Positions 1 to 39,987 of a DNA stretch of 39,987 bases are shown here, in pieces (positions within the stretch are counted from its first letter, which is position 1; every line of letters starts with the position of its first letter). Both the position numbers and the translations under genes were made by a program. The DNA lies in NCBI GenBank assembly GCA_017392525.1, contig JAFOVD010000055.1, forward strand, positions 1-39,987, read 5' to 3'. The notes beneath the pieces were generated by a model. The model worked only from the letters and a program-made list of their open reading frames with translations, searched no databases and was not told where the DNA came from. This DNA is from Lachnospiraceae bacterium (lineage in GTDB: Bacteria > Bacillota > Clostridia > Lachnospirales > Lachnospiraceae).

Positions 1-1440
1 GATAACAGTTTCCTCGTCCTTATCAAGAGCACGGTTAGCAACAATGAAGAACTGGTTATCCCATGCGTAACCTACAATGTTCTTGCCTTCCTCGTTCTTC
101 TTGAATTCGTAACCCTCTGGAGCTTCAGATTCCAAGTACTCTCTTTCAAGACCTTTCAGTACAACGTGTGTAGGATTAGGTTTGATGTCAAGTTTCTCAA
201 ACAGCTTACCGCTACCTTCGACAAACATGATTTCGATTTTTCCGTTATCTAAGACACAAAGATCCCATGCGCCCTTACCAGGAAGCTTGATAACAGCTCC
301 ATTAGCCTCTTCATAGTCGACAGCAGATTCCAAGTCTATTGTAACAGGCTTGATAGCACCACCCTTGAATAAAGAAGGACTACCATTAACCGTAGAAATC
401 ATAATAGTAGTAACAGGAGATTCTGCAGAACCTATGGTTGCTGTGAACTCACCACTTTCCTCCGTAAACTTAACAACCTGGTCTAAGTTAGGAACACCAT
501 CTACACAAGGAGCAACAAAGAAGCCCTCTTCAACTTTTAGTTCCTGCCAAGAGAGATCATCAAAATAGAAGTCTGTAGCATTTTGTTTCTCAGAATTTAG
601 GTTGAATGCGAATGACCAAGCACCACCCTGAGCGGCAACAGCAGTGAATTCTCTTTCAAAAGTCTGCCAATCCTCAGTGAATGAGATTTTGTCTAAACCA
701 GGACCTTGTTGATATTGTGATGGATTCTGTTGATGGATTTGAGTATCAACTGTAATAGGCTGTGAAGCCTTATAACGGAAACTAACCTTATACTTTCTAC
801 CTGCCATCATAGGCTTTGGCGCCTCAATCCAGAACTGGTTGTCCCATGCTGCAGCAGAACCTTCTGTCATTGCATCAGCAGCATGAACTACGAATACATG
901 GTTAGAAGGATTACCCTTTTCTTCCTCGATTGTAGCAGGGAATGGATCCCAACCACCATCATTATTCATATTCTGTTCTCTAACCTTACCCCATGCACAG
1001 ATAGTGAAGTTCTTCTTATCATCATTCCATCTAACTTCTTTATCAGCCCATGCCTTCTCAGCATCACCATTGGTAAGAAGTTCCACATACTCTTCTACAA
1101 GTTCATCTGCTTCCTCATGAGTGATCTTAACATTTGAGATCCACCATTCTCCAATATAGTCACCACACTGGATGAGAACTTGACCACTATTTTTAAAATA
1201 CTGAGCATTAGGATTGTTCTTACATTTATAAGTCAGTACTTGCCAATCTGTCGTGAGCGGAATATTACCAGGAGCATCAGAACCAGAGAAATATGCACGA
1301 ATGTCTTGAGCTACAGATCCCTTAATCCTAATTTCGATGGTGTATTCTGCATCAGGATCTAAGCTTTTAACGCCAAAAGCCTGGAACTGAACATCATAGA
1401 AGTTTGTCGTAGCCTCACTACTATTAAAATGGAGACAACC
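1..1440 (-). CDS. Partial tandem carbohydrate-binding-type protein, probably foreign to this genome
   Basis: One minus-strand frame (codons ending at position 1) is open through the whole stretch, about 480 codons. It runs off the window at its 3' end and has no plausible start at its 5' end. The frame stays open only to 1470, where it meets a stop (TAA, 1471-1473) inside the neighbouring repeat tract. The product has beta-sandwich repeats: two blocks end in WDNQFWI and WDNQFFI, and blocks such as GRKYKVSFRYKAS followed by EDWQTFEREFT look like CBM_4_9-type modules. Acidic-Asn-rich linkers with WGKVREQNMNNDGGWDPF recall secreted polysaccharide-degrading proteins of Prevotella (recognition from memory). 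It is not in frame with the adhesin next to it and has no Gram-positive anchor. Real coding sequence, but 5'-truncated by the junction near 1440-1460. Confidence 0.75.
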
Positions 1441-1441
1441 A

Positions 1442-2746
1442 TCATCGAGTGCTTGTGCTTGTTGATTCACTTAAGCTCGTGCTTGTACTTGCTGAGTCAC
1501 TTAAGCTTGTACTTGTGCTCGCTGAGTCACTTAAGCTCGTGCTTGTACTCGTTGAGTCACTTAAACTTGTGCTTGTACTCGCTGAGTCACTTAAGCTCGT
1601 GCTTGTACTTACTGAGTCACTTAAGCTCGTGCTTGTACTTGCTGAGTCACTTAAGCTTGTGCTTGTACTCGCTGAGTTGCTCAGGCTTGTGCTTGTACTC
1701 GTTGAGTCACTTAAGCTTGTACTTGTACTCGTTGAGTCACTTAAGCTTGTACTTGTGCTCGCTGAGTCACTTAAACTTGTACTTGTACTCGTTGATTCAC
1801 TTAAACTTGTACTGCTCGATTCACTCAGGCTTGTGCTATCTACTATTGAATCTGATGTACTTGTCGATACACTTTCGCTATAAACCTCATAACTATTATC
1901 ATCCATCAGATCCCAATCATTTCCATGAGCAACTGCATATTTGTATACATGTATTCCGCCCTGAGAATAAGAACGAAATTCTACCCAATCATCGTTTGCA
2001 TATCGAATTACATATGCCTCACCATGACATTTATATATCTCAGCTCCCGCTGAAAATGTTCTTGAAACACTCGATGGCGAATCTGTTGTATAACTAGATA
2101 CGAAATTATAATTCCAATCATAGCTAAAGATACTGTACCAATGTTTGGGATCCCAACGAGCAACTATAACACCATCTTTTACCTTATACGTCTTACCGTC
2201 TATCTCAATTTCACCAGACCAAACCCTACTTACATGGTGCGAATTCTTGATACAACTTGCATAGTTAACATCCGTATCTTCGCCCTGATGCTCATAGTCA
2301 TCGTGATCTCCTACTACTTCACTCGTAGATTTTGCTAATGTCTGCTGTGTAGTAAGAGTATCTTCCTCCGTCTGTACAACTTCTGCATTCTTCTTAACCT
2401 GACCCGGTGCATTTTCTGACTGTAAAGCGCCTCTTCCACGTGTAGGAACTGCTTCCGGCTCTACCGCATCAGAATTGAATTCTACTTCTGAAGCTTCCGA
2501 AGTTGATACATCTGTAGTTTCTGAAACGAACGTAACTTCTGATGTCTCCGATGCAGCTACTTCCTGTTCAGATACCACTTCTGATAATTCACTTTCATGA
2601 ATCTCTTCTGTTGATGTAGTAGACTCAGCGGCATAGACCACATTGCCCTGTCCATACATCACTGCTCCTCCTAATGCCACACCAGCCGCTGTGGCGCCCT
2701 TCAGGAGCTTGTCCTTTGTTCCCTGGTCCTTCTTTTCCTGTTTCAT
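1442..2746 (-). CDS. Ser-rich-repeat secreted surface protein, C-terminus probably lost
   Basis: The 434-residue product starts at an ATG preceded by GGAGAAG. Residues 1-40 form a long Gram-positive signal peptide: charged N-terminus, hydrophobic GATAAGVALGGAVMYG, likely cleavage after VVYAA. A Glu/Ser/Thr-rich segment (about 41-165) follows, then a compact aromatic-rich domain (about 175-290, with SRVWSGEIEIDGKTYKVKDG and WDPKHWYS), then Ser/Thr/Asp repeats from about 295 to the end. Such proteins normally continue to an LPxTG or similar anchor. Here the frame ends at a TGA (1442-1444) within foreign-looking sequence, so the true C-terminus is missing. The fold of the central domain is not recognised; an adhesin or matrix role is inferred from architecture. 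Expression should depend on the c-di-GMP-I riboswitch and terminator just upstream. Confidence 0.85.
   Translation of the reverse strand: MKQEKKDQGTKDKLLKGATAAGVALGGAVMYGQGNVVYAAESTTSTEEIHESELSEVVSEQEVAASETSEVTFVSETTDVSTSEASEVEFNSDAVEPEAVPTRGRGALQSENAPGQVKKNAEVVQTEEDTLTTQQTLAKSTSEVVGDHDDYEHQGEDTDVNYASCIKNSHHVSRVWSGEIEIDGKTYKVKDGVIVARWDPKHWYSIFSYDWNYNFVSSYTTDSPSSVSRTFSAGAEIYKCHGEAYVIRYANDDWVEFRSYSQGGIHVYKYAVAHGNDWDLMDDNSYEVYSESVSTSTSDSIVDSTSLSESSSTSLSESTSTSTSLSDSASTSTSLSDSTSTSTSLSDSTSTSTSLSNSASTSTSLSDSASTSTSLSDSVSTSTSLSDSASTSTSLSDSTSTSTSLSDSASTSTSLSDSASTSTSLSESTSTSTR
1448..1777 (-). repeat. 30-bp tandem repeat coding for SLSxSxSTST units
   Basis: Eleven consecutive 30-bp units encode decapeptides of the form SLS(D/E/N)S(A/T/V)STST at the C-terminal end of the Ser-rich surface protein. 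Units differ by single synonymous or Ala/Thr/Val changes. The tract stops abruptly at 1448. Such a tract can slip in length and is longer than a short read, so its end is a natural place for an assembly error. The plus-strand frames through it are open only because of the periodicity. Confidence 0.93.
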
Positions 2747-2840
2747 AACTCTTCTCCATCCTCTCTTATAAAACCGAACAAATGAATCTTCTGACTAAAA
2801 AACTCCTCTCTTTCACTCCCGCTAGCACCACTATTAGATA

Positions 2841-2875
2841 AAAAAAGCAGCACCGAAACAATTTTTCGATGCTGC
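2841..2875 (-). terminator. Intrinsic terminator, expression platform of the c-di-GMP riboswitch
   Basis: On the minus strand GCAGCATCGAAA pairs with TTTCGGTGCTGC (one wobble) around a short loop and is followed by seven T. It lies between the aptamer and the adhesin start, about 95 bases upstream of the ATG, so it can attenuate that gene. Confidence 0.9.
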
Positions 2876-2914
2876 TTATAAGTAAACAGTCTAATAGTCA
2901 GATTGCACCTAGAT

Positions 2915-2990
2915 TTCACTATCAATGCAACTGGCTGCCATTTCAGGCCCTATAGCTTTGCGTCCTTACCTTTCGATAAGTTTGCCCTTT
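2915..2990 (-). promoter_or_regulatory. Cyclic di-GMP-I (GEMM) riboswitch aptamer
   Basis: Read on the minus strand, the stretch holds the hallmark GEMM-I segments in order: AAAAGGGCAAAC, a CGAAAG tetraloop region, GGACGCAAAGC, GGGCCT, and the second hairpin ATGGCAGCCAGTTGCAT, which matches the tetraloop-receptor/ligand arm consensus (GGUAGCCGGGUUACC-like). A good promoter sits just upstream and a strong terminator just downstream. Class I c-di-GMP riboswitches control motility and surface-protein genes in clostridia. Whether this copy is an ON or OFF switch cannot be settled by eye. Confidence 0.93.
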
Positions 2991-3001
2991 TAGTTGTTTA
3001 T

Positions 3002-3030
3002 ATTATACAATAATAATTCTTTATTCTCAA
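3002..3030 (-). promoter_or_regulatory. Promoter for the riboswitch-adhesin transcript
   Basis: On the minus strand TTGAGA (3025-3030) and TATAAT (3002-3007) are separated by exactly 17 bases. Transcription would start near 2995, a few bases before the aptamer. A further TTGACA lies too far upstream (26-base spacer). Confidence 0.75.
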
Positions 3031-3161
3031 TATTGTCAATATGTTTATTTTTTTATTGTATAGTATTACTTTAACAGTTGCACTTATATATTAAATTTAC
3101 GATATAAATAGCAGAATATATCCCTATTCTTTATCGCGTTAACGTGTTTTTTTAGTACATT

Positions 3162-5063
3162 TTACTTTACTAGAGTTTCAAACTCTTCGATTGGTAAAGG
3201 TGTGGAATAAAAAAAGCCCTGCAAGTGCGTACATCCCATATCTCGTAGGAGTTCAGCCATCTCTTCCGTCTCCACACCTTCTGCTGTCACTGTCTGCCCC
3301 CTCTCTGTAAACATCTTCACCGTTGCCGGCAAGATATTATCAGGATTCTGGAAATGATCACGCACCACTTGCTTATCAATCTTAATATTGCTAAATGGTA
3401 AATTCTTCACACGAATAATATTAGAGAAACCATTTCCATAGTCATCCAACGCAAAGACAAATCCCTTAGATACAAGTGCATCCATCTGCTTTTTCAAAAG
3501 TATTTCATCAACCATAGCTTCTTCCGTAATCTCCAAATGAATACAGCTATGAGGTATACGATAACTATCTACGATATTTGAAATAACCTCTGCTAAATCC
3601 GTATCCAAACATTGAATCGGTGACAAATTAACATTAATCCATTTTACGCCCTTTTGAAATAATCCACGATCCGCATAGTAACTACATACATTTGCCAAAA
3701 TCTGCTCACTTAATATTCCAATCATACCATTCTGTTCTGCCAGAGCGATAAACTCCGCCGGCGGAATCAAGCCTAGTTTCTTATCACGGATTCTGGATAA
3801 TGCTTCTGCCGCGACAATCTGACCGGTCTGCGCATCAACAATCGGCTGCAACCAGGCTTCAACAGAGTTTTCCTGAATAGCGGTAGATAAGATATGTCGA
3901 ACCTGAACCATACGTGTAATCCTATCAAAACTATCCTGCTCAATCCGTTCAAACTTGTCGCTTCCCACATTATCCGGATCAGAACTGCACTTATCCAAAG
4001 TGGCATATATACAGTCACGGACCTTTATATAATTATGCTCCATCAAATCAGGATTCATATATACCTGCCTGATATTAAAAAAAATTCGTGCGCCCTTGAT
4101 ATTCCAAACATTATTAAAACGTTCCCTCAATATCTCATAAACATACTCTGATGACACCTCGGGGCTTAAAAACAACACGAACTGTCCATTTCTCAAGTAA
4201 AATTTTTCGATGTCCGGAAATTCATTTTTCAAAAACTGCCCGATTTCTTCCAACACCAAATCAGTCAGAATACTGCTGTATATTTCTCGCTTATCATTGT
4301 AGCGACAAATTGCAAATGCATGTAATTTCGGATATTTCTTCCTCTCCAGCCGCTCCCGTAAAATCAGCTGAAATGCCCTTGCATTAAAGCAATCCGTCCG
4401 GTCATCTATGTACTTATCCGGATTTTGAATCGCAAGAAACAGTATCAAAATCGCAAACATAAAGAACATATTCATTACCAGAACCTGAGGGAACAGCTTA
4501 CGAATGATTGTACCCATTACAATAAAGCCTACACTGATCCACAAGGAAATCTGCAATTGCCTGACCATATTATAAATATTTGAAAGAAGCAGATAGGAAC
4601 TGCTGGCCAGGAAAATATACATAGCAACATAAAGGGAATAATAAAATATACCGGAATGATAGCCCGTGCTGTCAATCCAGAAAACCGTATGCGCAAATGG
4701 GCTTCCTGCAACGAGAATCAGGCAAAACAAATAAATCGCAAGAGTAATGCCTCGAATCCATAATCCGCTCTTTTCCTTATTTGTAACTGCTAGAATAAAC
4801 CTGAAAAAAACGTAACTACGCGTATAAAATGCGAAGAAATATATGGCATTGGTAATATAAAGAATCGATATTGGCCACAACTTATACGTACTATCCATAT
4901 AAGATGAAACAATATCTGACACCAACGTCATTACCTGAAAAATCAATAATGATGTATATATTGCGTTAAGATGTGTGCGGAACCTTGGACGTGTAAAATA
5001 GAAGACCAAAAGTATCCCCAATATACAAGCTGTTACAGCTGCAAAACTAATATCCCAATTCAT
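3162..5063 (-). CDS. Membrane-bound EAL cyclic di-GMP phosphodiesterase with degenerate GGDEF domain
   Basis: Predicted to hydrolyse c-di-GMP to pGpG at the inner face of the membrane. I place the start at the ATG at 5063, preceded by GGGGGA, rather than nine codons upstream; this gives 633 residues. Residues 1-215 hold about seven membrane segments (a 7TM-type sensor). Residues about 220-340 are a GGDEF-like fold with RNGQF where GGDEF is expected, so no cyclase activity is likely. The C-terminal EAL domain has every expected motif: EALSR (E about 420), NVNLSP, LEITEEA, DDYGNG, IKIDK, EGVET and LQGFF, so it should be catalytically competent. It lies directly upstream of, and in the same direction as, the c-di-GMP riboswitch and adhesin, suggesting local feedback on the same second messenger. 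Confidence 0.92.
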   Translation of the reverse strand: MNWDISFAAVTACILGILLVFYFTRPRFRTHLNAIYTSLLIFQVMTLVSDIVSSYMDSTYKLWPISILYITNAIYFFAFYTRSYVFFRFILAVTNKEKSGLWIRGITLAIYLFCLILVAGSPFAHTVFWIDSTGYHSGIFYYSLYVAMYIFLASSSYLLLSNIYNMVRQLQISLWISVGFIVMGTIIRKLFPQVLVMNMFFMFAILILFLAIQNPDKYIDDRTDCFNARAFQLILRERLERKKYPKLHAFAICRYNDKREIYSSILTDLVLEEIGQFLKNEFPDIEKFYLRNGQFVLFLSPEVSSEYVYEILRERFNNVWNIKGARIFFNIRQVYMNPDLMEHNYIKVRDCIYATLDKCSSDPDNVGSDKFERIEQDSFDRITRMVQVRHILSTAIQENSVEAWLQPIVDAQTGQIVAAEALSRIRDKKLGLIPPAEFIALAEQNGMIGILSEQILANVCSYYADRGLFQKGVKWINVNLSPIQCLDTDLAEVISNIVDSYRIPHSCIHLEITEEAMVDEILLKKQMDALVSKGFVFALDDYGNGFSNIIRVKNLPFSNIKIDKQVVRDHFQNPDNILPATVKMFTERGQTVTAEGVETEEMAELLRDMGCTHLQGFFYSTPLPIEEFETLVK

Positions 5064-5136
5064 AACATTCCCCCTATAAATTAAAACCACCGTCTTCCGC
5101 TTACAATTATAACCATTTTAACATTTATTTGAAATA

Positions 5137-5170
5137 AAAAACAGACAGATGATACTATCACCTGCCTGTC
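5137..5170 (-). terminator. Intrinsic terminator after the coiled-coil gene
   Basis: On the minus strand a long stem (ACAGGCAGGTGATA pairing with TATCATCTGTCTGT, with wobbles) is followed by six T. It lies 4-37 bases after the stop of the 61-residue gene and isolates it from the EAL gene. Confidence 0.88.
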
Positions 5171-5173
5171 ACA

Positions 5174-5359
5174 TTAATGATTTCTAAGCTTTAACTGCAT
5201 TTCCGGAGAAAGTTCAACCTGTTCTGTTTTATTTCTCAATTCAGAAACCATTAATTCAAGATCGATAATTTCTGTTTCCAATTCTCTAATTCGAGTTTCA
5301 TATTCTTCCTTCAGTATGTCTCGAACAGCCTTTACCACATCTTCATTAACTGCGCCCAT
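5174..5359 (-). CDS. Small coiled-coil protein of unknown function
   Basis: The 61-residue product starts at an ATG with a good GGAGG site seven bases upstream and ends just before a strong terminator, which supports a real gene. The sequence is almost entirely helical. Charged heptad-like stretches (EEYETRIRELETEIIDLELMV) suggest a short coiled coil or a dimerising small cytoplasmic protein. There is no signal peptide or membrane segment. It lies between the EAL phosphodiesterase and pdxR with its own terminator. I do not recognise the family. Confidence 0.7.
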   Translation of the reverse strand: MGAVNEDVVKAVRDILKEEYETRIRELETEIIDLELMVSELRNKTEQVELSPEMQLKLRNH

Positions 5360-5394
5360 TGCATGCCCTCCAATTATAGTCTTTATGTCTAATA

Positions 5395-5425
5395 AACAAG
5401 TACGTCTATCGTACCATCACTTGTT
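5395..5425 (-). terminator. Possible terminator after pdxR
   Basis: AACAAG and TACG arms pair with CGTA and CTTGTT across a short loop, with T-rich tracts on both sides. It sits 18 bases after the pdxR stop. The stem is interrupted, so this is tentative. Confidence 0.4.
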
Positions 5426-5443
5426 TTTTGCCGCAAGTTCTAA

Positions 5444-6817
5444 TTACTTAAGCATCTGAAAAACATTTCTCACTTTATTTTCGTCCAAATTTGAATAATT
5501 AATAATAAAATAATGCTCTCTCTTATTTTTATCATCAAAGTAGTAGTCCGAAATCGCACGAATCTTGATTCCACGTTTTAACAAGCGCTGTTCCACTTCA
5601 TAATCGGAGTAATCCGTATCTACTCGAATCAAGAAATGTAAACCTGCATCATTCTCTACAATCTCACAGAGTCCGGTTTCCCGAATAATCTTCACTATCG
5701 CCTTACGCTTCTTCTTGTAAAAAAGGCGCATTCGATTAATATGTTTTTCAAAATACCCCTCAGCAATAAACTGTGCCAATGTATACTGTTCAAAATTAGA
5801 AACGGTACAGGAGTAAATTGACATCTTTTCATAAAACTTATTTGCAAGATTTACCGGAAGCACCATATAACTGATTCGGATTGTAGGAGTCAAAGATTTC
5901 GAAAATGTATTCATATAGATAACTTTCTCTGAAGCATCAATAGAAAATAACGTAGGTATTGGTTTACCTTCCATTCGAAACTCGCTGTCATAATCGTCCT
6001 CAATGATATATCGTCCTTCTTTCTTATTTGCCCACGCCAGAATCTCATATCGGCGACTGGCAGGCATAGTTGTACCTGTTGGATAATGATGATTTGGACA
6101 GATATGTGCCACCTCTGCCTGGCTTCGTTCCAGTTCCTCTACGGTTACCCCGTCTTCATCCATAGATACAAATCGACAGTCAATTCCCCGTCGTTTATAA
6201 ATCGTCTCTAGTTTTTTATATCCGGGATTTTCTATAGCATACCCTGTATCATTTCCAAGCAATTCAATAATCATGCTGTACAGGTACTCTGTTCCGGCAC
6301 CAATTACAATCTGATTTGGATCAACTACCATTCCTCGAAAGGACTGAAGATGCTTTGCAATTGCCTCTCTTAGCGCACGAACTCCGGCCACTGAGGAAAT
6401 CTGCATCAGTTCCTCCTTTTTATTTGACATAACATCTCTGGAGATTTTCGTCCATACAGAAAATGGGAAATTGTCCGGATTGATTCCATTACTTGAAAAA
6501 TCACACTGATATGTTGCTTCCTCGGGAATATGGATATCATAATCCACGTCCCGATTCTGGCGTTTGACTGTCATGCCCTCAATATTTGAAACATAGTAAC
6601 CTTTCTTTGGAAGAGTATAGACATACCCCTCACTGATTAACTGGTCATATGCATTTTGAATCGTAATGGTACTAACCCCATGATTTTGCGCAAATGTACG
6701 TTTTGACGGCAATCGATCTCCGGGCTTTAAGTTTCCGGCGATAATATCCTCTTTTATGCAACGATAGACGTATAGATAAATAGGTCCCTCAATTTTTGTA
6801 AAGTCATATGTAAGCAT
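5444..6817 (-). CDS. pdxR: PdxR, MocR-type regulator of vitamin B6 synthesis
   Basis: GntR-type winged helix fused to a fold-type I aminotransferase-like domain; 457 residues, normal for MocR proteins. The helix-turn-helix is in residues about 10-75 ([19 protein letters not shown]). The aminotransferase-like part keeps the PLP-site features: EDDYDSEF (about 273-280), the Schiff-base lysine K307 in [12 protein letters not shown], and [13 protein letters not shown] precedes the ATG. It diverges from pdxS-pdxT, the usual arrangement for PdxR, which activates pdxST when PLP is low and represses itself. The assignment rests on both domain architecture and the divergent PLP-synthase operon. Confidence 0.92.
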
Positions 6818-6840
6818 CTTTTTCCCTCTTAAACCATCCC

Positions 6841-6912
6841 TTTGACGCCTTCTTCAGTCGTCAAATCTGGAATAAAAATTTAATTTATTTTGGTGATTTT
6901 TATATTACCAGA
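6841..6912. promoter_or_regulatory. pdxR-pdxS intergenic inverted repeats, candidate PdxR operators
   Basis: Two inverted repeats fill the divergent region: TTTGACG (6841-6847) with CGTCAAA (6859-6865), and TCTGG (6866-6870) with CCAGA (6908-6912), the latter flanked by near-matching AATAAAAAT and ATTTTTATATT arms. A -10-like TTATAC at about 6918-6923 has no good -35 box, consistent with an activator-dependent pdxS promoter. MocR proteins often bind direct repeats, so which element is the operator is open. Confidence 0.45.
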
Positions 6913-6966
6913 TTTCTTATACACTTAAAAGCAAAATTTGGCAAAGACCAATGGAGGAAAAAGATT

Positions 6967-7845
6967 ATGGATAAAACTACACAGTATGAACTTAACAAAG
7001 GGTTGGCACAGATGTTAAAGGGTGGTGTCATTATGGATGTCACCACACCTGAACAGGCAAAGATAGCCGAGAAAGCCGGGGCATGCGCCGTCATGGCACT
7101 TGAACGAATTCCTGCAGATATTCGAGCTGCCGGAGGTGTTTCTAGAATGAGTGACCCTAAGATGATTCAGAGCATTCAGAATGCAGTAAGCATTCCGGTT
7201 ATGGCCAAATGCCGTATCGGTCATTTTGTAGAAGCACAGATTCTTGAAGCTATTGAAATCGACTATATCGATGAGTCAGAAGTCCTATCACCTGCCGATG
7301 ACATCTACCATATTGATAAAACCGCTTTTCACGTACCTTTTGTATGTGGCGCAAGAGATCTGGGCGAAGCACTCCGCAGAATCAATGAAGGAGCGTCCAT
7401 GATTCGAAGCAAAGGAGAGCCCGGAACCGGAGATGTTATCCAGGCAGTCCGACATATCCGAAAAATCAACGCTGAAATCCGTAGAATCACATCCCTTAAC
7501 AAGGACGAATTATACGAGGCTGCTAAAGAATTACGTGTTCCTACCACCCTTGTGCAGTATGTACATGACCACGGCAAACTACCTGTTGTCAATTTCGCTG
7601 CCGGTGGTGTTGCCACTCCTGCTGACGCTGCTCTTATGATGCAGCTGGGGGCTGAAGGTGTATTTGTTGGATCTGGAATCTTCAAATCCGGAAATCCTAA
7701 GAAACGTGCTTCTGCAATTGTCCAGGCAGTTACAAATTATAATGACGCCAAACTGATTGCAAAGCTTTCAGAGGATTTGGGGGAAGCTATGGTGGGTATC
7801 AATCCTGATGAAATCAAGGTAATCATGGAAGAAAGGGGTATCTGA
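6967..7845 (+). CDS. pdxS: PLP synthase subunit PdxS
   Basis: The synthase (lyase) subunit of the DXP-independent vitamin B6 pathway makes PLP from ribose 5-phosphate, glyceraldehyde 3-phosphate and ammonia. The 292-residue beta/alpha barrel is full length. D24 (VIMDV), K81 ([12 protein letters not shown]) and K149 (RSKGEPGTG), the catalytic residues described for the Bacillus enzyme, fall at the same numbers. A GGAGG site precedes the ATG. The gene is followed after one base by pdxT, with which the product forms a 12+12 complex, and is divergent from pdxR. Confidence 0.98.
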
Positions 7846-7846
7846 T

Positions 7847-8425
7847 ATGAAAATAGGAGTTCTCGCCCTACAAGGCGCATTTATAGAACATATTCAATGT
7901 CTGGAGAAGCTTGGTGTAAATGGAATTGAAATAAGACAGTCCACAGACTTAGACGGATTAGACGGATTGATTCTTCCCGGCGGAGAAAGCACCGTTCAAG
8001 GAAAGCTCCTTCATGATCTCAAGATGTTTGATAAAATCAAACAACTTATATCCGAAGGGCTTCCTGTACTTGGAACCTGTGCCGGATTAATTCTTCTGGG
8101 AGCCAACGTAATAAATGCTGACTCCCAAAATCAGAATCCACATCTTGGAACACTTCCGGTGACAGTACAGAGAAATGCATACGGCCGACAACTCGGAAGT
8201 TTTGTGCACACAGGAGATGTAGGAGCCATCGAAACATTTCCTATGGAATTTATCCGTGCTCCCTATATCAAAGATGTCTCAAATGATGTTGAGATATTGT
8301 CCCGTGTGGATTCGAAAATCGTAGGTGTACGATACAAAAATCAGATTGGACTCGCATTTCATCCGGAAATGACCGATGACTTGCGGATTCATAAGGCTTT
8401 TATAAATCTAATCAAAGCATCTTAG
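7847..8425 (+). CDS. pdxT: PLP synthase glutaminase subunit PdxT
   Basis: Class I glutaminase that releases ammonia from glutamine and channels it to PdxS. The 192-residue protein shows the full triad: nucleophile C78 in GTCAGLILL, and H172 and E174 in FHPEMT. LPGGEST (about 43-49) forms the oxyanion-hole region. AAAGGGG at the end of pdxS serves as ribosome site; the ATG is one base after the pdxS stop, so the genes are co-translated. It converges with the MarR gene two bases away, with no terminator visible between them. Confidence 0.98.
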   Translation: MKIGVLALQGAFIEHIQCLEKLGVNGIEIRQSTDLDGLDGLILPGGESTVQGKLLHDLKMFDKIKQLISEGLPVLGTCAGLILLGANVINADSQNQNPHLGTLPVTVQRNAYGRQLGSFVHTGDVGAIETFPMEFIRAPYIKDVSNDVEILSRVDSKIVGVRYKNQIGLAFHPEMTDDLRIHKAFINLIKAS

Positions 8426-8427
8426 AT

Positions 8428-8841
8428 TTATACTGTGCCTAAATATATTTTCTCGAAAAGGGTCATAAACACTTCCTTTTCTTCTTCTGAAAGACTCGCC
8501 ATAGCGCGAGCTTCCAACTCACGGAAGATTTCCTCTGCTTGTTTCGATAGTGTTTTGCCCTTTTCGGTCATATATATGTGTATTTCTTTATTATTTCCCT
8601 GTTCTTTTCGACGCTCTATCATTTTCTGCTTTTCCATTTTTTTCAAAATCGTTGAAAGAGCTCCCGGTGTCAGGTAGCAACCGGCGGCAACTTCTTTATG
8701 AGTTGCACCATTATTGTCCAAAAGAAAATTCAAAACCTTAGGCTGTCCGGGTGATAACTCGGAAGATTTGATTTTCTCATGAAGCAGCTGATTTAACAGT
8801 GAATAATTTGCTAATAATAGATTAGAATAATTGATTTGCAT
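8428..8841 (-). CDS. MarR-family transcriptional regulator
   Basis: A 137-residue winged-helix regulator. The recognition-helix region is at about 45-70 (THKEVAAGCYLTPGALSTIL) and the wing follows at about 70-95 (RRKEQGNNKEIHIYMTEKG), in the order typical of MarR proteins. GGGGGG precedes the ATG. It is divergent from the large flavin reductase, and a perfect palindrome lies at that enzyme's transcription start. The simplest reading is repression of the reductase, relieved by a small, perhaps aromatic, ligand; the ligand cannot be told from sequence. Confidence 0.9.
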   Translation of the reverse strand: MQINYSNLLLANYSLLNQLLHEKIKSSELSPGQPKVLNFLLDNNGATHKEVAAGCYLTPGALSTILKKMEKQKMIERRKEQGNNKEIHIYMTEKGKTLSKQAEEIFRELEARAMASLSEEEKEVFMTLFEKIYLGTV

Positions 8842-8950
8842 ATGTCCCCCCTCTACGACTCCTTCGTAGAATCCTTTCCGAAAAATTTCACAAATTCTTT
8901 TCCTATATTTTGTAATTATATCATAAATTTTTATTTTTATTTCTGATTCC

Positions 8951-8979
8951 TTGACATTTTTTTGTCAAAGTCCTACTAT
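8951..8979 (+). promoter_or_regulatory. Promoter of the enoate reductase gene
   Basis: TTGACA (8951-8956) and TACTAT (8974-8979) with a 17-base spacer. The -35 box forms an inverted repeat with the following TTTGTCAA. Confidence 0.7.
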
Positions 8980-8991
8980 CAAGCTGTATAT

Positions 8992-9007
8992 TGTTTTAAT
9001 TAAAACA
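8992..9007 (+). promoter_or_regulatory. Perfect 16-bp palindrome, candidate MarR operator
   Basis: TGTTTTAATTAAAACA is a perfect palindrome starting about five bases after the predicted transcription start. Length, AT-richness and position beside a divergent marR gene fit a MarR operator that would block the reductase promoter. Confidence 0.65.
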
Positions 9008-9035
9008 TAATGGTTTTTACAAAGGAGGAAGAAAA

Positions 9036-11027
9036 TTGCGTTACCAAAAACTATTCACACCAATAAAAATTGGTTCGCTTGAGATTCCTAACCGCTATGC
9101 TATGGCACCTATGGGACCACTTGGTCTGGGTGACTGTGAAGGTGGCTGGAATCAAAGGGGTATTGATTATTATACACGACGTGCTAAGGGGGGAATCGGA
9201 CTAATCATCACCGGTGTTACTTTCAGTGATACTGAAGTTGAAAAGCCTTCATTTCCAAATACTCCAAATTCCACATACAATCCAGTACAGTTTGTCCGTA
9301 CCAGCCGTGAAATGACGGAACGAGTTCACGCCTATGGTTCAAAAATCTTTTTACAGATGAGTGGCGGATTTGGACGTGTTACAATTCCTACAAATCTCGG
9401 TGAATTCCCACCGGTTTCCGCTTCTGCTGTTCCGCATAGATGGTTAGACAAAACATGTCGTCCTCTGACTGTTGAGGAAATTCATGGTATCGTCAAAAGC
9501 TTTGGAAAGGGCGCTTACAATGCAAAGCGTGCGGGGTTTGACGGTGTTGAAATCCATGCAGTTCACGAGGGATATTTAATTGATCAGTTTGCTATCTCTT
9601 TCTTCAATGAGAGAAATGATGAATACGGTGGTTCTCTTGAAAACCGCTTGCGTTTTGCGCGTGAAATTCGTGAAGAAATTGCGCGTACCTGTGGCCCGGA
9701 CTTCCCTGTTGCTCTCCGTTACTCTCTTAAGAGTATGATTAAAGATTTCCGTGAGGGTGCTCTTCCAGGGGAAGAATTCGAGGAAAAGGGACGTGATATT
9801 GAAGAAGGTATTGAAGCAGCAAAACTTCTTGAAAAATACGGTTATGATGCCCTGGATGTAGATGCCGGTACTTATGATGCCTGGTGGTGGAATCACCCAC
9901 CAATGTATATGGAGAAAGCTCCATACAAGGAATTTGCAAAAATTGTAAAAGAAAATGTAAATATCCCTGTAATTATGGCCGGTCGTGTAGACAATCCTGA
10001 AACTGCTCTCGCCTGTATCGAAGAAGGAATCACTGATATGGTCTCTCTGGGTCGCCCTACTTTAGCCGATCCGGATATTGTAAATAAGATTCGTAGAGAC
10101 AAGGCAGAATTCGTTCGTCCATGTATCTCCTGTCAGGAAGGCTGTATGGGAAGAATTCAGACCTACTCTCTTATTAACTGTGCCGTAAACCCTCAAGCCG
10201 GTAAGGAGCGAATCAGCGATTACCGTCCAATCACAAAAGCAAAGAAAGTTCTAATAGTCGGCGGCGGTCCAGCCGGATGTGAAGCTGCCCGTGTTCTCGC
10301 AGAACGTGGTCATATTCCTGTTCTCTATGAAGCATCTGACCGTCTGGGTGGAAATCTGATTCCTGGCGGTGCACCTGACTTCAAAGAAGATGATATTGCA
10401 CTTGCTAACTGGTACCAGACAGAGTTAAATCGACTTGGCGTAGAAATTCACCTGAATACAAAAGTTGATGCTGAAACTGTTAGAAATGCAGACTTTGACT
10501 CTGTCATGATTGCAACAGGATCACGTCCTAAGATGTTTTCACTTGGAGACGATTCCAAGGTTTATTCTGCTGAACAGGTCCTTCTTGGACAGAAAGAAAC
10601 CGGTAACAAAGTCGTTGTTGTCGGTGCAGGACTTGTTGGTTGCGAATTGGCTCTTGATCTTGCTCATAAAGGCAAAGACGTCACTATTATTGAAGCTCTT
10701 GACAAGATCATGGCTGTGAACGGACCTCTTTGCAGTGCCAATAAAGAAATGCTGGAACAGCTTATCCCATTCAACAGAATCAAAGTTCAATGCAGTGCCA
10801 AAGTTACCGGTTTTAAAGACGGTATCCTCCGTGCAGAAGTTGGTTCTGAAGTAAAAGAATTCGATGCTGACAGTGTTGTTCTCTGCGTAGGATATGCCAG
10901 TGAGAATTCTCTTTATGAAGAATTGAAATATGACATTGACGAAATTTATCAACTTGGTGATGCCAAGAAAGTCTCCAACATCATGTACGCTATCTGGGAT
11001 GCATTTGAAGTTGCTAACCACATTTAA
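9036..11027 (+). CDS. Old-yellow-enzyme-type 2-enoate/2,4-dienoyl-CoA reductase (FMN, 4Fe-4S, FAD)
   Basis: A 663-residue NAD(P)H-dependent reductase of the BaiCD/BaiH, FadH and 2-enoate reductase family. Residues 1-340 are the FMN TIM barrel, with HAVHEGYLIDQF and NERNDEYGGSLENR. A 4Fe-4S motif C-x2-C-x3-C-x11-C begins near residue 362. An FAD Rossmann motif (VLIVGGGPAGCEAA) and an NAD(P) motif (VVVVGAGLVGCE) follow. Such enzymes reduce activated C=C bonds of bile acid intermediates, cinnamates, dienoyl-CoA or plant and drug compounds. The start is TTG at 9036, preceded by AAAGGAGG; no in-frame ATG fits. It is single-gene, with its own promoter, operator-like palindrome and terminator, divergent from a MarR regulator. 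This suggests a substrate-induced detoxification or electron-sink enzyme; the substrate is unknown. Confidence 0.93.
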   Translation: MRYQKLFTPIKIGSLEIPNRYAMAPMGPLGLGDCEGGWNQRGIDYYTRRAKGGIGLIITGVTFSDTEVEKPSFPNTPNSTYNPVQFVRTSREMTERVHAYGSKIFLQMSGGFGRVTIPTNLGEFPPVSASAVPHRWLDKTCRPLTVEEIHGIVKSFGKGAYNAKRAGFDGVEIHAVHEGYLIDQFAISFFNERNDEYGGSLENRLRFAREIREEIARTCGPDFPVALRYSLKSMIKDFREGALPGEEFEEKGRDIEEGIEAAKLLEKYGYDALDVDAGTYDAWWWNHPPMYMEKAPYKEFAKIVKENVNIPVIMAGRVDNPETALACIEEGITDMVSLGRPTLADPDIVNKIRRDKAEFVRPCISCQEGCMGRIQTYSLINCAVNPQAGKERISDYRPITKAKKVLIVGGGPAGCEAARVLAERGHIPVLYEASDRLGGNLIPGGAPDFKEDDIALANWYQTELNRLGVEIHLNTKVDAETVRNADFDSVMIATGSRPKMFSLGDDSKVYSAEQVLLGQKETGNKVVVVGAGLVGCELALDLAHKGKDVTIIEALDKIMAVNGPLCSANKEMLEQLIPFNRIKVQCSAKVTGFKDGILRAEVGSEVKEFDADSVVLCVGYASENSLYEELKYDIDEIYQLGDAKKVSNIMYAIWDAFEVANHI

Positions 11028-11031
11028 AACA

Positions 11032-11060
11032 AACTGCCAGTCAATGACTGGCAGTTTTTT
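11032..11060. terminator. Bidirectional intrinsic terminator
   Basis: AACTGCCAGT pairs with ACTGGCAGTT around CAATG, followed by six T on the plus strand. It lies between the reductase stop and the stop of the convergent glycosyltransferase, whose last codons it touches. Confidence 0.92.
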
Positions 11061-12777
11061 ATGCCCAGTATCCCCCCTGGGTATTTATCAAAATTTTCGG
11101 AATACAAAAAAAGTCTTTTCCCTCTTCTAACCCCAACTCTTTCAACTTAGGAATTGCTTTACCATCTTCAATTTCCGGCAATGCAAAAACAATAAATGTA
11201 CCTTTTTCTTCTGTTTTAATATCCTCAAATGAATGACATTTTAATCCACCTAATTTCTTACCGATATACGAACTGTCCGGATGAACAAAATAATCATTTT
11301 CATTTAAATGTAATAACGCAAACAGGTTCTGCATCGGAGTATTGTAATATCCGTAAAAAATCTTCTTTTTTCCCTGCGCAACTGCTGCCATAGCCCCCTG
11401 AGAGTTTTCAATCTTATCACTCAGATTTCTGAATCCATTTAGGAATTCGCTTTCTATAGCATCATACCCCCATGCAGTTCGTTCTTTCATGCTCATATAA
11501 TATTTTTCAAACTCTGAGGTATTATAAAAGTCAATAAACGGCTGTCCCATAAAATGGTAAACAACATTCTCACTTATTTTCACAGTTTTCTGCTTCTCAT
11601 ACTGTGTTGGCACATTCCATGATTCATCTAATAGCAATGTTGATGAATTGAGATAATAATTTAGTGCGTCCTGATCCGGTAAAGACGTTCTCGGATATTT
11701 TCTCAAGAACTCATGGGTCATTTCCAATAAATCACCCTTCTCTCTTATCTTCTCAAGATTCATCAAAAGTACACCGGAATTAAAATACCTGTCTTTTGAA
11801 ACATGCCCCTCTTGTATAAACTTCGGCAAATGAATTCCGTTATCGAAAATAATATCCTTCTTTGCAGCCAGTGAATAATTTGAAATATCTATATTCCATA
11901 ACTCTTTAATATCCCGATGAAACAGCAGATCTGCATCCAGATATATAATTTTCTTGTGATTTTTTAATACTCTTGGCATAATCAGCCGGAACATCGCTCC
12001 AATTGTATAATAAGAAACCCATTTATTCTCAGACATGAAGTCTTCTGCATTAAGCTTATGAAACTGAATATAACTACCAAAACGTCCTGCTGTCTCTAGC
12101 AGTTTCAATCTATTATATTCCGTCAACGTTTCATCATGAAAAATGTGGAAACACACCTTTGACTGTGTATTTTCCAGTATTGATTGAATTACCGTTCCCA
12201 CATATTTCGTATAATGACCACTCTTATCATACAGCCCAAATGCAACCTGAATAAATTCATCCTCGTTACATGCTTTCTCATCCATAACCTCATCGTAAAA
12301 GTCCGCTGCTTCAAGCAGATTTTTTCTAAGCATAAATGAGTCGTCTGTATCAAAAGACATTCGATTCCATAGCGTTGCAACCAGTCCCTTGGCCTTCATA
12401 TCTTTTTGCATACTCTCTGTTGGATAAACCACGCGTGAAACCGGTCCTAAGGGCTCTAAACTGTCATATGGAGTCGAGTCATGCATAAACAGTACAATCC
12501 TGACATTTTTGATACCACGTAGTTTCATCAAAAGAAGTCTCTCAAACTCAATACCATTTCCTGTAGGCAATTGCACCCCAACAACATCCGATGGCTCAAC
12601 AGCAGCAATAATTCCATCCAAACGCTTCCTAAGTTCGTCTAGCGAATCCGTTTCCACCGGATATCGATATATACCAAGCTCAAAAAAATCAAGCATCCTA
12701 GCAGCATAAGCTACCTTATGCTGTAAAGATGCCATCTCATTTTTAATCCCATATAGATTTGTAATATGAATCTTCAT
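11059..12777 (-). CDS. Fusion glycosyltransferase: Gtf3-like N-terminus plus GT8 domain
   Basis: A 572-residue cytoplasmic protein with three parts. Residues 1-150 (KIHITNLYG, FFELGIYRYP, KRLDGIIAAV, VRIVLFMHDSTP) resemble the N-terminal half of Gtf3/GtfC glucosyltransferases from serine-rich-protein glycosylation loci. Residues about 173-415 are a GT8 domain with the DxD motif D281-A-D283, FNSGVLLMN (332-340), LPDQDALNYYL and the H408/G411 pocket. Residues about 470-572 form a Rossmann-like tail (KKIFYGYYNTPMQN, GTFIVFALPEIED). GT8 enzymes use UDP-sugars, retaining mechanism. It is the last gene of the dlt-like operon, 26 bases after the carrier-protein gene, so it probably builds or decorates the glycan acylated by the other products. 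The half Gtf3 domain may bind acceptor rather than catalyse. Confidence 0.85.
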   Translation of the reverse strand: MKIHITNLYGIKNEMASLQHKVAYAARMLDFFELGIYRYPVETDSLDELRKRLDGIIAAVEPSDVVGVQLPTGNGIEFERLLLMKLRGIKNVRIVLFMHDSTPYDSLEPLGPVSRVVYPTESMQKDMKAKGLVATLWNRMSFDTDDSFMLRKNLLEAADFYDEVMDEKACNEDEFIQVAFGLYDKSGHYTKYVGTVIQSILENTQSKVCFHIFHDETLTEYNRLKLLETAGRFGSYIQFHKLNAEDFMSENKWVSYYTIGAMFRLIMPRVLKNHKKIIYLDADLLFHRDIKELWNIDISNYSLAAKKDIIFDNGIHLPKFIQEGHVSKDRYFNSGVLLMNLEKIREKGDLLEMTHEFLRKYPRTSLPDQDALNYYLNSSTLLLDESWNVPTQYEKQKTVKISENVVYHFMGQPFIDFYNTSEFEKYYMSMKERTAWGYDAIESEFLNGFRNLSDKIENSQGAMAAVAQGKKKIFYGYYNTPMQNLFALLHLNENDYFVHPDSSYIGKKLGGLKCHSFEDIKTEEKGTFIVFALPEIEDGKAIPKLKELGLEEGKDFFCIPKILINTQGGYWA

Positions 12778-12803
12778 AACGTCCCCCCTAATTACATTCG
12801 GAA

Positions 12804-13031
12804 TTAATCTTCCTGTAAACGCTCAATCATTGCAAGCATTGCTTCTGCCGAATTAAAGTTCTCCGGTGTCATCTCTGCTGCATCAATTGTAATATCATAT
12901 GCGTCTTCCAATTCGCCAACAAGCATAATAATTGTAAAAGAATCCAGAATATGATTATCAATTAATTTATCCTCATTTTCAAAATCAATACTGTCATCTA
13001 CTTCATTTAAAATTTCTAATAACTTATCCAT
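12804..13031 (-). CDS. DltC-like acyl/aminoacyl carrier protein
   Basis: A 75-residue acidic four-helix carrier protein. The phosphopantetheine serine is S31 in DNHILDSFTIIMLV, matching the LDSF motif of DltC. I choose the ATG at 13031 because GGAGAAAGG lies upstream; an in-frame TTG six codons earlier is less likely. It lies between the decarboxylase and the glycosyltransferase genes in the same operon as the adenylation enzyme, so it should be charged by that enzyme. It would serve as platform for decarboxylation and as donor for the MBOAT protein. No phosphopantetheinyl transferase gene is present in the window. Confidence 0.92.
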   Translation of the reverse strand: MDKLLEILNEVDDSIDFENEDKLIDNHILDSFTIIMLVGELEDAYDITIDAAEMTPENFNSAEAMLAMIERLQED

Positions 13032-13095
13032 TTCCTTGCCTTTCTCCAAAAACCTATATCTATAGTATCACTTTTCCCAATATATACCACACCTT

Positions 13096-14292
13096 TTATA
13101 AAAGCGGTGTATTGAAATGATACGTTTCAAACAGACGCCGTACCAGCTCCAAAACACCATCGCGGCTATATAGCACAACTGCCGGTAATTCGTGACTTAA
13201 GAACAGTGACATTCCTTCATATACGGAGTATGCTCCAACATTTTCAAAAATAACATAGTCACCCTTGTGTAGTTCAGATGACACATAATCACCAACCAAC
13301 ACATCATTTGTGGTGCATAGCGATCCATGAATTGCATAGTGAATCTGCTCTGTATCGGCTTTCGTATGCTTGCTTTTCTTAATTACATGCATATGTGGAA
13401 CATACATACCACGCAGCTGCCCATCATAGTGAATCTGGTGAATACCACCATCTACGATTACATAATTTCTACCATCGCTAACTTTCATATCGCGGATTTC
13501 TGTAATGTAATATCCGCAGTTATATGCCAGGGCACGTCCCATTTCCAGAGAAATCTTGCCGTTCCAGGTCATAGCCTCTAAATACTTTTTAAACTCCAGC
13601 AGCTCCTCTTCCGTCGTAACTGTTTCATCCTGGCCTTCAAAATATGGAACACCAAATCCTGTTCCATACTCGAGGTTGCAAACCTTTCTTCCGGTTTCTT
13701 CAAATATTTTCTGAAAGAACTTATCCAGCTTCTGAATCTCTTTTGCATGTTTGGAAAGCTTATGTTTCTGCGTTCCGGTAAAATAATGAATTCCATAAAA
13801 ATCGATGTTTTTCATCATATCAGAATTCAAAATAGCAATAATAGTCTCCTGATCCATCCCGAACTGTGCACAATTTAAGCGGAAATAAACCTTGGCGATA
13901 ATACCGTATTCCTCTGCCAGTTCACGGATAATCTTCAGCTGACTTTCAGATTCTACCGTATAGATTGCACGATCTTTGCAGTAATCCATAATTACGCGCA
14001 TATCCTCGCGTTTCTTTAAAACTCCGGAAATCAATAATCTCTCCGGCTGAATCCCCAATTCTGCACAAATCAGAAATTCACCATAGGAACACACTTCTAT
14101 ACGATCTGTCTTCTCAAGAGATGCCGCTGTAAGAAAGGGATTGGTCTTCATACAATAATTGATGGCTACCTCTCCTCCAAAAACCTGCTTAAATCTATCA
14201 TATCGCTCATAAAAAGCATCCACATCGAATACATACTGCGGAGTACCATAGTTTTCAATCGATTTCTGCAGTGTTTCATCCTGAATTCTCAT
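13096..14292 (-). CDS. PLP decarboxylase of the LysA/BtrK type, probably acting on a carrier-bound amino acid
   Basis: A fold-type III PLP enzyme of 398 residues. Visible motifs are the Schiff-base lysine K49 in INYCMKTNP, CSYGEF (68-73), GIHYFTGTQ (167-175) in place of HxHxGS, EYGTGFGVPYF (208-218), EMGR (250-253), the C326-x3-D330 motif (LCTTNDVL) and AYSVY (354-358). The GTQ and LCTxxDVL variants are those I associate with BtrK, which decarboxylates glutamyl-ACP in butirosin synthesis, and with decarboxylases beside AMP-ligase/ACP pairs in exosortase loci, rather than with true diaminopimelate decarboxylase. The ATG overlaps the ligase stop by one base (TAATG), and the carrier gene follows. 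Free-lysine synthesis is an alternative, but the context argues against it. Confidence 0.85.
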   Translation of the reverse strand: MRIQDETLQKSIENYGTPQYVFDVDAFYERYDRFKQVFGGEVAINYCMKTNPFLTAASLEKTDRIEVCSYGEFLICAELGIQPERLLISGVLKKREDMRVIMDYCKDRAIYTVESESQLKIIRELAEEYGIIAKVYFRLNCAQFGMDQETIIAILNSDMMKNIDFYGIHYFTGTQKHKLSKHAKEIQKLDKFFQKIFEETGRKVCNLEYGTGFGVPYFEGQDETVTTEEELLEFKKYLEAMTWNGKISLEMGRALAYNCGYYITEIRDMKVSDGRNYVIVDGGIHQIHYDGQLRGMYVPHMHVIKKSKHTKADTEQIHYAIHGSLCTTNDVLVGDYVSSELHKGDYVIFENVGAYSVYEGMSLFLSHELPAVVLYSRDGVLELVRRLFETYHFNTPLL

Positions 14293-15824
14293 TACTCAAC
14301 TACCTCCAGCTCAGTCAATACTTTTCGATCTACCTTGCCATTCTTATTCAGCAAAAATTCCCGCACATGGGAAAAACGATTAGGAACCATATATACCGGA
14401 AGAATCTCCTTTAATTCCAGATGCAAAGATTTCTTATCCTTGGTTCCACTATAGTAGGCGGTTATTCGCTGTCTCTTTTCATCATAGGAACAGATACTTC
14501 TCTCAACGCCTTCCACTGCATTGATTCCACGTTCAATCTCCTCTAATTCGATTCGATGTCCCATATGTTTAATCTGAAAATCCTTTCGACCGGCAAAATA
14601 CATCTCTGAATCTTCGGATATTACAGCCATATCACCAGTTCGATACATACGTACCACTTCACCCTCCTCATTAGTATAGCTTACAAAATGAAGGGCCGTC
14701 TGTTCCTCATTATGGTAATACCCATCTGCAAGAGATTCTCCCGTAACACAGATCTCTCCCGTTTTTCCAACCTCTGTAATCACTTGATTGTTCTCATCCA
14801 AGAGGAACACCTGTCTTCCCGGGAATGCTTTACCAAGAGGAAGCTTATCTTCTTTCCCATAAGTCCGATTCAACTCATAATAAGTGCAATTACATGTGAT
14901 TTCAGATGGACCATAGAGGTTTACGAATCTAGTTCTAGGGAGGTTTTCCTGCCAAATCATCAATTGCTTCATAGGCATAACTTCTCCTGAAAACATAACT
15001 CTCTGCAGATCATATGGCACACGATACTGAAATCCCTTTAGTCCGGAGATAATGCACAAGGCGGAAACGGCCCAGGTCAGATTTGTAACATGATTATCAC
15101 AGATATAATCGAGAAGTCTTGCCGGGGTTGAAAAATACTCTCTTGGAATCAACACAAGTGTTGCTCCCGTAAACAGAGCACTAAATATATCCTTTACGGA
15201 GACATCAAAATCAAATGGTGCCTGATTACCGATAATATCTCTCTCTGTAAAATGAAATATTTCCGTAAAATGTCCGATAAAGTCCAATACACACCCATGG
15301 TTAATCAGAATACATTTCGGTGTCCCGGTTGACCCGGATGTAAATACCCCATACAAAGGAGTACTTTTTGTGATTTTCTTTCGCATATCTGCAAGTTTAT
15401 CTGAGGATGCCACATTACTATTTAGCATCTCTGATAGAAGCATTGTCTTTCCGAAATACCCGCTTTTATTTAATTTTTCTTTAAACTGCTCATCCACGAT
15501 GACCAGTTTTGGATTCAATACATCTAATATCTTTGAAATTCGTTCTGCCGGTTGCTCCGGATTTAAATATGTGTAAAATCCGCCTGCATAAATGATACCC
15601 AAAACACCAACCATTAATTCCACTTGTTTTTCACAAAAAATAGCAATGGGATAACCGGATTCTTCCGGTTTTACAATCTCAAGAATCTTCCTGGCAGCAC
15701 ACTCACTACGTTTCTGTAATTCTTGCCAATTGAGAAAAATTGCAGGATCAATAACTGCCTTTTTCTGTCCGTATTTCTCTACGGTTTCCTCAAATCTATC
15801 TAAAATACTAATTTCACTGTGCAT
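14292..15824 (-). CDS. DltA-like amino acid adenylation enzyme (carrier-protein ligase)
   Basis: An ANL-superfamily enzyme of 510 residues that should activate an amino acid with ATP and load it on the carrier protein. Core motifs: FTSGSTGTPKC (161-171, with C where G is usual), NQAPFDFDVS (200-209, with the amino-group-binding Asp at 207), NLYGPSEIT (302-310), YRTGD, GRKDFQIKHMGHRIELEEIE and the catalytic lysine in NKNGKVDR. The resemblance to D-alanine ligase DltA is strong. However, the DltA segment FCGEVLP, whose Cys is linked to D-Ala preference, reads FSGEVMP here (S279), so the substrate may not be D-Ala. The gene is translationally coupled to the decarboxylase and follows the DltD-like gene by 10 bases. 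Confidence 0.9.
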   Translation of the reverse strand: MHSEISILDRFEETVEKYGQKKAVIDPAIFLNWQELQKRSECAARKILEIVKPEESGYPIAIFCEKQVELMVGVLGIIYAGGFYTYLNPEQPAERISKILDVLNPKLVIVDEQFKEKLNKSGYFGKTMLLSEMLNSNVASSDKLADMRKKITKSTPLYGVFTSGSTGTPKCILINHGCVLDFIGHFTEIFHFTERDIIGNQAPFDFDVSVKDIFSALFTGATLVLIPREYFSTPARLLDYICDNHVTNLTWAVSALCIISGLKGFQYRVPYDLQRVMFSGEVMPMKQLMIWQENLPRTRFVNLYGPSEITCNCTYYELNRTYGKEDKLPLGKAFPGRQVFLLDENNQVITEVGKTGEICVTGESLADGYYHNEEQTALHFVSYTNEEGEVVRMYRTGDMAVISEDSEMYFAGRKDFQIKHMGHRIELEEIERGINAVEGVERSICSYDEKRQRITAYYSGTKDKKSLHLELKEILPVYMVPNRFSHVREFLLNKNGKVDRKVLTELEVVE

Positions 15825-15834
15825 GTCCTAACCT

Positions 15835-16794
15835 CTAAATCGATTTAATACGCTGAATAGCCTTTTCCGATCTTGCATTATATTCCTTTAATAATTTATT
15901 CCAGGATTTTGCCACCTTCATATTTTGATGATCTTTCAACTGGAAATGCTCCTGAAGATACTGGCCTATAAAGTCCGTTGTCTTCACTCCACCTGCAGAA
16001 TTAAGATGGTCTCCTGCATCTCTGGTATCCGTTGCCCAATCAATCTGCATCTTATCATTTTCAAGATTCAAATCCACATAGCTAATACCAAGGCTCTCTG
16101 CCAAATCAGAGATTCCGTTATGCTTTGCATAATTGTAGTTCACCGGAGAAGGCGCAGAATAGAGAACCAACTGTGCCCCCTTATTCTGACACATCTTATT
16201 AATCTCCTCTACAATCTGCCGGTTTTGTTCACAAATAGCCTCCCTCTGATCTGTAGGTGCCATATAGTCACCTGCATTGCAAGGTTCAACATCTGAATTA
16301 ATCCAATACCCCTTAAAATTGTTATGAACTCCATGAAATGGAGATTTCCAACAATCATGATTTTTAATCAGTGGACAGTATTCAGACAGCGTTTCTGCAA
16401 TCTGTGCCTGAAGAGAATCATCCTCTTTATCGGCTCTAAATAAACTGTTTGTCTCAAGGAGCACAACCTTAGGACTCTGTGTCTCCAACGCCACTTCAAG
16501 TATATCTCGGCTTTCACTGAGTTTCGCCGCAGTTTGACCTGCCACAAAGCTTGTAATTCCATATTTTTCCCATAACTGCAGTGGAGAAACTGTCGTGTAG
16601 CTCTCACTATCTCCAATAACGAGCATATCCAACGAGTTTTTGTCTTCCACTTTCAGCATGGTATAGACACCATTTTTTGTGTTTGCCAGATTGTACTTCA
16701 CCATAAATTTAGGTGTCATAATATGGCCAAGTACTGCGATAATTGTTATTAGTAATGTAAAAAATGCGATATTATTCGCCAATTTCTTCTTCAT
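15835..16794 (-). CDS. DltD/AlgJ-like membrane-anchored SGNH protein
   Basis: A 319-residue protein with one N-terminal membrane anchor (NIAFFTLLITIIAVLGHIM) and an extracellular SGNH-hydrolase-like domain. Nucleophile motif: VIGDSESY, S63. The C-terminal Asp-His motif is RDAGDHLNSAGG. I choose the ATG at 16794 (MKKKL), with AGAGG upstream, over an in-frame ATG eight codons earlier that overlaps the MBOAT gene and lacks a ribosome site. In dlt and alginate-acetylation systems, such proteins partner the MBOAT channel and pass the acyl group to the extracellular polymer. Its position immediately after the MBOAT gene supports this. Confidence 0.85.
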   Translation of the reverse strand: MKKKLANNIAFFTLLITIIAVLGHIMTPKFMVKYNLANTKNGVYTMLKVEDKNSLDMLVIGDSESYTTVSPLQLWEKYGITSFVAGQTAAKLSESRDILEVALETQSPKVVLLETNSLFRADKEDDSLQAQIAETLSEYCPLIKNHDCWKSPFHGVHNNFKGYWINSDVEPCNAGDYMAPTDQREAICEQNRQIVEEINKMCQNKGAQLVLYSAPSPVNYNYAKHNGISDLAESLGISYVDLNLENDKMQIDWATDTRDAGDHLNSAGGVKTTDFIGQYLQEHFQLKDHQNMKVAKSWNKLLKEYNARSEKAIQRIKSI

Positions 16795-16804
16795 ATCTAA
16801 ACCT

Positions 16805-18349
16805 CTAGAATCCTGCATAAATCAGGTCTGCAGGCTCATACCCTGCACCGTATGCACCGAAAATTATAATTGCAAAAATCAATAAATAATAAACTGCCCA
16901 CCGCTTCGGTCTTGTCATAGACGGAATCATTTCAAATGTTTCCGGACACTTCTCCAGACGATAATCCATCCAGAAAACAATGGCCGAAGCAATTCCTATA
17001 ATCAGAGCATCTCCCCTGCCGATTCCCATATTGAAAAGTTCAGTAAACATTCCCATTTCAACAAACTTTCCGGCAAATGTATTACTGCACATACGAACAA
17101 ACTGTTCCAGGGTCTCCGCCCTAAAGAGCATTTCACCCAACAGAATGATGAACCAGGTTCTAACAATACGTATTCCAGTGACTATACGTCCATCCGTACG
17201 CAGATGAACAATCTTGTAAAATTTCTCGCCCAATGGCTCTAACGCAACTTCTAAAAGCAATATTACAAAATAATATACACCGTACATGATGTATGGAATT
17301 TTAGGTCCATGCCATAAACCATTCAGCATCCATACCGGGAACAATGCAATTGCTGAGGTCACCACCATGGTGATATATTTTCCCATATGCTTACGACCAT
17401 ACTTATTCCATTTCTTCATCAGTTTCGATGTGGTCACTGGGTAGAAAATATAGTTCTTAAACCAAACACCCAGGGATATATGCCATCTGCGCCAGAACTC
17501 TGCAGCGCTTTTCGCAAAAAACGGCTGTCTAAAATTCTCCGGAAGCTTAACATTAAAGATTCGGGCAGAACCAATTACAATATCAATTGTTCCAGAAAAT
17601 TCCATGTACAACTGAACTGTAGTAAACAGTGCACAGATTACAATCATTACACCGGTAAAATTGGTATTTACTCGATAAAAATTATTAACAACCGGATTCA
17701 GGCGGTCAGCAATAATCATGCGCTTAAAGAGACCCCAACCAATTCTGATTGCTCCCTGAACAATACTATCCGCTGTTATTGGATTTCCTTCAAACAGCTG
17801 ATCCTTTGTATCTGAATAACGACAGATTGGTCCCTCCATCAAGGTCGGGAAAAAGATCATAAACAAAAAAAGTTTTGCAAAATTACGTTCCGCCTCAATT
17901 CTCTTCCAATAAACATCCAGAATGTATCCTACGGCCTGCAATGTATAGAAAGAAATTCCAATTGGTACAAGAATCTCACCCATAGTAAAGGTAGTTTCAT
18001 GACCAAGTTGTGTAAGCACCTGACTTATAATATCCAGAGTAAAAGCAGTATATTTAAGCACTGCCAGAATACCCACAACAGAAACAACTGCCGTAAGCAT
18101 TACTCTCTTTTTCTTCTTTTTTAGAATCTTCTTGTCGGAATTATGGATAGAAACTATCCCGATTGCGGCTCCATAAGCAACTGCTGTTGTTATAACAGCC
18201 CAATAGATAAGTGTCTGGCTAATCAGCATAAAAAACGTTACGCTTGATGCCAATAAGCCAACCCACCGATAGCGTTTTGGTAAAACCTGATACAGTAACA
18301 TCGCTATCGGCAGGAATATAATAAAATATGTATTTGTATTATATGCCAT
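16805..18349 (-). CDS. MBOAT-family O-acyltransferase (DltB/AlgI-like)
   Basis: A 514-residue polytopic membrane protein, about 11 segments. MBOAT signatures are EFWRRWHISLGVWFKNY (284-300) and the catalytic H347 in LNGLWHGPK. It should move an acyl or aminoacyl group from a cytoplasmic carrier to the outside. The C-terminus ends PADLIYAGF. This Tyr-containing tail resembles the C-terminal Tyr motif of the small protein DltX, proposed as a covalent aminoacyl relay in Dlt systems (from memory); no separate dltX gene is visible here. First gene of the six-gene operon. The length and C-terminal extension are closer to AlgI/PatA-type MBOATs than to the shorter DltB. Confidence 0.92.
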   Translation of the reverse strand: MAYNTNTYFIIFLPIAMLLYQVLPKRYRWVGLLASSVTFFMLISQTLIYWAVITTAVAYGAAIGIVSIHNSDKKILKKKKKRVMLTAVVSVVGILAVLKYTAFTLDIISQVLTQLGHETTFTMGEILVPIGISFYTLQAVGYILDVYWKRIEAERNFAKLFLFMIFFPTLMEGPICRYSDTKDQLFEGNPITADSIVQGAIRIGWGLFKRMIIADRLNPVVNNFYRVNTNFTGVMIVICALFTTVQLYMEFSGTIDIVIGSARIFNVKLPENFRQPFFAKSAAEFWRRWHISLGVWFKNYIFYPVTTSKLMKKWNKYGRKHMGKYITMVVTSAIALFPVWMLNGLWHGPKIPYIMYGVYYFVILLLEVALEPLGEKFYKIVHLRTDGRIVTGIRIVRTWFIILLGEMLFRAETLEQFVRMCSNTFAGKFVEMGMFTELFNMGIGRGDALIIGIASAIVFWMDYRLEKCPETFEMIPSMTRPKRWAVYYLLIFAIIIFGAYGAGYEPADLIYAGF

Positions 18350-18442
18350 TTCTTTTGCCTCATTTCAGAATTATACATTTTATAATAGCTCATAAACCTT
18401 TATAAAATATAAAAAGAACCTAAAGAATTCTTAAGTTTAAAA

Positions 18443-18931
18443 CTATTCTTCATGAAGCTTCTTCGGGCGGCGTTTCCCGGTGATTTCATCTACTTCAATA
18501 CGCATAACCGTTACAATGGACGCCATACGTTCATCAAATGAGAACTCCTCGCTTCCCGTTTGAGTTTTCATAAGCTTTTTCAGCCCATGAATCTTCTCCT
18601 CCACATCATCTACAAAGAAAATCGTACCTGTTCCCATCAGGCACTCATACGCCACTCCATATTGGCATGCGACTCTTCCGGTAAATGGCTCAATAGACCG
18701 TTCCATTGTGAAACAGCAAACAGGATTTTTACGGATGATATCCAGTTTTCGTCCAACATGTGCGCTATGCAAATAAAGTATCTTCTTACCTTCTCTCTCA
18801 TCCACGCCATAATTCATCGGAACAATATACGGTTTCCCATCATCTACCAGTCCCAGATGAAGATACAAACAGCCTTCTAATAAATCCTGTAACTCTTTCT
18901 CGTCTGTTATTTCTCTTTCTCTTTTTGTCAT
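18443..18931 (-). CDS. Pyridoxamine 5'-phosphate oxidase-like FMN-binding protein (NimA type)
   Basis: A 162-residue split-barrel protein of the pyridoxamine-phosphate-oxidase-like family. Features: LHLGLVDDGKPYIVPMNYG near 25-43, YLHSAHVGRKLD (about 53-64), VCCFTMER, and a C-terminal MRIEVDEITGKRRP. Many relatives are annotated as 5-nitroimidazole resistance or flavin-nucleotide-binding proteins. GGGGTGA precedes the ATG. True PdxH activity is unlikely because the conserved PLP-binding arginines of PdxH are not evident. It runs in the same direction as the dlt-like operon 93 bases downstream, with an AT-rich imperfect hairpin between, so cotranscription is uncertain. Confidence 0.85.
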   Translation of the reverse strand: MTKREREITDEKELQDLLEGCLYLHLGLVDDGKPYIVPMNYGVDEREGKKILYLHSAHVGRKLDIIRKNPVCCFTMERSIEPFTGRVACQYGVAYECLMGTGTIFFVDDVEEKIHGLKKLMKTQTGSEEFSFDERMASIVTVMRIEVDEITGKRRPKKLHEE

Positions 18932-19009
18932 AATCTCACCCCTGCAATCAAAGCATTATCATTTCCTAATTTATACTAAAAGTATTACCACTCACTGTCA
19001 AATTGAGGA

Positions 19010-19058
19010 AAAAAAGTCCCCGCAAGACCCAGAATCAACTCTGAATCCTACGAGGACT
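19010..19058 (-). terminator. Intrinsic terminator after the APC transporter
   Basis: On the minus strand AGTCCTCG...GGATTCAGA pairs with TTCTGG...GCGGGGACT as a long bulged stem, followed by seven T. It begins 22 bases after the transporter stop. Confidence 0.85.
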
Positions 19059-19080
19059 AAACTAAAATCTTATTTTGTTT

Positions 19081-20625
19081 TTATTCTGCTTCTGCTACTG
19101 TTTCTTCTACATCTTCTGATGCAATTTTACCGTTAGCAACACGCTTCTCATAACGTGTATAGATAATCCATGCTACCAATCCAAAGATTACAGGGCCACT
19201 GAGTGACCAGAATGTTGTCTTGATATCACCATCAAGAGCTGGCTGAATAATAGCAAATGTATTTGCAAGTAATAGAGTTAATGTTACAACATAACCCCAG
19301 AAATTTGCAGACTTCTGTGTCTTGTAAACAACGAAGCTTCGATCGATTCCTTCCATCTTCTTAAACTTAGGGAATGCAAATGAGATAAACATATAAGGAA
19401 CTGTCATACCAACATTTACCATAGCTGTTAAGATCAGGAAGAACTGCTGCATTGTATCTCCACCGAAGGATACAAGAAGAACCATAACACAAACAATTGT
19501 GCACTGAACCCACATAGCATTCTTAGGCATACCGTCTTCTGCGATTTCGCCCATCTTGCCAGGCCAGAGCTCCTTTGGAGTACCATCGATTAACTGCTTT
19601 AATGGAGAATATACAAGTGTAAATAATGCACCCATAAGTGCAAGAAGCATAATTAATGCATATACACGAGCAAATCCATGTGCAAGTGCTACCTGAGTAG
19701 CAGCAGAAGCACCGAAAGCCTTACCAAATGCAGCTGCAAAGTTAGACATAATTACATAGGAAACATTTCCAAGTGTAATGCTGTCTGTTCCAAGGATTTC
19801 ACTATAGTTTGTGAATGAACCTACTAACATAATAAGAAGTGCATATCCTACTACAATAACCATAGCAGCTGTAACGATTCCCTTAGGGAAGTTCTTCTTA
19901 GGATTTTCTGTCTTATCTACAAGACCACCAACGGCTTCAATTCCACCGTATGCAAAAAGTGCATATACGATGAAGGACAGAATCATGATTGGGCTGCCCT
20001 GGTAAGCAACGTTCAGCGGAGTCTTAAGAGATTCAAATCCCTGGAATGGCTGCTCAAGCTGACCATGACGGGCAATAATCATTACAACAGAACCTACTAC
20101 AACCATAATATTGATTGCAAGTACTGCAGTACCACCAACAGATGTTACCTTGCTGATCTTATCAATACCCTTTGCATCGAAGTATGTAATGAAGATGAAG
20201 AATAACACTGCCATAATACCAAGAAGTCTGGATCCTGATAAGAATTCAGAACCGAAAAGTGACCAGTTAGAAGTACAGTCTTCACCAAAGATGATATTTG
20301 ATACAGGTACCCAGATACCTGAAGAAACATTTACCATCCAAAGTACATAAGATGTATACCACATAAATGTTCCGATGAATGCGTACTTTGGTCCAACGGA
20401 CTTACACATCCATGAATACATACCACCTGTTTCATGACGGAATGCAGAACCGAACTCTGCTACCATGAATGCAAATGGAATGAAGAATAAGATACCAGCA
20501 ATAACGAACCAAGGAATAGCTGCGTATCCCATTAAATAATAGGATCTTGGAATGTTATTGAATCCGTATACTGATGTGAAAATCATCAGAATGAGGGACA
20601 TTAACCCAAGTTTTTTCTCTTTCAT
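19081..20625 (-). CDS. APC-superfamily amino acid transporter (YjeM/GadC-like)
   Basis: A 514-residue protein with 12 predicted membrane segments and a hydrophilic acidic C-terminal tail (EDVEETVAEAE). The first helix SLILMIFTSVYGFNN and the segment FVYALFAYGGIEAVGGLVDKTENP match the helix 1 and helix 6 consensus of amino acid/polyamine transporters. Its overall length and TM1/TM6 style are closest to the glutamate:GABA antiporter group (YjeM, GadC). The exact substrate cannot be read from sequence. It is monocistronic, divergent from a LytTR response regulator/sensor pair that probably controls it, and ends in a strong terminator. Confidence 0.9.
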   Translation of the reverse strand: MKEKKLGLMSLILMIFTSVYGFNNIPRSYYLMGYAAIPWFVIAGILFFIPFAFMVAEFGSAFRHETGGMYSWMCKSVGPKYAFIGTFMWYTSYVLWMVNVSSGIWVPVSNIIFGEDCTSNWSLFGSEFLSGSRLLGIMAVLFFIFITYFDAKGIDKISKVTSVGGTAVLAINIMVVVGSVVMIIARHGQLEQPFQGFESLKTPLNVAYQGSPIMILSFIVYALFAYGGIEAVGGLVDKTENPKKNFPKGIVTAAMVIVVGYALLIMLVGSFTNYSEILGTDSITLGNVSYVIMSNFAAAFGKAFGASAATQVALAHGFARVYALIMLLALMGALFTLVYSPLKQLIDGTPKELWPGKMGEIAEDGMPKNAMWVQCTIVCVMVLLVSFGGDTMQQFFLILTAMVNVGMTVPYMFISFAFPKFKKMEGIDRSFVVYKTQKSANFWGYVVTLTLLLANTFAIIQPALDGDIKTTFWSLSGPVIFGLVAWIIYTRYEKRVANGKIASEDVEETVAEAE

Positions 20626-20645
20626 TTTTTTCTCTCTCTTTCTTG

Positions 20646-20676
20646 AAGTTACTGTTTGTATTAGTAAGCGTAACTT
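20646..20676 (-). promoter_or_regulatory. Inverted repeat upstream of the APC transporter, candidate LytTR site
   Basis: AAGTTAC (20646-20652) and GTAACTT (20670-20676) form a 7-bp inverted repeat with a 17-base spacer, 20-50 bases upstream of the transporter ATG and between it and the divergent LytTR regulator. The function is inferred from position only. Confidence 0.35.
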
Positions 20677-20736
20677 ATCAGATTTATTCTAATTTCAAAT
20701 TAATCCGTCTTCGCTTTTTTGCATTAAACTGTCGTA

Positions 20737-20765
20737 TTGATGTATCAAACTTTATGTTGTAATAT
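20737..20765 (+). promoter_or_regulatory. Promoter of the two-component operon
   Basis: TTGATG (20737-20742) and TAATAT (20760-20765) are separated by 17 bases, giving a transcription start near 20772, 24 bases before the regulator ATG. Confidence 0.6.
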
Positions 20766-20795
20766 AAAAAACCTAGAACTACGTAGGAGGTGAAT

Positions 20796-21509
20796 ATGCT
20801 TCACATTGCAATTTGCGAAGATGAAAGAAATTTATCAATTCTATTGGAAAATCTTCTCTACAAGGTAATAGAGGAAGATACCGACTATCAGTGTGAGATT
20901 GATGTGTTTAATAGACCTGAAGACTTTTTTGAACATCGTGAGAAGCTATATGATCTCTACTTTTTAGATATAGAATTTTCAAACAGCCGCTATAACGGTC
21001 TGGATATCGCTCGATTTATCACAGATGACGATAACGGCACTATTATATTCGTATCCTCTCATCCCGGTTATTCCATTGAGAGTATTAAATATAAGCCTTT
21101 TCGCTATCTGTTAAAACCGATAGACGAAACCAAGGTACATGCGCTTATACATGAATTTATCCGGGAAAATCAGGACAAAAAACTATATATCCGCTTTAAA
21201 AGCGGTCGTGACAATGTTTATATCAATTGCCAGCGCATCCTCTGCATCTCCAACGAGGATAATCGTAGACTGCGAATCCACTTTGCCGATGGTTCAGATG
21301 ACGAAATCTACTATGGCAAGACCGGCGAAGTCGAAGCCCAGCTTCCAAGTTATTCCTTTGCCCGTGCCAACAAGGGCCTAATCGTTAATCTGCGCTACGT
21401 AAGCTCCATCAACAAAGGGGAAATCACTTTAACTAACGGATTCAGCGATACCCTTAGCCGTGGACGAAAAAAGAGTTTTGAAGAGGCGCTGCATCGATTT
21501 TTATTCTAG
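20796..21509 (+). CDS. LytTR-family response regulator (AgrA/VirR type)
   Basis: A 237-residue protein. The receiver domain (1-125) has acidic residues CEDE, the phosphorylated Asp in YFLDIEF and a Lys in LLKPID. The LytTR DNA-binding domain (about 135-237) includes YINCQRILCIS and FARANKGLIVNLRYVSSI. I choose the ATG at 20796, five bases after AGGAGG, over an in-frame GTG two codons earlier that overlaps the ribosome site. The partner kinase follows nine bases downstream, and the divergent APC transporter is the most likely target. Confidence 0.93.
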   Translation: MLHIAICEDERNLSILLENLLYKVIEEDTDYQCEIDVFNRPEDFFEHREKLYDLYFLDIEFSNSRYNGLDIARFITDDDNGTIIFVSSHPGYSIESIKYKPFRYLLKPIDETKVHALIHEFIRENQDKKLYIRFKSGRDNVYINCQRILCISNEDNRRLRIHFADGSDDEIYYGKTGEVEAQLPSYSFARANKGLIVNLRYVSSINKGEITLTNGFSDTLSRGRKKSFEEALHRFLF

Positions 21510-21518
21510 GAGCGTTAT

Positions 21519-22817
21519 ATGACACTTTCGATTCTATTATTAATACTACATCTCCTCGATATCGGGCTCCCTGTCTTGATTTCCGGAGTATATTTCCGCA
21601 AAACATTTGATTTCAAGCATTCCGAGACATTTTTCTATCTGTTTAATGTTCTCGGAATGCTCTTAATTGCTGTTCTCCCAAGATTTTCCGGCTTTATTCT
21701 GCTTCGGCTCTGCATCTTCTTCGGAGTATTCTTTATAGCAAATCAGATTTTCTTGGAGGGAAGTATCTGGAAAAAGCTTTATCATGTTATGCAATTTACT
21801 TTTTCCTATATTATCTGCGAATTTGGATATGCACTGACAGTGGAAAATTTTCAAAGCCGCTACAATGTAACCTCTGTCCATGCTGCAATTCACGAGACAT
21901 TGCTCTATCTGGTATTCTCCTTAGCTGTACTTCTTTATTTCGAAATCCAGTTACACTTCTTCCTGAAGAAATCACTGGAAATAACAACGGCGCTCTATCA
22001 GTCAATGACCCCAATGTTACTGATTTTCCTTGCACTACTTATGGTCTCATACAAGATGAGTAGTTACGAGTTCAATATGATTTTGCTTTTCTGCCTGATT
22101 CTTATGAATCTGGCAATTCTGTATCTCTACCGAGTACTCATGAATGCAAGTCAAAAACTGGCAGAAGAAAAGTTAAAATTTCAGGAGCATGATTATTTCC
22201 AGCAAAAGCTGAAGGACGAGAAAACCTTATCAACCCTGAGACATGATATGAAAAACATGCTTCTCTCTGTTCAGGCTGATATTATGCTTGAGGATTATAA
22301 ATGTGCCTCACAAAAAATTGACAAGATTACCCGGAAGATTTCATCCGCAAATCACTCTATTTCAGGGGTACAGACCATTGATGTAATTCTTTCTCCGAAG
22401 ATTGATTATATGTATCAAGAACAGATTTCCTTCTCCACAGAGTTTTCCATAAAAGACGAGAAGCCTCTGAAGAACCACTCTCTGGATTTGGCTATCATAC
22501 TTGGAAACTTGATGGATAACGCCATTGAAGGCACTATGCGTCTGGATTTGCCGGATGAATCCATGTCACGCCTAGTGGAAACCAGATATATTGATTTAAA
22601 AATAAAACAGGATGCAAACATGCTTACGATTCTTATCGCAAACAGTTCACATCCTGTTCATATCGCATCTGGTGGCCCTCAACTTTCTGAGAAATCCACC
22701 GGACGAATCGGTATCGGCATCGAAACTATCCGAGAACGCGTATCCGCCCTAAACGGATACTGCAGTTTCAAATCCCTGGACAATCGTTTCCAGGTTATCG
22801 TACAGTTACCTCTTTAG
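21519..22817 (+). CDS. GHKL-type sensor histidine kinase (AgrC-like)
   Basis: A 432-residue kinase. The N-terminal 205 residues form about six membrane helices without a large extracellular domain. A short coiled coil leads to the phospho-acceptor motif STLRHDMKN, then an HATPase domain with the N box GNLMDNAIEGT and the G box GIGIETIRERVSALNG. This is the HPK10/AgrC architecture usually paired with LytTR regulators; peptide sensing is common in that group, but no propeptide gene is seen here. GGAGC precedes the ATG. Its end overlaps the convergent kinase-like gene by four bases. Confidence 0.92.
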   Translation: MTLSILLLILHLLDIGLPVLISGVYFRKTFDFKHSETFFYLFNVLGMLLIAVLPRFSGFILLRLCIFFGVFFIANQIFLEGSIWKKLYHVMQFTFSYIICEFGYALTVENFQSRYNVTSVHAAIHETLLYLVFSLAVLLYFEIQLHFFLKKSLEITTALYQSMTPMLLIFLALLMVSYKMSSYEFNMILLFCLILMNLAILYLYRVLMNASQKLAEEKLKFQEHDYFQQKLKDEKTLSTLRHDMKNMLLSVQADIMLEDYKCASQKIDKITRKISSANHSISGVQTIDVILSPKIDYMYQEQISFSTEFSIKDEKPLKNHSLDLAIILGNLMDNAIEGTMRLDLPDESMSRLVETRYIDLKIKQDANMLTILIANSSHPVHIASGGPQLSEKSTGRIGIGIETIRERVSALNGYCSFKSLDNRFQVIVQLPL

Positions 22818-23425
22818 TCGATGTCACCCTGTCGAACGATTTCTGCAATGATTTCAGCACATCGTTCCGGACCAACTTCACCAGTATTTAAGCAGATATC
22901 ATAGTTATGATAATCGCCGAGTTCCTGGTGTGTATACTGCTTATAATATGTCTCGCGGAGGATATCATGTCTTTCGCGAGCTTTTTTTGGATCAATTCCG
23001 ATATTCTCTTCCAACTCCGCCGCTCTTTTTGTTCGAACGTCCTTGTCTGCATAGAGAAATACATTAAAGCTTGGAATATTAGCTTCTCTTAAGACAAATC
23101 CGGCGCATCGGCCAACAATAATACAAGGTTCCTTGGACAAACTGAGGATTACCTCCTTCTGCGCATGGAAAATACTGTCATAAGAACTGCTATAGACCAT
23201 AGCATTGTTCATTACACTGTTTAAGAAGCGAGTGGCGCGGCTCATAGCCTCACCCTCTCTTCTGATATCCTCTTCTGAATAGCCACTTCTCTTTGCTGTC
23301 TCTGTTACAAAATCTCTATCATAAAATGGAATTCCCAATTCCTCTGACAATCGGCGCGCAACAGTTCTTCCATATGCAGCATATTCACGACTGATACAAA
23401 TTACAGGATATTTCAAACCTTCCAT
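22814..23425 (-). CDS. Cytidylate-kinase-like family protein
   Basis: A 203-residue protein of the cytidylate kinase-like family (Cytidylate_kin_2). It begins VICISREYAAYGRTVARRLSEELGIPFYDRD, the P-loop region with a non-canonical Gly pattern, followed by CIIVGRCAGFVL and VFLYADKDVRTKRAAELE (lid and base region). AGGAGGAG precedes the ATG. It is the third gene of the TRAP-TAXI operon, 29 bases after the permease. Relatives occur beside transporters and CBS-domain proteins, but the substrate is not established. It lacks the usual length and motifs of housekeeping Cmk. Confidence 0.85.
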   Translation of the reverse strand: MEGLKYPVICISREYAAYGRTVARRLSEELGIPFYDRDFVTETAKRSGYSEEDIRREGEAMSRATRFLNSVMNNAMVYSSSYDSIFHAQKEVILSLSKEPCIIVGRCAGFVLREANIPSFNVFLYADKDVRTKRAAELEENIGIDPKKARERHDILRETYYKQYTHQELGDYHNYDICLNTGEVGPERCAEIIAEIVRQGDID

Positions 23426-23454
23426 TTGTTTCTCCTCCTCAAATTTAAATAACT

Positions 23455-25413
23455 TTATGCTCCTGCAACCGGATGATTACGCTTTGACATAATTTTCAAA
23501 GCAACCAAACCAGCAGCAAGAAGTACCGCACCAGCCAAATCCGTAATCAGCGCCGGATGAATCAACATAAGTCCACCTAACGCAATCACAATACGAATCA
23601 ATGGATTCATATGAGTAAAGCAGTAGCCCTCCAGAGCCGCCGCCAAACCGAATACACCCAACACAGATGTAATAATAATCTGAACAACTGCAAGTGGTGT
23701 AGTATCAATCAAAAGCATCGCCGGGTTATATGCAAACATATAAGGTACGATAAAGGCCGCAATCGCAAGCTTTGAAGCCTGGAATGCTGTTCTCATAGGA
23801 TTACTCTTTGCAATTGCAGAACCGGCATAGGCTGCCAGCGCAACCGGTGGAGTAATATCAGCCACAATACCAAAGTAGAATACGAAGAAATGAGCCGCAA
23901 TTGCAGGCACACCCATACGTACCAGAATCGGAGCGGTTGTAGCCGCCATAATACAATAATTTGCTGTTGTAGGCACACCCATGCCAAGTACGATACAGCA
24001 AAGCATTGTCAGTACCAGCGCAATAATCAGATGATTTCCTGCAACACCAACAATGGCATTAATCAAATCATTGGCAAGACCAGTCATTGTGATTGCACCG
24101 GAAATGATACCTGCAACACCGCAAGCCGCGCCTACAGTAATGGCACTACGACCACCCTGCTCTAATGCCTGTAAAATCTTCTTTGGTGTGATTCGATTTT
24201 CTGAATCAAATAAGCTGACAACAATAGAAAGTAAGATGGCAAATGCCGCTGCTCTCTGCATTGTCATATAGTTTCCGGATACCCACACTACCAGCATAAT
24301 TAAAGGTAGTAAAAGATATGATTTTTTCAATAACTTACCAAGCTTTGGCAAATCTTCTTTCGAAATACCTGTCAATCCAAGTTTCTTTGCCTCAAGATGT
24401 ACTGAGATAAAGATTCCTAGGAAATACAACAGCGCAGGCAACACCGCTCTGGCCAGAATACTTGAGTATGGAACTCCAACAAAGTCTGCCATTAGAAATG
24501 CAGCTGCACCCATTATCGGAGGCATGATCTGTCCACCGGTAGAACTTGCTGCCTCTACCGCACCGGCAAATTCGGATTTATACCCTGTCTTTTTCATCAT
24601 CGGGATTGTAACAGAACCGGTTGTTACTGTATTACCTACAGAAGATCCGGAAACCATACCGCAAAGTGCAGATGAAATAACCGCTACCTTGGCCGGGCCA
24701 CCGGCATATCGTCCTGCAACACTATTAGCCATCTTAATAAAGAACTCGGAAATACCGGTCTTCTCCAAAAATGCACCAAATATAATGAAAACAACAATAA
24801 ATTTCGAACAAACATTAACCGGTGTAGAGAAGATACCCTCTTTCGTATAGAAAAGATTACGAACCAGATAACGTACTCTACCCAAAAATTCCGGATTGGT
24901 TAACCCAAATCCAAGTGCATATACCACAAAAAATCCAGCTACAATCAGAATTGGAATACCAACACAACGTCGGGTAACTTCAATCAGCGCTGCTATTGCA
25001 ATAATTCCGATGAAAATTTGATACCATTCAAATCTGGTACCCTGATTGATGATTGCATTGGCATTAAAAGTAAAATACATATAAGATCCCGTGCCTGCAA
25101 TCATAAAAATCAAATCATACCATGGTATATGGTTAGGGGTCTGTTCACCCTTTTTTGCAGGATAAATCAAGAATCCCATAAGAATAATCAGCCCCATAAA
25201 GCTTGTGAGTCTGATTTCCTCAAGAAATGTTGCAAACAGAGTAACCCAGATACACCACAGTGAAAATGCTACCAAAATAAGTGCAACTGCCACCTTGGCT
25301 TTGCCTTCCCAGATACGGGTATTACTCTCTCTGTCATATTTTTTCATTACGGCATCAATCGTTTCTGCCGAAACCTCCGGAGCAGAGGCATGATGGTTTA
25401 ATTTCTCGCTCAT
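23455..25413 (-). CDS. TRAP transporter fused permease (DctQM type)
   Basis: A 652-residue integral membrane protein that fuses the small (4 TM) and large (12 TM) subunits of a TRAP transporter, as usual for TAXI-type systems. Recognisable permease segments include GGQIMPPIMGAAAFLMADF, SGSSVGNTVTTGSVTIP and FYFGIVADITPPVALAAY. It uses a sodium or proton gradient to import a small organic acid or amino acid delivered by the binding protein. GGAGGG precedes the ATG. It follows the TAXI gene by 18 bases and precedes the cytidylate-kinase-like gene. Confidence 0.95.
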   Translation of the reverse strand: MSEKLNHHASAPEVSAETIDAVMKKYDRESNTRIWEGKAKVAVALILVAFSLWCIWVTLFATFLEEIRLTSFMGLIILMGFLIYPAKKGEQTPNHIPWYDLIFMIAGTGSYMYFTFNANAIINQGTRFEWYQIFIGIIAIAALIEVTRRCVGIPILIVAGFFVVYALGFGLTNPEFLGRVRYLVRNLFYTKEGIFSTPVNVCSKFIVVFIIFGAFLEKTGISEFFIKMANSVAGRYAGGPAKVAVISSALCGMVSGSSVGNTVTTGSVTIPMMKKTGYKSEFAGAVEAASSTGGQIMPPIMGAAAFLMADFVGVPYSSILARAVLPALLYFLGIFISVHLEAKKLGLTGISKEDLPKLGKLLKKSYLLLPLIMLVVWVSGNYMTMQRAAAFAILLSIVVSLFDSENRITPKKILQALEQGGRSAITVGAACGVAGIISGAITMTGLANDLINAIVGVAGNHLIIALVLTMLCCIVLGMGVPTTANYCIMAATTAPILVRMGVPAIAAHFFVFYFGIVADITPPVALAAYAGSAIAKSNPMRTAFQASKLAIAAFIVPYMFAYNPAMLLIDTTPLAVVQIIITSVLGVFGLAAALEGYCFTHMNPLIRIVIALGGLMLIHPALITDLAGAVLLAAGLVALKIMSKRNHPVAGA

Positions 25414-25431
25414 TCTACTGTCCCTCCTCTT

Positions 25432-26406
25432 TTAGTTTTCATCCGTATTAACAGTGATACCATGTTCTGCAAAATATCTTGCTGCACCTTCATGATATGG
25501 CACTGTTGTAATACCTGACGCCGTTTCCAGATTAAGTTCACTACCCTTGGCATTTTCCAGAGTAATATCATCAATATGATCAAATATTGATGCTGTCAGA
25601 TCATAAACTGTATCTGCGTCTGCATTTGCTGAAACAATCAGTGTCGCCTGAACAGTAATCGTCTGGATGTCCTCCTTCTGACCCGGATATGTTCCCGCAG
25701 GAATCACGTATGGATCATAATACGGACATTCCTCTAAAATCTTCTGCTGCAAATCTCCATCAATGTTAATAAGATTTACACCGTTTGTTGTTGCAAGTTC
25801 TGTAATCGCCGTAGTTGGCGCACCGGCAACAATAAATGCAGCATCAATCTTGCCATCCTTTAAAGCTTCCTTGGAATCTTCAAAGGACTGATACTGTGGT
25901 TTTATATCATCTATATCCAAACCAGCAGCATTTAAAACGTCTATCGCATTGAAATATACGCCGGAACCTGCCTGACCGATTGATACACTCTTGCCCTTCA
26001 GGTCCTCAATTGATTTGATGGAATCATCCATTGTGATTACCTGAACTGTCTCTGCGTAAAGTGCCGCTAAAACACGGAAGTCATGTGTCTGCCCATCCTC
26101 TTCAAATGCGCGTGTACCATTCCATCCATATGTCATAACATCAGACTGTGTGAATCCAAGCTGAAAATCACCGTCCTGAATACTTTGAATATTAACTTTA
26201 GAACCTCCCGTAGAAACTGCTACAGTTTTCACTCCTGCATAACTTGTCATATACTGAGCAATTACTCCACCATATGAGTAGTATGTACCGGCAGTTCCAC
26301 CCGTTCCAAACATCATCCTCTCAGATGACTGAGAACAGCCTGTCAGTGTGCTTAAAATCAAGCATACACAAACAAGGCATGCTCCGATTTTACGAATCTT
26401 TCGCAT
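25432..26406 (-). CDS. TAXI-family TRAP solute-binding lipoprotein
   Basis: A 324-residue extracytoplasmic binding protein. A lipoprotein signal ends LSTLTGC, with lipidated C24. The mature part starts with the TAXI-typical MMFGTGGTAGTYYSYGGVIAQY, then GGSKVNIQSI and GSGVYFNAIDVL. TAXI proteins commonly bind glutamate, glutamine or 2-oxoacids; the substrate here is unknown. First gene of the uptake operon, with a candidate promoter carrying a palindrome 40-70 bases upstream. Confidence 0.95.
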   Translation of the reverse strand: MRKIRKIGACLVCVCLILSTLTGCSQSSERMMFGTGGTAGTYYSYGGVIAQYMTSYAGVKTVAVSTGGSKVNIQSIQDGDFQLGFTQSDVMTYGWNGTRAFEEDGQTHDFRVLAALYAETVQVITMDDSIKSIEDLKGKSVSIGQAGSGVYFNAIDVLNAAGLDIDDIKPQYQSFEDSKEALKDGKIDAAFIVAGAPTTAITELATTNGVNLINIDGDLQQKILEECPYYDPYVIPAGTYPGQKEDIQTITVQATLIVSANADADTVYDLTASIFDHIDDITLENAKGSELNLETASGITTVPYHEGAARYFAEHGITVNTDEN

Positions 26407-26446
26407 GTCTTACCTCTCTCTCTTTGTGTCTTGTTAATGCGTTCTA

Positions 26447-26475
26447 TTTATACCATAAAACAGCGCTGTTGTCAT
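26447..26475 (-). promoter_or_regulatory. TAXI operon promoter with a palindrome in the spacer
   Basis: On the minus strand ATGACA (26470-26475) and TATAAA (26447-26452) are 17 bases apart. The perfect palindrome AACAGCGCTGTT (26459-26470) fills much of the spacer, the place for a repressor site. Confidence 0.55.
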
Positions 26476-26503
26476 CTTTTCCGGTCTCAACGCCACAAAT
26501 CTA

Positions 26504-26532
26504 TTGACCACGTCCTTAAAATCCTTTTTAAT
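26504..26532 (+). promoter_or_regulatory. Promoter of the CPBP protease gene
   Basis: TTGACC (26504-26509) and TTTAAT (26527-26532) with a 17-base spacer, just before the GGAGG site of the gene. Confidence 0.5.
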
Positions 26533-26554
26533 AGTATTGTTAGGAGGAAATAAA

Positions 26555-27484
26555 ATGAAACAAAAATTATTGGACAACTTTGTAGTTTACTTAATTGTAG
26601 CCGTCTTGCTAATGTTTATTGGGCAATTTATCGGGGGACTTGTCATTGGAATTCCTGTTGGATTACATGCCATTTCATCTATTGATGATCCAACACTTTT
26701 ATCTGATCCGGAAGCTTATACAGAAGTTCTAAACAATCTTCCACCCATTGTTAAACTGGCAAATATCTATCTGGTTTCATTTGGAATGTGGGTAGTTTTA
26801 CTTCTATGGTTCCTGAAAAAGAATAATCGTCCTCTCTTTGGCACGATTACAAGAAAAACCCGTGGAAATACCGTACCCAAGTTTTTGCTTGGTTTACTCA
26901 TCGGTTTTGCTCTCAATGGACTCTGTGTTCTCGTTGCTTGCCTTCACGGCGACATAGAGCTTACATTTTCAGGATTTGATCCGTTAATTGTAATCCCGGC
27001 ATTTCTCATGATTCTGATTCAGGCGTCTTCAGAGGAATTACTTTGCCGTGGATATCTCTATCAGAAATTAACACATCGTTATGAAGATCCTGTCATTGCT
27101 ATCGTTGGTAATGCAGCACTGTTTACCTTTCTTCATCTTTTGAACAATGGTATCTCCGTGCTCTCCCTGTTAAATATCTTCATATCCGGTGTAATGTTTT
27201 CATTATTTGTATATTACCTGGATAGCATGTGGCTGGCATTCGGTGTACACACCGCCTGGAACTTTACACAGAACATCCTGTTTGGGCTTCCAAATAGCGG
27301 CATAGAAAGCCCTTTCGGTATTTTTACCTTAAACACATCATCTGCCAAGAACAGCTTTGCTTATAATACAGAATTCGGCGTTGAAGGATGTATTCTTTCT
27401 ACAACTATCCTCGCTATTTTCTGCGTAGGTCTCATATTACTTGGACGAAAGCGTGATTGGAAACCTACAAATATCTGGGCATAA
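26555..27484 (+). CDS. CPBP-family intramembrane metalloprotease
   Basis: A 309-residue membrane protein with about eight segments. The start is set at 26555, where AGGAGG lies eight bases upstream; an ATG 17 codons earlier has no site. CPBP (CAAX protease/bacteriocin-processing) motifs: SSEELLCRGYLYQKL (EExxxR), FTFLHLLNNG and FGVHTAWNFTQN (HxxxN). Members process peptides or confer bacteriocin immunity, but most are uncharacterised. It is a single gene between two promoters facing apart, with a bidirectional terminator at its end. Confidence 0.88.
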   Translation: MKQKLLDNFVVYLIVAVLLMFIGQFIGGLVIGIPVGLHAISSIDDPTLLSDPEAYTEVLNNLPPIVKLANIYLVSFGMWVVLLLWFLKKNNRPLFGTITRKTRGNTVPKFLLGLLIGFALNGLCVLVACLHGDIELTFSGFDPLIVIPAFLMILIQASSEELLCRGYLYQKLTHRYEDPVIAIVGNAALFTFLHLLNNGISVLSLLNIFISGVMFSLFVYYLDSMWLAFGVHTAWNFTQNILFGLPNSGIESPFGIFTLNTSSAKNSFAYNTEFGVEGCILSTTILAIFCVGLILLGRKRDWKPTNIWA

Positions 27485-27494
27485 AATTGATAGC

Positions 27495-27529
27495 TAAAAA
27501 AGCAGAGGATTATTCCTCTGCTTTTTTTA
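27495..27529. terminator. Bidirectional intrinsic terminator
   Basis: AGCAGAGGA pairs with TCCTCTGCT around a TTAT-type loop, with A6 on one side and T7 on the other. It serves the CPBP gene (plus) and the convergent isomerase gene (minus). Confidence 0.93.
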
Positions 27530-27533
27530 AAAA

Positions 27534-28373
27534 CTATCTTAAATTATGCTCGTCTAACCAATCGCAAGAGTGTTCCAATGCAGTAATTGTCTTTGTTTCC
27601 AAAACACATCTTGCATTACAGTCTCTAGCTAATTGTAGTCGATTAAACAAATCTATTTTCCCTGTTCCAAGGGCAAGATGATTTTTGGGTGGATTTGTCA
27701 TACCATCATGTATGTGAAAATGCTTTAATTTATCCTTATTCTTTCGAATAAATGGCTCATCGTATTCATCCGTTGCTTTGGAATGTCCAATATCCCATGT
27801 CAAAACAAATTTATCGCTCTGCAGAAGATACTCTATCGCCTTCTTTTCAAAGTCTCTGAATCCATCGGTATTCTCAATAGCAATTTGAATCTCATCTTCT
27901 TTTATCCACTCTTCAACCAGCTCTCTAAACCGTCGGAAATTCTCCATATATTCCTCAAAGCGCTTTTCATATACAAGCACTTTCTTTTCCGGAAGTGTGA
28001 CAACAATACCATGATTCATATGCATGTTGATTGTCATCGGAAGCTTCGCGTAGCTATCCGAAGTAGAATATTTCTTCTTCAGTGGGACCAACGCTCTTGC
28101 AACTTCAATTGTACGACTCACTGTTTCAAGATATGCAGCACGAACAATAGGATTAAAATCAGCAACATTTAAGTTTTCATCAATGTGAATCGTATAATAG
28201 ATGCCTGCCTCTTCTGCCAGACTTATCAGCCGATATGTATCTTCCAGTTTCTCAATCTGATATTCAGGGAAATTCGTATTAAGCTCTATAAAATTCAGTC
28301 CCAGTTTCTTACAAAGTGATATATCCTGCTCCAAAGTCTCATTTTCTATTAAATTTGGCATTCCATAATCCAT
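27534..28373 (-). CDS. Xylose-isomerase-like TIM-barrel protein (sugar phosphate isomerase/epimerase family)
   Basis: A 279-residue AP-endonuclease-2/xylose-isomerase-like barrel. Candidate metal ligands appear in order: GLNFIELN, YYTIHIDEN, IQIAIENTDGF, LTWDIGHSK, LKHFHIHDG and CVLETKT. The family includes sugar epimerases, inositol-pathway enzymes and endonucleases; the short barrel without DNA-binding loops favours a sugar or small-molecule isomerase. GGTGG precedes the ATG. It runs in the same direction as the ECF S component 71 bases upstream and may be cotranscribed. The substrate is unknown. Confidence 0.85.
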   Translation of the reverse strand: MDYGMPNLIENETLEQDISLCKKLGLNFIELNTNFPEYQIEKLEDTYRLISLAEEAGIYYTIHIDENLNVADFNPIVRAAYLETVSRTIEVARALVPLKKKYSTSDSYAKLPMTINMHMNHGIVVTLPEKKVLVYEKRFEEYMENFRRFRELVEEWIKEDEIQIAIENTDGFRDFEKKAIEYLLQSDKFVLTWDIGHSKATDEYDEPFIRKNKDKLKHFHIHDGMTNPPKNHLALGTGKIDLFNRLQLARDCNARCVLETKTITALEHSCDWLDEHNLR

Positions 28374-28444
28374 TATTTGTCCACCACGCTTTCTTTTCGG
28401 TATGCACCAATTAGTTTAAATGCGTAGGGTCGATTTTTCAAGCA

Positions 28445-29008
28445 CTAGCGGGAATATAGTTTAGAAATAACCGGATGCAAAACACTTGCAATCAAAACGC
28501 CAAATACACCCTGAATGATATTTGGGATAATTCCGGCAGCGGAAGCTATTACCCCGGCAGCAAGTGATGTATGGTTCATTACAGATAACATAAAAATCTC
28601 GAAAATAAAGTATCCCAAAACCATCACTGTTTCTCCTGCAATTCCGGCAATTACAACTCCTGGGAGATTAGTACCATTTTTTAATTTCTTAACAAGAAAC
28701 TTATAAACAACATAAGCTGTCAAGGCAGTTAAGGCCTTGATTGTAAAAGTAGCCGGAACATAGACAAAATATCCGCCAATCAAATCCGAAAGTGCAGATC
28801 CAATACCAGCTGCAAGCGCACCTAATCCCGGTCCTAAAAGCAAACCGCTAAGCAATACAAAACCATCTCCCGGATGAATATATCCCATCGTAGGGGTTGG
28901 AACTTTAATAATCATAGTTCCAACACATGTCAATGCAGCCATCAATGCGGCTATAATTACTTTTTTTGTGTCAAATCTTTCATTTGCTATTACTGTTGAG
29001 TGATCCAT
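28445..29008 (-). CDS. ECF transporter S component, vitamin-type, substrate uncertain
   Basis: A 187-residue membrane protein with six segments, typical of an energy-coupling-factor substrate-binding subunit: VIIAALMAALTCVGTM, then the loop PTPTMGYIHPGDGFVLLSG, then GALAAGIGSALSDLIGGYFVYVPATF. It needs the shared EcfA/A'/T module encoded elsewhere. GGAGGAG precedes the ATG. The divergent neighbour is a MocR-type regulator, a PLP-related family, so a B6 vitamer (PdxU-like) is a reasonable guess. Thiamin precursors or other vitamins cannot be excluded. Confidence 0.85.
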   Translation of the reverse strand: MDHSTVIANERFDTKKVIIAALMAALTCVGTMIIKVPTPTMGYIHPGDGFVLLSGLLLGPGLGALAAGIGSALSDLIGGYFVYVPATFTIKALTALTAYVVYKFLVKKLKNGTNLPGVVIAGIAGETVMVLGYFIFEIFMLSVMNHTSLAAGVIASAAGIIPNIIQGVFGVLIASVLHPVISKLYSR

Positions 29009-29065
29009 TTTTCTCCTCCTTCAATTAAAAAACATAGTGAATCGCTTTTCTTTTTCCCTTATATG

Positions 29066-29087
29066 CAGTTATAATAGCATTATACTG
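29066..29087. promoter_or_regulatory. Imperfect palindrome between the S component and MocR genes
   Basis: The arms CAGTTATAAT and ATTATACTG flank AGC with a one-base insertion. The element is centred in the divergent intergenic region and overlaps promoter-like TATAAT sequence, so it is a candidate MocR operator. Confidence 0.4.
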
Positions 29088-29132
29088 TTACTATAAAAAT
29101 GCGCAATTTTCGATTTATTTTAGGGGACAGAT

Positions 29133-30365
29133 ATGAAAGTATATGAAAAAATCTATCACTATTATCTGAATAAAATGATGAATGGAATCTTGAAAACCGG
29201 AGATCGTATGCCTTCTCTCAGAGAATCCGAAAAAACTCTGGACGTTAGTCGTACTTCCGTAGAGACTGCCTACATGCTTCTTGCAGCAGACGGCTACATC
29301 TATGCCAAGGAAAAGATTGGCTTCTTTGTATCTGATATGTCTGAGCGGATGGCAAAAAACAATTCTGAAAAAGCAGACGCTACACCAGTTCCCTCCTTGA
29401 AGAACTCAATAGATTATTCGTCTGAATATGACCTGACAACTATCGCAGAAGATAGAGAAGTCTCCTGTCTAAATCTGTGGAGACGCTATATGAAATCAGC
29501 ACTTCGTCAGGAAGATCGTTTACTATCCTATTCGCATAATCAAGGGGAGGCAGATCTAAGACAAGAAATTGCAACCTATGTCCGTAAAACCAGAAATATC
29601 ATCTGCTCACCTGATGATATTGTTATAGGCGCTGGGTTTCAGAATCTCTTACAGATTTTAATTGCAATTATATCCGGCGAAAGGACCATTTCCTTTCCCA
29701 CAAAAGAATTTACAGATGGCGCCACTATCTTTTTAAACGCCGGATATAGTGTATCCTACCGTAATAAAAACAGTCACGTCATCTATGTCACACCCTCCTA
29801 CATGACAAAATGGGGTGAAATTATGCCAATGAAACGACGACACGAACTTATAGAACACGCAAGGGAAAATCATCATCTTATTGTCGAAGATGACTATCAG
29901 AATGAATTCGTATTCTCTAGTAAGCCCACACCTAGTCTTTATGCAATGACCGGCGGAGAAAATGTCGCATTTCTTGGATCATTTTCAAGAGTACTTCTTC
30001 CAAGCGTTCGTATCAGTTATCTGATCTTACCACAAGGCATGGCAGAAGCTTACCATGAAATCAAAGAATTATACAATCAGACCGCTTCCAAAGCCGAACA
30101 GATTGCTCTTGCAATGTTCCTTCGCGACGGTCATCTCCACCGACATATTCGTAAGATGAAGCGTCTCTACGAAGAAAAACGCCAGATTGCCATCCGGGCT
30201 TTGAAAGACACATTCCCGGAAGATTGCCTGTTTATCGGCGAAAGTGGTATGGAAATCGGAATACAGATACCTGATATGGAAAAGATGCAAATCATCACCT
30301 TTAGCCAGATTCCAAAGGACAGTATTGTCTACGCGATTAAAGAATTTAAAAACAGAATTTTATAA
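29133..30365 (+). CDS. MocR-type GntR/aminotransferase regulator lacking the PLP lysine
   Basis: A 410-residue MocR protein. The GntR winged helix is in residues 1-68 (LKTGDRMPSLRESEKTLDVSRTS), followed by an aminotransferase-like domain (about 100-410) with HLIVEDDYQNEF. The segment that should carry the Schiff-base lysine reads LGSFSRVLLPSVRIS: R286 (codon AGA, 29988-29990) replaces K, whereas the paralogue PdxR in this window has [12 protein letters not shown]. The HxxPTG segment is also altered (PSYMTKWGEIMP). Covalent PLP binding is therefore unlikely. AGGGG precedes the ATG. It is divergent from the ECF S component, its probable target. The protein is full length, so this is not an obvious pseudogene. 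Confidence 0.9.
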   Translation: MKVYEKIYHYYLNKMMNGILKTGDRMPSLRESEKTLDVSRTSVETAYMLLAADGYIYAKEKIGFFVSDMSERMAKNNSEKADATPVPSLKNSIDYSSEYDLTTIAEDREVSCLNLWRRYMKSALRQEDRLLSYSHNQGEADLRQEIATYVRKTRNIICSPDDIVIGAGFQNLLQILIAIISGERTISFPTKEFTDGATIFLNAGYSVSYRNKNSHVIYVTPSYMTKWGEIMPMKRRHELIEHARENHHLIVEDDYQNEFVFSSKPTPSLYAMTGGENVAFLGSFSRVLLPSVRISYLILPQGMAEAYHEIKELYNQTASKAEQIALAMFLRDGHLHRHIRKMKRLYEEKRQIAIRALKDTFPEDCLFIGESGMEIGIQIPDMEKMQIITFSQIPKDSIVYAIKEFKNRIL

Positions 30366-30497
30366 CTTCCTATTCTCATAACATAGAATAAAAACAAATA
30401 TGATTTCAATAATACACATCATAGCACACACAGCAAAAATCAGTAACCAGAGAATTACGGAAGCTCCAATAAACGGTAACCCCTTCTTCTCCTTCAT
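30360..30497 (-). CDS. Possible 45-residue single-span membrane peptide
   Basis: An ATG-to-TAA frame encodes MKEKKGLPFIGAS followed by a hydrophobic stretch (VILWLLIFAVCAMMCIIEII) and a short charged tail (YENRKL): a charged N-terminus, one membrane span and a polar end. It overlaps the convergent MocR stop by six bases and fills an otherwise empty gap. No ribosome-binding site is visible upstream, so it may be chance. Confidence 0.25.
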   Translation of the reverse strand: MKEKKGLPFIGASVILWLLIFAVCAMMCIIEIIFVFILCYENRKL

Positions 30498-30550
30498 ATG
30501 ATGTTATCATCATACATTTTTTTAAGGAAATTGTCTCAATTTTTTTAAAC

Positions 30551-30580
30551 AAAAAAGACACACCCACTTGGGTGTGCCTT
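30551..30580 (-). terminator. Intrinsic terminator after the PTS antiterminator gene
   Basis: GGCACACCC pairs with GGGTGTGTC around AAGT on the minus strand and is followed by six T, about 20 bases after the stop. Confidence 0.9.
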
Positions 30581-30600
30581 TAAACAACTAAATATTGCTT

Positions 30601-31449
30601 TTATGCCTCGCTTGCCTTCACTCTTTCGATATGAATTGCAAGATATCCAATTTCATTTTCATCAAAATCGATACCCAAACTTTCGGCAAGTTCATCGCAA
30701 ATCTTTTCAGCAATAACAAAAGCTTCCGGATAATTCTGATTAACAAAATCATTCATGCTAAGCTTTAACGGCTCCTGACGCTGTACACGGGCAACCATAT
30801 ACCGAATATGATTCATCATACGGTTATATGACAGGGAATCGATACGAATTTTATGCCCGGTTTGTTCTTCTATTTTAGAAATACAATCGCGTACAGACTG
30901 CGCCATCTGCATAGACTGGGAAATTCTATCATGGCTTATAGCTGAATGCACATGTAGTGCAACATAACCGATTTCATCATCTGAAACCTCTACTCCAATC
31001 TCATCAATAAGTAGCGGTCGAATACACTCGGCAGCCTTGTACTCCATATGGAAAAGTATTTTAATATCATCCAATAGCGGGTTAGAGATGTCCTCATGGT
31101 TTTTGATACGTTTCGCAGCAAATTCCAAGTGGTCAGCTAATGGAAATAGAACACTGTGATCCACTGTTTCGTCTTCAAATATTTCGTCTGCCTTCTGCAA
31201 GACTTCATTCGCAATTTCTAGATAGACTGGCGGAACCTGCTTAACAAGATCCAGTGCGCTTCCTCTATCTGTCGATTCGTTTAGTCCATAAATCTTTGCA
31301 TCTGGTCCAAATTCGACTGTTTCAGATACTTTTTTGCCAAACCCAATACCTTTTTCCAGTACAAGGAATTCCTCTGCATGTCCCGTCTCTGGATCTGTCG
31401 CAATCGCGATCACTGTATTATGATTTAATACCTTTTCAATACGATACAT
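30601..31449 (-). CDS. BglG/LicT/GlcT-family transcription antiterminator
   Basis: A 282-residue RNA-binding antiterminator. The CAT RNA-binding domain is at 1-58 (MYRIEKVLNHNTVIAI, EEFLVLEKGIGFGKK). PRD1 (about 65-172) and PRD2 (about 173-282) carry the phosphorylatable histidines in PLADHLEFAAKR, YVALHVHSA, MMNHIRYMV and YLAIHIERV. It is encoded directly after the glucose PTS gene in the same direction, and the PTS leader contains a large terminator hairpin. It therefore most likely controls ptsG by antitermination, as GlcT does; the LicT-type length and motifs do not exclude a beta-glucoside role. GAGGT precedes the ATG. Confidence 0.92.
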   Translation of the reverse strand: MYRIEKVLNHNTVIAIATDPETGHAEEFLVLEKGIGFGKKVSETVEFGPDAKIYGLNESTDRGSALDLVKQVPPVYLEIANEVLQKADEIFEDETVDHSVLFPLADHLEFAAKRIKNHEDISNPLLDDIKILFHMEYKAAECIRPLLIDEIGVEVSDDEIGYVALHVHSAISHDRISQSMQMAQSVRDCISKIEEQTGHKIRIDSLSYNRMMNHIRYMVARVQRQEPLKLSMNDFVNQNYPEAFVIAEKICDELAESLGIDFDENEIGYLAIHIERVKASEA

Positions 31450-31466
31450 AGTTTTTACCTCATTAA

Positions 31467-31495
31467 ATCCGGCACCCTCTCCCGGAGTGCCGGAT
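31467..31495 (-). other. Stem-loop between ptsG and the antiterminator gene
   Basis: ATCCGGCAC and GTGCCGGAT form a perfect 9-bp stem with an 11-base loop, just before the ribosome site of the antiterminator gene. It is followed only by TTTAAT, so it is a weak terminator, an RNA-processing site or an expression-balancing hairpin. Confidence 0.6.
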
Positions 31496-31546
31496 CACAC
31501 ACTGCCATCGCTTAAAGCAAATGCAGTGCTTTTTGCGATAACAATT

Positions 31547-33661
31547 TTACTCGTAAATTGTTACATCATAAAGAGGCTCCCCAACTTCTACATGACCTGA
31601 AGCCTGTAAGAATACTTCTACCTTATCTGCGTCAACATCTGTAACGATGATTGGAGATGTCATAGACTTAGCATTCTTATTTAAGTAGTCAAGATCAAGG
31701 TTCATAAGAGCATCGCCCTTCTTAACCTTCTGACCATTTTCAACAAGTACTTCGAATCCATTTCCACCGAGAGATACTGTGTCAATACCTACGTGAAGAA
31801 GGAGTCCTGTACCGTCTTCTGTTTCCATACCGATAGCATGCTTTGTATCGAATACGAAACCAATAGTACCATCACAAGGCGCAACTACTGTTGCCTTGTC
31901 TGGAGTAACAATTGCACCATCACCCATCATCTTACCAGCGAATGCTTCATCATCTGCTTCTGAGATGTCACCAGCGATACCAGACATTGGGCTATAGATA
32001 GTGAATTTCTTACTTATTTTTTTTTTAGAATCAGCTGAATCATTTCCAGCTTCTTCTACATCTTCACCAGAATACAATGTATTTGGTGCAGTTTCAAGAT
32101 AATCTTCAAGATTTGACTTGATTGTTGTAACGCGTGGTCCGTAAATTACCTGAACACCGTTACCCTTGTGGATGACACCTGAAGCTCCAGAAGCCTTTAA
32201 TAAGCCTTCACGAACTAATTCAGGATTGTCTACTGTACAACGAAGTCTTGTTGCGCAGCAGTCAACTGTTGTGATGTTCTTCTTTCCACCAAGACCACGC
32301 ATGATCATGTCAGAAGTAGCATCTTCAGCCTTAGCACCCTTTGCAAGGTAATCAGCCTTTGTATAAAGCTTTGTTTCTTCATCATCATCTTCACGACCTG
32401 GTGTCTTAAGGTCGAACTTCTTAATTAAGAATGAGAATAAGAAGTAGTAAACAACGAAGTATCCAACACCAACGATTGGTACCCAAATCCAATTTGTTCT
32501 AGCCTGTCCAGGAAGAATACCGAAAAGGAACAAATCGATGATACCACCAGAGAATGTCATACCTACACCAACTTTGAAGATGTGCATAAGCATGTAAGCT
32601 GCACCTGCGAATACGCAGTGGATACCATAAAGAGCTGGAGCTACGAATAAGAATGTGAACTCGATTGGCTCTGTGATACCTGTAAGCATTGATGTAAGTG
32701 CTGCGGAAAGAAGAAGACCTCCAACAACCTTTCTCTTTTCTGGACGAGCACATCTATACATAGCAAGTGCTGCTCCAGGAAGACCAAAGATCATAAGTGG
32801 GAACTTTCCTGACATAAAACGAGTAGCTTCAACTGCAAACTTAGGTGCAGAAGGATCAGCTAACTGAGCGAAGAAGATGTTCTGAGCACCTTCGATCATC
32901 TGTCCGTTAACTTCCATTGTACCACCAACGGCTGTCTGCCAGAATGGTAAGTAGAATACGTGATGAAGACCGAATGGGATCAGTAATCTTTCCATTAAAC
33001 CGTATACCCATGTACCGAAGTAACCAGAAGCGATAACGATATCACCTACTGCGTAGATACCCTTCTGTACTACTGGCCATACAAAGAACATTAAGATACC
33101 AACAAATGTGTAAACAAGTGCTGAGATGATTGGCACGAAACGAGTACCACCGAAGAAAGAAAGTACCTGAGGTAATTCAATCTTGTAATACTTGTTGTGA
33201 AGTGCTGCAACACCAAGACCTACGATGATACCACCGAATACACCCATCTGAAGGGATGTGATACCACAAACGGAAGTTGTTGCACCGTTAAGCATCGCAT
33301 CAGCGCCACCATTGATTGTGATCATAGCACTGATTGAAGCATGCATGATAAAGAAAGCGATAGCTGCTGCAAGAGCTGCAACTTCTTTTTCCTTATTAGC
33401 CATACCAATTGCAACACCCATGGCGAAGATAATTGGTAAGTTACCAAATACGATGTTACCTGCATCACTCATAACCTGGAACAGAGCGTTAAGAACTGTA
33501 CCAGAACCCATAACACCTTCAAGGTGATATGCGCTTAACATTGTTTCATTTGTAAATGATCCACCGATTCCAAGAAGCAAACCAGCTACTGGCAGGATTG
33601 CGATTGGAAGCATGAAGCTTCGTCCTACTCTCTGAAGGACGCCAAAAATTTTGTCTTTCAT
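31547..33661 (-). CDS. ptsG: Glucose-type PTS transporter, EIICBA fusion
   Basis: A 704-residue phosphotransferase permease importing and phosphorylating glucose, or possibly another hexose or N-acetylglucosamine. EIIC spans about 1-415 (RVGRSFMLPIAILPVAGLLLGIGG, GITEPIEFTFLFVAPALY). EIIB is at about 435-520 with phosphocysteine C469 in DCCATRLRCTV. EIIA is at about 550-700 with H608 and active H623 in GLLLHVGIDTVSLGG. The order CBA matches Bacillus PtsG. The gene uses a distinctly more biased codon set (few rare codons) than its neighbours, as for a highly expressed gene. The long leader with terminator and the downstream antiterminator gene point to glucose-dependent antitermination. Confidence 0.95.
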   Translation of the reverse strand: MKDKIFGVLQRVGRSFMLPIAILPVAGLLLGIGGSFTNETMLSAYHLEGVMGSGTVLNALFQVMSDAGNIVFGNLPIIFAMGVAIGMANKEKEVAALAAAIAFFIMHASISAMITINGGADAMLNGATTSVCGITSLQMGVFGGIIVGLGVAALHNKYYKIELPQVLSFFGGTRFVPIISALVYTFVGILMFFVWPVVQKGIYAVGDIVIASGYFGTWVYGLMERLLIPFGLHHVFYLPFWQTAVGGTMEVNGQMIEGAQNIFFAQLADPSAPKFAVEATRFMSGKFPLMIFGLPGAALAMYRCARPEKRKVVGGLLLSAALTSMLTGITEPIEFTFLFVAPALYGIHCVFAGAAYMLMHIFKVGVGMTFSGGIIDLFLFGILPGQARTNWIWVPIVGVGYFVVYYFLFSFLIKKFDLKTPGREDDDEETKLYTKADYLAKGAKAEDATSDMIMRGLGGKKNITTVDCCATRLRCTVDNPELVREGLLKASGASGVIHKGNGVQVIYGPRVTTIKSNLEDYLETAPNTLYSGEDVEEAGNDSADSKKKISKKFTIYSPMSGIAGDISEADDEAFAGKMMGDGAIVTPDKATVVAPCDGTIGFVFDTKHAIGMETEDGTGLLLHVGIDTVSLGGNGFEVLVENGQKVKKGDALMNLDLDYLNKNAKSMTSPIIVTDVDADKVEVFLQASGHVEVGEPLYDVTIYE

Positions 33662-33727
33662 AGACTTTCTCCTTTGACTGTTTTTTGCCCGAAGATTTTT
33701 AAGTTCTTAGCGTCTCTTTTTGAAGCA

Positions 33728-33797
33728 TAAAAAAAGTAGACACAACACGAACATAAAAAAGCTTCTAAAGCGTTAATATGTACAGTTAATGCCTACT
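33728..33797 (-). terminator. Leader terminator upstream of ptsG, candidate antitermination site
   Basis: On the minus strand AGTAGGCA (33790-33797) pairs with TGTCTACT (33735-33742) over eight base pairs with one wobble. Inner AAC/GTT and ACATA/TATGT pairs close an inner GCTT/AAGC hairpin, and seven T follow. It lies in a leader of about 170 bases. A second hairpin, CTTGAG/CTCAAG (33815-33832), precedes it and may be part of the antiterminator structure bound by the GlcT-like protein. Confidence 0.6.
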
Positions 33798-33840
33798 GAA
33801 AGTTACATACTGGACTTGAGCTCTCACTCAAGACTCGTTT

Positions 33841-33869
33841 AATTTATCACTCTCTATGTACCGTGTCAA
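33841..33869 (-). promoter_or_regulatory. Promoter of ptsG
   Basis: On the minus strand TTGACA (33864-33869) and TAAATT (33841-33846) are separated by 17 bases, giving a start near 33834. Confidence 0.7.
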
Positions 33870-34020
33870 CAATATTTGCGCATTTTTTATCAAAAATCAT
33901 TCAAAAAGTGCTATTGACCAAAAACAAGTTATTAAATTTGTATAAAATGACTAGTCATTGCTCCTTCTCTCCCCTATGATAATTAGGATAGAGAGTATGT
34001 TTTTTGTAAAGGAGGAATGC

Positions 34021-34719
34021 ATGATTTATTCAACAAAAAGAACATTTATCAAACGACCTGCATTTATATTACACTGTATCCTGTTTATTCTTGGTATTAT
34101 CGGGCTGATTTTAAGCATCCTAACCATGGGTGTGACGCTCTTTTCCTATTATACGCAGCTCAGTAACATTTTCTGCATGATTACTTCTCTTCTATTTATT
34201 ATTGAGAGTATCAAGGCAGAGAGCCGTCTCCGAGAGTTTGAAGCTCTTAGAAATGTCACTGCTGCCGGCGCCGTTGAACTGCCACACTGGCTGACTGTGC
34301 TTCGTTATATGGCTACATCTATGGTAACTGTAACATTTCTTATTGCAGTCACCGTGCTTGCTCCTATGTTCGATAACATTCTACAGGGCTATTTACAGAT
34401 GCTTTTTGCCGGCGCCAATTTCTTCTATCATGTTGCGTGCCCAATATTATCCATCATAATCTTTGGATTCTTCGAAAAGAGCGAACGATTGTCCTTTACC
34501 GCCACATTTCAGGCAATTATACCTACCATACTCTATGCGGCAGTGACAATTGTTCTGAATATCCTTCACGTATTATATGGACCTTATCCATTTCTTCATG
34601 TATATGAGCAGTCCCCGACAGCAAGTGCACTGTGGTGTCTGTCCATCATATTTGTCGCATGGATTCTGGCTATACTAAACCGATTTATACATAATAGGGG
34701 AATCTCAAACCGATTTTAA
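34021..34719 (+). CDS. Pr6Pr-like six-span membrane protein
   Basis: A 232-residue membrane protein. The start is placed at 34021, five bases after AAAGGAGG; an in-frame ATG 21 codons upstream has no site. Six hydrophobic segments are visible, with YYTQLSNIFCMITSLLFI near residue 45 and LWCLSIIFVAWILAILNRF at the end. The YFTxxSN-type motif and overall size resemble the Pr6Pr (FAR-17a/AIG1-like) family seen in Firmicutes. No catalytic residues are assigned; function unknown. It is single and faces the same way as ddh 110 bases downstream. The intervening stretch holds an ATTATTG/CAATAAT inverted repeat (34719-34739) that may act as a weak terminator. Confidence 0.75.
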   Translation: MIYSTKRTFIKRPAFILHCILFILGIIGLILSILTMGVTLFSYYTQLSNIFCMITSLLFIIESIKAESRLREFEALRNVTAAGAVELPHWLTVLRYMATSMVTVTFLIAVTVLAPMFDNILQGYLQMLFAGANFFYHVACPILSIIIFGFFEKSERLSFTATFQAIIPTILYAAVTIVLNILHVLYGPYPFLHVYEQSPTASALWCLSIIFVAWILAILNRFIHNRGISNRF

Positions 34720-34829
34720 TTATTGCTATCGACAATAATAATCACTATGCTGTTCTATCCCGTTTATGCTATATTAGTATAGGCGCTGTCATAGGCAGCA
34801 AATATGAATAGAATACTCAGGAGGTAATT

Positions 34830-35813
34830 ATGATCAGAATTGGTATCATGGGTTACGGTAACCTCGGAAAAGGTGTCGAAATCGCTGTTAACCAGGCTCC
34901 GGACATGGAGACGGTTGCAGTTTTTACTAGAAGAGATCCTTCTACAGTTAAAATTCTTACAGAGGGTGTTCCTGTTGTGAATGTCTCTGAAGTTTCCAAT
35001 TGGAAAGACAAAATTGATGTTATGATTCTCTGTGGCGGTAGTGCTACTGATCTTCCGGTACAGACTCCGGAATTCGCTAAGATGTTCAACGTCGTTGATT
35101 CATTTGATAATCACGCACATATTCCTGAACATTTTGCAAATGTTGACGCAGCTGCTAAAGAAGCCGGCAATATCGGTGTTATTTCCTGTGGATGGGATCC
35201 TGGAATGTTCTCTCTTATGAGAGTTTACTCCAATTCCATTCTCCCGGATGGTAAAGATTACACATTCTGGGGCAAGGGTGTTTCTCAGGGTCACTCTGAC
35301 GCAATTCGTAGAATTGATGGCGTGAAAAACGCAAAGCAGTATACTTGCCCTGTAGAAAGTTCACTGGAGGCTGTTCGTAGTGGTAGCAACCCTGAACTTA
35401 CTACTCGACAGATGCACACTCGTGAATGCTTCGTTGTCTTAGAGGATGGTGCAGATGCTGCTCGTGTCGAAAAGGAAATCAAGGAAATGCCTAATTACTT
35501 TGAACCTTATGACACAACTGTTCACTTCATTAGCGAAGAAGAATTCAACAAAAACCACAGCGGTTTAGCACACGGCGGATTCGTATTCCGTACAGGAAAA
35601 ACAGGTGTTAACAAAGAGCATAACCACGTTATCGAATACAGCTTAAAGCTCGATTCTAACCCTGAATTTACAACAAGCGTATTGATTTGTGTTGCTCGTG
35701 CTGCTCACCGCATGCATGAAGAAGGTATGAAGGGATGCAAGACAATTCTTGATATTCCACCTGCTTATTTCTCAACTCTTAGCGGAGAAGAATTACGCGC
35801 ACACCTTCTGTAA
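34830..35813 (+). CDS. ddh: meso-Diaminopimelate dehydrogenase
   Basis: A 327-residue NADPH-dependent enzyme that makes meso-diaminopimelate from tetrahydrodipicolinate in one step, supplying peptidoglycan and lysine. The N-terminal Rossmann motif is RIGIMGYGNLGKG. Conserved stretches include VDSFDNHAHIPEH, VISCGWDPGMFSLMRVY, FWGKGVSQGHSDAIRRIDGV and a C-terminal LICVARAAHRM. Length equals that of the family. GGAGG precedes the ATG. It is monocistronic with a terminator. No lysine riboswitch is visible upstream. Confidence 0.97.
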   Translation: MIRIGIMGYGNLGKGVEIAVNQAPDMETVAVFTRRDPSTVKILTEGVPVVNVSEVSNWKDKIDVMILCGGSATDLPVQTPEFAKMFNVVDSFDNHAHIPEHFANVDAAAKEAGNIGVISCGWDPGMFSLMRVYSNSILPDGKDYTFWGKGVSQGHSDAIRRIDGVKNAKQYTCPVESSLEAVRSGSNPELTTRQMHTRECFVVLEDGADAARVEKEIKEMPNYFEPYDTTVHFISEEEFNKNHSGLAHGGFVFRTGKTGVNKEHNHVIEYSLKLDSNPEFTTSVLICVARAAHRMHEEGMKGCKTILDIPPAYFSTLSGEELRAHLL

Positions 35814-35823
35814 AACAGACAAC

Positions 35824-35858
35824 AAAGGAGAGTCCGGATCATTCCGAACTCTCCTTTT
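35824..35858. terminator. Bidirectional intrinsic terminator
   Basis: GGAGAGTCCGG pairs with CCGAACTCTCC (one mismatch) around ATCATT, with A-rich and T-rich flanks. It serves ddh (plus) and the convergent anti-sigma gene (minus). Confidence 0.9.
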
Positions 35859-36738
35859 ATTTTTCTGACATAATGTAAGTAATCAGCTGCTCACTCATCT
35901 CATAGAATTCATCTTCACTCATCCAGGAATCAAATACCTGCATCTCATAAGTTATGCCATCCAAAACAAATACTATCGTCTGACCATGGCTATAATAAGG
36001 GTCCTGGTCCCCTCCATAACTTATATAAAAATTTGGATCCGTTTCGTCCAGACTTTCTTCCTCCTCCGTAGGCTCATAGTCATTGGGAACAAACAGGAAG
36101 GTATCACTAAAGTACTCCACTTCCAGTCCATCGATTTCTCTGGAATGGGTATAGCCCGAATTCCTTCTTCTCTCGTTTTCTTCCTTCATTTCCTTGGGAA
36201 TCGTATCATATTTTAAAGTTTCATCCTCACCTGAGATTTCCAGGCTGATACTCGGTTCCCCCGATTTGGACTTGTAAAAAACCCTAATCACATCTCTATT
36301 GTCATACAAACGACCGTTATCATCCTCATCCGCTACTTCTTCAATACATATCTCATCAAAAACGTAGTCCTCAGATAAACAGTCCGGCACATGCGCCTCA
36401 AAACCGACCTGATCTACCACTCGCTCTATCTCATTATAATTTGAGCTCCGAAACAGATTCTTCAATCCAACCATGTACTTGATTTTTCCACCTGCAACGC
36501 CAACTGAACCAAATGCAAAAATCAACACACAGGCAATTGCTGCAACCCGTTTGAAGCGAACAAAGGCCGCCTTGCTTTTCTTTTTTTTATCCCTCTGACT
36601 CCCATGGAAATGATACAAGACAGCGGTATCATTTCCATTATGAATACGCTCTTGCAAGCGCTGATTCAAGTCGTCAGATGGTGTGTAATCTGGCTTTAGT
36701 GAGACATGCAGGAGAGTATCTATATCCTTATTTGTCAT
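35857..36738 (-). CDS. Membrane-anchored anti-sigma factor
   Basis: A 293-residue protein. The cytoplasmic N-terminus (1-65) carries a Lys-rich stretch, followed by one membrane segment (VAAIACVLIFAFGSVGVAGG, about 67-86) and an acidic extracytoplasmic domain of about 200 residues of DUF4367-like appearance (GLEVEYFSDTFLF, GITYEMQVFDSWMSEDEF). This is the layout of single-pass ECF anti-sigma factors in clostridia. Its start overlaps the sigma gene by 11 bases, and GGAGG lies inside the end of the sigma gene, so the two are made together. No zinc-binding HxxxCxxC motif is present. Confidence 0.85.
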   Translation of the reverse strand: MTNKDIDTLLHVSLKPDYTPSDDLNQRLQERIHNGNDTAVLYHFHGSQRDKKKKSKAAFVRFKRVAAIACVLIFAFGSVGVAGGKIKYMVGLKNLFRSSNYNEIERVVDQVGFEAHVPDCLSEDYVFDEICIEEVADEDDNGRLYDNRDVIRVFYKSKSGEPSISLEISGEDETLKYDTIPKEMKEENERRRNSGYTHSREIDGLEVEYFSDTFLFVPNDYEPTEEEESLDETDPNFYISYGGDQDPYYSHGQTIVFVLDGITYEMQVFDSWMSEDEFYEMSEQLITYIMSEK

Positions 36739-37264
36739 GGATGCTATCCTCCAATTCCTTTTTCAATCGTTTTCTTGCCGTGGACAGGCGGCTTTTCACT
36801 GTTCCCTCTGGAATACCTAAGATTCTGGCAATCTGAGGCACCGTCATCTCATTCACGTAATAGAGAATAACCGGAATCCTAAGATTCTCCTTCAGTTTAT
36901 GCACAGCTTGTCGCACACATTCTTGCTCCTCCCCGGAGATATATCTATCCAGAATATCCGCTTCAATGTTGTTTTCCGATTCGCTTTCCCGATCAAAATC
37001 TTCGTCGTAAAACTGCATAGGCGCAATTCGTCTTCGCCATGCAATTTTTCGCCTCTTATTCTGCCATAAGCGAACTGCTATAGAGAGGAAATAGCTTTTG
37101 ATACCTTCCTCAGCACGCATGTCTTCTAAATGTTCCAGCGCGGTTACGAATATGTCCTGATATAACTCCTCCGCCATTATCCAATCTCCCGTTAGATAAA
37201 CGCAAAAAGAGAAAATGTCTCGACCATATTTTTCAATTGTCTTTTCTAAATCCTGAATCGACAT
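36728..37264 (-). CDS. ECF-type RNA polymerase sigma factor
   Basis: A 178-residue sigma-70-family protein. Region 2 is at about 8-75 (DIFSFCVYLTGDWIMAEELYQDIFVTALEHL). Region 4 is at about 115-172 (IPVILYYVNEMTVPQIARILGIPEGTVKSRL), with the helix-turn-helix EGTVKSRL. It lies upstream of and overlaps its anti-sigma gene. An inverted repeat and a TGAACCG element in the upstream region may belong to an autoregulated promoter. The inducing stress cannot be deduced. Confidence 0.93.
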   Translation of the reverse strand: MSIQDLEKTIEKYGRDIFSFCVYLTGDWIMAEELYQDIFVTALEHLEDMRAEEGIKSYFLSIAVRLWQNKRRKIAWRRRIAPMQFYDEDFDRESESENNIEADILDRYISGEEQECVRQAVHKLKENLRIPVILYYVNEMTVPQIARILGIPEGTVKSRLSTARKRLKKELEDSIHDK

Positions 37265-37277
37265 GGGGTTTCCTAGT

Positions 37278-37317
37278 AACCGCTCATATTAATATTGTAA
37301 TAACTTATGAAACGGTT
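37278..37317 (-). promoter_or_regulatory. Inverted repeat upstream of the ECF sigma gene
   Basis: AACCGCTCATA (37278-37288) and TATGAAACGGTT (37306-37317) form a near-perfect 11-bp inverted repeat. It ends 14 bases before the sigma ATG and overlaps a TGAACCG stretch resembling ECF -35 boxes. It could be a sigma autoregulatory promoter, an operator or an mRNA hairpin near the ribosome site. Confidence 0.4.
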
Positions 37318-37345
37318 CACTTTTTTCATCTTTCTAGTAAAATTT

Positions 37346-37603
37346 TTAATCTTCCGTCATAAATGCATTCATGACATTAACAGAAGCCGCCATTTTCTTG
37401 AGTTCTGTACGATTTACACGCATATAATCCTCAAGACACGCGACTTCTTCCGGGGTAAATCCCTTATTCATTGTAATGATGCACTCCGGGATTTCACCCT
37501 CAGCACTTCTATTATCATCTGAAAATGATACATATGCCAATTGTTTTCCATCTCTTGTTACAACCGGCGATACCGTCATTTTTAACTCATTTTTATCCCC
37601 CAT
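37346..37603 (-). CDS. Small hypothetical protein, 85 residues
   Basis: The start is placed at the ATG at 37603, with GGAAGGAG five bases upstream; an in-frame ATG eight codons earlier lacks spacing for a site. The product has an N-terminal beta-rich part (KMTVSPVVTRDGKQLAYVSFSDD), a central GEIPECIITMNKGF, and a helical C-terminus (TPEEVACLEDYMRVNRTELKKMAASVN). No signal peptide or membrane span. The following gene upstream (37628-37942) is 24 bases away, so the two form an operon. Family not recognised. Confidence 0.75.
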   Translation of the reverse strand: MGDKNELKMTVSPVVTRDGKQLAYVSFSDDNRSAEGEIPECIITMNKGFTPEEVACLEDYMRVNRTELKKMAASVNVMNAFMTED

Positions 37604-37627
37604 AAAAACTCCTTCCATGAATCGCAA

Positions 37628-37942
37628 TTATAACCCGAGCAAATCCTTCAAACACATCTCATGGGTATCCTTGGTAGAGGGATTTTCAACAATAGCAATG
37701 TTATCAATAATCTTACGAACCACGTAAGTATCTCGGGCATACTTAGTACGTACCTGACCACCCACTGAAATTTCTGTCAAAGCCATGACCTCTTCCACCG
37801 GTGCCACTTCCTGCTCCTCTTCAATCTCCACTTCAGGCACTACTTCCGGTTCCTCTTCCACCGGTTTGATTTCCTTCATCTCGTCAGAGAAACTCAATTC
37901 CTCTGTCTCTTCATCAAATAAAAATGATAACTGATTATCCAT
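37628..37942 (-). CDS. Small acidic hypothetical protein, 104 residues
   Basis: The ATG is preceded by GGGG. Residues 1-50 are strongly acidic and low complexity (KPVEEEPEVVPEVEIEEEQE), probably disordered. Residues 52-104 form a compact C-terminal segment (SVGGQVRTKYARDTYVVRKI, then IAIVENPSTKDTHEMCLKDLLG) suggestive of a small SH3-like beta fold. First gene of a two-gene operon with the 85-residue protein. No known motif identified; function unknown. Confidence 0.75.
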   Translation of the reverse strand: MDNQLSFLFDEETEELSFSDEMKEIKPVEEEPEVVPEVEIEEEQEVAPVEEVMALTEISVGGQVRTKYARDTYVVRKIIDNIAIVENPSTKDTHEMCLKDLLGL

Positions 37943-38005
37943 AATAATCCCCTCACATAGTTAAGATATCTCTATTTTACTTAGACTTTTGCCATAAATC
38001 AAATA

Positions 38006-38028
38006 TAGGGGCTGCAATGCAGCCCCTA
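38006..38028. terminator. Perfect 11-bp-arm palindrome, likely terminator after the chemoreceptor
   Basis: TAGGGGCTGCA and TGCAGCCCCTA flank a single central base, giving a strong GC-rich hairpin 19 bases after the chemoreceptor stop. The following minus-strand sequence is only moderately T-rich (TATTTGATTT), so termination may be partial. Confidence 0.65.
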
Positions 38029-38046
38029 CAACAAATGCCCAAATGT

Positions 38047-39771
38047 TTACAGAGTAAAGGAATCCTTGATATCCTTTAATTCTACAGAATTTTCCTGAGT
38101 TTCATTTACAACCTGAACTACTCCATCAGAAAGGTTTGCCACATCGGTTGCCTTCTCAGCAACTGTTGTAACAGCATTGGCAGCCTCACCAACTGTCTCT
38201 GAAATCTGATCAACGGATGCAGAAATCTCAGCAGTTGCCTCCTGCAATGTACTGATCTTTTCATAAATTTCACTCATTGCTGTAGAGAATCCCTGCGCAT
38301 CTTCCTGATAATTATCAGCAAGATCAAGGAAGGTATCATAGTCACTCTTAATATCTGTTGCAATGTAATCCAGTGTTCTCTGGAGGCAATCACTCATTGC
38401 CTTAACAGATGCCTGAACTTCATCTACAATCTCCATAATATCAGAAACTGTATCACTTGACTGATTTGCAAGAGATCCGATTTCGGATGCTACTACTGCA
38501 AATCCACGACCAGCCTCACCTGCTCTGGCTGCTTCAATAGAAGCATTTAAGGAAAGCAGATTTGTCTGACTTGCAATATCCTGAATTGCAGATGCAAGCT
38601 GATTAACTTTCTCAACTGCCTTGGCCTGCTCTAGAGCTTCCTGACCTTCATCGTTAATTTCAAGGTAAATCTTCTCTGTCTTATTTCTTGCATCTACTGT
38701 ACGCTTACGAACTTCTGTTGCCTTAAGACTTGTTTCCTTAGCCTTTTCAACACCTGTTCTAGCTTCTTCTGCAATTTCGTCTGCATTTTCTTTAATATCT
38801 GTTGTATGTTCTGCAATTAAATCTGTTGTAGCAGATGTCTCCTGCATGCTGGCAGCCAACTCTTCAGAAGTTGCTGAGTTATCAGCATTTGCTGAGTCAA
38901 TCTTAACTGTAATATCTTTTAGCTTTGAAGCATGAGTCTCCAGTTCAACCGATGTATCAGAAATACGACCTACAAGGTCTTTTAAACTGTCTTCCATCCT
39001 AACAACTGCACGAGCCATTGTACCGGTCTCATCCTTGTTCTTAACAACCTTGTCCAAAGCATGACTTCCGGAGAAATCGAGTTTACCGGTCTGGTTGATT
39101 ACATCTGTAATTGTACCGATTGGTCTGGTAATTGCTTTAGCAAAAAGACCACCTAATACTAAAATTACTACTGCAACAATAGCGGAAACCATTACGCCCG
39201 TTGTTCGAATAGCATTAATTTCTGTCATTACTTCCGGTTCATCTGCTACTACTACAGATACCCAACCGGTAGATTCAATTACCTGATATGCACCATATTT
39301 AACAGTGCCATTTTCATCTGTATAGTGGAACACACCATTTGGTTCATAAGACCCTGTAGGAATTGCCTGTAAAACCGCATTGATATTATCGTTGAAAATG
39401 GTTGTTCCAAGCTTATCTTCCTTCTTGTGATAAAGGAATGTTCCTTCAGAATTTACAACGTAGATATAACTGGACTCTACTCCATTCAATCCCTTCCCTT
39501 CAAGAAGTGGTTTTAACGCCTCATAATCTACATTGGATTCTCCTATATCATCAATTTCTTTTTCAACGACCTCTGCACTCAAGGTCGCAATATCTTGCAT
39601 ATTGTTCTCAATTGTTCTCTGGATTTCTTTTCTTGCCACCGGAACAATATATCCAACATTTAAAATTGTAAACGCAATGATACTGATAACGACAATGAGT
39701 AATATTTTCGTCAAAATCGAATTCAGATTTACTCCTGCGCCCTTCTTTACTTGTTTCTTTGCTTTAGCCAT
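38047..39771 (-). CDS. Methyl-accepting chemotaxis protein with Cache sensor
   Basis: A transmembrane chemoreceptor of 574 residues. The start is placed at 39771 (MAKAKKQ), with GGAGG nine bases upstream; an in-frame ATG 16 codons earlier has no site. Order: first membrane span ([20 protein letters not shown]), extracellular Cache-type domain to about 175 ([20 protein letters not shown]), second span ([18 protein letters not shown]), HAMP, then the helical signalling hairpin with the conserved tip [20 protein letters not shown]. There is no C-terminal CheR-binding pentapeptide. No other chemotaxis gene is nearby. The ligand is unknown; dCache domains often bind amino acids or small acids. Confidence 0.95.
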
Positions 39772-39807
39772 AACACTTGTCCTCCCGCTATTGCATAAAT
39801 AAAAGTC

Positions 39808-39836
39808 AAAAAAAGCCAATATCCCATGATATCGGC
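39808..39836 (-). terminator. Intrinsic terminator after folC
   Basis: GCCGATATC pairs with GATATTGGC (one wobble) around ATGG on the minus strand and is followed by seven T. It lies between the folC stop and the chemoreceptor start. Confidence 0.9.
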
Positions 39837-39858
39837 CTCATTTTCTTTAATTTTATAT

Positions 39859-39987
39859 TCAATTATGTACAATGTCAACACAATTTCTACACACTTTGCC
39901 CACAAAATACAGGGAACCGAACACACAAATTACCTCATGCTGTAAAGTATCCTTTCTCGCTCTACGCATAGCTTCATCTAATGTATC
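39859..39987 (-). CDS. folC: 3' end of folylpolyglutamate/dihydrofolate synthase
   Basis: The minus-strand frame enters at the window edge and ends at TGA (39859-39861), giving 42 C-terminal residues. The stretch DTLDEAMRRARKDT followed by VICVFGSLYFVGKVCRN matches the C-terminal FolC pattern (ALxxA, then vxGSLyxvGxvR). FolC adds glutamates to folates. Most of the gene lies outside the window. Confidence 0.75.
   Translation of the reverse strand, partial: DTLDEAMRRARKDTLQHEVICVFGSLYFVGKVCRNCVDIVHN

Follow-up and report, generated by a model that had tools for sequence, protein, structure and literature searches.

A decarboxylase variant of the surface amino-acid tagging system seems to be carried by many gut bacteria, with an extra enzyme by which the carrier-bound amino acid is probably trimmed

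The window, i.e. the whole stretch of DNA that was analysed, comprises 39,987 nt from Lachnospiraceae bacterium (GCA_017392525.1, contig JAFOVD010000055.1, forward strand positions 1-39,987). It contains six tightly packed genes, all of them open and all on the minus strand, exactly where an earlier note had placed them, and a terminator-like stem-loop:

16805..18349, minus strand: MBOAT, a DltB-type membrane O-acyltransferase (PF03062, 44.5 bits)
15835..16818, minus strand: SGNH-type protein at the place of DltD; its N-terminus has a hydrophobic stretch (no match in Pfam or NCBIfam)
14292..15824, minus strand: DltA-like stand-alone adenylation ligase (PF00501, 188 bits; TIGR01734, 276 bits)
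13096..14292, minus strand: fold-III PLP decarboxylase, BtrK-like (PF02784/PF00278; BtrK is the best PDB match)
12804..13031, minus strand: carrier protein whose phosphopantetheine site reads LDSF (the listed frame has a TTG start and extends to 13049)
11059..12777, minus strand: GT8 glycosyltransferase with a Gtf3-like N-terminus (PF01501, 126 bits; NF007325 over residues 1-103)
11031..11057, minus strand: terminator-like stem-loop at the end of the operon (12 pairs, 6 of them G-C; a consensus match only)

The gaps between consecutive genes, from the MBOAT to the GT8 gene, measure -14, 10, -1, 46 and 26 bases, and the stem begins 2 bases beyond the GT8 stop codon. The operon is real, and inspection of motifs in the alignments found catalytic residues present in its genes.

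The MBOAT, named as such in the earlier note, scores only 147 bits in the DltB model TIGR04091 (cut-off 375), but it is of the DltB type and has its catalytic histidine: a family profile built from 13 rows matches in the PDB, at E≤0.01, only the DltB entries 6bug and 8jem, hhalign aligns it to six DltB proteins from its own bacterial family with a probability of 99.9, and H290 and H347 are conserved in at least 97% of 72 rows. The carrier, for which an ATG at 13031 agrees better with the relatives than the listed TTG (13049), is likewise below the cut-off for DltC (NF003464, 34 bits; NF058660, 35.6 bits, also sub-cut-off) and marginally below that for PP-binding (19.8 against 20.8 bits). It is nevertheless a DltC-type carrier with a DS site, as had been proposed, with the phosphopantetheine serine present in 91/91 rows and the preceding aspartate in 84, and with aminoacyl and D-alanyl carrier proteins as its best PDB matches. 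The SGNH gene, described as DltD-like, deserves that name for its position and its catalytic motif (GDS with S71, and D267, are invariant, and H271 is found in at least 90% of 35 rows), and not for its sequence family. It has no match to PF04914 (DltD), whereas a DltD of the same bacterial family scanned in the same way gives 299 bits; comparison with the DltD profile by hhalign gives a probability of only 27, and a weak PDB match is to thioesterase I (E 0.19). Membership of DltD is thus ruled out at the sequence level by Pfam, hhalign and PDB profile searches.

The gene set recurs in other genomes. Its conserved core comprises five genes, which encode the DltB-type MBOAT, the SGNH protein, the DltA-like ligase, the PLP decarboxylase and the carrier. 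Among 80 loci retrieved by ligase similarity, the best 80 of at least 584 candidates, all five are present in 68, in several gene orders; the decarboxylase occurs in 79, a DltB-type MBOAT match in 71, and an SGNH gene, from one or the other of two clusters, also in 71 (the second cluster, of 10 loci, was named from its motif, and those of its members that were scanned gave no Pfam match). Within the same best 80, ligase and decarboxylase are adjacent in all 79 loci that have both and decarboxylase and carrier in 74/75, while carrier and ligase adjoin in just 4/76. Retrieval with the decarboxylase gave 43 loci (19 of which duplicate decarboxylases fetched earlier), with a ligase in 41 and a carrier match in 40 of the fetched stretches. 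The decarboxylase is therefore a regular member of the Dlt-like set, as had been claimed, and the six-gene set expected to co-occur across genomes is a core of five. The glycosyltransferase fails as a component of the system: a tblastn search (E≤1e-5) of 229 loci, many of them short stretches in which a distant copy could be missed, found GT8 nowhere but in the window's own genome and one relative, L022, which holds two copies (L003 and L022 are one place). The GT8 gene has been added locally; its spacing puts it in the same transcription unit, and it lies outside the conserved core.

In 18 of these best 80 of at least 584 loci, the core has genes of two-component systems beside it on its own strand, which suggests regulated use. 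Of the neighbour clusters, a histidine kinase is the commonest, in 26 loci, followed by a response regulator in 22 and an ABC ATPase in 13; the recurring clusters that were annotated, a subset and each via one representative, are a histidine kinase, a regulator, an ABC ATPase, a permease and GH3. In the family of the window's bacterium, the decarboxylase was found in 41/200 genomes and canonical DltA above its cut-off in 6/200, the two counts coming from the same sample as far as the genome lists indicate.

The system resembles dltABCD, which is responsible for D-alanylation of teichoic acids, in that a single operon encodes a stand-alone ligase together with a carrier, an SGNH protein and a DltB-type MBOAT. 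It differs by the added decarboxylase, by a ligase, carrier and MBOAT that fall below the curated Dlt cut-offs, by an SGNH protein that is not DltD by sequence, and by the pocket of the ligase (DVK..S.CN, compared to the canonical DLMVLCTV). The DltA-like character ascribed to this ligase is borne out by its match to TIGR01734, which stays below the cut-off of 560 bits. Its pocket, located by motif and alignment, reads D V K T M S L C N at residues 207, 208, 211, 250, 277, 279, 303, 311 and 312, and differs at 8 of 9 letters from the DLMVLCTV[AC] of canonical and near-canonical DltA proteins in the same bacterial family (L134-L142). A plain D-alanylation operon in which the decarboxylase is a bystander, which would agree with the 276 bits in the DltA-type model and with the DltB-type MBOAT, is therefore to be regarded as extremely unlikely: the ligase has neither the D-Ala pocket nor a DltA score above the cut-off, and seven canonical or near-canonical DltA loci (L164-L170, DltD being confirmed by Pfam in L165 only) carry no decarboxylase match. 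A canonical dlt operon elsewhere, which had been named as a possible objection, was not seen in the window's own genome, which is 79% complete and has one DltA-like gene.

The pocket is shared by the relatives. D207, K211, C311 and N312 occur together in 90 of the 91 distinct ligase rows from loci with the decarboxylase, compared to 5 of the 53 distinct rows from loci without it, i.e. those whose fetched stretch has no decarboxylase match above 130 bits (95 and 60 raw rows, respectively, copies of the window's genome excluded; L182, a filler stretch, was left out). The sole exception among the former is L012, of which L190 is a longer copy of the same place. This uniformity arises partly by construction, as 80 loci were retrieved by ligase similarity; among the 41 ligases anchored on the decarboxylase, three (L190, L205 and L200) have other pockets. 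Residue K211 corresponds to pocket position 239, where a lysine is typical of glutamate-activating NRPS domains. This position is basic in 41/41 of the decarboxylase-anchored ligases (39 K, 2 R), which suggests an acidic substrate; a lysine is found there also in 20 of the 53 distinct rows without decarboxylase, 15 of which are DAK-class rows. In two of the 41, L190 and L205, the decarboxylase is kept and the amine-binding Asp235 is lost, as would be expected if the amine were far from the activated carboxyl.

A strict rule by which this pocket implies the decarboxylase is broken by five loci, L096, L151, L154, L171 and L177, which have the same pocket without the decarboxylase; four of them branch outside the decarboxylase-containing rows in the ligase tree (calculated without L190, L200 and L205), so the pocket can occur without the enzyme. 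Four of the same-pocket loci come from genomes (G334, G345, G363 and G005) outside the 41 decarboxylase-positive ones. In two close relatives without decarboxylase, the putative editing slot would be filled by other enzymes, in L096 by an N-acetyltransferase and in L151 by a formyltransferase.

The decarboxylase itself is a fold-III enzyme with an intact PLP site: K49, E250-x-G252-R253, C326, D330 and Y355 are present in all 92 rows (88 distinct) of the family alignment. Its best NCBIfam model is TIGR03099, the exosortase A-associated decarboxylase (180 bits, cut-off 478), and the second best is LysA, TIGR01048 (169 bits, cut-off 298). TIGR03098/TIGR03099 loci likewise combine a ligase with a PLP decarboxylase, but the window genes lie far below both cut-offs (154/592 and 180/478 bits), and no exosortase was matched among the 23 window genes scanned. 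The link to exosortase loci drawn by the earlier note does not discriminate: five LysA-type genes score 139-199 bits in TIGR03099, much like the window's gene, and this model was dropped as evidence. The likeness to BtrK, on the other hand, is upheld. The family profile finds BtrK as the top PDB match (194 bits, the next being 170), and six residues, every one of them kept in 89 or more of the 92 rows (Q143, T174, G282, T327, F364 and L365), are common to the family and BtrK against all six LysA-type rows, so that the substrate site is BtrK-like and not LysA-like.

A related possibility is that the system is of the meso-diaminopimelate (DAP) type, with DAP loaded and decarboxylated to lysyl-carrier, or with the gene being a spare LysA. 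The second rank of the LysA model and the solved DAP decarboxylases, which stand close behind BtrK in the PDB list, speak for it. However, LysA proteins read CExxD where the window gene reads CTTND, residue 327 being Thr in 89 and Ser in 3 of the 92 rows; the segment corresponding to RPxxY is different; and the 169 bits in the LysA model, below its cut-off, compare with 378-395 in four LysA genes of relatives. By this low score and by CT in place of CE, the gene is, as judged from its sequence, set apart from LysA. Besides, direct loading of free lysine would be a simpler route, and contig 3 of the genome holds a separate gene of the LysA type (LysA is its best model, with 271.5 bits, slightly below the cut-off of 297.9), which weakens the objection raised earlier that the enzyme acts only on free DAP. 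We therefore consider the DAP reading very unlikely.

Characterized relatives offer precedents for decarboxylation on a carrier. BtrK decarboxylates glutamyl-BtrI (PMC7857480); in the VinN/VinL/VinO module 3-methylaspartate must be carrier-bound before decarboxylation, and FlvN acts on Asp (PMC11284099). The butirosin system BtrJ/BtrI/BtrK, which converts glutamyl-ACP to GABA-ACP, shares with the window the carrier and a BtrK-like decarboxylase with the same active-site letters, but the window's system loads via a DltA-type adenylation ligase and has MBOAT and SGNH partners, while butirosin is the product of antibiotic assembly. BtrJ is a ligase of a type other than DltA. The macrolactam beta-amino acid starter modules of VinN/VinL/VinO and FlvN are similar in combining an adenylation enzyme, a stand-alone carrier and a PLP decarboxylase that acts after loading (PMC11284099); they differ in belonging to a polyketide pathway, which also has an acyltransferase and a second adenylation enzyme, whereas the window presents an O-acyltransferase operon in Clostridia.

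From the above, we favour, with somewhat better than even confidence, a Dlt-like envelope aminoacylation in which an acidic amino acid is edited while carrier-bound and then exported in the form of an amine acyl ester; the extra enzyme would probably trim the amino acid to a plain amine tag other than D-alanine. The earlier proposal of tagging with a decarboxylated amino acid thus retains the Dlt-like set with its decarboxylase and the BtrK likeness, and loses the glycosyltransferase and the DltD membership. We infer the acidic substrate, its side-chain activation, the decarboxylation on the carrier, the export and the polymer as follows. The ligase would adenylate an acidic amino acid, most likely aspartate and possibly glutamate (the preference is a guess), at its side-chain carboxyl and load it onto the carrier; the BtrK-like decarboxylase would remove the free alpha-carboxyl there, to give what we guess to be beta-alanyl-carrier, GABA-carrier being possible; and the MBOAT and the SGNH protein would carry the acyl group through the membrane and hand it to hydroxyl groups of a polymer outside the cell. 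Such an ester would bear one positive charge, like D-Ala. By general chemistry, a beta-alanyl or GABA ester should have a more basic amine and be slower to hydrolyse than that of D-Ala.

The same tag could be reached by another order of steps, with the decarboxylase acting on the free amino acid and the ligase loading the product, be it beta-alanine, GABA or another amine acid. IdnL3 decarboxylates free beta-glutamate (PMC11284099), and the five same-pocket loci without decarboxylase could draw such a product from other metabolism; but a basic position 239 in all 41 decarboxylase-linked ligases suits a substrate that retains its second carboxylate, the closest solved relative, BtrK, is a carrier-linked enzyme, and the decarboxylase and carrier genes are adjacent in 74/75 loci, so this order appears unlikely. 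It is less likely still that the carrier-bound amine acid goes to a secreted or membrane small molecule or lipid instead of an envelope polymer. Carrier-linked decarboxylases of known product belong to antibiotic pathways (PMC11284099, PMC7857480), no polymer-synthesis gene was recognised among the annotated recurring neighbour clusters, and L024 and L090 have ligase, decarboxylase and carrier without an MBOAT or SGNH match although the stretch continues. Against this stand the MBOAT and SGNH genes, each in 71 of the best 80 of at least 584 loci, and the annotated neighbour clusters, none of which is a peptide or polyketide synthase. The window's own genome has one sulfatase-family gene (a 737-aa frame) that could be LtaS-like, and no match for a CDP-glycerol glycerophosphotransferase.

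D-alanylation sets the surface charge and the tolerance to cationic peptides in many Gram-positives. A complete dltABCD was scored absent in 8/8 gut commensals in a published survey (PMC10877564). Our searches of the open PMC literature, outside which most subscription journals lie, turned up no title or abstract opening on a decarboxylase inside a Dlt-like operon. More broadly, and with rather less than even confidence, we suggest that Lachnospiraceae and their relatives possess a family of modular systems for carrier-based envelope acylation, in which the pocket class of the ligase would pick the acyl group and the enzyme in the operon slot would edit it; in the decarboxylase group, beta-alanyl or GABA esters, longer-lived and charged at higher pH, would replace D-alanylation in bacteria that for the most part have no dlt. 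Each system of the family would combine a DltA-like ligase and its carrier with an SGNH protein and a DltB-type MBOAT. The decarboxylase variant seems to be present in many gut bacteria. If the reading favoured above holds, the surface amine chemistry, which our literature search did not find described, would be directly testable by mass spectrometry, and annotation by means of dlt models would overlook a charge-setting tag in many gut Clostridia.

The operon is a real and widespread variant of the Dlt-like aminoacylation systems, one that regularly includes a BtrK-like decarboxylase. As the earlier note described, it consists of six closely spaced minus-strand genes, separated by gaps of -14, 10, -1, 46 and 26 bases and followed directly by a terminator-like stem, in an assembly of 1.99 Mb (65 contigs, 79% complete). 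It lies among the following features:

1442-2746: 434-aa protein with no Pfam match at E<=1e-5 and no NCBIfam match at E<=1e-20
2923-2996, minus strand: c-di-GMP-I riboswitch (65.9 bits), upstream of the 434-aa protein
3162-5090: EAL-domain gene adjoining the riboswitch
5444-8425: PdxR-type regulator, PdxS and PdxT, all three scoring above a NCBIfam cut-off; about 2.6 kb separates these genes for PLP synthesis from the operon with its PLP decarboxylase
8428-8841: small frame
9036-11027: OYE-type oxidoreductase gene
11059-18349, minus strand: the operon
19081-20625, minus strand: YjeM-type glutamate/GABA family transporter, upstream of the operon (730 bits, cut-off 400)

Family models match the MBOAT/DltB protein, the DltA-like ligase, the fold-III PLP decarboxylase and the GT8 glycosyltransferase, and only weakly the carrier, whose serine is present in 91 of 91 aligned rows. 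DltB entries are the sole PDB matches of the MBOAT profile, which also matches DltB from dlt loci of the same bacterial family. The SGNH protein, earlier called DltD-like, retains the GDS and D..H motifs but has neither a family-model match nor a match to DltD (for comparison, the DltD of locus L165 scores 299 bits with PF04914).

Among the best 80 of at least 584 candidate loci drawn by ligase similarity, with the other genes sought by BLAST, all five core genes (ligase, decarboxylase, carrier, MBOAT and SGNH) occur in 68, a count that takes in a second SGNH cluster named by motif; some of the 12 incomplete loci are cut by contig ends. Besides minor variants, the gene orders are:

ligase, decarboxylase, carrier, MBOAT, SGNH: 44 loci
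MBOAT, SGNH, ligase, decarboxylase, carrier: 10 loci
MBOAT, SGNH, decarboxylase, carrier, ligase: 3 loci

That the five genes stay together despite these reshuffled orders speaks for a functional unit. Ligase and decarboxylase are neighbours, on one strand and <400 bases apart, in all 79 loci that have both; the same holds for decarboxylase and carrier at 74 of 75 loci, and for carrier and ligase at 4 of 76. The GT8 gene, which had been counted as a component, does not belong to this unit: a search of 229 loci found it nowhere but in the genome of the window itself and in L022, the best locus of the ligase-drawn sample (Lachnospiraceae bacterium AC2012), with its copy L003. Two-component genes stand next to the core in 18 of the 80 loci, and an amino-acid permease cluster close to it in four, including L022. 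The decarboxylase profile picks out 41 of the 200 family genomes searched (31 of 164 if only good-quality ones are counted) and 3 of 299 across the phylum, the window's own genome being counted in the 41 and the 3. In a second sample of 43 loci drawn by decarboxylase profile, 19 of which duplicate decarboxylases fetched before, BLAST found the five genes complete in 18 and all except SGNH in 13; the fetched stretches contain the carrier in 40 cases and the ligase in 41, none being found in those of L187 and L204.

The likeness of the decarboxylase to BtrK, proposed earlier, is supported by the PDB search, in which BtrK ranks first (194 bits; runner-up 170), and by shared residues: at Q143, T174, G282, T327, F364 and L365 the family agrees with BtrK and with none of six LysA-type rows. 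K49, E250, G252, R253, C326, D330 and Y355 are invariant in the 92 aligned members (88 distinct). In the tree, whose root we placed ourselves, the LysA rows fall on one side of a branch (support 97) and BtrK joins between them and the family. The argument from exosortase-type likeness was dropped, since the exosortase-associated model TIGR03099 scores the window gene (180 bits) much as it does LysA genes (162-199 bits in four from relatives, 139 in the genome's own LysA-type gene) and its match therefore says little. The LysA model does discriminate, giving 169 bits for the window decarboxylase versus 378-395 for LysA genes of relatives. Another gene of this fold in the genome, on contig 3, has LysA as its top model (271.5 bits, slightly below the cut-off of 297.9).

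Ligase pocket positions were read from motifs and alignment to the window ligase. The same extraction on L112, an NRPS-type adenylation gene, gave DVWHVSLID; this resembles the code for serine and suggests that the positions were mapped correctly. Conservation across the nine pocket columns exceeds that of randomly drawn nine-column sets (0.33% of draws as high). D207, K211, C311 and N312 occur jointly in 90 of 91 distinct rows from loci with the decarboxylase versus 5 of 53 from loci without a match in the fetched stretch. In the decarboxylase-drawn sample, D.K.S.CN is found in 38 of 41 ligases, and residue 239 (K211 of the window) is lysine in 39 and arginine in two. These two, L190 and L205, have PLDYIAAIRDIY in place of the window's PFDFDVSVKDIF, and thereby lack Asp235, the residue that normally contacts the amine. 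The L200 ligase has a DAK pocket. The decarboxylases of these loci keep nearly all BtrK-like letters, with three changes among those checked in L205. In our reading of these sequences the ligase would have to bind a carboxylate, and an amine need not occupy its usual place, which fits activation of a side-chain carboxyl; the small letters V236 and S301 hint at a preference for aspartate. The L190 and L205 pockets, with Arg at 239 and no Asp235 beside a decarboxylase, likely represent a second substrate for the same chemistry.

Canonical DltA is sparse here: of 200 family genomes, 6 have a match above the TIGR01734 cut-off and a further three reach 513-546 bits, and in a class-level sample none of 148 exceeded it. 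PMC10877564 reports no complete dltABCD in 8 of 8 gut commensals. Three genomes (G269, G277, G339) combine the decarboxylase with canonical or near-canonical DltA; the seven such DltA loci read (L164-L170) contain no decarboxylase match.

Against a strict link between pocket and decarboxylase, the window-type pocket also occurs in five loci without the decarboxylase:

L096, 6008-6859: GNAT gene between ligase and carrier
L151, 2-850: formyltransferase gene after the carrier
L154: beta-eliminating-lyase-type gene ahead of the ligase
L171: no additional gene between core genes
L177: transglutaminase-like gene after the carrier

The ligase tree places L154/L171 and L096/L151 within the DVK group (81) but not in the branch (99) of decarboxylase-bearing rows, to which L177 does belong; the pocket thus probably preceded the decarboxylase, which would have been gained later and lost in L177. 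Also counting against such a link, lysine stands at 239 in 20 of the 53 distinct rows without the decarboxylase (15 DAK, 5 DVK). A second Dlt-like ligase class has the pocket DAKC[AC]GLGM (L125, L127, L129, L132, L133, L155, L157-L159, L163, L172, L176, L178, L179), with no decarboxylase match within the fetched stretches. In other Dlt-like operons (L116, L149, L150, L160, L161, L162) the ligase pocket is SM[LT]Y[LM]ALDI and lacks the amine-binding Asp235; the acid loaded by these ligases may have no alpha-amine. In the Dlt-like operons L096, L151 and L147 (6692-7555), none with a decarboxylase, GNAT or formyltransferase genes adjoin the carrier, which suggests a slot for enzymes editing the carrier-bound group.

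The open PMC literature, which most subscription journals lie outside, yielded no earlier description of a decarboxylase within a Dlt-like operon. Several papers offer precedents: BtrK acts on glutamyl-BtrI (PMC7857480; also mentioned in PMC8503589), VinN attaches 3-methylaspartate to VinL, where VinO decarboxylates it, FlvN uses Asp, and IdnL3 acts on free beta-glutamate (all PMC11284099). The best explanation of the operon, judged from its sequences, is that the amino acid would be edited on the carrier to give a beta-alanyl or GABA tag.
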